From the NCBI GenBank assembly GCA_932294295.1, contig OW028576.1:47834628-47898627 (forward strand): a stretch of 64,000 nt of DNA, in the 5' to 3' direction. Shown here piece by piece: positions 1 to 64,000 of this stretch (its first letter is position 1; each line of letters starts with the position of its first letter). This stretch comes from Alitta virens. Lineage: Eukaryota > Annelida > Polychaeta > Phyllodocida > Nereididae. The position numbers and the translations under genes were made by a program. The notes beneath the pieces were generated by a model, which did no database searches, was not told where the DNA came from, and worked only from the letters and a program-made list of their open reading frames with translations.

Positions 1-984
1 TCATTATGTCTACCTCTGCATCTTACAAATACTGACCAATAGCACTTTATAATATAAACACTTAATATAATTGCATGATTAGAATGAGATTATCCAACCA
101 CATAATGATGTGTTTACATGAGTATTAAGTATTGAGTGAAGCAGAAGTTTTGGAGCATGCTTAGACAGAAAGCTCTTGGATTGGGATTCATTTAATTTCC
201 TCAGTTTGCAATGTTTGCTTTCCAGGGTTCAGCAATGTTGGGATGAAGGGTGGCAATGCGATGTTGAGAGAATGTTGTCTGTTCCTTTATTTATCTTACA
301 GACAAAAAGACCAATCATTAAAATGCAATGGGTTTCATAGAACACTGGGATAGAAAAATAAACAGGAATGAATTATGTCAGATGCATGATAAAATATTTG
401 TTTTTTTTTAGTGAATCTACTTGTTTTGCTTGGTTACACCACAAAAATCTGTTCATTCTGATGTTTCAGCGTTGATCGTATATTAGCAATAGACCTACAC
501 AGTAATAAATTATATGTGTATGTGATTATGAAAATTACATTTTTTGTGCTTTCAATTTCATTTAAACGAGCATCTTACCCAAATTTGTGATTATCCTTCA
601 TAAAAATCAGTGGTAGCAGTAAATCATTTTATATTATATTCTTCTTGCATGACATTTTCCATCAATTTATTGTGTTGAATAAATAAACTTATAATTAATT
701 AGAATACATTTAGAGAAATTGGAGGCATAGTCTCTGAAACAAATTCCAGTAAGACGACAATGCAGCCACTTCATTATTTTAAATCATATAATACTAACTT
801 GCAGGAAAAAAATATAGTATGATGAATGAAAGATACAAAAAAATAATGGAAATACACACACATTTTTATTTAGAAAGTTCAATAGATTCAGAATTAGAGC
901 ATGTTTACATTTTTTATCTATGTTTTGAACCTAAAACAGTCCTATTAAGGGCAATTGGCTCAGTCTAAGGGGAAATTGCTTTCT

Positions 985-1090
985 CCAATCACCCTCCAAA
1001 CAACAATTTAAGGGGCGCAATGCCCTCTGGGAGATTGCCCCAGGCAACATGGCGTCATTTCCGTTTCCTGAGTGGCTCTGGCCATGGTAA
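985..1090 (+). promoter_or_regulatory. Promoter-like cluster P1 with possible first-exon relic, F1
   Basis: Within about 100 bp lie a CCAAT box (985-989), a GC-richer stretch with CTCTGGGAG, and CAACATGGCGTCATTTCCG at 1046-1064. The last combines a YY1-type ATGGCG start, a CRE/ATF-like GCGTCA and an ETS-type ATTTCCG. The ATG at 1049 opens a 13-codon frame (MASFPFPEWLWPW, stop at 1088) with a plausible donor ATG|GTAAAC at 1086/1087. Such motif sets are typical of TATA-less housekeeping promoters with a short first coding exon. Promoter function and the exon are inferences. Confidence 0.4.
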
Positions 1091-1990
1091 ACTGAAAACT
1101 TTAGCAGCAAACTTAGCAGGAATGAAGTTGGAGTTGCTGTGCTGTTCGATTGAAAAAATGAAAAAGTCAAGACATGCATTTGTAATACAGTGCTATCAGT
1201 TATTGGACATGATTTTAAAGTTGTCATGGGGTACCACAAGGATTAGAATAAATGGGTTATTTCCAAATGGCAATGCTTGTTTGTCAAAATGCTAACATCT
1301 AACTTTTGGAATAACTTTTTTTGTCCAAGATGAGCAAATCTCTAACAGATCAAAATTTTATTCAAGTTGGCATTTCTGAACATTTTGAACCACCTGCCAC
1401 AAAGTTGAAAGACTATCAATACTGACCAACAAAACATACATTTTATGTAACTTTACAATAAAAGTAGTACGAGTCAGGACAAGTTAGAAGCAATCTGCTG
1501 CAACGTTTGAAACTGATTACTGCCATAGATTCTGAAGTTTAAGCATACTGGCTTAAAGAATACATGAAGAATCTGTTGGCAAGAGCCAAGCTACTGTGTC
1601 TTTTTATACAAAATAGTAATATAAATAATGTATTTGGTACAGTATCCATGGAAGAATACTGTGATTAACTTTATAGGTTTATAACTATATATGACATTAT
1701 GATGGAATGTTAAAAAAATACATATAAATCTAATGGTTTTAGATATTCAGATATTAAAAATTTCAAAGTAAAGTGATATGAATTGATTATATATAGGAAA
1801 TATTCAGCAACCATAACGTAACAACAGTTTACATTCTAACATATATGGCCCCTAGAGCACTGCATTTCTTATACTTTAATGTTGAATGAATTTCAGATTA
1901 AATAAGCAAATGCCAATTACATGTACAATAATATTTCTAAGGTTAGTGACAATTCAGTAAAAATCTATTGAACCAACAAATCAGTTTTTT

Positions 1991-2174
1991 CCTTATCGGC
2001 GTCATGGCCTTGGACTTCAATCTGAAGCATTCCTGTATTTGAAAAGCCAGGTACCCAAGCAATGAGGACTAAGTGGCTTGCTAAAGGCCACAAACACAAG
2101 TCAATGGGCAAAACTTGATCCCGGTCTCTTGGAATTGGGGGTCAGGAACTCTACACTCTACGCCTGGAGACATT
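1991..2174 (-). mobile_element. tRNA-derived SINE A (decayed), F1
   Basis: Read on the minus strand, the head resembles a tRNA: a D-arm/box A-like GTAGAGTGTAGAG, the anticodon-arm-like TCCTGACCCCCAATTCC, and a box B-like GACCGGGATCAAGTTTTG. The body that follows contains GCAAGCCACTTAGTCCTCATTGC and GGGTACCTGGC elements. I recognise these from marine-invertebrate tRNA-SINEs from memory. The F1 and R2 copies lack about 130 bp of flank and tail that F2 and F3 keep. Confidence 0.6.
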
Positions 2175-2331
2175 AGCAATATCAGAATAGAAATATAATT
2201 CTAGAGAAGAGGCAAGCATGATAAAGTTGGCAATTAGTAGTTTGGCACCAAAATGTCACATTTCATGGTATCAGATTCACTAAATCAATTCATACATCAG
2301 CAAATACCAGCAATTGTATGTGAATCATTGA

Positions 2332-2445
2332 TTGTATGGCCGTTACCTACTTCGTCTCATTGCCATGGTCCCTGCCTGTCCTAATTAGCCCAATTGGTGC
2401 AAAAATACAGGACGTCAAGCCCTAATCACAAACAAACAAACAATA
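2332..2445 (+). mobile_element. CAAA-tailed retroposon insert, F1
   Basis: A 114-bp insert ending in a (CAAA)n tail at 2428-2443. It is flanked by a perfect 11-bp target duplication TGAATCATTGA at 2321-2331 and 2446-2456. F2 (near 20740) and F3 (near 36865) have the site without the insert, and F3 has a single TGAATCATTGA. No internal polymerase III promoter is obvious, so it may be a 5'-truncated SINE or LINE tail mobilised by a LINE with a CAAA-type 3' end. Confidence 0.85.
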
Positions 2446-2730
2446 TGAATCATTGAACCATTGCTTAATGCTCATCCACTAGCTTAAATATTGACATTTT
2501 GCTATTGATTTCCCAGCCTTGGTGTCAACTGTAATGCGCCGTGATAGAGATACAGAATGATATACTGAGCATCACTGCCACTTGTATGGACAGCCAGACA
2601 GATAGTATGTATTGACATATTCACACCAAATAATGCAATGTATACTGAATACACCTGTCTATAAGATGACAAGTTTGGATTTCTCATTATAAAATAGTTG
2701 GCATAAAAATGTAGCAGTAGTTGCAGAACC

Positions 2731-4175
2731 ATTTATGAGCACAAATTTTGTACGTATATTGCATCAGCGCATAAACATATTAGTATTGACTGATGATATA
2801 AGCAAATACTGTTCATGAAAATTTATAAAAGCGTCATGAATGAATTTAAAAAATACTCTAATTTGACTATGAGAGCCTCAAAAAGTGTGTTTTAATAGTA
2901 CTATGACATAATATAAGCACCGATATAACGGAAAATATTACAAATAAATGACTTTCTGCTTATATATTATCTGATATTTGCTTTGACTGCCACAACTTGA
3001 CCTTAATAGCATTGCTTCTTTGTGGCATATTACAACAAAAAATGATGTTACTCAAAATAAGTGTTCATTGATCAACGATGGATTTCATCTATTGAAAAAA
3101 CCTACAGATGCAAGCCATGCTATTCATCAGACACCTCTGATAGTTTTGCAAATACAAAAGCATTGGGATTACTCACATCAAACCCAGCACTTCAAGTGGC
3201 CCCTGAAGGCTCGTCTGACTATGTTCAATGGACACCAGAAGATTGTGTGTTCACTCGCCCGTCAAAGACAGATGGGCAGAAGAGGAATTGACTGGTCCAT
3301 TTTGCCTCATTGCCATTTCATGCTAAACTAGACTAAGGCTTATAGGCTTATATACGGCAGGGATCAAGAGTATTGTCCGGTCTTATTGGAGGTTTTTCTC
3401 AGTTGAAAGCCATCTTGTGATTTTGATCAGATATTCCTAATTTTCTTGTGCAGTACAAATTCAATTGTCAATAACACACGAAAGCACTGTAGTCACAGTG
3501 GTATTATGATAATCACACTGTAATACCATTTATGAGCACAAATTTTGTACGTATATTGCATCAGCGAATAAACATATTAGTATTGACTGATGATATAAGC
3601 AAATGCTGTTTATGAAAATTTATAAAAGCATCATGAATGAATTTAAAAAATACTCTAATTTGACTATGAGAGCCTCAAAAAGTGTGTTTTAATAGTACTA
3701 TGACATAATATAAGCACCGATATAACGGAAAATATTACAAATAAATGACTTTCTGCTTATATATTATCTGATATTTGCTTCAACTGCCACCAATTGACCT
3801 TAATATCATTGCTTCTTTGTGGCATATTACAACAAAAATTGATGTTACTTTCTGCAAACACAAAAGCATTGGGATTACTCACATCAAGCCGAGCATTACA
3901 AGTGGCCCCTGAAAATGTTCGAGGACACCAGAAGATCGTGTGTTCACTGACCCATCATAGACAGATGGACGGAAAGGGAATTGACTGGTCCTTTTTGCCC
4001 CATAGCCATTTCACACTAAACCGGAGTAAGCCTTATATACGGCAGGGATGAAGTGTATTGTTGAGTCATATTGAAGGTTTTTGCCAGTTAAAAGCCATCT
4101 AGTGATTCTTAATTTTCTTGTGCAGTACAAAATAACTGTTATTATGATAATCACACCGTAATCGCTTAATAGCAA
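2731..4175 (+). repeat. 807-bp tandem duplication, F1
   Basis: The sequence from ATTTATGAGC at 2731 restarts at 3538 and runs nearly unchanged for about 300 bp. It then continues with a more diverged and shorter version of the TTATATACGGCAGGGAT segment (3350 and 4035). F2 has only one copy (about 21070-21860) and F3 only fragments. The duplication is shared with R2. Confidence 0.88.
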
Positions 4176-4581
4176 AAATAGAAGAGTCGGATATATTGTA
4201 TTACTAACATACTGATAAAAGAGTCCCTTTATCATGAAGAACATTTCCTCCAGCAACTGGACCAGACCTGTATATTACAAGACACGGTAATAATTACTTT
4301 TGAATGTATTTATGGCATTGTATGTATAATTTATTTAAAGTCATTTTCTATCTAAGTTTTGCTTATGATTACATGTAACTGTACGCAAACCGTTATGATG
4401 CTCAAAACATGCTTTACTTCCAACTCAAAATGCCTCAATGCAACCACATTATATAACATTGCAATAGGTTACTCTCTCCATCAAGCATTTGCAATGCTTT
4501 CCAGATGAGAATCTCCTCCCATTCCTCTCCCTTTTTTCTCCTTCTTCCCACTCTGTTCGGCGAAGTGGTCTGTTTTTATTC

Positions 4582-4700
4582 CAGTCATGGACATCGCTTT
4601 CTAAAGAAAATCACAAAACAGCTTTTATCACAGAGAACTTGTGTGGAAACATGGAAAGGCTATTGGACTGTATTGTGCTCCTCAGCAGTCACTTTTGACA
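4582..4700 (+). repeat. Dispersed repeat C, F1 copy 1
   Basis: A block of about 120 bp starting CAGTCATGGACATCGCTTTC, with CACAAAACAGC, GAGAACTTGTG, GAAACATGGAAA and TTGGACTGTATTGTGCTCC in order. A shorter diverged relative lies at 14167-14215. Equivalent copies are 22232-22350 and 31200-31285 in F2, and 37982-38100 in F3. On the minus strand they are 54449-54572, 44030-44135 and 44705-44834 in R2, and 63260-63318 in R3. No coding or tRNA-like signal is visible. Confidence 0.7.
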
Positions 4701-5792
4701 TGGCTGCAAAGAGTGACAAGCAGTGATATTTATGGATCCAATGCAGTCCCTTGTGCAATGCCGATAAGCTTATTGTACATTCAGCCCAAACATACACAAA
4801 CATTTGAACAGAATACAGTTCTACATCTTTTAAATAAATCATCAACAATTCTAACCATTTAGCTTTATTTCTATGAAAGATTTCAGCAACCTTTAGTCAC
4901 ATGGACAAATGTATTTCACCAAACTACCATTATAATGAATTGGCAATTGAAAAGTTATGACATCATAATATTTTAATGCATATACGTTGCAACAACACTT
5001 TTGTTTTATAATGTACTGTCCTGTGAAGTAAAGGAGCATTATCTGGTTTTCACTGTATTTTGCCTCATTGACAAGTGCTGCATCAACATTTTAAGTAGTT
5101 TTGTCAAAAAGCATCTTTCACACTTTCTAATGAATTCATTTAGACTAAGCCATAATCTACTGGATACTTAACTTAATTTGAAAATTGGGTTAAATTATTA
5201 GGCAGGGATATGAGTCTGAATTTTCATAATGGTTTCTTGCGAAGACTTCATATATTTCATAACAATAGCTGCCAAAATTAACTCACTAACTTAGAGTCAT
5301 CTACATAAATTCACCAGACATTGCAGTGAAAGATGTTATTTCATCACACTACTCAATAAAGTAAATCAATATGTGGATGGCAAGCTTTATCATCTCATTA
5401 TTACATTTGTTCAGACAACTAGTATTGAGCAGCAAAAATAAAAATAAGTCAATCAGTTGTTATTTCATTTAATTCAGAATTTCTAAAACCATCCAAAACA
5501 GTATCTTTACATAGACACATCTAACAAAAGGCATGTGGCTTCTTGGGTGATTTCCAGTCTGCTTTGTAGTATTTGTGAATACTAATATCCTTTATTCTTA
5601 CATTATATGTGTAACTAACCCCAGATATTTATTTTGAGCATATGAGACTCTTATAGGTCTGTCAGGCCAAGCACTGTATATTGAATATGCTTTAGTCGAT
5701 GGACTTCTATGCAAGTCATTATCTTAAAAATTGTTGAATCTTGAATATGACTTTTAGGTGATTTTTGTGGTGTACAGGAGCTAGTTCTGTTT

Positions 5793-5850
5793 TGTAGCTG
5801 ACTGAGTGTGACTGGCAAGTGGCTTTGTCACAAACAGTCTTGACAAGAAT
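5793..5850 (+). repeat. Dispersed repeat D, F1 copy 1
   Basis: GTAGCTGACTGAGTGTGACT and GGCAAGTGGCTTTGTCAC are followed by GTCTTGACAAGAA. Diverged relatives occur at 15069-15140 (GTAACTGACACTATGTGACT) and 17453-17500 (GTAACTGACACAGTGGCC). The two right-hand copies continue into a shared GGGATTAGC/GGGATTACC stretch. The family is present in all units and looks like an old interspersed repeat. Confidence 0.65.
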
Positions 5851-5920
5851 AGCTATCTAAACCCAGTCAATGAGGAATCAGCATGAGGAGGGCTAACATT
5901 TTGAATGTTTGCATCTGATA

Positions 5921-6275
5921 GCTTAGAAGCAGCGTGTCATGACAGAATTGGCTGTAGGTCATGAGTTCATGATGATCATGGCATCAAAGAGAGTCACACC
6001 AGGGAAAAGTTTTTTTTTTTTTATCAAGGGTAAGTGTGAGTTGGTTTGATATAGTAAAGGCATTTATTTATGACTGCTGAAATGCAGGCATGTGGTCAAC
6101 AATTCATTTATCTCGTCTTTGATCCAGATTTTGATTGTAATCAAGGTACACTGCATAAGCTACATTCTCTGCTGGATGTCAATTGCATGAGATGTTAAAT
6201 TGGAGGTGCCTTGTACTCGGTGTCTATGGTGAGGCATGTGAAAGACCCCACTCATGGGGTAAATGTGTAACATGA
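5921..6275 (+). mobile_element. tRNA-derived SINE B (box A damaged), F1
   Basis: The tRNA-like head keeps box B-like GGTCATGAGTTCATG at 5957-5971 but has lost 11 bases of box A compared with F2. The body ends with TTAAATTGGAGGTGCCTTGT (6195-6214) and GTGAAAGACCCCACTC. This resembles the 'TTAAA..GGAGGTCCCGTGT..AAAGATCCC' segment of echinoderm-type SINEs that I know from memory. Confidence 0.65.
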
Positions 6276-7583
6276 TGTGGACTCATCATATTTTCTGATT
6301 TGAAATTGCCCAATAACGCTACTATATACATGAATATCAGGCATATATGTTTTCATTGTTGTTTGCCTTTCCCTGTCTATCTACAAGTATTGTCAATCTC
6401 TGTTTTTCTGTCTGTATGTTATCTTCTAACTCAGTCCTTTTATAATCTGTCTGTCCACCCATCACTTATCTTTCTTTGTGTCTGTCTTTCTTCTTGTACT
6501 TCCACCCATTTTCTTCGTTATCACTGCTAATCCCCCAAACAAAGCGTTTTCCCTCGATATGTGTGATTATGATGTGTGATGCACTAACAATGGATTCTTT
6601 GAAGTGAAAATGAGACAGAAAGAAAAAAAACACCTTTTGAGATCAAAGAGGAAGCTCTGGGCTTTGTAAGCAGGAGCCAATTGAACCATTTTGTGCTACA
6701 GTGAGACAACTGGGGTCGAGACGACTTGGGTTGAGCTAACAAGTCTATGCGTGTCAGGTTCGTTTGTTTGTTGTTGATTTTGACTGATATCAAATGTATT
6801 TGCTTTGTGGCTCCAGCCTCTTTTAGTGACCCCAGTACAATTATTATTTATGTCCTATTGTGCAATAAAATCATATAACTGATCCTTCATGATTCCATAG
6901 TGATAGCATTGTTTAATCTAATCAATTCTGATGTCATATCAGGAAATGGTTGCAGGAAATGGTACAAAATAATCATATTTTCATTAAAAATGTTCATGCT
7001 AATGGCGTAATATAGGATCTAGCTTCAATTATTTGTTCAATGTTCATGGCTCTGAAGGGCTAAAGTTAGATATTCTATATACATATGTTTATTTATACAC
7101 ACATGGAGTAAAGATACCCAGTGACGGTTTCATAGCAGACAAAGAATGAATTTCTTCATTCATGGACACTCAGGAAAATCAAATAATTGATGTTATAGAT
7201 TTATCAGAGTATCAGGTCATTAAAAGACAATTTTCAATACTCAGGATTGGTGATTTACATCAATTTTAAGCACATAGAAATAAAATGTCACAATAACAAA
7301 CAATCACAATGACATCACTGGCTATTGCAATGATTATGACATCACCAATCGTACTCGACGCAATCCACCAACCCTGGGAGGCACTGGATGGCTTGTGCAA
7401 ATGAAGAATAGTCCAATCTGTGTATGAAAATTTGTTTGGCATATGTGTGAAAAAGAAAGAAAACAATCTACATTAAAAGTAATAAAAAAATCAATGTAAA
7501 TGAAAAACCAACATTATTTTGTTGAGAAAAAGTGGACCGGAGTCTCTTTCTCTTCTAGAGTAAAAAATAGGCTGCGCTGCAGC

Positions 7584-8460
7584 TAAACCCTCAGCGAATC
7601 CCACATACCACACAGGCATTATTCAAATTGTTATGTGTTCGTCCGACAGGCAGGAGGGCGGGCGTTACACTTTCATTTCCAGAGCAGAACTCTAACATAC
7701 ACTTTTTTGAACTCTAATGCACTTACCCTAATGACATTTTATACAGTAACACTCTATATGGCCTAGTGGTGCCTTGTGATAGCCAGACTGACATATATTG
7801 GCTATGTTTTACAAAAATTGTATTTCTTGAGTGTCTATATAGTGTTGTGATGAACCAAAGCAATTACCACTTGGCCTACATAGCCTGTTATGCAATGCTA
7901 ATTAGAGTCCAAGATGTCCTATTTTTTGAACTCTTGAATTTCTTCATTTGTTCATTATATTCTGCCAAGTGTAAAATAATACAGTGTTCCCATGGGTTAT
8001 AAAAAAGCCTGAAAAGTCCTATTTATTTTTGTAAAAATTAAGGCCCATATTAAGTCTTACTTTTGTCCACTAAGTCTTACATTGTCCTATTTTGATGCAA
8101 TGAGACCCCCAAAAGGCACCACTTCACTATTTTGGACTTAGTATGACAAAGTGTTAAACATGAAGGTGCAGTAGCGTCAGAGTTCTGCTCTGGAAACAAT
8201 CAAAAAATTGTTTTTCTATATTTTCCAAATTTTGTAAAACATAGCCAACATATGTCAATGTGACTATCAAAAGGCACCACTAGGCCATATAGAGTATTAC
8301 TGTACAGCATTTTGTAAGGGTAAGTGCATTAGTGTTAGAGTTCTGCTACTAAAATTAAAGTGTTATGTCCACCCATCCGCCCGCCCGTCCCAGAGTCCGC
8401 CCGCCGGACAGACATTGATGATAACAAAAACCTTTTTCGAACTTTGTTCACTGAGGGTTA
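7584..8460. mobile_element. Foldback MITE with long inverted repeats, F1
   Basis: The two ends are reverse complements. Left (7584-7830) begins TAAACCCTCAGCGAA, passes through a GC-rich GTCCGNCNG stretch and CAGAACTCTAACA, and reaches ACTCTATATGGCCTAGTGGT and TTGGCTATGTTTTACAAAA. Right (8215-8460) repeats all of these inverted and ends TTCACTGAGGGTTA. A third partial copy of the inner arm lies near 8110-8195. There is no transposase. F2 has the surrounding sequence without it (near 24780). I could not fix a target duplication. Confidence 0.8.
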
Positions 8461-8948
8461 AAAATTCACAGTCATTGTCTCTGATTTCTTGCACTGCAGT
8501 CATATATAAAGCGCAGAAATCAGTAACTGACAGGGGGGCACTGGTCAGTATTTTAGTATTCCCAATGTCATTGCTTCCAATGTTATATCTTGCAGCAAGT
8601 TCGCTCGATTTGCCTCCCATAATTGTGGAAGCTGATGATTGGCCCAGCACAACCAAGTATTTTAACCTATTGTTCTGGCTATGCAGCATTTTCCCGTACA
8701 ATTTGCAAAATCTTTGCCCTACTGGATTTTTTAGATGAGAAACCATTATATGTAATGAGTAGTATAGTAATTCTTGTTCTTGATTGAGTTTCCTGCACTC
8801 AATGCATGCCAAGTGCAATCCAGTCTGTCCTTTAATCACAGCCAAAATCAAGTGATTGAAAGGTTTTAAAAAGGAAGAAACCCCCTGTGGATTGCTTAGA
8901 TTCAGAAGGGAATGGTTCTTTGCCTTCCTTTTTGCTGGTCTCCTCTTA
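8363..8948 (-). CDS. Open exon-like frame behind a splice acceptor, unknown protein (F1)
   Basis: A frame of 195 codons including the stop (194 residues), open from a good acceptor (TTTTTAGCTTACAG, ending at 8949) to TAA at 8365-8363. I do not recognise the protein. The first residues, KRRPAKRKAK, form a basic nuclear-localisation-like stretch. The middle includes VGQRFCKLYGKMLHSQNN and LAARYNIGSNDIGNTKIL. The last 30 or so residues (LSEQSSKKVFVIINVCPAGG onward) come from the MITE arm, so the end is exonised transposon sequence. No ATG start exists within the frame near its beginning, so it would have to be an internal or terminal exon. R2 has the same open frame with few changes, whereas F2 is frameshifted. 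A chance frame this long is unlikely in AT-rich DNA but not excluded. Confidence 0.35.
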
Positions 8949-8966
8949 CTGTAAGCTAAAAACACA

Positions 8967-9090
8967 AAGCTCAGGAAATTAAAGGCATTTTATCATGGAG
9001 CTAAGAGGCTTATCTGAACTGCTGTGAAAAGCTATTTTAGGATTATTTAGAAGATCAGCCAGCGGTCACTGACCTAATGTCCAGTGACCA
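8967..9090 (+). repeat. Internal repeat E, F1 copy 1
   Basis: AAGCTCAGGAAATT, TTATCTGAACTGCTG, AAAGCT and GGTCACTGACCTAATGTCC recur in the same order at 16541-16665 (AAGCTCAGGAAATTGGAG, TTATCTGAAGAGCTG, GTGGTCATTAACCTCAATGT). The two copies are strongly diverged and are present in all full units. This shows an old duplication within the unit. Confidence 0.6.
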
Positions 9091-9382
9091 ACATGGCTGG
9101 AAGTCAAGTCAATGTGTTAGCAGATTTTGATACGCTTGCATTTATGAAATTAAGCCACACTTATGTCAATGTCTATAAATTAATACTATGCATTGATCAT
9201 GGAATTTGAGATATTCAAGAACTGAAACTGTCTGCATACCCATTAAATGGGTAAGATTTTGGTGAAAATATGATTTTATAATTCCAGATCTTGTATCCTG
9301 TGTTTAGAGTATAGTGGTATAGGGTGCTTGAAGTTAACAGCATCTTGACCTGTAAGGTCATAAACGTCTGGCTATGGTATGG

Positions 9383-9409
9383 ATACACTAGTTTGGCTAA
9401 CTAGTGTAT
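9383..9409. other. Perfect 11-bp stem-loop, F1
   Basis: ATACACTAGTT (9383-9393) pairs with AACTAGTGTAT (9399-9409) around the loop TGGCT. It is also present in R2 at 49744-49770 with a changed loop and unchanged stem. In F2 (25624-25643) it is an 8-bp stem with loop GGCT. The role is unknown; it could be the palindromic trace of an element end. Confidence 0.6.
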
Positions 9410-10964
9410 GGGGATAATACTAGACTGAATGAAAACATCACAAGTCTGCATTTATAAGTGAGGAAGTTTCATTCAAGCTTTTGAGGAAAAATAAAGTATG
9501 ACATGTCGGAGGAGAGACCATTATGCCAATGCAATTATTACGCATATGGAATATGGATTGTTTCAGCATAGTTTTTACATTTTCTGGCTATATCAACAAA
9601 TTCAATACAATAAGGAAGCTACAAATATATCTGGTGTGCAAAAGTCTACAGTATTTCAACCACTGTGTGTCTATAGGTAAACCTGAACCTTGAAACTTTT
9701 ACTTCTACAAAGTTTCCTTAGCATCTTCAACATGAACGCTTCACACCTAACTACATTTTCCTTCCCACAACTTCCTTACTTCCCACCCCAATTACTTATT
9801 ATGCATTCTATGTGAAGTCTACCACCAAGAGCGGTTCCTTGAGGCTCTCCATGCATTCAAGCACAACTCAAGGTTTCTTTCGAGAAATCTCAGAGTCCAA
9901 CTCGAGTATCCTACACCTAAGCTAATTATGGGTTGAGCCAGAAACTGCAAAGTGCACATGTCTCGTTTAGGCTCTTGCTTGTGTGAGAATTCTTTTTAGT
10001 AATATTATGTATTGTCATAGGAAAGTATATAAGACATTCCTATTTTATTTTATTGCATTGTATTTTTTTTTTATGAGGGGTCTCTATCATATTTGCATAT
10101 TCTTTTGCCATACTTCTTTTAGAATTATGTAGAGGTATTAATTATTAAATTAAAATTATATAAGTCTAAGTCTATTTTTATTTTATTGTCTCAATGCCCC
10201 GAACATGAAGCTTAGTAAGCTTATATATGACCAGCTACAGGTAATTGTAATGATAAAGTTTGGAATTCATGCCATGTTACATATGTACCCCCATGAATAG
10301 CGAATGTTCCTTGCCAGCATAGACATTGACAGAGTGTATTTTACTGCATATTGTTTGCTTCGCATCACAACTAATGGAGGCCAAACAAATATATTAAAAG
10401 AAAATCCAAAGAGAAGACGCATTCATTTTTTTATTAACTTGTGATTTTCATACTAAGAGCTTGGATCAAATGCTCTGAGAGTAATGAAGAAAAATCATGA
10501 CAGAGCTTCATACAGCATATTTTATCAATCACCTAATATTTGAAGCTGTGCACATATTACATATAGACGCATAGTTCTAATAGTAAAATTATCAACAAAG
10601 ACATCTCAGACACATCTGGCGGTCTAAGAGGTTTTTTATGACTATGGCATTCTTTTTCCTTAGCTAAGCAGATCTCCAACAGTTTTAAAAGGATTTTTTT
10701 ATACCTTGAGGCAAGTTGAAACTGGATAAGCAGCCTGGTGCATTTTATCCATCAAAATTACTACATGTTGATAATATACCTTATGCTTTTGTAATATAAT
10801 TTTCAATTTTATATATAAAAAGCTAAATTTTATTTTTTTCACAAAAAAACCTATTTCAAATTCAAATATAGTATTGATATGGCTGTGACACTCTTGTGTA
10901 GCAAAATTAAATATTTAATAATAGCAGGCGTTTTTAATGCATCTCTTTTCTATGTATGTCTTAC

Positions 10965-11029
10965 TAGCTTTCTATGTACATCAAGTTGATCTTCTGTAAA
11001 TACACCATTTGCTACTACCATGCCACCTG
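10965..11029 (-). pseudogene. 65-nt exon-like segment with intact splice sites, F1
   Basis: On the minus strand an acceptor (ATTACTTACAG, ending at 11030) and a strong donor (CTA|GTAAGAC at 10965/10964) bound 65 nt. Only the frame entered after two bases is open: GGMVVANGVFTEDQLDVHRK plus L. Upstream, F1 has an in-frame TGA in the putative intron, as expected outside an exon. The same 65 nt with both splice sites exist in F2 and R2. No family is recognised. The few differences are non-synonymous, so current coding is not supported, hence the relic label. Confidence 0.35.
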
Positions 11030-11936
11030 CTGTAAGTAATCAGAATTTCTTGAGAACGGAAACACAATTTCCTTTCCTTGAGTTCTGGTGGGACTGATAG
11101 CAGTTGGTATTAAAAGGACTAGAAACAGCAGGAAAATGTAATGGAAAATGCCTGTGAAAAGCTGACTTCAATATCTTGGCAAACGAGAACATTGTATGAT
11201 AAGCTTATTACTTGCATGAAAAGTGTTTTGTTTATAACTTACACGTGAGAATATCACATCAGTGAATAATAGTTTTCAAAGGCATTCTCGTACCTGTTCC
11301 ATCTTTATGGCCTCACGCTAGCGATGATATATGTTATCTTAGTGAGGTCTCCTTGTGTAACAGTTGCAAGTATATGAAAGAATCTGAATATATTTACATT
11401 AAACTCATCTACAATTGATTACAATGTTGATATCATAGATAAACTGCACTAAACTAGACAAAGAGCTTCAGATAAATCTATTGCCATTTATTCACATAGC
11501 TTCAATGTATCTTGCTAGTCATCTTCAGATTATTTTTTGAATATCGAGAATAAAGTCAATAGATGACATAATATAGAACTGTCTTTGTGTAATGGAAATA
11601 ATTCATAGGCAGACAGTAGGGAGATATCAGATTCAGAGAGAAGCACAAAAGCCCCTGTTACATGTAACATTATAGACTCGCTACCTTGGATGTGCTTTGA
11701 AGTTAGTTTTTTCAGAGATGACGAAGCATCAGTGAATCATCTATAAAGCAAACATAAGAAAAAGCCAATGTGCCATGTTTGTAGCTTTTCAATTTATACA
11801 TTTGTTGGTGGATATTTTATTGTCAGCCGGGTCTCAATAAACATTGCAAAGGTGAACATAGACTGCAGCTGTTGGAAATACAGATGTCTAGAAAATGTTT
11901 AATTTAGCATACTACATGAAGATTTTAGGAAACTAC

Positions 11937-12145
11937 CTGACACTGCATTCGACTACATTAGTAATTTCTCCACAACATGTGCTATTTGCTTCACATAGAC
12001 ATTCAGCTTGAGTATTTGTGAGATGTTCAAGTTAATAGGCATCAAGCTCAGTCTTTTCAACCAAACGCACATGAAGTCATGCTCTCTATCCCATCTTGGA
12101 TGAATCTTTGTGAAGTTGGCCTTCAACTCATTCACCAGTCAGAGG
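11937..12145 (-). pseudogene. 209-nt exon-like segment with two stops, F1
   Basis: Bounded by CTGACCAG and CAG|GTAGTTT on the minus strand. The readable part includes VNELKANFTKIHPRWDREHD and PINLNISQILKLNVYVKQ. An in-frame TGA lies near the start (CTC TGA CTG) and an in-frame TAG near the end (ATG TAG), so it cannot be a working exon here. Confidence 0.35.
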
Positions 12146-12164
12146 CTGGTCAGTGCAGATAAAC

Positions 12165-12365
12165 GTCAGAGCAAGTGAGGTCATATGCTGCGCACTACTT
12201 TAATCAGCTGCAACAAATGTTGGATGGCTACGACTTGTTGCAAGGTTGTGCTGTGCCATTTAAGGAGTGTAGTAATACAACCAAAAGGCGAGAGGACAAG
12301 AGAAATAGTCTAAAGGGATGAAGTTGCGCTTGGGTGAAGATGATGAGTTTCAGAGTATACCCTCA
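12165..12365 (+). repeat. Internal repeat G, F1 copy 1
   Basis: AATCAGCTGCAACAAATGTT, GGATGGCTAC, AAGGTTGTGCTGTGCCATTT and GTTTCAGAGTATACCCTC correspond to AATCAGTCTCAAATGGCGGA, GGCTACAACTTAGTCCA, GGTTGCACTATGTCATTT and TTTCAGAGTACTCTCC in copy 2. Copy 2 is F1 16010-16160 (partly deleted), F2 33275-33460, R2 42040-42190 and R3 61125-61290. Short frames with MADGYN and RGDEV occur in F2 33284-33517 and R3 61030-61314 but are broken in F1 and R2. Confidence 0.6.
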
Positions 12366-14166
12366 GATGTACATCTTATACAACATATTCGAGAATACTG
12401 CATGGAACAGTAGTACTTTTCAAAAGTATCGCTCTGTCTTAAAACAATTTCAAAGTTAATATTTTTGATACAGCTTCTGAGATTGCTGCAATGTTGAAGC
12501 AGACTCAAACATACAAATGATAGGCCGTGTTGATGCACATACAAGCTCTGAGAGTATCATGATTTATTTATTTGACACACAGTCTGAGACGTGAACAACC
12601 ATCTTCAGCTACTAGGCCACCGAGATGTGTCACCTTTGTGAGAAGAATGTATCCTATATGACTTCCATTTTACCTCGCTTTTGATACAATTATGGCTAAC
12701 CAGATTATGTCATTACCATAAAATATCTGATGGTGATGTCATTTTCATGGCAACTTAATGACAAGCACAGCATTTACAAACAGCCTATGTTAAAATGGGC
12801 ATCTTGTATTTTACATCGGTATCTTGCACAACCCTTAAGCAGCATTATCTTTTGGTTCACTTCATGTTAAAAATGTCCAGTAATATGATCACATTAAAAG
12901 TTATTGACCTTGCCATTCACGGGTGATAGCATCTTGTGTTGACCACTTGTACTTAAATCTGGTAACGTCCTCAAGAAAGAAAAAAGTCACGACAGAGAAG
13001 AGACAGCATGATTGATGTCCCACATTAAGTGGCCCCTGGAGCCATATGTCTCAAGTGAAGGGTCAGTCAGCACTGGAACTTTTTCTTCGGGGAATGAAAC
13101 AAGGGTCAAGATTATCACCGCAAATATGTCTCATTTGTGACGTGTTCACTTGTTTCAGTTGGTTTCTCACAACATATGCTTATTTTTTTACATGTTAAGT
13201 AAACCATGAATATATGCTAAGTGGCTTCCTTCAGAAATGCAGGATGTGTTCTAAATACAATTTACTGAATAAATATTGTTTCTTCATTTCAACACTTGAT
13301 GAAATTAATCTTTTATTTTTATAATTATTTATGGACAGCCTAAACACCTTTTTCATTTGATTACATAATGATATAATTTCACAAAATGCATAGTTGTTCC
13401 ATATAAAAAAATATCTCCTTTCAAACTCATGTATATTCATAAACATGCCTCTGTTAACATTTTAGTTATCAGCTAACATCACAATGATTGCAGTTCTAAA
13501 TCATGCAAACATATGGGTCTCAGTGTTCAACATTGAAAAACACTTTTTTTTTGGCCTGACTGCTAGTTTTTCTTGTCATGTATTTTCTATAGATATAAAA
13601 AACAAAATGTGCCTGGGTTGATATTTACATTACATGTTTTACTATGATCAGTCAGTCAGAGTAAAAATGCTGTTGTTTGTTTTTTCAAACTGTCAGTTAT
13701 GATTTAGGTGACAAAAAAAAATCAGTAATTTCATCGCAATGGCCAGTCTATTGACAGGGAGGCTAAAATGAAAATATTTGTTGTGATCAAATTGTTTATA
13801 TTGTTCAATGTCTGTCAAACAAAAATGAATTACGAAATTTGTGTGAATTGTGACACCTTTTGTTCAAAATTTACTCAGCTTAAATATTGACAGTATTGAT
13901 TGATCTTAATATTGGCTGTAAAACTGCAAAATGCTTTTTTTGGGAAAAAAGTCTCAATTATGATGTATTCACAATGTTCTCTAAGAGCCAACTAGATGAT
14001 TAATATATTTGGTTGTCGTCATGTCTATAAAAAAATTATAGGAAAGGATCTACGTTGAAAATAGTCTTATTACATCCTATTGTACACAATCTATTATCTG
14101 TTAGGCGTATATGGTTAAAATGCAAAATCTGAATGCCACAGCATCAAATATAGGTGCTCTTCTATT

Positions 14167-14215
14167 GCAGTCATGGACATCGCTTTCAAAGAAAATCCCA
14201 AAACAGAACTGGTGC
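14167..14215 (+). repeat. Dispersed repeat C, F1 copy 2 (short)
   Basis: Contains CAGTCATGGACATCGCTTTC followed by AAAATCCCAAAACAGAACTG. It is truncated compared with 4582-4700 and shows that the 18-kb unit carries internal paralogous blocks. Confidence 0.65.
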
Positions 14216-15204
14216 AGAAACTTGATGTCAGATCACCACGCATAAGCAAATGCTGATCGTAGCATCATCTGCTGTATACTGTACAGTGAGTCAGTGCATG
14301 AACTATTAAGTTTTCGGTATTCATTTGTATACTAACTTTTAACAAGACATATGGTCTAGTTTCATAATTAAAACGAATGCTGATTATGGTGTCTACTGTA
14401 AACTGTATAATGAGTGAGTATGTGTTCGCTGTTATTGTTAATTCATTTTTCCAACATTCATTGGAACGTATTGCCTTGTCATATCAATTAATGCTAATTA
14501 CGTGAATGTTTCTTCTTTTTCTAATATTTCATTGCGATAAACATCATGAATAGCTGAAGGTTTTCTAATAAACTGATTTAGTGGCAACTAGATTACTGCT
14601 CCATTGTTTAACCTAATTAAAAACTGAATGCTGACATATTGGACTTTTGTTCAAGGATATTAAATGTCTAAACAGCAAGTGTTCTTAATAAACCATGGAA
14701 AGTAATTTACTTCAAATTGTGTGGTTGATTAAAATATGATCATAGATTGTTCCAAAAAAATATGGTTTGCTTAAACCTTATTCCTATATATTGTGATGAA
14801 TACATATCAGATTCTGCAAGAATATAATATATATTCATGTTGTATCCATACCAGAGCTATTTAAGTATGAAATCATCACACTCGGTTAATTTGGTTCTGG
14901 TACAAACAACATCATTAGGACAAAGTAATGCTAAGTATCTAACATGCAGCATTACAAAAAACCTCGGTAAGCATGATCACAAGAAATCCAAGCAAACACA
15001 AAAGCACATCACACAGTTATGTCACTGTCTATGATATTTGCAGCATCTCAGGCTAATATACAAAGTAACTCCTCTTAGTAACTGACACTATGTGACTGAC
15101 AAGTAGCTTCATCACGAAACAAGTTTGGCAAGAATAAAAAATAAAAAGGTAGCCCACAAGGGATTACCTTGAGTTGTTGGTCTGGGAATCTGGGTATTTT
15201 ATTG

Positions 15205-15475
15205 TAGTGTACAGTGTTGTGTTATATTGTATTGTATTGCATTTTATTATATGAAAGGTTGGTTATGAGAAATTAGCAGGTATGAGTTGGCCCGATAGTC
15301 TGGATGTCTCGTTAGGTTTGTATTGTATTTTATGCTATTGAATTGTATCAAATTATCATATTGTATCATATTGTATCATATTATTTTGTGGCAATTTATC
15401 AAATAATTGTGTGGTATTGTATTTTGTATTATATTGCATTATAGAATATTTTTTTGTATTGTATTGCATTATATC
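15205..15475 (+). repeat. Degenerate TTGTA/ATTGT pentanucleotide repeats, F1
   Basis: Interrupted runs of TTGTATTGTATTG and TATCATATTG flanking AT-rich DNA. The same locus in F2 is 32356-32606, in R2 42838-43080 and in R3 62012-62280. Copy number and interruptions differ in each unit. Confidence 0.85.
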
Positions 15476-15600
15476 GTCAGTCTTTTTAAAAAATATCATC
15501 TTTCATTGGTCCATTTTCTATTTTCTTCCCCTGAATCAAGAGCCACTGCCAAAGTTGATGCTGCTGCTGCTGCTGTATCAAGATGATCGATTCCAGTCAT

Positions 15601-15755
15601 AATAACTGACCCCACTTGACTGGAGGGTTGTCCCCAGCCAATCACCTTCTCCGATTGATGACATGTGACCTGTCATGCATGATTGCACCCACTGATCCTC
15701 ACTTCCGAGAAGATTCTCTCTCAAAATCCTGTCATTTGTCAAAGAAATATTGATG
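15601..15755 (+). promoter_or_regulatory. Conserved non-coding block K, F1
   Basis: The block looks better conserved than its flanks among all four right-hand units. It contains CCAATCACC, the imperfect palindrome ATGACATGTGACCTGTCAT (stem ATGACA/TGTCAT, with AGGTCA and CACATG on the other strand) and an ETS-type ACTTCCGAG. R2, R3 and F2 add ATCAATCA (PBX-like, on the minus strand). A 96-codon minus-strand frame (15578-15868) covers it in F1 but is interrupted in R3 and frameshifted in F2, so conservation does not follow coding. Confidence 0.4.
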
Positions 15756-16009
15756 TGTTTTACCCCCTGGATGGACTGCAGTATCACAAAGTCATAAAAG
15801 TGATTGAGGATTCTTTCAAGAGTAGTTTTCATTGGATTACAATAATATCCTGAATTCAATGATATCATAAGCCTTTACTGAAATTAAATTATTAGATCTA
15901 GTATTGACCTAACACAGCTGTTAGATTACCTTAGCATTAAGAAAAACTGGTTTTAGATACCTTTTTTTCTGGCCAGACCAAATCATTCTCTCATTCATAA
16001 TTTTTTCTC

Positions 16010-16160
16010 AAATGGTGGATGAAACAACTTAGTCCAAGGTTGCACTATGTCATTTAAAGGTGGAGTAACTCTTCCAAGGGGCGATGAAGATATCTATTTC
16101 CAAGAGTTGCATCTGGCCTTGGATTCAGATGATATGTTTCAGATTATATGTAACACTTGA
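16010..16160 (+). repeat. Internal repeat G, F1 copy 2
   Basis: Shortened copy: about 95 bp present in R3 and F2 is missing at its left edge, and about 25 bp near 16145. It shares GGTGGAGTAACTCTTCCAAG with R3. Confidence 0.55.
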
Positions 16161-16540
16161 CTATGGATATAAGTTCTATGGCTCAAACACAAATAATAAA
16201 CATAAATGAAGCCTAAATTTCATAAGTTATTATCTGCTGCAAACGGAAAAATACCAAGTGTAGTTTATTTTTAAAAAGAAGACAATTTTTATTGGGCAAC
16301 CAGATCGCGTTACTAGTTATGTGTTGGAGAGCTTATAGAGTGCAATATTTTTGCATTGGACTGATGAATAGAGACAAAATGTGTCACACATAGTTTTTAG
16401 CTTTCTGCTGATCGCATATTGGTTTCGTGTCAAATGATCAGGCCAGAGCTTCCAGGTACAGTGCAGATCCAATAATTAAATGAAAGCTCAGAGAATTACA
16501 CAGTTCTCCCTTTCAGGTTTGTTTTTCTATTAGCACACAA

Positions 16541-16665
16541 TTAAAAGCTCAGGAAATTGGAGATCTTTTATCAAGAGGGTAATCGTTTATCTGAAGAGCT
16601 GCGGAAAGCTGTTATTCGATACAAAGTTCTGTTTGTGGTCATTAACCTCAATGTCCTCAGTGCAA
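16541..16665 (+). repeat. Internal repeat E, F1 copy 2
   Basis: Diverged partner of 8967-9090. Equivalent blocks are F2 33620-33760, R2 41755-41870 and R3 60590-60705. No coding signal. Confidence 0.6.
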
Positions 16666-16780
16666 TTTAGTAAGCTGGTCAATCAAAATGCTCATCTTAC
16701 ATTTCTAATTTTTGATTATACAACCTCTAGTATTTGGTAAGAATTTTTTTTTATAATGCATTATATGGATCCATGACTTC

Positions 16781-16866
16781 GAAACTTAATTTGTGGGTGA
16801 GCTACCCATAAGACTACTGTGAAAACTAATTAGTGGGTAAGCTACCCATATGACTAGCTCAATTAA
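16781..16866 (+). repeat. 41-bp minisatellite, two copies, F1
   Basis: The repeat contains GGGTAAGCTACCC (a 5-bp stem with a 3-base loop) and ACTACTGTGAAAACTAATTA. F2 has two copies (33874-33960), R2 three (41500-41630) and R3 two (60385-60468). Confidence 0.85.
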
Positions 16867-17362
16867 TACTTGAGTTAATATTTGGGATATTTATTCTGGG
16901 TTTTTTTTATCGCTTATGCAGAGGCAGTGGACCACATTTCTCTAGAATTTTTAATGAATTTGTCCAAATTTATAAGGTTTTGATTGATTTACTAAATCAA
17001 GTCTTTAATTAAGACCTGTCTGATTGTGAGAGTTTCATTGCATATATGTGCCAACTTGTCTTAAACATCAAGGACTAATTTAGCTCATCATGCCTAATGG
17101 AAAATCTGGGTGGCTGAACTTGTTTATTCTTGGATTGTCTATTCAGTAACAGTTTTAGTTAAGAAGCAATCATGTAATACTCATCATTACTTTGTCAAAG
17201 CTATGACAAAAATTAATTTTTGTTGTATGTCGTAGACTTTTTATGCTTATATGTTAGTGAATAAAAAATGTTTTTCAATATCGTTTGTATCATTCCTAAT
17301 TTATATTTTTCATAAGCACAGCTATTCTAATTAAGGAACATCATGGCATGCACATGAAACAG

Positions 17363-17394
17363 GTACATGCATCACAGAGTACATGCATCACAGA
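17363..17394 (+). repeat. 16-bp direct repeat, two copies, F1
   Basis: GTACATGCATCACAGA occurs twice in tandem. The R3 counterpart lies near 59840-59873. Confidence 0.85.
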
Positions 17395-19167
17395 GTAAAT
17401 AGAGTAACACTATTTTGTGATATTTCATGCTAATAAAAAGTTGTTCTGCTTTGTAACTGACACAGTGGCCTTGTCAGTGACTGCTATAACAAGATAGGGG
17501 TGAAAAAAAATCAAAAATGGTCTATGTGGGATTAGCAATAGTCAGGCTGCCAGTCCAGATGGCGGTTTCTGACAACTACAGAATTTCTCATGCAAAATAA
17601 CCAATTATAGCTATGCAGAGCAGTAGGAAGCTACAACAAGCTAAGCTGAGCCATAACTAGCTGCAGAGACCTAAAGGTTGAATGCACCGCAACCCTTAGT
17701 TGCACAAATGACTTCTATGTTATGCATTTGATTTCTATTATAATTCTTATTCAGATACTCTACAATTATATACCAGCATCAAACTTTATTAGAATTTAAC
17801 CTGTTAATCAATGCATCTGATTTGATTTGTATTTGGCCTCCAGAAGGAGATAAATATATACACAAATATCTTGATATAAAAACACATTACAGTCCTCTTA
17901 ATAATAAGGTTCCATAAACAGTTACAGCTTCAGTTGAGAATTAAATAAGGAAAAAAAAATTAAAAATTAGAGACAAAAGAATAAAGGAATAATGTAATAA
18001 AAAGATGAATTTGAATGTGATAAATGATGAAATTATGATTTATTAAGGAATATTTAAAACATTTCAATAGCTATTGGGTGAATATATACTATATTTGCAC
18101 CAAGCCTTATCATCTCATCATTACGTCTACCTCTGCATCTTACAAATACTGACCAATAGCACTTGATAATAAAGTTTATAAACACTATATAAATTGCATG
18201 ATTAGAATGAGATTATCCAACCACAAAATGAAATGTTTACATGAGTATGAAGTATTGAGTGAAGCAGAAGTTTTGGAGCTTAGAATGAAATGCAAACTCA
18301 AGAGACATGCTTAGACAGAAATCTCTTGGTTTGGGATTCATTTAATTTCCTCAGTTTCCAATGTTCGCTTTCCAGGGTCCAACTTTGTTGGATGAATGTT
18401 GGCAATGCGATGTTGAGAGAATGTTGTCTGTTCCTATGTTTATCTTACAGATGAAAAGACCAATAATTAAAATGCAATGTGTTTCATGGAACACTGGGAT
18501 AGAAAAGTAAACAGGAATGAATTATGTCAGATGCATGATAAAATATTTGTTATTTTTTAGTGAATCTACTTGTTTTGCTTCGTTACACCACACAAATCTG
18601 TTCATTCTGATGTTTTAGCATTGATTGTATATTAGTAATAGGCTACACAGTAATCAATAATATGTGTATGTGATTATGGAAATTAAAGTTTTGTGGTTTC
18701 AATTTCTTTTAACTGAGCATCTTACTCAAATGTATGATTAACCTTCATTAAAATCAGTCGTAACAGGAAATCATTTTATATTATATTCTTCTTGCATGAC
18801 ATTTTCTATCAATTTATTGTGTTAAATAAATAAACTTATTATTAATTTGAATACATTTAAAGAAATTGGAGGGCTAGTCTTGGAAACAAATTTCAGTAAG
18901 ACGACAATGCAGTCACTTAATTATTTTAAATCATATAATACTGACATGAAGGAAAAAAATACAGTATGAGGAATGAAAGATATGAACAAATCATTGAAAT
19001 ACACACATTTTTATTTACAAAGTTCAACAGATTCAGAATTAGAGCATGTTTACATTTGTGATCTATGTTTTGAACCTGAAACAGTCATTTAATCCCCTTA
19101 GACTAAGCCAATTGCCCTGGAGTAGGGCCACAGACCCCAGGTCTTCACTAACAGGAAATTACTTTCT

Positions 19168-19272
19168 CCAATCACCCTCAAAACAACAATTTAAGGGTGC
19201 AATGCATTGTGGGAGATTGCCCCAGGCGAGATGGTGTCATTTCCGTTTCCTGAGTGGCTCTGGCCATGGTAA
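19168..19272 (+). promoter_or_regulatory. Promoter-like cluster P1, F2 copy
   Basis: Equivalent of the F1 cluster. The CCAAT box is at 19168-19172 and TGCATTGTGGGA, a near-consensus ZNF143/Staf-type core in reverse (TCCCACAATGCA), at 19203-19214. An ATGGTGTCATTTCCG block starts at 19231. The donor-like ATGGTAAAC is kept. The F2 form has ATGGTG where F1 has ATGGCG, which weakens the YY1 match. Confidence 0.4.
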
Positions 19273-20391
19273 ACTTCAAACTGTAGCAGCAAACTCAGCA
19301 GGAATGAAGTTAGAGTTGCTGTGCTGTTTGACTGAAAAAATGAAAAAGTTGAGACATTTACATGCATTTATTTTTTTTAGCTGTTTTAATTTTAAATTCA
19401 TGCAATTGTAACACAGTGCAATCAATTATTGGACATGATTTTAGTTGTTGTTATGGGGTACCACAAGGATTAAAATAAATGGGTTTTTCCAAATGGCAAT
19501 GCATGTCTGTCACAAAGCTAACATATAACTTTTGGAATAGCTTTTTTTTGTCCAAGATGAGCAAATCTCCATCAGATCAAAAAGTTTCTTCCAATTGGCA
19601 TTTCTGAACATTTTGAACAATCTATCACAAAGTTTGAAGACCAGCAATATTGAACAACAAAACATACATTTTACGCAACTTTACAATAAAAGTAGCGTTG
19701 GTCAAGACAAAGTCCAATCAGTCCACTCCAAAATACTTTGACCAAGTTAAAAGCAATCTGCTGCACATTATGAAACTGTGATTACTGCCATAGATTCTGA
19801 AGTTTAATCAAACCATTCAACCAAGTCTGATTGTAGTGGCGAGTAGCATACTGGCTTCCAGAATACATGAAAAATCTGTTGGCAAGAGCCAAGCTAAATA
19901 CTGTGTCTTTGTATACAAAATAGTAAAATCACATTATGTAGTTTGCACAGTTTCCATGGCAGAATACTGTGATTAACTTCATAGGTTTATAACTATATAT
20001 GAAATATTGAAGGAATGTTAAAAAAAATACATATAAATCTAATAGTTTTAGATAAGTAAAGTGATATGAATTGATTATATATAGGAAATATTCAGTAACC
20101 ATAACGTAACAATAAATTTACATTTTAACATATACTTCTCCCAAAGCACTGCATTTCTTATACTTTAATGTTAAATGAATTACAGATTAAATAAGCAAAT
20201 ACCAACTACATGTACAAGAATATTTCTAAGGTTAGTGGCAATTCAGTAAAAATCTATTGAACCAACAAATACATTTTTTTCTAGGGGTGGTACATTTAAT
20301 TGTTTAGTAGACTAGAAAGTTGGGATTTAAATTGTTGAGAACATTTCTGTTCAAACTAAAAGTAGAAGTAGGGAGTATACAGCCATACACA

Positions 20392-20594
20392 TGCCTTATC
20401 GGCGCCATGGCTTTGGACTTCATTCTGAAGCACTCCTGTATCTGAAAAGCCAGGTACCCACTCTCTGCTGGGTAGACAGTAGCAATGAGGACTAAGTGGC
20501 CTCCTAAGGGCCACAAGCAGAAGTCAGTTGGCGAAACTCGATCCCGGTCCCTTGGGACTAAGAGTCGGACACTATACACTCTATGACAGGAGAA
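20392..20594 (-). mobile_element. tRNA-derived SINE A, F2
   Basis: Longer form of the same reversed SINE. Box B-like GGGACCGGGATCGAGTTT lies near 20533-20552 on the minus strand, followed by the CACTTAGTCCTCATTGCTAC and GGGTACCTGGC body motifs. A GGCGCCGATAAGG block lies near the distal end. No target duplication is recognisable, so it is an old insertion. Confidence 0.6.
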
Positions 20595-23212
20595 ATAGGC
20601 ATATCAGAATAGAAATATAATTCTAGAGAAGAGGCAAGCATGATAAAATTGGCAATTAATGATTTGGCATCAAAATGTCACATTTCATGGAATCAGATTC
20701 ACTTATTCAATTTATACATCAGCAAATACCAGCAATTGTAGGTAAAACATTGAACCATCGAACCTTAGCTTAATGCTCATCCACTAGCTTAAATATTGAC
20801 ATTTCCATATTGATGTCCCAGCCTTGGTGTCAACTATAATGCCCTGTGATAAGATTGATCTGCTCCGAGGAGATACATAATGATATACTGAGCATCACTG
20901 CCACTTCTATGGACAGCCAGACAGAAGGTATGGATTGACATATTCACTGCAAATAACGTATAGTAAATCTGAAATGTGTACTGAATACATTTGTCTATAA
21001 AATGACAAGTTTGGATTTCTCATTATAAGCATAGTGGACATACACATGTAGCAGTAGTCGCACCACCATTTAAAAAAAACAAATTCTGTGCATCGATGCA
21101 TCAGCGATTCAACATGCAAGTATTGACTGACGATATAAGCATATATTGTTCATGAAAATGTATGAAGTTAAAAAATACACTAATTTGACTATGAGAGCCT
21201 CGAAAAGTGTGTTTGTGTCAAGTAAAAATAAAACATAAAAAAGGTTGGAGGATCAATTATATTGCTATGACATAATATAAGCACAGATGTAAGGGAAAAT
21301 ATAACAAATCAATGTCTCTCTTCTTATATATTATCTGATATTTGCTTTGACTGCCACAACTTGACCTTAATATCATTGCTTCTTTGTGGCATATTACAAC
21401 AAAAGTTGAAGTTACTCGAAATAAATGTTTATTGATCAACGATAGGGTTTATCTATTGAAAAAAACCTACAGATAGAAGCCATGCTATTCATCAGACACC
21501 TGATAGTTGATAGTTCTGCAAATACAAAAGCATTGGGATTACTCACATCAACCCGAGCATTTCAAGTGGCCCTTGAAGGCTCATCTGACCATGTTCAAGG
21601 ACACCAGAAGATTGTGTGTTCACTGACCCATCAAAGACAGATAGGCGGAAAGGGAATTGTCTGCTCCTTGTTGCTCCATGGCCATTTCACACTAAACCAG
21701 ACTAAGCCTTATATACGGCAGGGATACAGAGTGTCCTTGGGTCATATTGAAGGTATTTGTCAGTTAAAAGCCATCTAGTGATTCTTAATTTTCTTGTGCA
21801 GTGCGAAATTACTGTCATCACAGAAGTATTACGATAATCACAATCTAATCGCTTTATACCAAAAATTGAAGTGTCGGATTTATGACTAACATACTGATAA
21901 AAGAATCCCTTTTTTCCTCCAGCTTTTGGACCAGACCTGTATATTACAAGACACAGTAATAATTACTTGAATGTATTGATTGCAAAAATGCAAAAATGCC
22001 TCATTGCAATGTTCTGCAATAGGCATAGAGAAAACAAGCATGCTGGTGATTGCTGGTGATATGCTTATTCAATTCATAACAATCCGTTTACTTTTCAGTT
22101 TTTGTTTATGCGTCATGTTTACTCTCTCCATCAAGCATTTGCGGTGCTTTTCTGATGAGAATCTCATCCCACTCCCCTCTCTTTTTTCTTCTTCCTCCCA
22201 CGCGGTTCGGCGAAGTGGTCTGTTTTTATCCCTGTCATGGACATCGCTTTCTTAAGAAAATCACAAAACAGCTTTTCTCTTAGAAAATTTTCCAAAACCT
22301 GGAAAAGCAATTGGACTGTATTGTGCTCTTCAGCATGCACTTTTGATGCAGCAAAGAGTGAAAAGTAGTGATATTTATGGACCCAATGCAGTCCCTTGTG
22401 TAATGCCGATAAGCTTATTACAAAGTCAGGCGTAAAAATACACATACATGTAGGCAGGATACTGTTAATTCCATTCTACACCATCACAAATTTTAACAAT
22501 TTTGCTTTATCTCTATAAAAGATTTCAGCAGTCTTTCCTCACATGGATGATCATATTTTGGCAAGCAACTTTCAGAATAAATTGGCAATTGGAAACTATG
22601 TCATCTTTAATGTTTAATGCATTTATGTGAAGCCCGGCTTTATCGTATGATGCACCTAAATTTTAAGGAGTTTTGTCAAAAAACATCTTTCACACTTTCT
22701 AATGAATTCATTTAGACTAAGCCATAATCTAATGGATACTTAACTTAATTTAAAAATTGGGTTGATTGATTGAGTTTTTAGACATGGATATGAGTCTGAA
22801 TTTCCAGAATGCTTTCTTGTGAAGTCTTCATGTATTTCATAACAATAGCTGCCAAAATTAACTCATTAACTTAGAGTCATCTACATAAATTCACTAGACA
22901 TTGCAGTGGAAGAGACTCTTATAGGTCTGTCAGGCCGAGCATTGTATATTGAATATGCTTCAGTCGATGGACATCAATGCAAGTCACTATCAGAAAAATT
23001 GTTGAATCTTGAATCTGACACCTGGAATATGCCTTTTTGTGTGATTTTTGTGTGTACAGGAACTAGTTCTGCTTTGTAGCTGACTGAGTGTGACTGGCAA
23101 GTGGCTTTGTCATGAACAGTCTTGACAAGAACAGCCATGAAAATCCAGTCAATGAGGAATCAACATGAGCAGGGCTGACATTTTGGATGTTAACATCTGA
23201 CAGCCGGTGGCG

Positions 23213-23530
23213 TAGTTTAGAAGCAGCGTGTTATGACAGTATTGGCTGTAGGTCATGAGTTCATGTTGATCATGGCATCAAAGAGAGTCTCAACAGGGAA
23301 TAGTGTTTTTTGGGTCAAGGATAAGTGTGAGTAGGGTTGATATAGTAAAGGCATTTTTTTGTGACAGCTGATATGCAGGCATGTGGTCAACGATTGATTT
23401 ATCTCATCTTTGGTCCAGATTCTCAGCTGGATGTCGATCACATGAGATGTTAAATTGGAGGGGCCTTGTATCCAGTGTCCATGGTCAGGCAAGCAAAAGT
23501 CCCCAACCATGGGGTAAATTTGTAACATGT
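23213..23530 (+). mobile_element. tRNA-derived SINE B (fullest copy), F2
   Basis: The most complete copy. The head GCCGGTGGCGTAGTTTAGAA carries a box A match (TGGCGTAGTTTAGAAGC), and box B-like GGTCATGAGTTCATG follows at 23251-23265, the spacing of a tRNA gene. The body contains TTAAATTGGAGGGGCCTTGT and GCAAAAGTCCCC. It is too diverged to be a working tRNA: acceptor and anticodon stems do not pair well. Confidence 0.7.
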
Positions 23531-24530
23531 TGTGAACTCATCATCATAATAGTTTGCAATTTGAAATGTCCGAGAATACTGTTATATACATGGATATCAG
23601 GCGTCTAAGTTTGTTTTTCCCTTTCTACCTACAAGGATTGTCAACTTCAGTTTTTCTGTCTGTATGTTGTTTTCTTACTCAGTCCTTTACTCTGTCTGTC
23701 CACCTATCACCAGTCTCTCTTTGTGTCTGTCTTTCTTCTAGTACTTCCATCCCTTCCCGTCGTTATCATTGCTAATCCGCACACAAAGTGTTTTCCCTCG
23801 ATATGCATGATTATAATGTGTGATGCGCTAACAATGGGTTCTGTGAAGTGAGAATGAAACGACAGAACAAAAATGCTTATTGAGATCAAAGAGGAAGCTC
23901 TGGGCTTTGTTAGCAGGAGTCAATTGAACCGCTTTGTGCTACAGTGAGACGACTGGAGTTGAGACGACTTGGGTTGAGCTATCAAGTCTATGTGTCAGGT
24001 TTGTTTGTGGATTTTGCCTGATATCAAATGTATTTGCTTTGTGGCTCCAGCCTTTTTAAATGGCCCCAGTACAATTTTTAGTTATGTGCCATTGTGTGAC
24101 AAAATCATATAACTGATTCTCTAATGACACTACTACTGATGAGAGTAGTTTCCATATTGTGTTTGATTCAATGTTCACTATGTAATATTAATGGCACTCT
24201 CCAGGTGGCTCAGCTAGCTATAAAATATATTTATCTTTGTGAGGTCTCCTTGCGAAACAAATGTTTATAAATGAAAATATGAAAATTAATTGTAAATATT
24301 TTTTTTTTGGCAAAATAGAAAGAATCTGAACTGAATCTAAATCAGTGACTCCATAATGATTGCATTTTGAAATTCTGATGTCACATGATAACTGAAACTT
24401 GATTGCAGGAAATTTTTTATGAGTAATAACATAGGTCACACTTTTCAACGGGAGAAAAAGTAACAACCCACAGGATCTCAGTTTAACTGACCTTTAGGTT
24501 CTCCCAGCCAGGTATGACTTGGTTTGACTT

Positions 24531-24580
24531 GATTTAGCTTGTTATAGCTTGTTATAGCTTGTTATAGCTTGTTATAGCTT
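24531..24580 (+). repeat. 10-bp tandem repeat, F2 only
   Basis: GTTATAGCTT is repeated four times (24541-24580) after a degenerate copy. It is absent from F1 and R2. Confidence 0.95.
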
Positions 24581-24780
24581 CAGTTAGTTGTTCAATGGTC
24601 TTGGCTCTAAAGGGTTTAAGATGTTCTATATACATATGTTTATTCATGCACATTTGCTTTGCTTATGTGAAAAAGAAAGAAAAAGAAAATCCAAATTAAA
24701 ATGTTACAAAACATACATCAATGAAAATAGAAAATCTAGTTGTTTTGTGTATAAAAAGTGAACTAGAGTCTCTTTTTCTT

Positions 24781-25195
24781 TTTGGGTGAAAAAGTCACAG
24801 TCATTATATCTGAGTCAGTACTTCAGTATTCCCAATGTCATTGTTGCCAATATTATATCTTTTTGCAAGCTCTCTCAAATTACCTCCTATAACTGTGGAA
24901 GCCTATGATTGGCCCAGAACAGCCAAGTATCTTAACCTATTGTGCTGGCTATGTAGAATTTTCCTATACAATTTGCAAAATCTTTGGCCTACTTGATTTT
25001 CAGATGAGAAACCATTCAATGTAATGAGTAGTATAGTAATTCTTGTTCTTCAATGAGTTTCCTGCACTCAATACATGCCAAGTGCAATCCAGTGATTGAA
25101 AGATTTGAAACAAAAAAATAAGCCCACTGTGGATTGCTTAGATTCAGAAGGCAATGGTTCTTTGCCTTACTTTTTGCTGGTCTCCCCTTACACTA
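24781..25195 (-). pseudogene. Broken counterpart of the 195-codon frame (F2)
   Basis: Homologous to F1 8480-8948 but clearly dead as a reading frame. The acceptor AG is changed (TTAGTG), a one-base deletion in the SHLKNPVG region shifts the frame, an in-frame TAG sits after LGQS, and the MITE-derived end is absent. RYNIG and NDIGNTE remain readable. Confidence 0.5.
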
Positions 25196-26235
25196 AGCTA
25201 AAAATACAAAGGAAATTAAATGCACTTAATCATGAAGCTAAGAGTCTTATCTGAACTGCTGTGAAAAGCTTTTTTGGGATTATTTAGAAGTTCAATGCGT
25301 GGTCACTGACCTAATGTCCAGTGACCAAGAGGGCTGGAAGTCAAGTCAATGTGTTAGGAGATTTTGATACGCTTGCAATTATGAAATTAAGCCACACGTA
25401 TGTCAATGTCTATAAATTATTACTATGCATTGATCATGGAGTTTTGTGATATACAAGACCTGAAATTGTCTGCATACCCCTTACATGAGCAAGATTTTGA
25501 TAAAAATATGATTTCGGATTTCAAGATCTTGTCTCCTGTGTATAAAGTATAGGGGTATAGGATGCTTGAAGTTAACGACAATTTGACCTGTAAGGTCATA
25601 GATGTCTGGCTATGGTATGGATACACTAGTTGGCTAACTAGTGCTTGGGGATAATACTAAACTAAACGAGAACATCAAAAATCTGCATTTAGAAGTGAGG
25701 AAGTTTATTCAAGCTTTGAGGCAAAATAAAGTATGACATGTCAGAGGAGAGACTATTTTGCCAATGCAGTTATAAAGTATATGGAATATTGATTGTTTCA
25801 GCATATAGTTTTTGCATTTTCTGGCTACATCAACAAATTCAATACAATAAGGAAGCTACAAATATATCTGGTGTGCAAAAACCTATATTTCAACCACTGT
25901 GTGTCTATAGGTCAACCTGAACCTTGAAAATTTTTACTTCTACAAAATTTCCTTAGCATCTTCAACCTGAACACTTCACACCAAATTACATTTTCCATCC
26001 CACAACTTCCTTACTTCCCACCCCATTTACTTATTATGCATTCTATGTGAAGTCTACCACCAAGAGCGGTTCCTTGAGGCTCTCCATGTACTCAAGTACT
26101 ACTTAAGGATTCTTCGAGAAATCTCAGAGTCCAACTCGAGCCAGAAACTGCAAGGTGCACTTGTCTCATTTAGGCTCTTGCTTGTATGAGAATTCCTTTT
26201 AGTAATATTATGTATTGTCATAGGAAAGTATAAAA

Positions 26236-26320
26236 GACATTTGTATTTTATTGTATTGCATTGTATTTATTTATTATATTTAATTGTATTGTATTGTATT
26301 GCATTTTTATTGTGTTGTGT
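26236..26320 (+). repeat. Second pentanucleotide locus, F2
   Basis: TTGTATTTTATTGTATTGCA and following runs. The R2 counterpart is 49022-49122. In F1 it is collapsed to a short remnant at 10037-10072, about 75 bp shorter. Confidence 0.8.
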
Positions 26321-26946
26321 TAGCTTGGCTAACTTAAGGGGTCTCTATCATATTAGCATATTATTGTGCCATACTTCTTTTAGAATTGTGTAGAGGTATT
26401 AATTATGAAATAAAAATTATACAAGTCTAAGTCTATTTTTATTTTATTGTCTCAATGCCCCTAACATGAAGGTTAGTAAGCTTATATATGACCAGCTACA
26501 GGTAATTGTAATGATAAAGTTTGGAATTCATGCCATGTTACATATGTACCCCAATGAATAGCGAATGTTTCTGGCCCAGCATAGACATTGACAGAGTGTA
26601 TTTTACTGCATATTGTTTGCTTCGAATCACAACTAATGGAGGCCAAAAATAATATTATAAAGGATCCAAAAAGAAGACACTTTCAGTTTTTATTACCATG
26701 TGATTACCAAGAGCTAGGATAAAATGCTCTGAAGGTAATGATGAAAAATTACATTAAAACCAATGTGGTCATGTTGATAAGATACTGTACGCTTCTGTAA
26801 TGTAAGTTTCAATTTATATATAAAAACCTAAACTTTTATTTTTCATCTCCACAAAGAACCTATGACTGTGACACTCTTGTATCGAAAATTATATATATAA
26901 TAATAGTAGGTGTTTTTAATGCATCTCTTTTCTATGTATGTCTTAC

Positions 26947-27011
26947 TAGCTTTCCATGTACATCAAGTTGCTCTTCTGAAAATACACCATTTGCTACTAC
27001 TATGCCACCTG
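26947..27011 (-). pseudogene. 65-nt exon-like segment with intact splice sites, F2
   Basis: Same length, acceptor (GCTTACTTACAG) and donor (GTAAGA) as F1 and R2, although F2 has about 20 extra bases just upstream of the acceptor. The open frame reads GGIVVANGVFSEEQLDVHGK plus L. Changes against F1 are M to I, T to S, D to E and R to G, three of them conservative. Confidence 0.35.
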
Positions 27012-27949
27012 CTGTAAGTAAGCCCAACTATTGCTGAGGTAAATCAGATTTTCTTAAGAACGGAAATACAATTTCCTCTCCTTGAGTTCTGGTAGGACTG
27101 ATAAGAGTTGGTATTAAAGGGACTAGAAACAGAAGAAAAAAGTGACTGAAAATGCTTTTAAACTTTTAAAATTTGACTTCGATATCTTGGAAAATGAGGA
27201 CATTGTGAGGTGGGCTTATTACATGTTTAAAAAATGTTTTGAATATGACTTACGTGTGAGATTATCACACCCCTGAAGAATAGTTTTCAAAGGCATTCTC
27301 ATACCTGTTCAATCTTTATGGCCTTACACTGGTGATGATACATGTTATCTTAGTGAAGTCTCCCAGTGTAACAGTTGCAAGTATATAAAAGAATCTGAAT
27401 CTATTTGCATTAAACTCATTCACAATTGATTACAATGTTGATATCATAGATAAACTGCACTAAACTAGACAAACAGATTCAGATTAATCTATTGCCATTT
27501 ATTCACATAGCTTCAATGTATTTTGCTAGTCATCTTCAGATTATTTTTTGAATATCGAGAATAAAGTCAATAGATGACATAATATAGAACTGTCTTTGTT
27601 GTAATGGAAATAATTCATAGGCAGATAGTAGGGAGATATCAAATTGAGAGAGAAGCACAAAAGCTCCTGCTACATGTAACATTATAGACTCGCTACCTTG
27701 GATACGCTTTGAAGTTAGTTTTTTCAGAGATGACGAAGCATCAGTGAATCATCTATTAAGCAAACATAAAAAATAGCCCATGTGCCATGTTTGTAGGTTT
27801 TCTATTCATTTGTTGGTGGATATTTTACTGACAGCCGGGTCTCAATGAACAACGCGAAGGTGAACATAGTTGATGTCTGCAGCCATTGGAAATACAGATG
27901 TCTAGAAAATTTTTCATCTAGCATACTACATGAAGATTTTAGGAAACTG

Positions 27950-28163
27950 AGTTTGACTACATTAGTAATTTCTCCAAAACATGTGCTATTTGCTTCACTT
28001 AGAACAAATACATAAGACATTCAGCTTGAGTATTTGTGAGATATTCAAGTTAATTGGCATTAACCTCAGTCTGTTCAACCAAATGCACATGAAGTCATGC
28101 TCTCTATCCCATCTTGAATGAATCTTTGTGAACTTGGCCTTCAACTCATTCACCACTCCTAGG
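27950..28163 (-). pseudogene. Decayed counterpart of the 209-nt segment, F2
   Basis: The minus-strand frame LGVVNELKAKFTKIHSRWDR through ISQILKLNV is readable. It is then broken by a short insertion containing stops and by loss of the donor. Confidence 0.35.
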
Positions 28164-28440
28164 CTGGTCAGTGCAGATAAACGTCAGGGCAAGTGAGGTC
28201 AAATGATGTGCACTACTTTAATCAGCTGCTACAAATGTTGGATGGCTACAACTTAGTGCACGGTTGTGCTGTGACATTTAAAGAGTGTAGTAATACAACC
28301 AAGGGCCAATGAGGTCCAGAGAAATAGTCTCAAGAGATGCAAGTGGCCTTGTACGATGATGTACATCTCATGTAGTAGATATGAGATGACTGCATGCAAC
28401 AGTTTTTGCTTTTCAAAAGTCCTCCTCTGCCTTGAGACAG

Positions 28441-28850
28441 ATTATATTTCACAATGACTATCAGAGAGAAAAGAAATCATATGTGTAAATAGTGGATTTT
28501 CACGGAAGGTTCTCTGTATTTCCACCAGGTGGCTAAAACAGAATACTGCAATTCTATTGGCTAAAAAAGTTCCCGCCCTTGGCTGTGATTGGCTGAAGCA
28601 AAGTGCATCCAAGCAGCAGTATTTGTAGTGCATTTTAATGAATATTTGACACTTTATCATTTAGTTGATGTTTGTTCTTTTTCTGAGAAAGTTATATTTA
28701 TGGTATCAGTTAGTTGTTACTAACTGTGTCTGAAAAGCAAAATGAGTAAGAAGAGGAGAGGAAAGACTTATGTCCTGCTGAATTCAGGGTTGTTCAGTGA
28801 AAAGACTCTATTATAACACCCTTTTTTCAATATTTACTCCGCTTAAATAT
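28441..28850 (+). other. F2-only block with promoter motifs and a short ATG frame
   Basis: Insertion relative to F1 and R2, between sequence matching F1 12430 and 12440. In order: CCACCAGGTGGC (28522-28533, exact CTCF core consensus), ATTGGCT (28556-28562, reversed CCAAT), TTCCCGCCC (28570-28578, E2F-like), ATTGGCT again (28588-28594), an 8-bp stem-loop CAGTTAGT/ACTAACTG (28707-28726), then the ATG at 28742. The right edge resembles unit 13850-13930. This could be a captured promoter plus first exon. Function is inferred from motifs only. Confidence 0.45.
28742..28816 (+). CDS. 24-codon ATG frame under promoter-like motifs, F2
   Basis: ATG in a favourable AAAATGAG context about 150-190 bp downstream of the CCAAT/E2F-like cluster. 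It begins MSKKRRGK, a basic start, and ends at TAA 28814-28816. It is too short to assign and may be the 5' end of a gene whose remaining exons are absent. A chance frame is quite possible. Confidence 0.2.
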   Translation: MSKKRRGKTYVLLNSGLFSEKTLL

Positions 28851-29420
28851 TTGAAACTGCAAAAGTTAAATGGTTTTGGTACAGCTTCAGAGACACAGAC
28901 AATCTTGAATCAGACTCGAACTTGAGCTCTGAGAGTCTTTATTATCTTTTTTCATATACAATGTTTGATGTGCTTAAAACAAATGAGCGTCAAATGCATG
29001 AATAACCACAAATTCAAAACAATGGTGATGTTGCAAACACAATTTCAAAATTAACTGGACCACACTTAATTGCTTTTGGTTAGACTCCATTGTACAATAC
29101 ATCAACAAACAGTATGTCTCAGATAGGCTTAGAACTGAACCTTGGTCCATTGAATAAGATAACAAACCACAGCAACTACTAGAGCACACAACACAACTTT
29201 CAGCGACCAGACATGACTGATCTTTTGGCCTTTTTCACCCAGATAAACATTCACTGTGGAAACATCCAGACCAATTGTAAATGTCTGTTGATCTATAGAA
29301 ATGCTTACTAAGTTTGCGGATGATATTTTTATCTATCATCTCTTGCGAGGTCACCAATTTGTGTTCTTGAGAGAGGTTCCTGTGTCAGACCATATTGATT
29401 GTAGACCTCAAGGCTGCTCT

Positions 29421-29700
29421 TAGCTTGGTGACAAAATGTTATGGTGGCAACTTTGTGAGTATAATTTATATTATGTGACTTTAATCAGTGTTGCTGATGA
29501 TACATTTATGGCTAACCAATTAGATGACATTACATTGTAAAATTAAATGTCTGCATGTGCTAGTTATGTTGGTGTCAACTTGGTAACAAATGCTGGCACC
29601 TTTGTGATAATAATGTATCTTATCTGACTTCCATTGTAGCTTGCTTTTGATTCAATTATGGCTAAGCAATTAGATCATGTCATTACCATAAAATATCTGA
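29421..29700 (+). repeat. 140-bp tandem duplication, F2
   Basis: GGCAACTTTGTGAGTATAAT at 29455 and GGCACCTTTGTGATAATAAT at 29595 start parallel stretches, both continuing to ATTATGGCTAA-type motifs. F1 and R2 have one copy (F1 about 12620-12735). Confidence 0.75.
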
Positions 29701-32355
29701 TGGTGATGTTATCTTCATGAAAACTTAATAATAAGCCCATCATTTAAAAACAGGAGATGTTGAAATTTGCATCATGTATATTACATTGGTATCTCACACA
29801 TCCGTGGAGTGAAGGATTTCTGAAATCATATTTAAACCAAAAGTCTAGGTGCCTGAAGAAACAAATCATTTGTAGAATTATCTCTCTGTTCACTTCAAGT
29901 TCAAAATGCCCAGTAATATGACAACTTGACCTTGACATTTGCAGGTGATAGCATCTTGTGCTGACCACTTGTACAGAAAAAAGTCATGATAGAGAAAAGA
30001 TAGCATGATTGATGTCCCACGTTAAGCCAAATGTTTTAAGTGAAGGATCAGTCAGTGCTGGGACTTTTCCTTCGGGAAATGTGACGTGTCAGTCAAATAT
30101 GTCTCATTTGTGACTTGTTCACTTGTTCTTTAATTTCTTATTTACTTACATCCCACTTTGAAGAAAGGAAGTAATTTGGCTTAGAACTTGCAACTGATGT
30201 GTATTTCTAATATCAAGTAGACCAGGCATTAATGCTCAGTCGCTTTCTTCACAAATGCAGGATGTGTTTTGAATATAATATACTAAACAAACATTGTTTC
30301 TGCATTTCAACACTTCAATTCATTCTTGATCAAATTAATCATGTAATTTTTTAATTATTCTAATCTTTTTCATTTGATAACATAATGATCTAAATTCACA
30401 AAATGTATATTTGTTCCATGAATAAAAATATCTCCCTTCTAACTCATGAATATTCATAAACACGCCTCTGTGAACATTTTAGTTATCAGCTTACATCACA
30501 ATAACTGCAGTTCTAAATCATAGTTTATCTCGTCATGTATTTTCTATGGATATAAAAACCAAATATGCCTGGGTTGATATTTACATTACATGTTTAACTA
30601 AGACTGAGTCAGAGTAAAAATGCTGTAGTTAGTTTTTCTCCTACTGTCAGTCATGATTTAGGTGAGAAAAACAAATCTGTAATGTCATCGCAATAGACAG
30701 TGGCACTAAAATGAAAACATTTGTGGTAATTAAATTGATTATATTGCTCAAGGCCTTGAGAGATAAAAAAAATCCTGAAATGCGTGTGAATTGTAACAGC
30801 TTTTGTTCAACATTTACTCAGCTTTAATATCGACAGTTTTGATTGATCTTCATATTGGCCTTAAACTGCAAAATGTTTTTTTTTGGAAAACAAAAGTTAC
30901 GATTATGATTTATTCACAATGTTCTCTTATGCAATTGTGTGGTCCTTTCATGCCTTATTAGAATTTCACAATGACTGTGGGTTGAAGTAGAAATATTCCG
31001 TACAATAATATATTTTAGTTGTCGCTATGTGTATATAAAACATATTGTAGGAAAGGCAACATGTTGAAAATAGTAACATTGCACCCTGCACTGCTATAAC
31101 TATAGTGTTGCACACAATATATTAAAAGAATTATATCTGTAAATCGCATATGGATAAAATCTTAAAGCTACAGCATCAAATGTAGGGTATGTTTATATTC
31201 TAGTCATAGACATCGCTTTCAAAAGAAGATCATGAAACCGCTTTTCCCACAGAGAACTTGTGCGGAAACATGGAAAAGCAACGTCTGACTTTTACTTTTT
31301 CGGCATTTATTTATATTCAAACATTTAACAAGACATATTGCCTTGTTATATGATTAAAACAAATGCTGATTATGGTTTCTACTGCATCCTGTATGTTACC
31401 AAAAAGTCAAAGCCCAGGTTTCTAACCCATAAAAGCCCCTCTCTGTACAAATTAGCTTCGAGTACCCTATCTTTTCAACAACTTATTTTGCCATTATCTC
31501 ATCATTATGGCCATTTGTTGTTGTCACAGAAAAGCAGCAGGAATTACAATGGACTATATGACAAAATTCTGGTAATTTTTTTATCAGCTAGAAAGTCGGG
31601 CTTGTTGATAACATTTCTGTTCATTATAACATTTCACTGCCTTGTTACATAATTTTATGCTAATTACGAGAATATTATTTTGTAATATTTCACAGAGATT
31701 AACATCCTGAATATCTGAAGTTTACTGTGTTAGTAGCAGCTAGAACAGTACTGGTCTATTGTTTGACCTAGGTAAAAACTGCATGCTGGCATATTGGGCT
31801 TTTGTTCAAGGATATTAAATGTCTAAACCACAGCCGTGTTCTTGTTAATTAAACCATGACAAGTAATTTACTTCAAATTGTGACAAGACTACAGCTGTTT
31901 TTAAGCTAACCGACATCAAGTTTATTTAATATTGAGGTTAATTGAAATATGATAGGTTCTTGCAAAATAATATGGTTTGCTTGAACCTTATTCCTATATT
32001 TAGTGATGAATACAAATCAGATTCTGCTAGAATAAGGTATATTCATATGAAATCACCACATAAGGTTAATTCGGTTACAAACAACATCAATAAGACAAAG
32101 TAATGCCAAGTATCACAGAAACTAAGCATGATTACAAGAAATCCAAGCAAAGACAAAAGCGCATCACAGAGTTATGTCACTGTCTCTGATATTTGCATCT
32201 TAGGCTAATATACAAAGTTACTCCACAAGTAACTGATACTATGTGACTGACAAGTAGCTTCGTCACGAAACAAGTTTAGCAAGGGTAAAAAATAAAAATG
32301 TAGCCCATGAGGGATTAGCTTGAGTTGTTAATCTGGCTGTCCGGGTAGTTTATTG

Positions 32356-32606
32356 TTGTGTATAGTGTTGTGTTATATTCTATTGTTTTGCATTTTATAT
32401 GAAAGGTTGTCTATGAGGAATTAGCTTTCACAAGTTGGTCTGATAGTTTGGATGTCTCATTATATTTGTATTACAATTCTATTGTATCAAATCATTATAT
32501 TGTACCACATTACTTTGTGGCATTTTGTCACATATTTGTATGGTATTGTGTTTTGTATTATATTGTATTATATTTTGTATTATATTATATTGTATTGTAT
32601 TGTATT
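32356..32606 (+). repeat. Degenerate TTGTA pentanucleotide repeats, F2
   Basis: Includes a run TATTGTATTGTATTGTATTG at about 32588-32607. Frames through it are low-complexity Y/I/L-rich and not genes. Confidence 0.85.
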
Positions 32607-32763
32607 GTGGGTCTGTCTGTCAGCCTGTTTCTTGTTTGTCTATTCAATAAATATCATCTTTCACTGGTTCATTCTCTAATTTGTTCCCCTGAAGCTAGTG
32701 CCACTGCCACGACTGAAGCTGCTGCTGCTGATGTTGTTGCTGCTGCTGCTGTTTCAAGATGAA

Positions 32764-32931
32764 TGATTCCAGTCATGACAACTGACCCCACTTGACTGGG
32801 GGGTTTTCACCAGCCAATCACCTTCTCTGATTGATGACATGTGACCTGTCATGCATGACTGCACCCACTGATCCTCACTTCCGAGAAGATTCTCTCTCGC
32901 AAAATCCGGTCATTTGTCAAAGAAATATTGA
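32764..32931 (+). promoter_or_regulatory. Conserved non-coding block K, F2
   Basis: Same motif order as F1: CCAATCACC, TGATTGATGACATGTGACCT, CACTTCCGAGAAG. Small indels relative to F1 are not multiples of three. Confidence 0.4.
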
Positions 32932-33274
32932 TTTGCTTTACCTCTCTGATATGGACTGCAGTATCACACAGTCATAACAGTGAATAAAGAATAATTCCAA
33001 GAGTAGTTTCCATTGGATTACAATAATATCCTGAACACAATGATATTATAAGCCTTTATTGAAATTATATTTTTAGATCCGGTATTGTTCCTGTCGATCT
33101 AATTAAGTGGAACACGGCCGTTAGACTACCTCAATATTAAGAGAAACCTGTTTTAGAGACTTTTTAGTTTTTCCCCGACCAAATAATTCTCTCCTGCATA
33201 ATAAATTTTTCTCCTGTTAATTATTACTTTTATTCTATCAACCATACAATTTCACTGACAAGTTGTAGCCCGAG

Positions 33275-33520
33275 GTCATAGACATGCACTATTTTGATCA
33301 GTCTCAAATGGCGGATGGCTACAACTTAATCCAAGGTTGTGCTATGTCATTTGAGAGTGGAGAAATTTTTCCACGAGGTGATGAGGTCAGGAGATTTATT
33401 TCCAAGAGATGCATCTGGCCTTGGATTCAAATGATATGTTTCAGAGTACCCTCCGACCAAATGCCTCTCACATTTTTCAGTTTTCTGCTGATCGCATATT
33501 GGTTTTGTGTCAAATGATCA
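33275..33520 (+). repeat. Internal repeat G, F2 copy 2, with short open frame
   Basis: Carries a 77-codon frame starting MHYFDQSQMADGYNLIQGC and ending YWFCVK. The R3 equivalent has a 94-codon frame sharing QMADGYN, RGDEV and WPWIQMICFRV, but R2 has stops and F1 a frameshift. I treat it as a repeat rather than a gene. Confidence 0.5.
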
Positions 33521-33873
33521 TGCCAGAGATTCCAGGAACAGCGCAGATCCAGTAATTAAACCATGGATCAGAGAATTACAAAGACCAAAGTTCCCTTTCA
33601 GGTTTGTTTTTCTATTAACACAAGAGTTTAAGCTCAGGAAGTTGGAGATCTTTCATTGAGAGGGTAAGCAGTTTATCTGAAGTGCTGTGGAAAGCTGTTA
33701 TTCGATACAAAGTTACGTTTGTGGTCATTCACCTCGATGTCCTCCGTGCAATTTAGTAGGCTGGTCAATCGAAATGCTCATCTTTCATTTCAAATTTTGA
33801 TTATAAAACCTCTAGTATTTTGATAGAGTTTTCACTTTATAATGCATGATACCCTAATATGGCTCCATGACTG

Positions 33874-33960
33874 CGAAAACTAATTAGTGGGTAAGCTACC
33901 CATAAGACTACTGTGAAAACTAATTAGTGGCTAAGCTACCCATATGACTAGTTCAATTAA
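33874..33960 (+). repeat. 41-bp minisatellite, two copies, F2
   Basis: Two nearly identical copies starting GAAAACTAATTAGTGGGTAA. Confidence 0.85.
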
Positions 33961-34187
33961 TACTCCAGTTAACCTATGGGATAATTATTCTGTTTTTTTT
34001 CCATTGCTATGCAAAGTGCAGTTGAGGCAATGGACCACCTTTCTCTAGAATTTTTTATGAATGTGTCAATAATTATTAAGGTTTAGAGTGATTTACTAAA
34101 TCAAGTCTTTAATTAAGACCTGTCTGATTGTGAGAGTATATATATACATAGCAATAATATTTTTTATGATATTTTGTGCTACAGACA

Positions 34188-34264
34188 GTGACTTCTGTAG
34201 ACAGTGACTGCTGTAGACAGTTACTGCTGTAGACAGTAACTGCTGTGGACAGTGACTGCTATAG
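34188..34264 (+). repeat. 16-bp tandem repeat, about five copies, F2
   Basis: Variants of ACAGTGACTGCTGTAG in tandem. R2 has about two related copies at 41155-41190 and F1 a single TGTCAGTGACTGCTATAAC at 17475-17493, so the array grew from a motif inside repeat D. Confidence 0.9.
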
Positions 34265-35299
34265 AAAAAAAATTTTATATTTACAGGCCAAAATAAGAAC
34301 TTGAAAATGCCTCAAACCTTATCATCTCATCATTACGTCTACCTCTGCATCTTACAAATACTGACCAATAGCACTTTAACCTTATCACACATGATAATAT
34401 AAACATCGAATATAATTGGATGATTAGAATGAGATTATCCAACCACATAATGAAATGTTTACATGAGTATTAAGTATTGGGTGAAGCAGAAGTTTTGGAG
34501 CTTAGAATGAAATGCAAACCCAAGAGAGACATGCTCAGACAAAAAGCTCTTGGATTGGGATTCATTTAATTTCTTCAGTTTCCAATGTTTGCTTTCCAGG
34601 GTCCATCAATGTTGGATGGATGTTGGCAAATGCTTGTTTATCTTTCAGACCAAAAGACCAATAATTAATATGAATGAATTATGTCAGATGCATGATAAAT
34701 CATTTAGTTTTTTTTTTGTGAATATACTTGTTTTGCTTGGCTAAGCCACACAAATCTGTTCATGCTGATGTTTTAGCGTTAATTGTATATTAGTTATTGA
34801 CCTACACATTAATTAATTATATTTGTATTTGATTATGGAAATTACATTTTTTTTTGCTTTTAATTTGTTTTAAATGTGCATCTTACCCAAAATTATGACT
34901 AACCTTCATTAACAGAAACTTTTTTTATATTATACTCTTCTTGCATGACATTTTCCATCAATTTATTGTGTTGAATAATTAGTCAGAATACATTTAGAGA
35001 AATTGGAGGCATAGTCTCTGAAACAAATTCCAGTAAGACGACTATGCAGTCACTTCATTATTTCAAATCATATAATACTAACTTGCAGGAAAAAAATATA
35101 GTATAATGAATGAAAATGTCAAAAAAATAATGGAAATATACACACATTTTTATTTGGAAGTTCAATAGACTCAGAATTAGAGCATGTTTACGTTTGTGAT
35201 CTATGTTTTAAAACAGTCATTTAATCCCCTTAGACTAAGCCAATTGCCCTGGAGTAGGGCCACAGACCCCAGGTCTTCACTAACAGGAAATGAATTTCT

Positions 35300-35405
35300 C
35301 CAATCACCCTCCAAACAACAATTTAAGGGGCGCAATGCCTTCTGGGAGATTGCCCCAGGCAAGATGGTGTCATTTCCGTTTCCTGAGTGGCTCTGGCCAT
35401 GGGAA
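35300..35405 (+). promoter_or_regulatory. Promoter-like cluster P1, F3 copy
   Basis: CCAAT at 35300-35304 and AAGATGGTGTCATTTCCG from 35361, with the ATG at 35364. The GT of the donor-like site is changed (ATGGGAAAC), so an exon 1 splice would be broken here. The flanking sequence is otherwise like F1 and F2. Confidence 0.35.
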
Positions 35406-36514
35406 ACTTCTAACTGTAGCAGCAAACTCAGTAGGAATGAAGTTGGAGTTGCTGTGCTGTTTGAAAATGAAAAAGTCGAGACATTTACATGCATTTATTT
35501 TTTTTAGATGTCTTCCTTCAAAATTCATGCAATTTTAATACAGTGCAATCAGTTATTGGACATGATTTTAGTTGTTGTCATGGGTACCACAAGGATAAGA
35601 ATAGATGTGTTTTTTTTCCAAATGGCAATGCATGTTTGTCACAATGCTAACATATAACTTTTGGAATAGCTTTTTTGTCCAAGATGAGCAAATCTCTAGC
35701 AGATCAAAAATTGTCTTCAATTTGGCATTTCTGAACATTTTGAACAATCTATCACAAAGTTTGAAGACCAGCAATATTGACCAACAAAGCATGCATTTTA
35801 CACAACTTTACAATAACAGTAGTGTGGGTCAAGACAAAGTCCAGTCAGTCCAAAATACTTTGGCCAAGTTAGAAGCAATCTGCTGCACAGTTTGAAACTG
35901 TGACTACTGCCATAGATTCTGAAGTTTAATCACAGCATTAAAAAAATTCTGATTGCATACTGGCTTCCAGAATACATCAAGAATCTGTTGGCAAGAGCCA
36001 AGCTAAATACTGTGTCTTTGTATACAAAATAGTAATATAAATAATGTATTTTGTACCGTTTCCATTGGAGAATGATGTGATTAACTTTATAGGTTTATAA
36101 CTATATCTGAAATATTGATGGTTTTTAAAAATGCATATAAATCTAATGGTTTTAGATATTCAGATATTGAAAATTTCAAAGTAAAGTGATATGAATTGAT
36201 TATATATAGGAAATAATTAACAACCATAATGCAACAAACAATGAAGTTAACATTTTAGCATATATGGCTCCTAGAGCACTGCATTTCTTATACTTCAATG
36301 TTAAATGAATTACAGATAAAATAAGCAAATACCAATTACATGTACAAGAATATTTCTAAGGTTAGTGACAATTCAGTAAAAATCTATTGAACCAACAAAT
36401 CAATTTTTTCCGGGGGTGGTACATTTGATTGTTTGGTAGACTAGAAAGTTGGGATTTAAATTGTTGAGAACATTTCTGTTCAAACTCAGTAGTAGGGAGT
36501 ATACAGCCATACAC

Positions 36515-36719
36515 ATGCCTTATCGGCGCCATGGCTTCGGACTTCATTCTGAAGCACTCCTGTATCTGAAAAGCCAGGTACCCAGTCTCTGCTGGGTAGA
36601 CAGTAGCAATGAGGATTAAGTGGCCTCCTAAGGGCCACAAGCAGAAGTCAGTGGGCAAAATTCGATCCCGGTCCCTTGGGATTGGGAGTCGGATGCTCTA
36701 CACTATATGAAAGGAGACA
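36515..36719 (-). mobile_element. tRNA-derived SINE A, F3
   Basis: Best preserved tRNA-like head of this family. On the minus strand TAGTGTAGAGCATCCGACTC is followed within about 25 bases by GGGACCGGGATCGAA, the spacing expected between box A and box B of a tRNA. The body matches F2. Confidence 0.62.
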
Positions 36720-37451
36720 TTAGCAATATCAGAATAGAAATATAATTCTAGAAAACAGTCAAGCATGATAAAGTTGGCAAATAATGGCTCCAAAATGTCA
36801 CATTTCATGGTATCAGATTCAGTAATTCAATTCATACATCAGCAAATACCGGCAATCGTATGTGAATCATTGAACCATCGAACTGTTGCTTAATGCTCAT
36901 CCACTAGCTTAAATATTGACATTTTCCTATTGATGTCCCAGCCTTGGTGTCAACTGAAATGTGCCGTGATAAGATTGATCTGCTCCGAGGAAATACATAA
37001 TGATATATTGAGCATCACTGCCACTTGTATGGACAGCCAGACAGATAGTAAAGATTGACCTATTCACACCAAATAATGCAATGTGTACTGTATACACCTG
37101 TCTATAAGATGACAAGTTCGGATTTCTCATTACAAAAATAGTTGGCATACAAATGTATCAAGTGGCCCCTGAAGGCTCGTCTGACTAGGTTTGAGGACAC
37201 CAGAAGATTGTGTGTTGTGCAGTATGAATACCAATGAATTCAATTGTCAACAACACACAAAATCACTGTTGTCACAGTGGTATTATGATAACCACTGTAA
37301 TAATCAAGCCAAAAACTGAAGTGTCGGATTTATGACTAACATGCTGATTAAACAATCCCTTTATCAGGAAAGAAATTTCCTCCACCTTTTGGACGAGACC
37401 TGTATATTACAAAACAGGTAATATTTACTTTTGAATGTATATATGTATGTA

Positions 37452-37695
37452 TCAAGTTCAAGTTTATTTGCCATTAGTTAATTGTATGCGCCTTTATCAT
37501 AGACACATATAAACTAATAATGATAATCAAAGAAAGAAACACCAAAGAATAAAATTAATTTACATATAAATCTAGAATTTTGTGTTTAATTTACATTTAC
37601 ATTAACTATTTCAGCTGTACTATATAATTGTATTAATTTTCAAAAACAACTAAATTAGCAAGATCTCTTATATGATTTAGTAAATAATTAGATTT
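37452..37695 (+). mobile_element. F3-only segment replacing unit sequence
   Basis: About 240 bp beginning ATCAAGTTCAAGTTTATTTG, with no match at the corresponding place in F1, F2 or R2. The 'CAAGTTTATTTGCCA' style is familiar from ends of interspersed elements in marine invertebrates, but there are no clear target duplications, so the mobile-element call is tentative. Confidence 0.3.
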
Positions 37696-39121
37696 AACTG
37701 TATACAATCAGTTATGATGCTCAAAAAATGCTTTACTTCCAACTCAAAATGCCTCAATGCAACTGCAGAACATTGCAATAGGCATAGAGAACACTACAAT
37801 GCTGGCGATATGCTTATGCAACTCATAACAATCTGTTTACTGTTCAGTTTTTGTTTATGCATCATGTTTGCTTTCTCCATCAAACATTTGTGATGCTTCC
37901 CTGATGAGAATCTCATCCCACCCCTGTCCCTTTTTTCTCCTACCTCCCACTCTGTTCGGCAAAGTGGCCATGTTTTTATTCCAGTCATGGCCATTGCTTT
38001 CAAAAGAAAATCACAAAACAGCTTTTCTCACAGAGAACTTGTGCGGAAACATGGAAAAGCAATTGGACTGTATTGTGCTCCTCTGCAGTCACTTTTGATG
38101 TAACGGCAAAGAGTGAAAAGCATTGATATGCATGGATCCAATGCAGTCCCTTGTGTAATGCCGATAAGCTGGTTATACCGTCAGGATAAGCCTATTATAC
38201 AGTCAGGCCCAAACATACAGAAAAACTTGAACAGAATACGGTTCTTCATCTTCTAAATAAATCATTGACAATTCTAACCATTTAGTTTTATTTCTATGAA
38301 AGATTTCAGCAACCTTTCATCACATGGATAAATGCATTATACCAAATTTCCATTATAATTTATTGGCAATTGGAAAGTGATGTCATCATAATTGTTTAAT
38401 GCATATATGTTGCAACAACACTTTTGTTTTATAATGTGCTGTCTTGTGAAGTAAAAGAGCATTATCTGGTTTCACTATATTTTGCATTGTTGAGAAAGTT
38501 TGGTTGAAGACAGTCATTATCATATGATGCATCGACTAAAAGTAGTTTTGTCAAAAAAAGATCTTTCACACTTCCTAATGAATTCATTTAGACTAAGCCA
38601 TAATCTAACGGATGCTTGTAACTTAATTAAAAATTGGGTTGATTTATTGGGTTTCAAAGCAGGTATATGAGTCTGAATTCTTCATATATTTCATAAAATT
38701 AACTCACTAGCTTAGAGTCATCTACATAGATCCACCAGACAATGCAGGGAAAGGTTTTATTTTTATCAAACTACTTAAGAGAGTAAATTAATATGTGGAC
38801 TGCAATCCTTATCATCTAGTATTGAGCAGCACTCAATAAAGTGAGTGAATCAGTTGTTACTTGTTTTTTTAGAACTTCTAAACAAAGAAGCCAAAGACAC
38901 TGTCATCTTCCAAAAAGGCTAACATGAACACATCCAACACTGGAGGTATGCTTTTTTGGGTGATTTTGTGGTGTATAGGAACTAGTTTTTCTTTGAAGCT
39001 GACAGAGTGTGACTGGCAAGTGGCTGTGTCAGTGACAGTCTTGAGAAGAACAGCCATGAAAGCCCAGTCAATGAGCAATCAGCATGAGCTGGGCTGACAT
39101 TTTTTATGTAGATCTCTGACA

Positions 39122-39150
39122 GCTGGTGGAGTAGTTTAGAAGCAGTGTGT
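39122..39150 (+). mobile_element. SINE B head fragment at the inversion breakpoint, F3
   Basis: Only GCTGGTGGAGTAGTTTAGAA plus a few bases of the box A region remain before homology to the unit ends. The inversion breakpoint therefore falls within this SINE. Confidence 0.6.
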
Positions 39151-39592
39151 ATATACTCTTGAGCAGAACATAGTTCAATTCAGTTTTTTTTTTCAATTAA
39201 ACCAACAAGCACCATGATTTACATTCCAGTGACAATTCAACCATTATCACTTTTTAGTCGGTCAAAGGTGCACATATATTTTTGCCACCAGGATGATTTG
39301 CTTCACTTTCATTTATGACCATCTGTTAAACAAACAATCACCATGATTTACATTTCAATGACAATTCCAACCATTTTCCTTTAGTCACACACCTCTTTGT
39401 CACCAGGACGATTTTCTTAACTTTCATTTATGACAATCTGCTCAAGTAAATGAATGTGAACTTTTGAACCTAACTGTATAAACTTCTGATGTAAATGATA
39501 ATGTAATTGGCTGTATCATAGTATAAACCACAATAAATGTCAGCTTGAGTTTTGGTCTTATTTTCCATAAATGACATGGAGCATCGCAAAAT
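39151..39592. other. Unique spacer at the inversion point
   Basis: This is the only stretch in the window that I cannot align to the macro-repeat unit. It joins forward copy F3 to inverted copy R1. It contains a short T-run near 39184-39193 and an imperfect dimer of about 110-130 bp (39206-39334 and 39335-39443). The remaining 150 bp show no recognisable feature. There are no long open frames. Confidence 0.8.
39206..39443 (+). repeat. Imperfect dimer in the inversion spacer
   Basis: ACCATGATTTACATTCCAGT at 39211 recurs as ACCATGATTTACATTTCAAT at 39340. Both are followed by GACAATTC, a CACCAGGA motif and CTTTCATTTATGAC. Copy 1 has about 20 extra bases. The dimer is not found elsewhere in the window. 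Confidence 0.85.
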
Positions 39593-40987
39593 GAACAGAA
39601 ATGTTATCAACAATTCAAATCCCAACTTGCTAGTTTGCCAAGCATTGACATGTGCAACCCCTGGCAAAAATTGATGTGTGGGTTCAATAAAATTTCTCTG
39701 AATTGTCACTTACCTGAGTAATATTCTTGTACATGCTAAATATTTCCTATACCATCACTTCATGTCACTCTACTTTGAATTTGTTATATCTGAATATCTA
39801 AAACTATAAGATTTATATGTATTTTTCAAACATTCCATCAATATTTTATTTAGTTATAATCCTATAAAGGTAATCAGAGTATTCTACACATGAAAGCTCC
39901 ACAAAATACATTATTTGATTTTGTATACAATGACACAATATTTAGCTTGGCCAACAGATTCGTGATATATTCTGGAAGCAAGTATATTACTCTCTACTAC
40001 AATCAGCATTGTTTGAAGGCTGTGATTAAACTTCAGAATCTATGGCAGTAATCACTGTTTCCAACTGTGCAGAAAACTCCTTTTAGCTAGGCCAAAGTTG
40101 ACTGATTGGACTTGTCTGGAACCATTCTACTCGTATTGTAAAGTTGTGTAAAATGTATGTTTTGTTGGTCAATATTGCTGATCTTCCAACTTTGTAGTAG
40201 GTCATTAAAAACTTTCAGAAATGCCAAGACAATTGATGATCTGTTGGAGATTCGCTCATCTCGGACAAAAAAGCATGCGCATATTATGATAATATCCGAA
40301 CTTGGCGAGATTTGCCTGTGGTTGATTCCCTAGATGATTGTCATGAAGGTTAATGATAAATCTGGGTAAAATACTCATTTAAAAGAAATTGAAAGCATAA
40401 AAATCATTTTTAATAAATAACATATACATGCAATTGATTACTTTGTAGGTCTATTACTGATATAAATATACAATGAACTATTTCACGCTAAAACTTCAGA
40501 ATGAACAATTTTGTGGTTTAACCAAACCAAACAAGTCGATTCACTAAAAAAACTATTTCATCATGCATCTGACATAATTCATTCCTGTTTTCGGGGGTTT
40601 CCACACAACACATTCCATAGTTAATATTTAGTTATTGGTTCTTTTGTCTGGAATAAACAAAGGAACAGACAACATTCTCTCAACATCGCATTGACAACAT
40701 TCATCCAACAAAGTTGGACCATGGAAAGCAAACATTGGAAACTGAAGAAATTAAATGAATCCCAATCCAAGGGCTTTCTGTCTAAGCATGTCTCTCCAGT
40801 TTGCATTTCATTCTAAGCTCCAAAACTTCTGCTTCATTAATACTTAATACTCATGTAAACATTTCATTTTGTGGTTGGATAGTCTTATTCTAATCATGCC
40901 AATATATTAGGTGTTTATATTATCATGTGTGATTAAGTTAAAGTGCTATTGGTCAGTATTTGTCAGATGCAGAGGTAGACATTATGA
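39593..40987 (-). repeat. Partial macro-repeat unit R1 (inverted)
   Basis: Reverse-complement match to about the first 2 kb of the unit, reading from 40987 (equivalent to F1 base 1) down to 39593. The far end lies beside the tail of the reversed tRNA-SINE (F2 about 20345). The part matching unit about 560-1330, which includes the promoter-like cluster, is missing and replaced by filler of about 70 bp at 40272-40340. R1 is the most diverged copy in the blocks I compared. Confidence 0.87.
40272..40340 (-). other. Filler at the R1 internal deletion
   Basis: About 70 bp of sequence without a match in other copies sits where R1 has lost unit about 560-1330. It includes the perfect short palindrome ATATTATGATAATAT. 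Confidence 0.6.
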
Positions 40988-41499
40988 TGAGATGATAAGG
41001 CTTAGTGCACATGTTGTTAACAGTCACGCAATAGCTATTGAAATGTTTTGAATGTTTCATTTAAAAAAATCATGCTGTTTTGTCCTTTTCAAATTCATCT
41101 TTTTTTAAGCAAAGTTCTTATTTTGGCCTGTAAATATCAGTTTTTTTTTCATAGCAGTCACTATCTACAGCAGTCACTGTATATAGCACAAAATATCATG
41201 AAAATAGTATTGCTATGTGATAGGTGTTTCGTGTGCATGCTATGCTGTTTCTTAAGTAGACTAGCTGTTCTTATATAAAATATGAATTATAAGTGATACA
41301 AACTTCATTAAAAAAACTGGTTTTATTAACTAACAGGTCTTAATTAAAGACTTGATTTAGTAAATCACTCTAAACCTTATTAATTATTGACAAATTCATT
41401 AAAAATTCAAGAGAAAGTTGGTCCATTGCCTTAACTGCACTTTGCATAGCGATGGAAAAAAACATAATAATTATCCCATAGGTTAACTGGAGTATTAAT

Positions 41500-41630
41500 T
41501 GAACTAGTCATATGGGTAGCTTAGCCACTAATTAGTTTTCACAGTAGTCTTATGGGTAGCTTACCCACTAATTAGTTTCCGTAGTAGTCTTATGGGTAGC
41601 TCACCCACAAATTAGGTTTCGTAGTCATGG
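41500..41630 (-). repeat. 41-bp minisatellite, three copies, R2
   Basis: GGGTAGCTTAGCC, GGGTAGCTTACCC and GGGTAGCTCACCC mark the three copies. The extra copy is specific to R2. Confidence 0.85.
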
Positions 41631-42539
41631 AGGCATATTAGAGTATAATGCATTATGAAGAAAAAGTCTCACAAAACACTGGGGGTTGTATAATCAAAAT
41701 TTGAAATGAAATATGAGTATTTCGATTGACCAGTTTATTAAATTGCACTGAGGACATTGAGGTGAATGACCACAAACAGAACTTTGTATCGAATAACAGC
41801 TTTCCGCAGCACTTCAGATAAACTGCTTACCCTCTCAGTGAAAGATCTCCAATTTCCTGAGCTTTTAATTTTGTGTTAATAGAAAAACAAACCTGAAAGG
41901 GAACTCTGGTCTTTGTAATTCTCTGATGTACGGTTTAATTATTGGATCTGCGCTGTACTTGGAAGCTCTTGCGTGATCATTTGACACGAAACCAATATGC
42001 GATCAGCAGAAAGCTGAAAGATGTGAGAGACATTTGGTTGGAGGGTACTCTGAAACATATTATCTGAATTCAAAGCCAGACACATCACTTGGAAATAAAT
42101 CTCTTGACCTCATCACCTCTTTGTAAAATTACTCTACCTTCAAATGACATAGCGCAGCCTTAGACTAAGTTGTAGCAATCCGCCATTTGAGGCTGATAAA
42201 AAAAATGCCCACCTGTGACCTTCTGTGCTACAACTTGTCAGCGAAGTTGTAAAAAGTAATAATTCACAGGAGAAAAACGTATTATACAGGAGAGATTTAT
42301 TTGGTCTTGAAAAAAAAGGTCTCCTAAACATGTTTTTCTTAATACTAAAGTCCATGTTCCACTCTATTAGATCAACAGGAAAAATACCAGATCTAAAAAT
42401 ATAGTTTCAATAGAGGCATATATTATCATTGCGCTCAGGATATTATTGTGATCCAATGAAAATTACTCTTGAAAGTATTCTTGATTTACTTTTATGACTG
42501 TGTGATACTGCAGTCCATCTCAAAGAGAAAAAACAAATT

Positions 42540-42712
42540 AATATTTCTTTGACAAATGACAGGATTTTTAGAGAGATAATCTTCTCGGAAGTGAGGATCA
42601 GTGGATTCAGTCATGCATGACAGGTCACATGTCATCAATCAGAGAAGGTGATTGGCTGGTGACAATCCCCCAGTCAAGTGAGGTCAGTTGACATGACTGG
42701 AATCATTCATCT
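42540..42712 (-). promoter_or_regulatory. Conserved non-coding block K, R2
   Basis: Motifs on the plus strand are CTCGGAAGTGAGG (ETS), GCATGACAGGTCACATGTCA, ATCAATCA and GATTGGCTGG (CCAAT in reverse). Confidence 0.4.
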
Positions 42713-42837
42713 TGCTACAGCATCAGCAGCAGCATCAGCAGCAGCCATCAGCAGCAGTCTTGGCAGTGGCACTAGCTTCAACAGAAGAAATTAGAGATTG
42801 GACCAATGAAAGATGATGTTTATTGAAAAAACAGATG

Positions 42838-43080
42838 ATATAGTACAATAAAATACAATACAATATAATATAATACAATATAATACATAATAAAATACCA
42901 TGCAATTATTTGATAAAATGCCACAAAATAATGTGATACAATATAATGACTTGATACAATACAATTGTTTGAAAAACAATACAATACAAATCTAATGGGA
43001 TATTCAAACTCATAATGCTAATTCCTCATAGTCTACCTTTTGTACAATACAAGACAATACAATACAGTGCAATGCAATAT
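42838..43080 (-). repeat. Degenerate TACAA pentanucleotide repeats, R2
   Basis: Complementary form (AATACAATACAATATAAT) of the F1 and F2 locus, with the CAG-rich tract next to it at 42716-42780. Confidence 0.85.
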
Positions 43081-43582
43081 AACGCAACACTATACACTAC
43101 AATAAACTACCCGGACAGCCAGAGAAACAGCTCAAGGTAATCCCTCGTGGGCTACATTTTTATTCTTCACCCTTGCCAAGCTTGTTTCGTGCTGAAGCGA
43201 CTTGTCAGTCACATAGTGTCAGTTACCAGGAGGAGTTACTTTGTATATTAGCCTAAGATGCTGCAAAGATCATAGACAGTGACTAAATCTGTGATGTTGC
43301 TTTTGTCTTTGCTTGCACTTCTTGTGATCATGCTTACCAAGGTTTTTTGTAATGCTGCATGTAAGATACTTAGAAATACTTTTTCTTAATGATGTTGTTT
43401 GTACCAGAACCGCATTAACCTCGTGTGATGATTTCATACTTAAATAGCTCTGGTATGGATACAACATGAATATATATTATATTCTTGCAGAATCTGATAT
43501 GTATTTATCACAATATATAGGAATAAGGTTTAAGCAAACCATATTTTTTTGGAACAACCTATGATCATATTTTAATCAACCA

Positions 43583-44860
43583 CACAATTTGAAGTAAATT
43601 ACTTCCCATGGTTTATTAAGAACACTTGCTGTTTAGACATTTAATATCCTTGAGCAAAAGTCCTATATGCCAGGATTCAGTTTTGTAATTAGGTTAAACA
43701 ATGGAGCAGTAATCTAGTTGCCACTAAATCAGTTTATTAGAAAACCTTCAGCTATTCATGATGTTTATCGCAATGAAATATTAGAAAAAGAAGAAACATT
43801 CACATAATTAGCATTAAATAATATGACAAGGCAATATGTTCCAATGAATGTTGGAAAAATGAATTAACAATAACAGCGAACACATACTCATTATACAGTT
43901 TACAGTAGACACATGTCTTGTTAAAAGTTAGTATACAAACCGAAAACTTAATAGTCCATGCACTGACTCACTGTACAGTATACAGCAGACGATGCTATGA
44001 TCAGCATTTGCTTATGCGTGGTGATCTGACATCAAAAGTGTCTGCTGAGGAGCACAATACAGTCCAATTGCTTTTCCATGTTTCTGCACAAGTTCTGTTT
44101 TGGGATTTTCTTTGAAAGCGATGTCCATGACTGCAATAGAAGAGCACCTATATTTGATGCACATGTCAACCACATAATTAAATATACTTGATGTCAGTTA
44201 GCTTGAAAAACAGCTGTGGTCACAATTTACGCAAATTACTTTCCATGATTTCTCAAGAACACTTTGGCAGTTTAGACATTTAATATCCTTGAACAAAAGC
44301 CAAATATGTCAGCATTCAGCTTTTAAGTAGGTCATACAATAGAGCAGTTCAAGTTGCTACTAAATCATTTTATTAGAAAACCTTTAGTCATTCAGGATGC
44401 TTACCGCAATGAAATATTAGAAAAAGAAGAAATATTCCCATAATTAGCATTAAATAATATGACAAGGCAATATGTTCGAATGAATGTTGGAAAAATGAAT
44501 TAACAATAACAGCGAACACATACTCATTATACAGTTTACAGTAGACACCATAATCAGCATTCATTTTAATTATGAAACTAGACCATATGTCTTGTTAAAA
44601 GTTAGTATATAAATGAATACCGAAGACTTAATAGTCCATGCACTGACTCACTGTACAGTATACAGCAGATGATGCTATGATCAGCATTTGCTTATGTGTG
44701 GTGATCTGACATCAAAAGTGACTGCTAAGGAGCACAATAGAACCAACCATTTACAATACAGTCCAATTGCTTTTCATGTTTCTGCACAAGTTCTGTTTTG
44801 GGTTTTCTTTGAAAGCGATGTCCATGACTGCAATAGAAGAGCACCTATATTTGATGCTGT
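43583..44860 (-). repeat. 636-bp tandem duplication, R2 only
   Basis: GAATTAACAA at 43861 and 44497 and many other landmarks repeat at a spacing of about 636 bp, up to the repeat C motif AAAGCGATGTCCATGACTGC (44119 and 44814). F1, F2 and R3 have one copy. Confidence 0.9.
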
Positions 44861-46927
44861 GGCGTTCAGATTTTGCCTTTTAACCATATACGCCTAACAG
44901 ATAATAGATTGTGTACAATAGGATGTAATATGACTATTTTCAACGTAGTTCCTTTCCTATGATAATTTTATACACATAACGACAACCAAATATATTAATC
45001 TACAGAATATTTCTACTTCAACCCACATTCAATGTGAACAATTTTAATAGGGCATGAAAGGACCACACAACTGCACATGGCCATCTAGTTGGCTCTTAGA
45101 GAACATTGTGAATACATCATAATTGAGACTTTTTTTTCTACAAAAGAGCATTTTGCAGAGATCAATCATTGCTGTCAAGATTTAACCTGAGTAAATTTTG
45201 AACAAAAGGTGTCACAATTTACACACATTTCGTAATTTATTTTTGTCTGACTGCCATTGAACAATATAATCAATTTGATCACCACAAACATTTTCATCGT
45301 AGCGTCCCTGTCAATGGACTGACTAGCTATTGCGATGACATTACTGATTCTGTTATTCTCACCTAAACAATGACTGACAGTAGGAAAAAAACAAACAACA
45401 GCATTTTTACTCTGATGACTGATCGTAGTAAAACATGTAATGTAAATATCAACCCAGGCGCATTTTGTTTTTATATCTATAGAAAATACATGATGAGAAA
45501 AACTAGCAGTCAGGCCAACAAAAAAAAGTGCTTCTTGATGTTAGACCAATGAGATCCCTGTCTTTGCCTGATTTAGAACTGCAGTTATTGCGATGTAAGC
45601 TGATAACTTAAATGTTCACAGAGGCATGTTTATGAATATTCATGAGTTTGAACGAAGATACTTTTTTATTCATGGAACAAATGTGCATTTTGTGAAATCA
45701 TATCATTATGTGATCAAATGAAAAATGTTTTTAGGCTGTCCATAGATAATTATAAAAATAAAAGATTAATTTCATCAAGAATGAATTGAAGTGTTGAAAT
45801 GCAGAAACAATATTTATTCAGTAAATTGTATTTAGAACACATCCTGCATTTCTGAAGGAAGCCACTTAGCATATACTCATGGTTTACTTATCATGTAAAA
45901 AAATAAGCATATGTTGTGAGAAACCAACTGAAACAAGTGAACACGTCACAAATGAGACATATTTGCGGTGATAATCTTGACCCTTGTTTCATTCCCCGAA
46001 GAAAAAGTTCCAGTGCTGAGTGACCCTTCACTTGAGACATATGGCTCCAGGGGCCACTTAATGTGGGAAATCAATCATGCTGTCTCTTCTCTGTCGTGAC
46101 TTTTCTCTTTCTTGAGGACGTTGCCAGATTTAAGTACAAGTGGTCAACACAAGATGCTATCACCCGTGAATGGCAAGGTCATTAACTTTTAATGTGATCA
46201 TATTACTGGACATTTTTAACATGAAGTGAACCAAAAGATAATGCTGCTTAAGGGTTGTGCAAGATACTGATGTAAAATACAAGATGCCCATTTTAACATA
46301 GGCTGTTTGTAAATGCTGTGCTTGTCATTAAGTTGCCATGAAGATGACATCACCATCAGATATTTTATGGTAATGACATAATCTAATTGGTTAGCCATAA
46401 TTGTATCAAAAGCGAGCTAAAATGGAAGTCATATAGGATACATTCTTCTCACAAAGGTGACACATCTCGGTGGCCTAGTAGCTGATGATGGTTGTTCACG
46501 TCTCAGACTGTGTGTCAAATAAATAAGCTTGTATGTGCATCAACACGGCCTATCATTTGTATGTTTGAGTCTGCTTCAACATTGCGGCAATCTCAGAAGC
46601 TGTATCAAAAACATTAACTTTGAAATTGTTTTAAGACAGAGCGATACTTTTGAAAAGTACTACTGTTGTATGCAGTATTCTCGTATATGTTGTGTAAGAT
46701 GTACATCTGAGGGTATACTCTGAAACTCATCATCTTCACCCTAGCGCAACTTCATCCCTTTAGACTATTTCTATTGACCTCTTGCCCCTTGGTTGTATTA
46801 CTACACTGCTTAAATGGCTCAGCACGACCTTGCAACAAGTTGTAGCCATCCAACATTTGTAACAGCTGATTAAAGTAATGCGCAGCATATGACCTCACTT
46901 GCTTTGACGTTTATCTGCACTGACCAG

Positions 46928-47136
46928 CCTGGGACTGGTGAATGAGTTGAAGGCCAAGTTCACAAAGAGTCATCCAAGATGGGATAGAGAGCATGACTTC
47001 ATGTGCATTTGGTTGAACAGACTGAGCTTTATGCCAATTAACTTGAATATCTCACAAATACTCAAGCTGAATGTCTATGTGAAGCAAATAGCACATGTTG
47101 TGGAGAAATTACTAATGTGGTTGAATGCAGTGTCAG
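46928..47136 (+). CDS. 209-nt open exon-like segment, R2
   Basis: The acceptor-like TATCTGCACTGACCAG ends at 46927 and the donor CAG|GTAGTTT follows 47136. The frame is open throughout: LGLVNELKAKFTKSHPRWDR at the start, PINLNISQILKLNVYVKQIA in the middle, LNAVS at the end. Length is 1+69 codons+1, leaving phase 1, which fits the two leading bases of 48046-48110. F1 and F2 share a TAG near the end where R2 has TGG, so the open state in R2 could be secondary. The protein is not recognised. Confidence 0.3.
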
Positions 47137-48045
47137 GTAGTTTCCTAAAATCTTCATGTAGTATGCAAGATTAAACATTTTCTAGACATCTGTATTTTCA
47201 ACAGCTGCAGTCTATGTTAACCTTTCCAATGTTCATTGAGACCCAGCCGACAGAAAAAAAATATCCACCAACAAATGTATAAATAGAAAAAGCTACAAAC
47301 GTGGCACATGGGTTATTTTTAATGTTTGCTTTATAGATGATTCACTGATGCTTCGTCATCTCTGAAAAAACTAACTTCAAAGCGTATCCAAGGTAGCGAG
47401 TCTATAATGTTACATGTAACAGGAGCTTTTGTGCTTCTCTCTGAATCTGATATCTCTCTAATTTCTGCCTATGAATTATTTCCATTACAACAAAGACAGT
47501 ACTATATTATGTCATCTATTGACTTTATTCTCGGTATTCAAAAAATAATCTGAAGATGACTAGCAAAATACATTGAAGCTATGTGAATAAATGGCAATAT
47601 ATTAATCTGAAGCTCTTTGTCTAGTTTGGTGCAGTTTATCTATGATATCAACATTGTAATCAATTGTAGATGAGTTTAATGTAAATATATTCAGATTCTT
47701 TCATATACTTGCAACTGTTACACAAGGAGACCTCACTAAGATAACATATATCATCGCTAGCGTGAGGCCATAAAGATGGAACAGGTATGAGAATGCATGA
47801 AACTATTATTCACTTATATGATATTCTCACGTGTAAGTTATATACAGAACACTTTTCATACAAGTAATAAGCTTACCATACAATGTTCTCGTTTGCCAAG
47901 ATATTGAAGTCAACTTTTCACAGGCATTTTCCATCACTTTTTCCTTCTTTTTCTAGTCCTTTTAATACCAACTGCTATCAGTCCCACCAGAACTCAAGGA
48001 AAGGAAATTCTGTTTCCGTTCTCAAGAAAATCGGATTACTTACAG

Positions 48046-48110
48046 CAGGTGGCAAGGTAGTAGCAAATGGTGTATTTACAGAAGATCAACTTGATGTACA
48101 TAGAAAGCTA
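48046..48110 (+). CDS. 65-nt exon-like segment with intact splice sites, R2
   Basis: Acceptor GGATTACTTACAG ends at 48045 and donor CTA|GTAAGACAT follows 48110. The frame reads GGKVVANGVFTEDQLDVHRK plus L. The two leading bases CA would complete a codon started by the final G of the upstream segment 46928-47136 (phase 1), so the two could be spliced in frame. A larger frame of 80 codons (47883-48125) also runs through it without a stop. Protein unknown. Confidence 0.35.
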
Positions 48111-49021
48111 GTAAGACATACATAGAAAAGAGATGCATTAAAAACGCCTGCTATTATTAAATATTTAATTTTGCTACACAAGAGTGTCACAGCCATATCA
48201 ATACTATATTTGAATTTGAAATAGGTTTTTTGTGAATATGAAAAAATGAAAATTTAGCTTTTTATATATAAAATTGAAAATTATATTACAAAAGCATAAG
48301 GTATATTATCAACATGTAGTAATTTTGATGGATAAAATGCACCAGGCTGCTTATCCAGTTTCAACTTCCCTCAAGGTATAAAAAAAACCTTTTAAAACTG
48401 TTGGAGATCTGCTTAGCTAAGGAAAAAGAATGCCATAGTCTTAAAAAACCTCTTAGACCGCCAGATGTGTCTGAGATGTCTTTGTTGATAATTTTACTAT
48501 TAGAACTATGCGTCTATATGTAATATGTGCACAGCTTCAAATATTAGGTGATTGATAAAATATGCTGTATGAAGCTCTGTCATGATTTTTCTTCATTACT
48601 CTCAGAGCATTTGATCCAAGCTCTTAGTATGAAAATCACAAGTTAATAAAAAAATGAATGCGTCTTCTCTTTGGATTTTCTTTTAATATATTTGTTTGGC
48701 CTCCATTAGTTGTGATGCGAAGCAAACAATATGCAGTAAAATACACTCTGTCAATGTCTATGCTGGCAAGGAACATTCGCTATTCATGGGGGTACATATG
48801 TAACATGGCATGAATTCCAAACTTTATCATAACAATTACCTGTAGCTGGTCATATATAAGCTTACTAAGCTTCATATTAGGGGCATTGAGACAATAAAAT
48901 AAAATAGACTTACACTTATATAATTTTAATTTCATAATTAATACCTCTACATAATTCTATGGCAGAAGAATAAGCAAATATGATAGAGACCCCTTAATTT
49001 AGCCAAGCTAACATTATGAGG

Positions 49022-49122
49022 GGCAATGCAATACAATGCAACACAATGCAATAAAAATGCAATACAATACAATAAAATATAATAAAATAAATACAATGCA
49101 ATACAATAAAATACAAATGTCT
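49022..49122 (-). repeat. Second pentanucleotide locus, R2
   Basis: CAATACAATGCAACACAATG and following runs. It retains the long form although the rest of this region of R2 is nearly identical to F1, so the F1 collapse is recent. Confidence 0.8.
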
Positions 49123-49743
49123 TATATACTTTCCTATGACAACACATGACATTACTAAAAGGAATTCTCGTACAAGCAATAGCCTAAACGAGACATGTGC
49201 ACTTTGCAGTTTCTGGCTCAACCCATAATTAGCTTAGGTGTAAGATACTCAATTGGACTCTGAGATTTCTTGAAAGAAACCTTGAGTTGTGCTTGAGTGC
49301 ATGGAGAGCCTCAAGGAACCGCTCTTGGTGGGAGACTTCACATAGAATGCATAATAAGTAAATGGGGTGGGAAGTAAGGAAGTTGTGGGAAGGAAAATGT
49401 AGTTAGGTGTGAAGCGTTCATGTTGAAGATGCTAAGGAAACTTTGTAGAAGTAAAAGTTTCAAGGTTCAGGTTTACCTATAGACACACAGTGGTTGAAAT
49501 ACTGTAGACTTTTGCACACCAGATATATTTGTAGCTTCCTTATTGTATTGAATTTGTTGATATAGCCAGAAAATGTAAAAACTATGCTGAAACAATCCAT
49601 ATTCCATATGCGTAATAATTGCATTGGCATAATGGTCTCTCCTCCGACATGTCATACTTTATTTTTCCTCAAAAGCTTGAATGAAACTTCCTCACTTATA
49701 AATGCAGACTTGTGATGTTTTCATTCAGTCTAGTATTATCCCC

Positions 49744-49770
49744 ATACACTAGTTAACCAAACTAGTGTAT
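49744..49770. other. Perfect 11-bp stem-loop, R2
   Basis: Counterpart of F1 9383-9409. Stem ATACACTAGTT/AACTAGTGTAT with loop AACCA: the loop varies and the arms do not. Confidence 0.55.
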
Positions 49771-50204
49771 CCATACCATAGCCAGACGTTTATGACCTTA
49801 CAGGTCAAAATGCTGTTAACTTCAAGCACCCTATACCACTATACTCTAAACACAGGATACAAGATCTGGAATTATAAAATCATATTTTTACCAAAATCTT
49901 ACCCATTTAATGGGTATGCAGACAGTTTCAGTTCTTGAATATCTCAAACTCCATGATCAATGCATAGTATTAATTTATAGACATTGACATACGTGTGGCT
50001 TAATTTCATAAATGCAAGCGTATCAAAATCTGCTAACACATTGACTTGACTTCCAGCCATGTTGGTCACTGGACATTAGGTCAGTGACCACTGGCTGATC
50101 TTCTAAATAATCCTAAAATAGCTTTTCACAGCAGTTCAGATAAGCCTCTTAGCTCCATGATAAAATGCCTTTAATTTCCTGAGCTTTGTATTTTTAGCTT
50201 ACAG

Positions 50205-50790
50205 TAAGAGGAGACCAGCAAAAAGGAAGGCAAAGAACCATTCCCTTCTGAATCTAAGCAATCCACAGGGGGTTTCTTCCTTTTTAAAACCTTTCAATTA
50301 CTTGATTTTGGCTGTGATTAAAGGACTGACCGGATTGCACTTGGCATGCATTGAGTGCAGGAAACTCAATCAAGAACAAGAATTACTATACTACTCATTA
50401 CATATAATGGTTTCTCATCTAAAAAATCCAGTAGGGCAAAGATTTTGCAAATTGTACGGGAAAATGCTGCATAGCCAGAACAATAGGTTAAAATACTTGG
50501 TTGTGCTGGGCCAATCATCAGCTTCCACAATTAAGGGAGGCAAATCGAGCGAACTTGCTGCAAGATATAACATTGGAAGCAATGACATTGGGAATACTAA
50601 AATACTGACCAGTGCCCCCCTGTCAGTTACTGATTTCTGCACTTTATATATGACTGCAGTGCAAGAAATCAGAGACAATGACTGTGAATTTTTAACCCTC
50701 AGCGAACAAAGTTCGAAAAAGGTTTTTGTTATCATCAATGTCTGTCCGGCGGGCGGACTCTGGGACGGGCGGGCGGATGGGCGGACATAA
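50205..50790 (+). CDS. Open exon-like frame behind a splice acceptor, unknown protein (R2)
   Basis: Equivalent of F1 8363-8948, also 586 nt. The acceptor TTTTTAGCTTACAG ends at 50204. The frame starts T|AAG AGG AGA and stays open to the stop at 50788-50790. Residue changes against F1 include Q to L, M to K, A to T and W to R in the conserved part. These are mostly non-synonymous, so purifying selection is not shown. The end lies inside the MITE. It is downstream of exon-like segments 46928-47136 and 48046-48110 on the same strand and may belong with them. Confidence 0.38.
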
Positions 50791-51580
50791 CACTTTAATT
50801 TTAGTAGCAGAACTCTAACACTAATGCACTTACCCTTACAAAATGCTGTACAGTAATACTCTATATGGCCTAGTGGTGCCTTTTGATAGTCACATTGACA
50901 TACGTTGGCTATTTTATACAAAATTTGGAAAAAATAGAAAAACAATTTTTTGATTGTTTCCGGAGCAGCACTCTGACGCTACTGCACCTTCATGTTTAAC
51001 ACTTTGTCATACTATGTCTAAAATAGTGAAGTGGTGCCTTTTGGGGGTCTCATTGCATCAAAATAGGACAATGTAAGACTTAGTGGACAAAAGTAAGACT
51101 TAATATGGGCCTTAATGTTTACAAAAATAAATAGGACTTTTCAGGCTTTTTTATAACCCATGGGAACACTGTATTATTTTACACTTGGCAGAATATGATG
51201 AACAAATGAAGAAATTCAAGAGTTCAAAAAATAGGACATCTTGGACTCTAATTAGCATTGCATAACAGGCTATGTAGGCCAAGTGGTAATTGCTTTGGTT
51301 CATCACACACACTAAATAGACACTCAAGAAATACAATTTTTGTAAAACATAGCCAATATATGTCAGTGTGGCTATCACAAGGCACCACTAGGCCATATAG
51401 AGTGTTACTGTATAAAATGTCATTAGGGTAAGTGCATTAGAGTTCAGCTCTAGAAAAGAAAGTGTATTTTAGAGTTCTGCTCTGGAAATGAAAGTGTAAT
51501 GCCCGCCCTCCTGCCTGTCGGACGAACACATAACAATTTGAATAATGCCTGTGTGGTATGTGGGATTCGCTGAGGGTTTA
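50693..51580. mobile_element. Foldback MITE with long inverted repeats, R2
   Basis: Same element at the equivalent site in R2. Ends are TAACCCTCAGCGAAC (50693) and TTCGCTGAGGGTTTA (51580), and the GC-rich arms lie at 50743-50790 and about 51500-51530. It is about 10 bp longer than the F1 copy. Confidence 0.8.
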
Positions 51581-52874
51581 GCTGCAGCGCAGCCTATTTT
51601 TTACTCTAGAAGAGAAAGAGACTCCGGTCCACTTTTTCTCAACAAAATAATGTTGGTTTTTTATTTACATTGATTTTTTTATTACTTTTAATGTAGATTG
51701 TTTTCTTTCTTTTTCACACATATGCCAAACAAATTTTCATACACAGATTGGACTATTCTTCATTTGCACAAGCCATCCAGCGCCTCCCAGGGTTGGTGGA
51801 TTGCGTCGAGTACGATTGGTGATGTCATAATCATTGCAATAGCCAGTGATGTCATTGTGATTGTTTGTTATTGTGACATTTTATTTCTATGTGCTTAAAA
51901 TTGATGTAAATCACCAATCCTGAGTATTGAAAATTGTCTTTTAATGACCTGATACTCTGATAAATCTATAACATCAATTATTTGATTTTCCTGAGTGTCC
52001 ATGAATGAAGAAATTCATTCTTTGTCTGCTATGAAACCGTCACTGGGCATCTTTACTCCATGTGTGTATAAATAAACATATGTATATAGAATATCTAACT
52101 TTAGCCCTTCAGAGCCATGAACATTGAACAACTAATTGAAGCTAGATCCTATATAACGCCATTAGCATGAACATTTTTAATGAAAATATGATTATTTTGT
52201 ACCATTTCCTGCAACCATTTCCTGATATGACATCAGAATTGATTAGATTAAACAATGCTATCACTATGGAATCATGAAGGATCAGTTATATGATTTTATT
52301 GCACAATAGGACATAAATAATAATTGTACTGGGGTCACTAAAAGAGGCTGGAGCCACAAAGCAAATACATTTGATATCAGTCAAAATCAACAACAAACAA
52401 ACGAACCTGACACGCATAGACTTGTTAGCTCAACCCAAGTCGTCTCGACCCCAGTTGTCTCACTGTAGCACAAAATGGTTCAATTGGCTCCTGCTTACAA
52501 AGCCCAGAGCTTCCTCTTTGATCTCAAAAGGTGTTTTTTTTCTTTCTGTCTCATTTTCACTTCAAAGAATCCATTGTTAGTGCATCACACATTATAATCA
52601 CACATATCGAGGGAAAACGCTTTGTTTGGGGGAATAGCAGAAGAAGAAAGACAGACACAAAGAAAGATAAGTGATGGGTGGACAGACAGATTATAAAAGG
52701 ACTGAGTTAGAAGATAACATACACACAGAAAAACAGAGATTGACAATACTTGTAGATAGACAGGGAAAGGCAAACAACAATGAAAACATATATGCCTGAT
52801 ATTCATGTTTATAGTAGCGTTATTGGGCAATTTCAAATCAGAAAATATGATGAGTCCACATCATGTTACACATT

Positions 52875-53217
52875 TACCCCATGAGTGGGGTCTTTCACAT
52901 GCCTCACCATAGACACCGAGTACAAGGCACCTCCAATTTAACATCTCATGCAATTGACATCCAGCAGAGAATGTAGCTTATGCAGTGTACCTTGATTACA
53001 ATCAAAATCTGGATCAAAGACGAGATAAATGAATTGTTGACCACATGCCTGCATTTCAGCAGTCATAAATAAATGCCTTTACTATATCAAACCAACTCAC
53101 ACTTACCCTTGATAAAAAAAAAAAAAACTTTTCCCTGGTGTGACTCTCTTTGATGCCATGATCATCATGAACTCATGACCTACAGCCAATTCTGTCATGA
53201 CACGCTGCTTCTAAGCT
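52875..53217 (-). mobile_element. tRNA-derived SINE B (box A damaged), R2
   Basis: Inverted counterpart of F1 5921-6275 with the same 11-base loss in box A. It is another derived state shared by F1 and R2 only. The A-run at 53116-53128 matches the T-run at F1 6010-6021. Confidence 0.65.
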
Positions 53218-54969
53218 ATCAGATGCAAACATTCAAAATGTTAGCCCTGCTCATGCTGATTCCTCATTGACTGGGTTTAGATAGCTATTCTTGTCAAGAC
53301 TGTTTGTGACAAAGCCACTTGCCAGTCACACTCATTCAGCTACAAAACAGAACTAGCTCCTGTACACCACAAAAATCACCTAAAAGTCATATTCAAGATT
53401 CAACAATTTTTAAGATAATGACTTGCATAGAAGTCCATCGACTAAAGCATATTCAATATACAGTGCTTGGCCTGACAGACCTATAAGAGTCTCATATGCT
53501 CAAAAAAATAAATAAATATCTGGGGTTAGTTACACATATAATGTAAGAATAAAGGATATTACTATTCACAAATACTACAAAGCAGACTGGAAATTACCCA
53601 AGAAGCCACATGCCTTTTGTTAGATGTGTCTATGTAAAGATACTGTTTTGGATGGTTTTAGAAATTCTGAATTAAATGAAATAACAACTGATTGACTTAT
53701 TTTTATTTTTGCTGCTCAATACTAGTTGTCTGAACAAATGTAATAATGAGATGATAAAGCTTGCCATCCACATATTGATTTACTTTATTGAGTAGTGTGA
53801 TGAAATAACATCTTTCACTGCAATGTCTGGTGAATTTATGATAGATGACTCTAAGTTAGTGAGTTAATTTTAGCAGCTATTGTTATGAAATATATGAAGT
53901 CTTCGCAAGAAACCATTATGAAAATTCAGACTCATATCCCTACCTAATAATTTAACCCAATTTTCAAATTAAGTTAAGTATCCAGTAGATTATGGCTTAG
54001 TCTAAATGAATTCATTAGAAAGTGTGAAAGATATTTTTTGACAAAACTACTTAAAATGTTGATGCAGCACTTGTCAATGAGGCAAAATACAGTGAAAACC
54101 AGATAATGCTCCTTTACTTCACAGGACAGTACATTATAAAACAAAAGTGTTGTTGCAACGTATATGCATTAAAATATTATGATGTCATAACTTTTCAATT
54201 GCCAATTCATTATAATGGTAGTTTGGTGAAATACATTTGTCCATGTGACTAAAGGTTGCTGAAATCTTTCATAGAAATAAAGCTAAATGGTTAGAATTGT
54301 TGATGATTTATTTAAAAGATGTAGAACTGTATTCTGTTCAAATGTTTGTGTATGTTTGGGCTGAATGTACAATAAGCTTATCGGCATTGCACAAGGGACT
54401 GCATTGGATCCATAAATATCACTGCTTGTCACTCTTTGCAGCCATGTCAAAAGTGACTGCTAAGGAGGACAATACTGTCCAATAGCCTTTCCATGTTTCC
54501 ACACAAATTCTCTGTGATAAAAGCTGTTTTGTGATTTTCTTTAGAAAGCGATGTCCATGACTGGAATAAAAACAGACCACTTCGCCGAACAGAGTGGGAA
54601 GAAGGAGAAAAAAGGGAGAGGAATGGGAGGAGATTCTCATCTGGAAAGCATTGCAAATGCTTGATGGAGAGAGTAACCTATTGCAATGTTATATAATGTG
54701 GTTGCATTGAGGCATTTTGAGTTGGAAGTAAAGCATGTTTTGAGCATCATAACGGTTTGCGTACAGTTACATGTAATCATAAGCAAAACTAAGATAGAAA
54801 ATGACTTTAAATAAATTATACATACAATGCCATAAATACATTCAAAAGTAATTATTACCGTGTCTTGTAATATACAGGTCTGGTCCAGTTGCTGGAGGAA
54901 ATGTTCTTCATGATAAAGAGACTCTTTTATCAGTATGTTAGTAATACAATATATCCGACTCTTCTATTT

Positions 54970-56412
54970 TTGCTATTAAGCGATTACGGTGTGATTATCA
55001 TAATAACAGTTATTTTGTACTGCACAAGAAAATTAAGAATCACTAGATGGCTTTTAACAGGCAAAAACCTTCAATATGACTCAACAATACACTTCATCCC
55101 TGCCGTATATAAGGCTTACTCCGGTTTAGTGTGAAATGGCTATGGGGCAAAAAGGACCAGTCAATTCCCTTTCCGTCCATCTGTCTATGATGGGTCAGTG
55201 AACACACGATCTTCTGGTGTCCTCGAACATTTTCAGGGGCCACTTGTAATGCTCGGCTTGATGTGAGTAATCCCAATGCTTTTGTGTTTGCAGAAAGTAA
55301 CATCAATTTTTGTTGTAATATGCCACAAAGAAGCAATGCTATTAAGGTCAAGTTGTGGCAGTCAAAGCAAATATCAGATAATATATAAGCAGAAAGTCAT
55401 TTATTTGTAATATTTTCCGTTATATCGGTGCTTATATTATGTCATAGTACTATTAAAACACACTTTTTGAGGCTCTCATAGTCAAATTAGAGTATTTTTT
55501 TAATTCATTCATGACGCTTTTATAAATTTTCATGAACAGCATTTGCTTATATCATCAGTCAATACTAATATGTTTATTCGCTGATGCAATATACGTACAA
55601 AATTTGTGCTCATAAATGGTATTACAGTGTGATTATCATAATGCCACTGTGACTACAGTCTTTCGTGTGTTATTGACAATTGAATTTGTGCTGCACAAGA
55701 AAATTAGGAATATCTGATCAAAATCACAAGATGGCTTTCAACTGAGAAAAACCTCCAATAAGACCGGACAATACTCTTGATCCCTGCCGTATATAAGCCT
55801 ATAAGCCTTAGTCTAGTTTAGCATGAAATGGCAATGAGGCAAAATGGACCAGTCAATTCCTCTTCTGCCCATCTGTCTTTGACGGGCGAGTGAACACACA
55901 ATCTTCTGGTGTCCATTGAACATAGTCAGACGAGCCTTCAGGGGCCACTTGAAGTGCTGGGTTTGATGTGAATAATCCCAATGCTTTTGTATTTGCAAAA
56001 CTATCAGAGGTGTCTGATGAATAGCATGGCTTGCATCTGTAGGTTTTTTCAATAGATGAAATCCATCGTTGATCAATGAACACTTATTTTGAGTAACATC
56101 ATTTTTTGTTGTAATATGCCACAAAGAAGCAATGCTATTAAGGTCAAGTTGTGGCAGTCAAAGCAAATATCAGATAATATATAAGCAGAAAGTCATTTAT
56201 TTGTAATATTTTCCGTTATATCGGTGCTTATATTATGTCATAGTACTATTAAAACACACTTTTTGAGGCTCTCACAGTCAAATTAGAGTATTTTTTAAAT
56301 TCATTCATGACGCTTTTATAAATTTTCATGAACAGTATTTGCTTATATCATCAGTCAATACTAATATGTTTATGCGCTGATGCAATATACGTACAAAATT
56401 TGTGCTCATAAA
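54970..56412 (-). repeat. Tandem duplication of about 800 bp, R2
   Basis: Inverted counterpart of F1 2731-4175. The landmark GCTCATAAAT occurs at 55608 and 56403, a spacing of 795 bp against 807 in F1. The junctions are equivalent, so F1 and R2 derive from the same duplicated ancestor. Confidence 0.87.
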
Positions 56413-56698
56413 TGGTTCTGCAACTACTGCTACATTTGTATGCCAACTATTTTATAATGAGAAATCCAAACTTGTCATCTTATAGACAGGTGTATTCAGT
56501 ATACATTGCATTATTTGGTGTGAATATGTCAATACATACTATCTGTCTGGCTGTCCATACAAGTGGCAGTGATGCTCAGTATATCATTATGTATCTCTAT
56601 CACGGCGCATTACAGTTGACACCAAGGCTGGGAAATCAATAGCAAAATGTCAATATTTAAGCTAGTGGATGAGCATTAAGCAATGGTTCAATGATTCA

Positions 56699-56820
56699 TA
56701 TTGTTTGTTTGTTTGTTTGTTTGTGATTAGGGCTTGACGTCCTGTATTTTTGCACCAATTGGGCTAATTAGGACAGGCAGGGACCATGGCAATGAGACAA
56801 AGTAGGTAACGGCCATACAA
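56699..56820 (-). mobile_element. CAAA-tailed retroposon insert, R2
   Basis: Reverse-strand copy of the F1 insert at the identical site, with target duplications TCAATGATTCA at 56688-56698 and 56821-56831. It is 8 bp longer than in F1 because the tail has two more CAAA units. This is the expected sign of tail slippage after one shared insertion. Confidence 0.85.
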
Positions 56821-56977
56821 TCAATGATTCACATACAATTGCTGGTATTTGCTGATGTATGAATTGATTTAGTGAATCTGATACCATGAAATGTGACATT
56901 TTGGTGCCAAACTACTAATTGCCAACTTTATCATGCGTGCCTCTTCTCTAGAATTATATTTCTATTCTGATATTGCT

Positions 56978-57161
56978 AATGTCTCCAGGCGTAGAGTGTA
57001 GAGTTCCTGACTCCCAATTCCAAGAGACCGGGATCAAGTTTTGCCCATTGACTTGTGTTTGTGGCCTTTAGCAAGCCACTTAGTCCTCATTGCTTGGGTA
57101 CCTGGCTTTTCAAATACAGGAATGCTTCAGATTGAAGTCCAAGGCCATGGCGCTGATAAGG
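56978..57161 (+). mobile_element. tRNA-derived SINE A, R2
   Basis: Plus-strand copy because the unit is inverted. The head starts GTCTCCAGGCGTAGAGTGTA, the box B-like GACCGGGATCAAG follows, then the body with CCACTTAGTCCTCATTGC and GGGTACCTGGC. It has the same shortened tail as F1. Confidence 0.6.
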
Positions 57162-58060
57162 AAAAAACTGATTTGTTGGTTCAATAGATTTTTACTGAAT
57201 TGTCACTAACCTTAGAAATATTATTGTACATGTAATTGGCATTTGCTTATTTAATCTGAAATTCATTCAACATTAAAGTATAAGAAATGCAGTGCTCTAG
57301 GGGCCATATATGTTAGAATGTAAACTGTTGTTACGTTATGGTTGCTGAATATTTCCTATATATAATCAATTCATATCACTTTACTTTGAAATTTTTAATA
57401 TCTGAATATCTAAAACCATTAGATTTATATGTATTTTTTTAACATTCCATCATAATGTCATATATAGTCATAAACCTATAAAGTTAATCACAGTATTCTT
57501 CCATGGATACTGTACCAAATACATTATTTATATTACTATTTTGTATAAAAAGACACAGTAGCTTGGCTCTTGCCAACAGATTCTTCATGTATTCTTTAAG
57601 CCAGTATGCTTAAACTTCAGAATCTATGGCAGTAATCAGTTTCAAACGTTGCAGCAGATTGCTTCTAACTTGTCCTGACTCGTACTACTTTTATTGTAAA
57701 GTTACATAAAATGTATGTTTTGTTGGTCAGTATTGATAGTCTTTCAACTTTGTGGCAGGTGGTTCAAAATGTTCAGAAATGCCAACTTGAATAAAATTTT
57801 GATCTGTTAGAGATTTTCTCATCTTGGACAAAAAAGTTATTCCAAAAGTTAGATGTTAGCATTGTGACAAACAAGCATTGCCATTTGGAAATAACCCATT
57901 TATTCTAATCCTTGTGGTACCCCATGACAACTTTAAAATCATGTCCAATAACTGATAGCACTGTATTACAAATGCATGTCTTGACTTTTTCATTTTTTCA
58001 ATCGAACAGCACAGCAACTCCAACTTCATTCCTGCTGAGTTTGCTGCTAAAGTTTTCAGT

Positions 58061-58166
58061 TTACCATGGCCAGAGCCACTCAGGAAACGGAAATGACGCC
58101 ATGTTGCCTGGGGCAATCTCCCAGAGGGCATTGCGCCCCTTAAATTGTTGTTTGGAGGGTGATTGG
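58061..58166 (-). promoter_or_regulatory. Promoter-like cluster P1, R2 copy
   Basis: Reverse-strand equivalent of the F1 cluster and almost identical to it. CCAAT (as ATTGG) is at 58162-58166, the ATGGCGTCATTTCCG block starts at 58102 on the minus strand, and the donor-like ATGGTAAAC is retained. Confidence 0.4.
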
Positions 58167-60384
58167 AGAAAGCAATTTCCCCTTAGACTGAGCCAATTGC
58201 CCTTAATAGGACTGTTTTAGGTTCAAAACATAGATAAAAAATGTAAACATGCTCTAATTCTGAATCTATTGAACTTTCTAAATAAAAATGTGTGTGTATT
58301 TCCATTATTTTTTTGTATCTTTCATTCATCATACTATATTTTTTTCCTGCAAGTTAGTATTATATGATTTAAAATAATGAAGTGGCTGCATTGTCGTCTT
58401 ACTGGAATTTGTTTCAGAGACTATGCCTCCAATTTCTCTAAATGTATTCTAATTAATTATAAGTTTATTTATTCAACACAATAAATTGATGGAAAATGTC
58501 ATGCAAGAAGAATATAATATAAAATGATTTACTGCTACAACTGATTTTTATGAAGGATAATCACAAATTTGGATAAGATGCTCGTTTAAATGAAATTGAA
58601 AGCACAAAAAATTTAATTTTCATAATCACATACACATATAATTTATTACTGTGTAGGTCTATTGCTAATATACGATCAACGCTGAAACATCAGAATGAAC
58701 AGATTTTTGTGGTGTAACCAAGCAAAACAAGTAGATTCACTAAAAAAAAACAAATATTTTATCATGCATCTGACATAATTCATTCCTGTTTATTTTTCTA
58801 TCCCAGTGTTCCATGAAACCCATTGCATTTTAATGATTGGTCTTTTTGTCTGTAAGATAAATAAAGGAACAGACAACATTCTCTCAACATCGCATTGCCA
58901 CCCTTCATCCCAACATTGCTGAACCCTGGAAAGCAAACATTGCAAACTGAGGAAATTAAATGAATCCCAATCCAAGAGCTTTCTGTCTAAGCATGCTCCA
59001 AAACTTCTGCTTCACTCAATACTTAATACTCATGTAAACACATCATTATGTGGTTGGATAATCTCATTCTAATCATGCAATTATATTAAGTGTTTATATT
59101 ATAAAGTGCTATTGGTCAGTATTTGTAAGATGCAGAGATAGACATAATGATGAGATGGTATGGCTTGGTGCATATATAGTATATATTCACCTAATAGCTA
59201 TTGAAATGTTTTAAATGTTCCTAAATAAATCATAATTTTATCATTTATCACATTCAAACTTATCTTTCTATTACATAATTCCTTTATTATTTTGTCTATA
59301 AATTTTGAATTTGTTTTCCTTATTTAATTCTCAACTGAAGCTGTAACAGTTACTGTTTATGGAACCTTATTATTCAGAGGACTGTATTGTGTTTTTATAT
59401 CAAGATATTTATGTATATATTTATCTCTCTTTCTGGAGGCCGAAATACAAATCAAATCAAATGTTTTGATTAATAGGTTAAATTCTGGTAAAGTTTGATG
59501 CTACACCATGGCTGGTATATAATTGTAGAGTATCTGAGTAAGAATTATAATACAAATCAAATGCATAATATAGAAGTCATTTGTGCAACTAAGGGTTGCA
59601 GTGCATTATAATTGGTTATTTTGCATGAGGAATTTTGTAGCTCTCAGAAACCGCCATCTGGACTCTCAGCAGTGGCAGCCTGACTATTGCTAATCCCACA
59701 TAGACCATTTTTCCCTTCTTTTTTATTTCTTTTTTCACCCCTATCTTGTTATAGCAGTCACTGACAAGGCCACTGTGTCAGTTACAAAGCAGAACAACTT
59801 TTTATTAGCATGAAATATCACAAAATAGTGTTACTCTATGTACTCTGTGATGCATGTACTCTGTGATGCATGTACCTGTTTCATGTGCATGCCATAATTT
59901 TCCTTAATTAGAAAGCTGTGCTTATGTAAAATATTAATTAGGAATGATACAGACGTTATTGAAACATTTTTTTATTCACTAACATATAAGCATAAAAAGT
60001 CTATGACATACAACAAAAATTAATTTTTATTACAGCTTTGACAAAGTAGTGATGAGTATTACAATATTGCTTCTTAACTGAAACTGTTACTGAATAGACA
60101 ATCCAAGAATAAACAAGCTCAGCCACCCAGATTTTCAATTAAGCATTAAGAGCTAAATTAGTCCTTGATGTTTAAGACAAGTTGGCACATATATGCAATG
60201 AAACTCTCACAATCAGACAGGTCTTAATTAAAGACTTGATTTAGTAAATCAATCAAAACCTTAATAATTATTGACAAATTTATTAACAATTCAAGAGAAA
60301 TGAGGTTCACTACCTCGATTGCACTTTGAGTAAGCGATGAAAAAAACCCAGAATAAATATCCCATATATTAACTCAAGTATTAA

Positions 60385-60468
60385 ACTAGTTGTGTGGGTA
60401 GCTTACTCACTAATTCATTTTCACAGTAGTCTTATGGGCAGCTTACCCACAAATTAGGTTTCGCAGTC
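60385..60468 (-). repeat. 41-bp minisatellite, two copies, R3
   Basis: Two diverged copies with GGGTAGCTTACTC and GGGCAGCTTACCC cores. Confidence 0.8.
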
Positions 60469-61619
60469 ATGGATCCATATGCATTATAAAAAAAATTCTT
60501 ACAAAATACTAAACGTTGTATAATCAAAAATGTTAAATGTAAGATGAACATTTTGATTGACCAGCCTACTAAATTGCACTGAGGACATTGAGGTTACTGA
60601 CCACAAACATAAATTTGTATCGAATAACAGCTTTCCGCAGCTCTTCGGATAAACGCTTACCCTCTTGATGAAAGATCTGCAATTTCCTAAGCTTTTAATT
60701 TTGTGTTAATAGAAAAACAAACCTGAAAGGGAGAACTTTGTAACTCTCTGAGCTTTCGTTTAATTACTGAATCTACACTGTACCTGGAAGCTCTGGCTTG
60801 ATCATTTGACACGAAACCAATATGCGTTCAGCAGAAAGCTAAAAACTATGTGTGACACATTTTGTCTCTATTCATCAGTCCAATGCAAAAGTAATGCACT
60901 CTATAAGCTCTCCAACACATAACTAGTAACGCGATCTGGTTACCCACTAAAAGTTGTCTTCTTTTTAAAAATAAACTACACTTGGAATTTTTCCGTTTGC
61001 AGCAGATAATAACTTATGAAATTTAGGCTTCATTTATGTTTATTATTTGTGTTTGAGCCATAGAATTTATATCCATAGTCAAATGTTACTCTCCAATATA
61101 ATATGCTTAGCTGGGAGAGTACTCTGAAACATATCATCTGAATCCAAGGCCAGACGCAACTCTTGGAAATAAATCTCTTGACCTCATCACCCCTTGGAAG
61201 AGTTACTCCACCTTCAAATGACATAGTGCAACCATGGACTAAGTTGTAGCCATCCGCCATTTGAGACTGATTAAAGAACTGCATGCCTAGAATCTCAGGT
61301 ACTATAATTTGCAATGTTGTATGTTAAATAGAATGAGTAATAATCTACAGGAGAAAAACCTTATGCATGAGAGAATGATTTGGTCTGGCCAGAAAAAAGG
61401 TCTCTAAAATCTGTTTTTCTTAATGCTAAGGTAATCTAACAGCTGTGTTAGGTCAACAGGAACAATACTAGATCTAATAATTTAATTTCAGTAAAGGCTT
61501 ATAATATAATTGAGTTCAGGATATTATTGTAATCCAATGAAAACTACTCTTGAAAGAATCCTCAATCACTTTTATGACTTTGTAATACTGCAGTCCATCC
61601 AGGGGGTAAAACACATCAA

Positions 61620-61788
61620 TATTTCTTTGACAAATGACAGGATTTTGAGAGAGAATCTTCTCGGAAGTGAGGATCAGTGAGTGCAGTCATGCATGACAGG
61701 TCACATGTCATCAATCAGAGAAAGTGATTGGCTGGTGGCAATCCCCCAGTCAAGTGGGGTCAGTTGTCATGACTGGAATCGTTCATCT
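61620..61788 (-). promoter_or_regulatory. Conserved non-coding block K, R3
   Basis: Same arrangement as R2. An in-frame TGA replaces the TGG of the F1 minus-strand frame, arguing against a protein here. Confidence 0.4.
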
Positions 61789-61801
61789 TGATACAGCATC
61801 T

Positions 61802-61929
61802 CAGCAGCATCAGCAGCATCAGCAGCATCAGCAGCATCAGCAGCATCAGCAGCATCAGCAGCATCAGCAGCATCAGCAGCATCAGCAGCATCAGCAGCAT
61901 CAGCAGCATCAGCAGCATCAGCAGCATCA
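61802..61929 (-). repeat. Expanded 9-bp CAGCAGCAT repeat, R3
   Basis: About 14 near-perfect copies of a 9-bp unit (CAGCAGCAT phase). At the equivalent site F1 has five GCT triplets (15559-15574), F2 an interrupted GCT/GTT tract (32718-32753) and R2 an interrupted CAG tract (42716-42762). The translated (HQQ)n, (DAA)n and (LLM)n frames are by-products. Confidence 0.95.
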
Positions 61930-62011
61930 GCCTTGGCAGTATCAGCCTTGGCAGTGGCACTTGCTTCAGGGGAAGAAAATAGAGACCAATAAAATTTATT
62001 GAAAAGACAGA

Positions 62012-62280
62012 CAATATAATACAAAACAATACATTAAAATATTATATAATACAATATAATACAAAATACAACACCATACAATTATTTGATAAAATGCCAC
62101 AAAATAATATGATACAATATGATACAATAAGATAATTTGATACTATTGCATAAAATACAATACAAACCTAACGAGACATCCAGACTATCGGGCCAACTCA
62201 TACCTGCTAATTTCTCATAACCTACCTTTCATATAATATAATGCAATACAATACAATATAACACAACACTGTACACTACA
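62012..62280 (-). repeat. Degenerate TACAA pentanucleotide repeats, R3
   Basis: R3 counterpart, next to the 9-bp expansion at 61802-61929. Confidence 0.85.
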
Positions 62281-64000
62281 ATAAAATACCCAGATTCCCA
62301 GACCAACAACTCAAGGTAATCCCTTGTGGGCTACCTTTTTATTTTTTATTCTTGCCAAACTTGTTTCGTGATGAAGCTACTTGTCAGTCACATAGTGTCA
62401 GTTACTAAGAGGAGTTACTTTGTATATTAGCCTGAGATGCTGCAAATATCATAGACAGTGACATAACTGTGTGATGTGCTTTTGTGTTTGCTTGGATTTC
62501 TTGTGATCATGCTTACCGAGGTTTTTTGTAATGCTGCATGTTAGATACTTAGCATTACTTTGTCCTAATGATGTTGTTTGTACCAGAACCAAATTAACCG
62601 AGTGTGATGATTTCATACTTAAATAGCTCTGGTATGGATACAACATGAATATATATTATATTCTTGCAGAATCTGATATGTATTCATCACAATATATAGG
62701 AATAAGGTTTAAGCAAACCATATTTTTTTGGAACAATCTATGATCATATTTTAATCAACCACACAATTTGAAGTAAATTACTTTCCATGGTTTATTAAGA
62801 ACACTTGCTGTTTAGACATTTAATATCCTTGAACAAAAGTCCAATATGTCAGCATTCAGTTTTTAATTAGGTTAAACAATGGAGCAGTAATCTAGTTGCC
62901 ACTAAATCAGTTTATTAGAAAACCTTCAGCTATTCATGATGTTTATCGCAATGAAATATTAGAAAAAGAAGAAACATTCACGTAATTAGCATTAATTGAT
63001 ATGACAAGGCAATACGTTCCAATGAATGTTGGAAAAATGAATTAACAATAACAGCGAACACATACTCACTCATTATACAGTTTACAGTAGACACCATAAT
63101 CAGCATTCGTTTTAATTATGAAACTAGACCATATGTCTTGTTAAAAGTTAGTATACAAATGAATACCGAAAACTTAATAGTTCATGCACTGACTCACTGT
63201 ACAGTATACAGCAGATGATGCTACGATCAGCATTTGCTTATGCGTGGTGATCTGACATCAAGTTTCTGCACCAGTTCTGTTTTGGGATTTTCTTTGAAAG
63301 CGATGTCCATGACTGCAATAGAAGAGCACCTATATTTGATGCTGTGGCATTCAGATTTTGCATTTTAACCATATACGCCTAACAGATAATAGATTGTGTA
63401 CAATAGGATGTAATAAGACTATTTTCAACGTAGATCCTTTCCTATAATTTTTTTATAGACATGACGACAACCAAATATATTAATCATCTAGTTGGCTCTT
63501 AGAGAACATTGTGAATACATCATAATTGAGACTTTTTTCCCAAAAAAAGCATTTTGCAGTTTTACAGCCAATATTAAGATCAATCAATACTGTCAATATT
63601 TAAGCTGAGTAAATTTTGAACAAAAGGTGTCACAATTCACACAAATTTCGTAATTTATTTTTGTTTGACAGACATTGAACAATATAAACAATTTGATCAC
63701 AACAAATATTTTCATTTTAGCCTCCCTGTCAATAGACTAGCTATTGCGATGAAATTACTGATTTTTTTTTGTCACCTAAATCATAACTGACAGTTTGAAA
63801 AAACAAACAACAGCATTTTTACTCTGACTGACTGATCATAGTAAAACATGTAATGTAAATATCAACCCAGGCACATTTTGTTTTTTATATCTATAGAAAA
63901 TACATGACAAGAAAAACTAGCAGTCAGGCCAAAAAAAAAGTGTTTTTCAATGTTGAACACTGAGACCCATATGTTTGCATGATTTAGAACTGCAATCATT

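Follow-up and report, generated by a model that had tools for sequence, protein, structure and literature searches.

What produced the patchwork of R2, a repeat unit that is almost identical to the facing unit F1 along most of its length and sharply different beyond? The window, i.e. the whole stretch of 64,000 nucleotides that was analysed, lies inside an array of diverged repeat units of about 13-18.5 kb each, whose two arms face each other. An approximately 18-kb unit is present in three almost identical copies, F1 in the left arm and R2 and R3 in the right arm; most other unit pairs are roughly 75-90% identical in an array scan. The original prediction explained R2 by a single conversion or crossover tract of at least 13 kb shared with F1 (45.85-59.15 kb), followed by a switch to an F2-like type. 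An overview of the parts of the window is given in Table 1. Coordinates are window positions, negative values and values above 64,000 denote flanking DNA, and the comparison rests on one assembly.

Table 1 Parts of the window and their similarity to other units of the array
Feature	Position	Strand	Remarks
F1 copy of the near-identical block	1..15343	+	block start at about -3,076, left of the window; right edge 15,244 or 15,344, depending on range
F1 unit tail, older type	15344..17680	+	about 94% to tails of F0, R3 and R4
F2 unit, diverged F1 paralogue	17681..34400 (approximate borders)	+	mostly about 75-94% (250-bp steps); lower at F1 ~7-8.5 kb
F3 unit, truncated	34401..39150 (approximate borders)	+	
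Centre separating both arms	39151..39591	.	array matches short only
R1 unit, truncated; fragment of unit start	39592..41150	-	
R2 tail, older type	41151..43199	-	about 82-83% to F1/R3 beyond the 43,199 edge; 42,119-41,336 closest to F2 (91%)
R2 segment	43200..45135	-	about 94.5-96% to F1/R3; carries a 632-637-bp insertion
R2 stretch at the originally predicted switch	45136..45745	-	89-90% to F1/R3; F0, F2, Fm1 and R4 no closer
R2 copy of the near-identical block	45746..61934	-	to F1: 99.0% at 61,934-49,363, 96.4% at 49,362-45,730
R3 copy of the block, portion inside the window	62240..64000	-	part of a 3-kb tract, inverted relative to F1 12,255-15,243; tract reaches 65,263, beyond the window
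9-bp minisatellite, 14.6 copies	61801..61931	-	about 0.2-0.9 kb past block edges in unit direction; length varies between units

The near-identity of F1 and R2 was confirmed over most of the range originally claimed, with 98.4% between F1 1-10,074 and R2 59,150-49,079 and 98.97% over 12,464 aligned sites (R2 61,934-49,363). Its supposed bound at 59,150 is merely the map position of the window start in F1, and the similarity continues to R2 61,934, opposite F1 -2,705 in the DNA left of the window. F1 and R2 are also no special pair. R3, which is interrupted by the window end at 64,000, is a third copy as close as the others (133 differences for R2-R3, 128 for F1-R2 and 130 for F1-R3 over about 12.46 kb, up to F1 9,790). 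R2 and R3 are arranged in direct tandem with a spacing of about 18.47 kb, and both are inverted matches to F1, a copy with flanks of its own. Single-copy differences over 12.5 kb (F1 -2,760 to 9,790) number 67 in R3, 65 in R2 and 62 in F1, which amounts to a star. Compared with the diverged units, these 194 differences comprise 131 single-copy derived states, 27 pair-shared derived states, 22 with both states outside, 2 with neither and 12 without an outgroup. The duplication described as 807 bp long and common to F1 and R2 is present at an offset of about 797 bp (F1 2,728-3,052 and 3,525-3,849), and both R2 and R3 carry it as well. From F1 10.3 to 12.2 kb, F1 and R2 agree against R3 because R3 has another type there. 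The direct adjacency of R3 to R2 is hidden by the window end, and the window edges misled the original prediction.

At the other end of the block, a sharp switch was indeed found within the proposed 45.6-45.9 kb: F1-R2 identity falls from 98.4% to 89.1% at R2 45,745 (F1 13,329; interval 13,277-13,362; log-likelihood ratio, LLR, 30). This is not a single change from one type to another. Identity by segment is 99.0% (61,934-49,363), 96.4% (49,362-45,730), 89.2% (45,729-45,136), 96.0% (45,135-43,200) and 82.1% (43,199-42,016), where support for an edge of its own at the partial return (about 45,138) is weak (LLR 6.5) and that for the final drop at R2 43,199 is strong (LLR 38). The DNA left of the switch did not prove to be of the F2 type either. 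At the 108 F1/R2 differences in 45.74-43.2 kb, R2 equals F2 at 43 and F1 equals F2 at 52, and the corresponding counts in the next tested segment are 76 and 75 (163 sites). The sole segment among those tested that leans to F2 is R2 42,119-41,336, with 51 against 29 of 84 sites. In 45.74-43.2 kb, F1 and R3 have gaps in common (12, 82 and about 62 bp), and R2 has a private 17-bp gap, absent from the six other copies; the insertion at R2 43200..45135 is absent from the six other aligned copies. The F2-like look of this part fits ancestral DNA retained in R2 where F1 and R3 share gaps, and the overwritten party may be the F1/R3 pair or R2 itself. When R2 45.8-43.2 kb was compared with the genome it comes from, 45 matches were returned, all of them on contig C4. 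At 45.74-45.14 kb, F1 and R3 reach 86-87% over the part holding the stretch, other long matches 77-81%, and shorter ones 87-92% over 108-318 bp; no donor for the entire stretch was found among the 45 matches.

R3 matches F1 past position 13,483 (98.0%), as had been predicted. The facing copies F1 12,255-15,243 and R3 65,263-62,240 are 99.83% identical over about 3 kb, with 5 differences against 31 expected (P ~7e-9; background minimum in an equal window, 11). The longest run of variable sites at which F1 equals R3 against R2 comprises 77 sites, compared with at most 20 in 2,000 shuffles. The tract is significantly more alike than its flanks and both copies keep their own flanks, as expected for interlocus gene conversion. 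A further segment, R3 65,216-67,401, is 97.5% identical to 108,450-110,639, yet only about 84-86% identical to R2 and F1 over most of its length. Some exchange also occurred within the star region, as shown by the partly clustered pair-shared derived sites and likewise by a patch of 94.6% between R2 and R3 (R2 60,444-59,887) and a run of 9 sites at which R2 equals R3 against F1 (F1 3,502-3,806; at most 8 in shuffles). Recombination between copies of opposite orientation, as originally proposed, is supported by F1 versus R2/R3 and by the 3-kb tract. There is no such support for one tract of 13 kb or more between F1 and R2 with a type a/type b switch at 45.6-45.9 kb, given that R3 is equally close, the DNA to the left is not of F2 type, identity recovers in part before dropping for good at 43.2 kb and the far end is beyond 59.15 kb.

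Expressed as F1 phase, the transition from F0 to the block falls at 15,135-15,168, from the block to the R2 tail at 15,063-15,179 (14,881 in an alternative placement), from the block to the F1 tail at 15,203-15,358 or 15,243-15,411, depending on range, and from R4 to the block at 14,645-14,716. The best estimates of these four edges are confined to a phase range of about 650 bp in an 18.2-kb period. Four random phases come as close together as 650 bp in 0.017% of trials, which is no clean test since the real edges were located post hoc. The overlap of the F0 and R2 edges agrees with the reciprocal edges expected of a homologous inversion, again post hoc; the R4 edge is about 450 bp away from that of F0. 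Block start and end are at nearly the same phase and direct tandem copies are present, as expected for amplification of a whole period, with edges picked post hoc.

The explanation that we favour, at about even confidence, is that one whole period was amplified by unequal exchange, reached the other arm by homologous exchange and subsequently received short conversion patches. Its observed basis consists of the three near-identical copies, their star-like divergence, the nearly in-phase edges and the patches. One period of about 18.2-18.5 kb, with ends near the same phase some 0.2-0.9 kb upstream of the 9-bp minisatellite, would recently have been tripled into F1 on the left and the tandem R3 and R2 on the right. 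Unequal exchange would account for the tandem copies, and a homologous crossover of facing units, i.e. an inversion, would have moved one copy to the left arm, with the matching edges at F0 and R2 as its presumed ends. Later conversions, about 3 kb long for the facing F1 and R3 and about 2.2 kb long for R3 and a remote unit of the right arm, along with smaller patches, would together yield the mosaics. An arm-specific signature proving inversion was not seen in the array scan, and the star divergence could alternatively stem from mutual conversion. R2 is best read as one product of amplification and exchange, a known kind of event, and not of a special F1-R2 event; its patchwork fits ordinary repeat recombination rather than one special 13-kb conversion. 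A more tentative idea, on balance somewhat doubtful, is that the whole period acts as a phase-locked block of transfer between the arms, by inversion or circle, with crossovers focused just upstream of the minisatellite, and is not a random conversion tract.

It appears very unlikely that R2 and R3 are two haplotypes of one unit wrongly placed in line by the assembly. A divergence of about 1% is comparable to the heterozygosity of many animals, and the reading gains from this resemblance, as it does from a second array to the right, which is broken by 200 Ns at a distance of 108 kb from the window end and whose copies are 99.5-99.9% alike. However, there is no N base in 184 kb (-49,999 to 134,000) and F1 is inverted with flanks of its own. 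R3 and R2 furthermore contain segments in which they are about 85% identical, and the 632-637-bp insertion sets them apart too, although haplotypes can differ in this way. An unlikely, though less remote, course is a long interlocus gene conversion or break-induced copying, in which a tract of 16-18 kb was copied between the facing arms with the number of units unchanged; R3 would be an equal candidate donor, and the edges would differ from those originally predicted. With F1-R3, one conversion-like tract between facing copies is seen here, and events in human segmental duplications have a mean inferred length of 6.26 kb, the longest 10% exceeding 14.4 kb (PMC10172114). In mammals, however, conversion tracts usually span a few hundred bases and rarely more than 1 kb, and the fly average is 518 bp, although lengths of as much as 22 or 53 kb have been put forward for mammals (PMC3961182). 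Moreover, the F1 block ends at nearly one phase (15,149; 15,244-15,344), for which a free-ending tract has a chance of about 1-2% by an arithmetic estimate, and the R2-R3 tandem identity requires a further event under long conversion anyway.

Quite unlikely, too, is the excision of a period as circular DNA from one arm and its re-insertion in the other by homologous exchange, in which case the tandem pair would go back to a dimer or to a further insertion. This would account for the star divergence and for block ends that are nearly in phase in either arm, and circle formation from tandem repeats, with rolling-circle copying and reintegration, has been proposed as an amplification route (PMC2543021). 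A circle has left no direct trace, however, its sequence outcome hardly differs from that of unequal crossover plus inversion, and the overlapping F0 and R2 edges fit reciprocal exchange, which counts against it.

The units are treated as mostly non-coding, with exons still possible. Neither Rfam matches at gathering score nor tRNAs were found in the window, and none of six window ORFs matched Pfam (E up to 0.001). In scans for codon phase, weak signals were numerous on either strand. Two segments were aligned across copies, and the first, F1 100-400, has stops in every frame. In the second, on the opposite strand of F1 ~11,960-12,140, a frame at least about 53 codons long is shared by six of nine copies and broken in F0, R4 and Fm1. 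It is possibly a short or decayed exon; its ORFs in R2 and F2 remained without a Pfam match (E up to 0.1). For two ORFs near F1 13.4 kb, all Pfam matches are far below the cut-off, and short segments with conservation in the second array, downstream, show no clear shared frame. Among 10 ORFs from flanks and arrays searched against Pfam, one is a subtilase above the cut-off, located outside the units, one has a weak match below it and eight have none.

One assembled locus displays an overlay of tandem gain, arm-to-arm exchange and short conversion patches, and it illustrates how a pair of copies can seem special in a fixed window when a third sits just outside. A phase-lock that also held in further individuals would suggest a recombination hot spot next to the minisatellite. 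Facing repeats under concerted evolution by interlocus gene conversion are known from Y-chromosome palindromes, which share with this locus near-identical distant copies, switches and patches and differ from it in that near-identity here covers only about one period. The same difference separates the locus from human segmental duplications with interlocus gene conversion (PMC10172114), which likewise show distant near-identical copies, sharp switches, direct and inverted patches and long inferred tracts; here, the arms overall are not kept uniform. With NAHR inversions between inverted repeats, as treated in parts of PMC3961182, it shares facing homologous units, and the expected matching edges are seen for one pair, F0 and R2, in one assembly. 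Whole-period gain and in-phase junctions are common to this locus and to the amplification of tandem repeats by unequal crossing over or circles, as far as covered by excerpts of PMC2543021, whereas here the unit is about 18 kb long, the copies are few and one of them lies in the opposite arm.

The flanking DNA on both sides of the window was added to the comparison (negative coordinates lie left of the window, those above 64,000 right of it). The array of diverged units spans about -30 kb to 112 kb, with forward units (F) in the left arm and reversed units (R) in the right, and identity is roughly 75-90% for most unit pairs. R3 is interrupted by the window end at 64,000, and the start of F1 precedes base 1. 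Within the window, F1 1-10,074 is 98.4% identical to R2 59,150-49,079 and F1 13,483-15,564 is 98.0% identical to R3. When the flanks are included, F1 -2,702 to 10,074 matches R2 61,886-49,079 at 98.1%, F1 -2,702 to 5,353 matches R3 80,323-72,259 at 98.7%, and R2 53,791-62,113 matches R3 72,259-80,595 at 97.9% in direct orientation. There are therefore three near-identical copies of one block, and those in R2 and R3 adjoin in tandem.

In a three-way alignment to F1 9,790 (about 12,460 sites), F1 and R3 differ at 130 sites, F1 and R2 at 128, and R2 and R3 at 133. Differences confined to a single copy number 67 in R3, 65 in R2 and 62 in F1. When the diverged units serve as outgroup, the change is derived in that copy at 43, 48 and 40 of these sites, 11, 6 and 10 appear to be derived states shared by the other two, and 36 of the 194 sites do not resolve. 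The divergence of F1, R2 and R3 is thus a star with some exchange and no closest pair. As an example of exchange, R2-R3 identity goes down to 94.6% at R2 60,444-59,887. Similarly, R2 agrees with R3 against F1 at nine consecutive variable sites (F1 3,502-3,806; maximum of 2,000 shuffles, 8). From F1 10.3 to 12.2 kb, F1 and R2 are concordant against R3 because R3 is of another type there: R3 65,216-67,401 is 97.5% identical to 108,450-110,639, versus about 84-86% to F1 and R2 over most of its length. The original prediction saw R2 as a mosaic formed by a tract of at least 13 kb shared with F1. Near-identity and a switch are indeed present, but a special F1-R2 event is not supported, R3 being equally close.

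F1-R2 identity was segmented by a hidden-state method (see table). The edge at R2 45,745 is sharp (98.4% to 89.1%; log-likelihood ratio for a single edge, LLR, 30), so the switch had been placed correctly at 45.6-45.9 kb, as had the match of R3 to F1 beyond 13,483. The return at about R2 45,138 appears in the segmentation, yet has little support as an edge by itself (89.7% to 94.9%, LLR 6.5). F1-R2 identity makes its final drop at R2 43,199 (94.5% to 82.7-82.9%, LLR 38); a cruder method puts it at R2 43,422 (phase 14,881, phase being the position within the unit in F1 coordinates) and leaves the 89% stretch unseparated. Of the segments tested for the proposed F2-like state of R2 below 45.6 kb, R2 42,119-41,336 alone leans to F2 (51:29 at 84 sites; 90.8% identity). 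At phase 13,329-15,104, by contrast, R2 shares the F2 base at 43 and F1 at 52 of 108 F1/R2 difference sites. The corresponding counts are 45 and 56 for F0 (112 sites), 44 and 62 for R4 (111), and 50 and 49 for Fm1 (103). R2 and F2 have DNA in common that is absent from F1 and R3 at three gaps, and a 17-bp stretch missing from R2 is present in each of the other six copies, either complete or to 16 bp. An R2-specific insertion of 632-637 bp (window 43,890-44,522), absent from the other six aligned copies, is about 83% similar to neighbouring R2 sequence and is likely a local tandem duplication.

The facing copies F1 12,255-15,243 and R3 65,263-62,240 are 99.83% identical: from the rest, 31 differences would be expected, and 5 are observed (P about 7e-9), whereas the minimum over equal windows of the F1-R3 background is 11. 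F1 agrees with R3 against R2 over a run of up to 77 variable sites (maximum of 2,000 shuffles, 20). The R2 divergence at 45.74-43.2 kb falls within this tract. Therefore, either R2 was overwritten, or one of F1 and R3 was altered and then copied to the other; outgroup counts favour neither. Over 530 bp (window 2,998-3,527 and -11,587 to -11,059), F0 and F1 are 98% identical, compared with about 80% nearby, and this stretch is likely another conversion patch.

Coordinates of the array, its identity segments and block edges (edge intervals in F1 phase, dlnL up to 3)
Feature	Position	Remark
Window	47,834,628-47,898,627 of contig OW028576.1	genome 671 Mb, 23 contigs
Left arm, forward		Fm1, F0, F1, F2, F3 (truncated)
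Right arm, reversed		R1 (truncated), R2, R3, R4, followed to the right by partial units
Array centre	about 39.15-39.59 kb	
F1-R2 segment	R2 61,934-49,363	98.97%
F1-R2 segment	R2 49,362-45,730	96.39%
F1-R2 segment	R2 45,729-45,136	89.16%
F1-R2 segment	R2 45,135-43,200	96.03%
F1-R2 segment	R2 43,199-42,016	82.13%
F1-R2 segment	R2 42,015-41,321	89.68%
F1-R2 segment	last 307 aligned sites	62%
12-bp gap of F1/R3		present in full in F0, F2, R4, Fm1
82-bp gap of F1/R3		58-80 bp present in F0, F2, R4, Fm1
About 62-bp gap of F1/R3		38-44 bp in F0, R4, Fm1; 7 in F2
Edge F0 vs R3	15,135-15,168	
Edge R2 vs R3 or F1	15,063-15,179	
Edge F1 vs R3	15,203-15,358 or 15,243-15,411	by range
Edge R4 vs R3	14,645-14,716	
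Edge scan F0-R4	14,945-15,571	
Edge scan F0-F1	14,959-15,167	
Edge scan R2-Fm1	14,737-15,252	low support, LLR 7
Edge scan R4-F1	12,624-14,697	uninformative
Short open frame	F1 about 11,960-12,140 (-)	
Short open frame	window 46,908-47,174 (+)	
Short open frame	window 27,995-28,183 (-)	

Genes sit outside the repeat units, and the searches run, Pfam matching of ORFs among them, found no nameable gene within units. Of nine copies, six keep the short frame near F1 12.0 kb open; it lies on the strand opposite to the unit and changes in excess at third codon positions. Pfam gives no match for this frame in R2 or F2, and it is possibly an exon or exon remnant. A dispersed element of about 310 bp (window 50,690-51,000), which has at least 33 matches of nearly full length at 83-87% spread over many contigs, would fit the putative SINE of the original prediction. 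To the right of the window, a subtilase (Peptidase_S8) gene is duplicated in tandem at 113,830-122,408 (99.7% identity over 1,155 bp). A second tandem array follows at 133,478-231,032, with offsets of about 21-24 kb and copies 99.5-99.9% identical over 21-28 kb; it contains a 200-N gap (171,872-172,071) and may therefore be affected by an assembly problem. Related genes face each other across the arrays at -45,615 to -42,984 (+) and 252,933-255,215 (-), with 34-52% protein identity in matched parts and no Pfam family above cut-off found for either. With such genes on both sides, the facing layout may extend past the repeat units.

Given the edge phases, the block fills about one full 18.2-kb period of the left arm and about two periods of the right one. 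Its end lies a short distance upstream of a 9-bp minisatellite, at phase about 15,565, whose length varies among units. In 0.017% of trials, four randomly drawn phases come to lie no more than 650 bp apart, but the edges themselves were picked after looking at the data. Unequal exchange would add a whole period with in-phase ends. The F0 and R2 edges overlap, as they would if facing units had undergone a single reciprocal crossover; mentally reversing this inferred inversion would leave three tandem blocks in one arm. A circle is an alternative route for the block. Alternatively, the block could have originated as a long conversion tract: interlocus events of great length have been recorded for human duplications (PMC10172114), while conversion tracts are otherwise mostly described as short (PMC3961182). 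The tidy phase-lock merits a look in other individuals. The phenomenon itself is ordinary concerted evolution.
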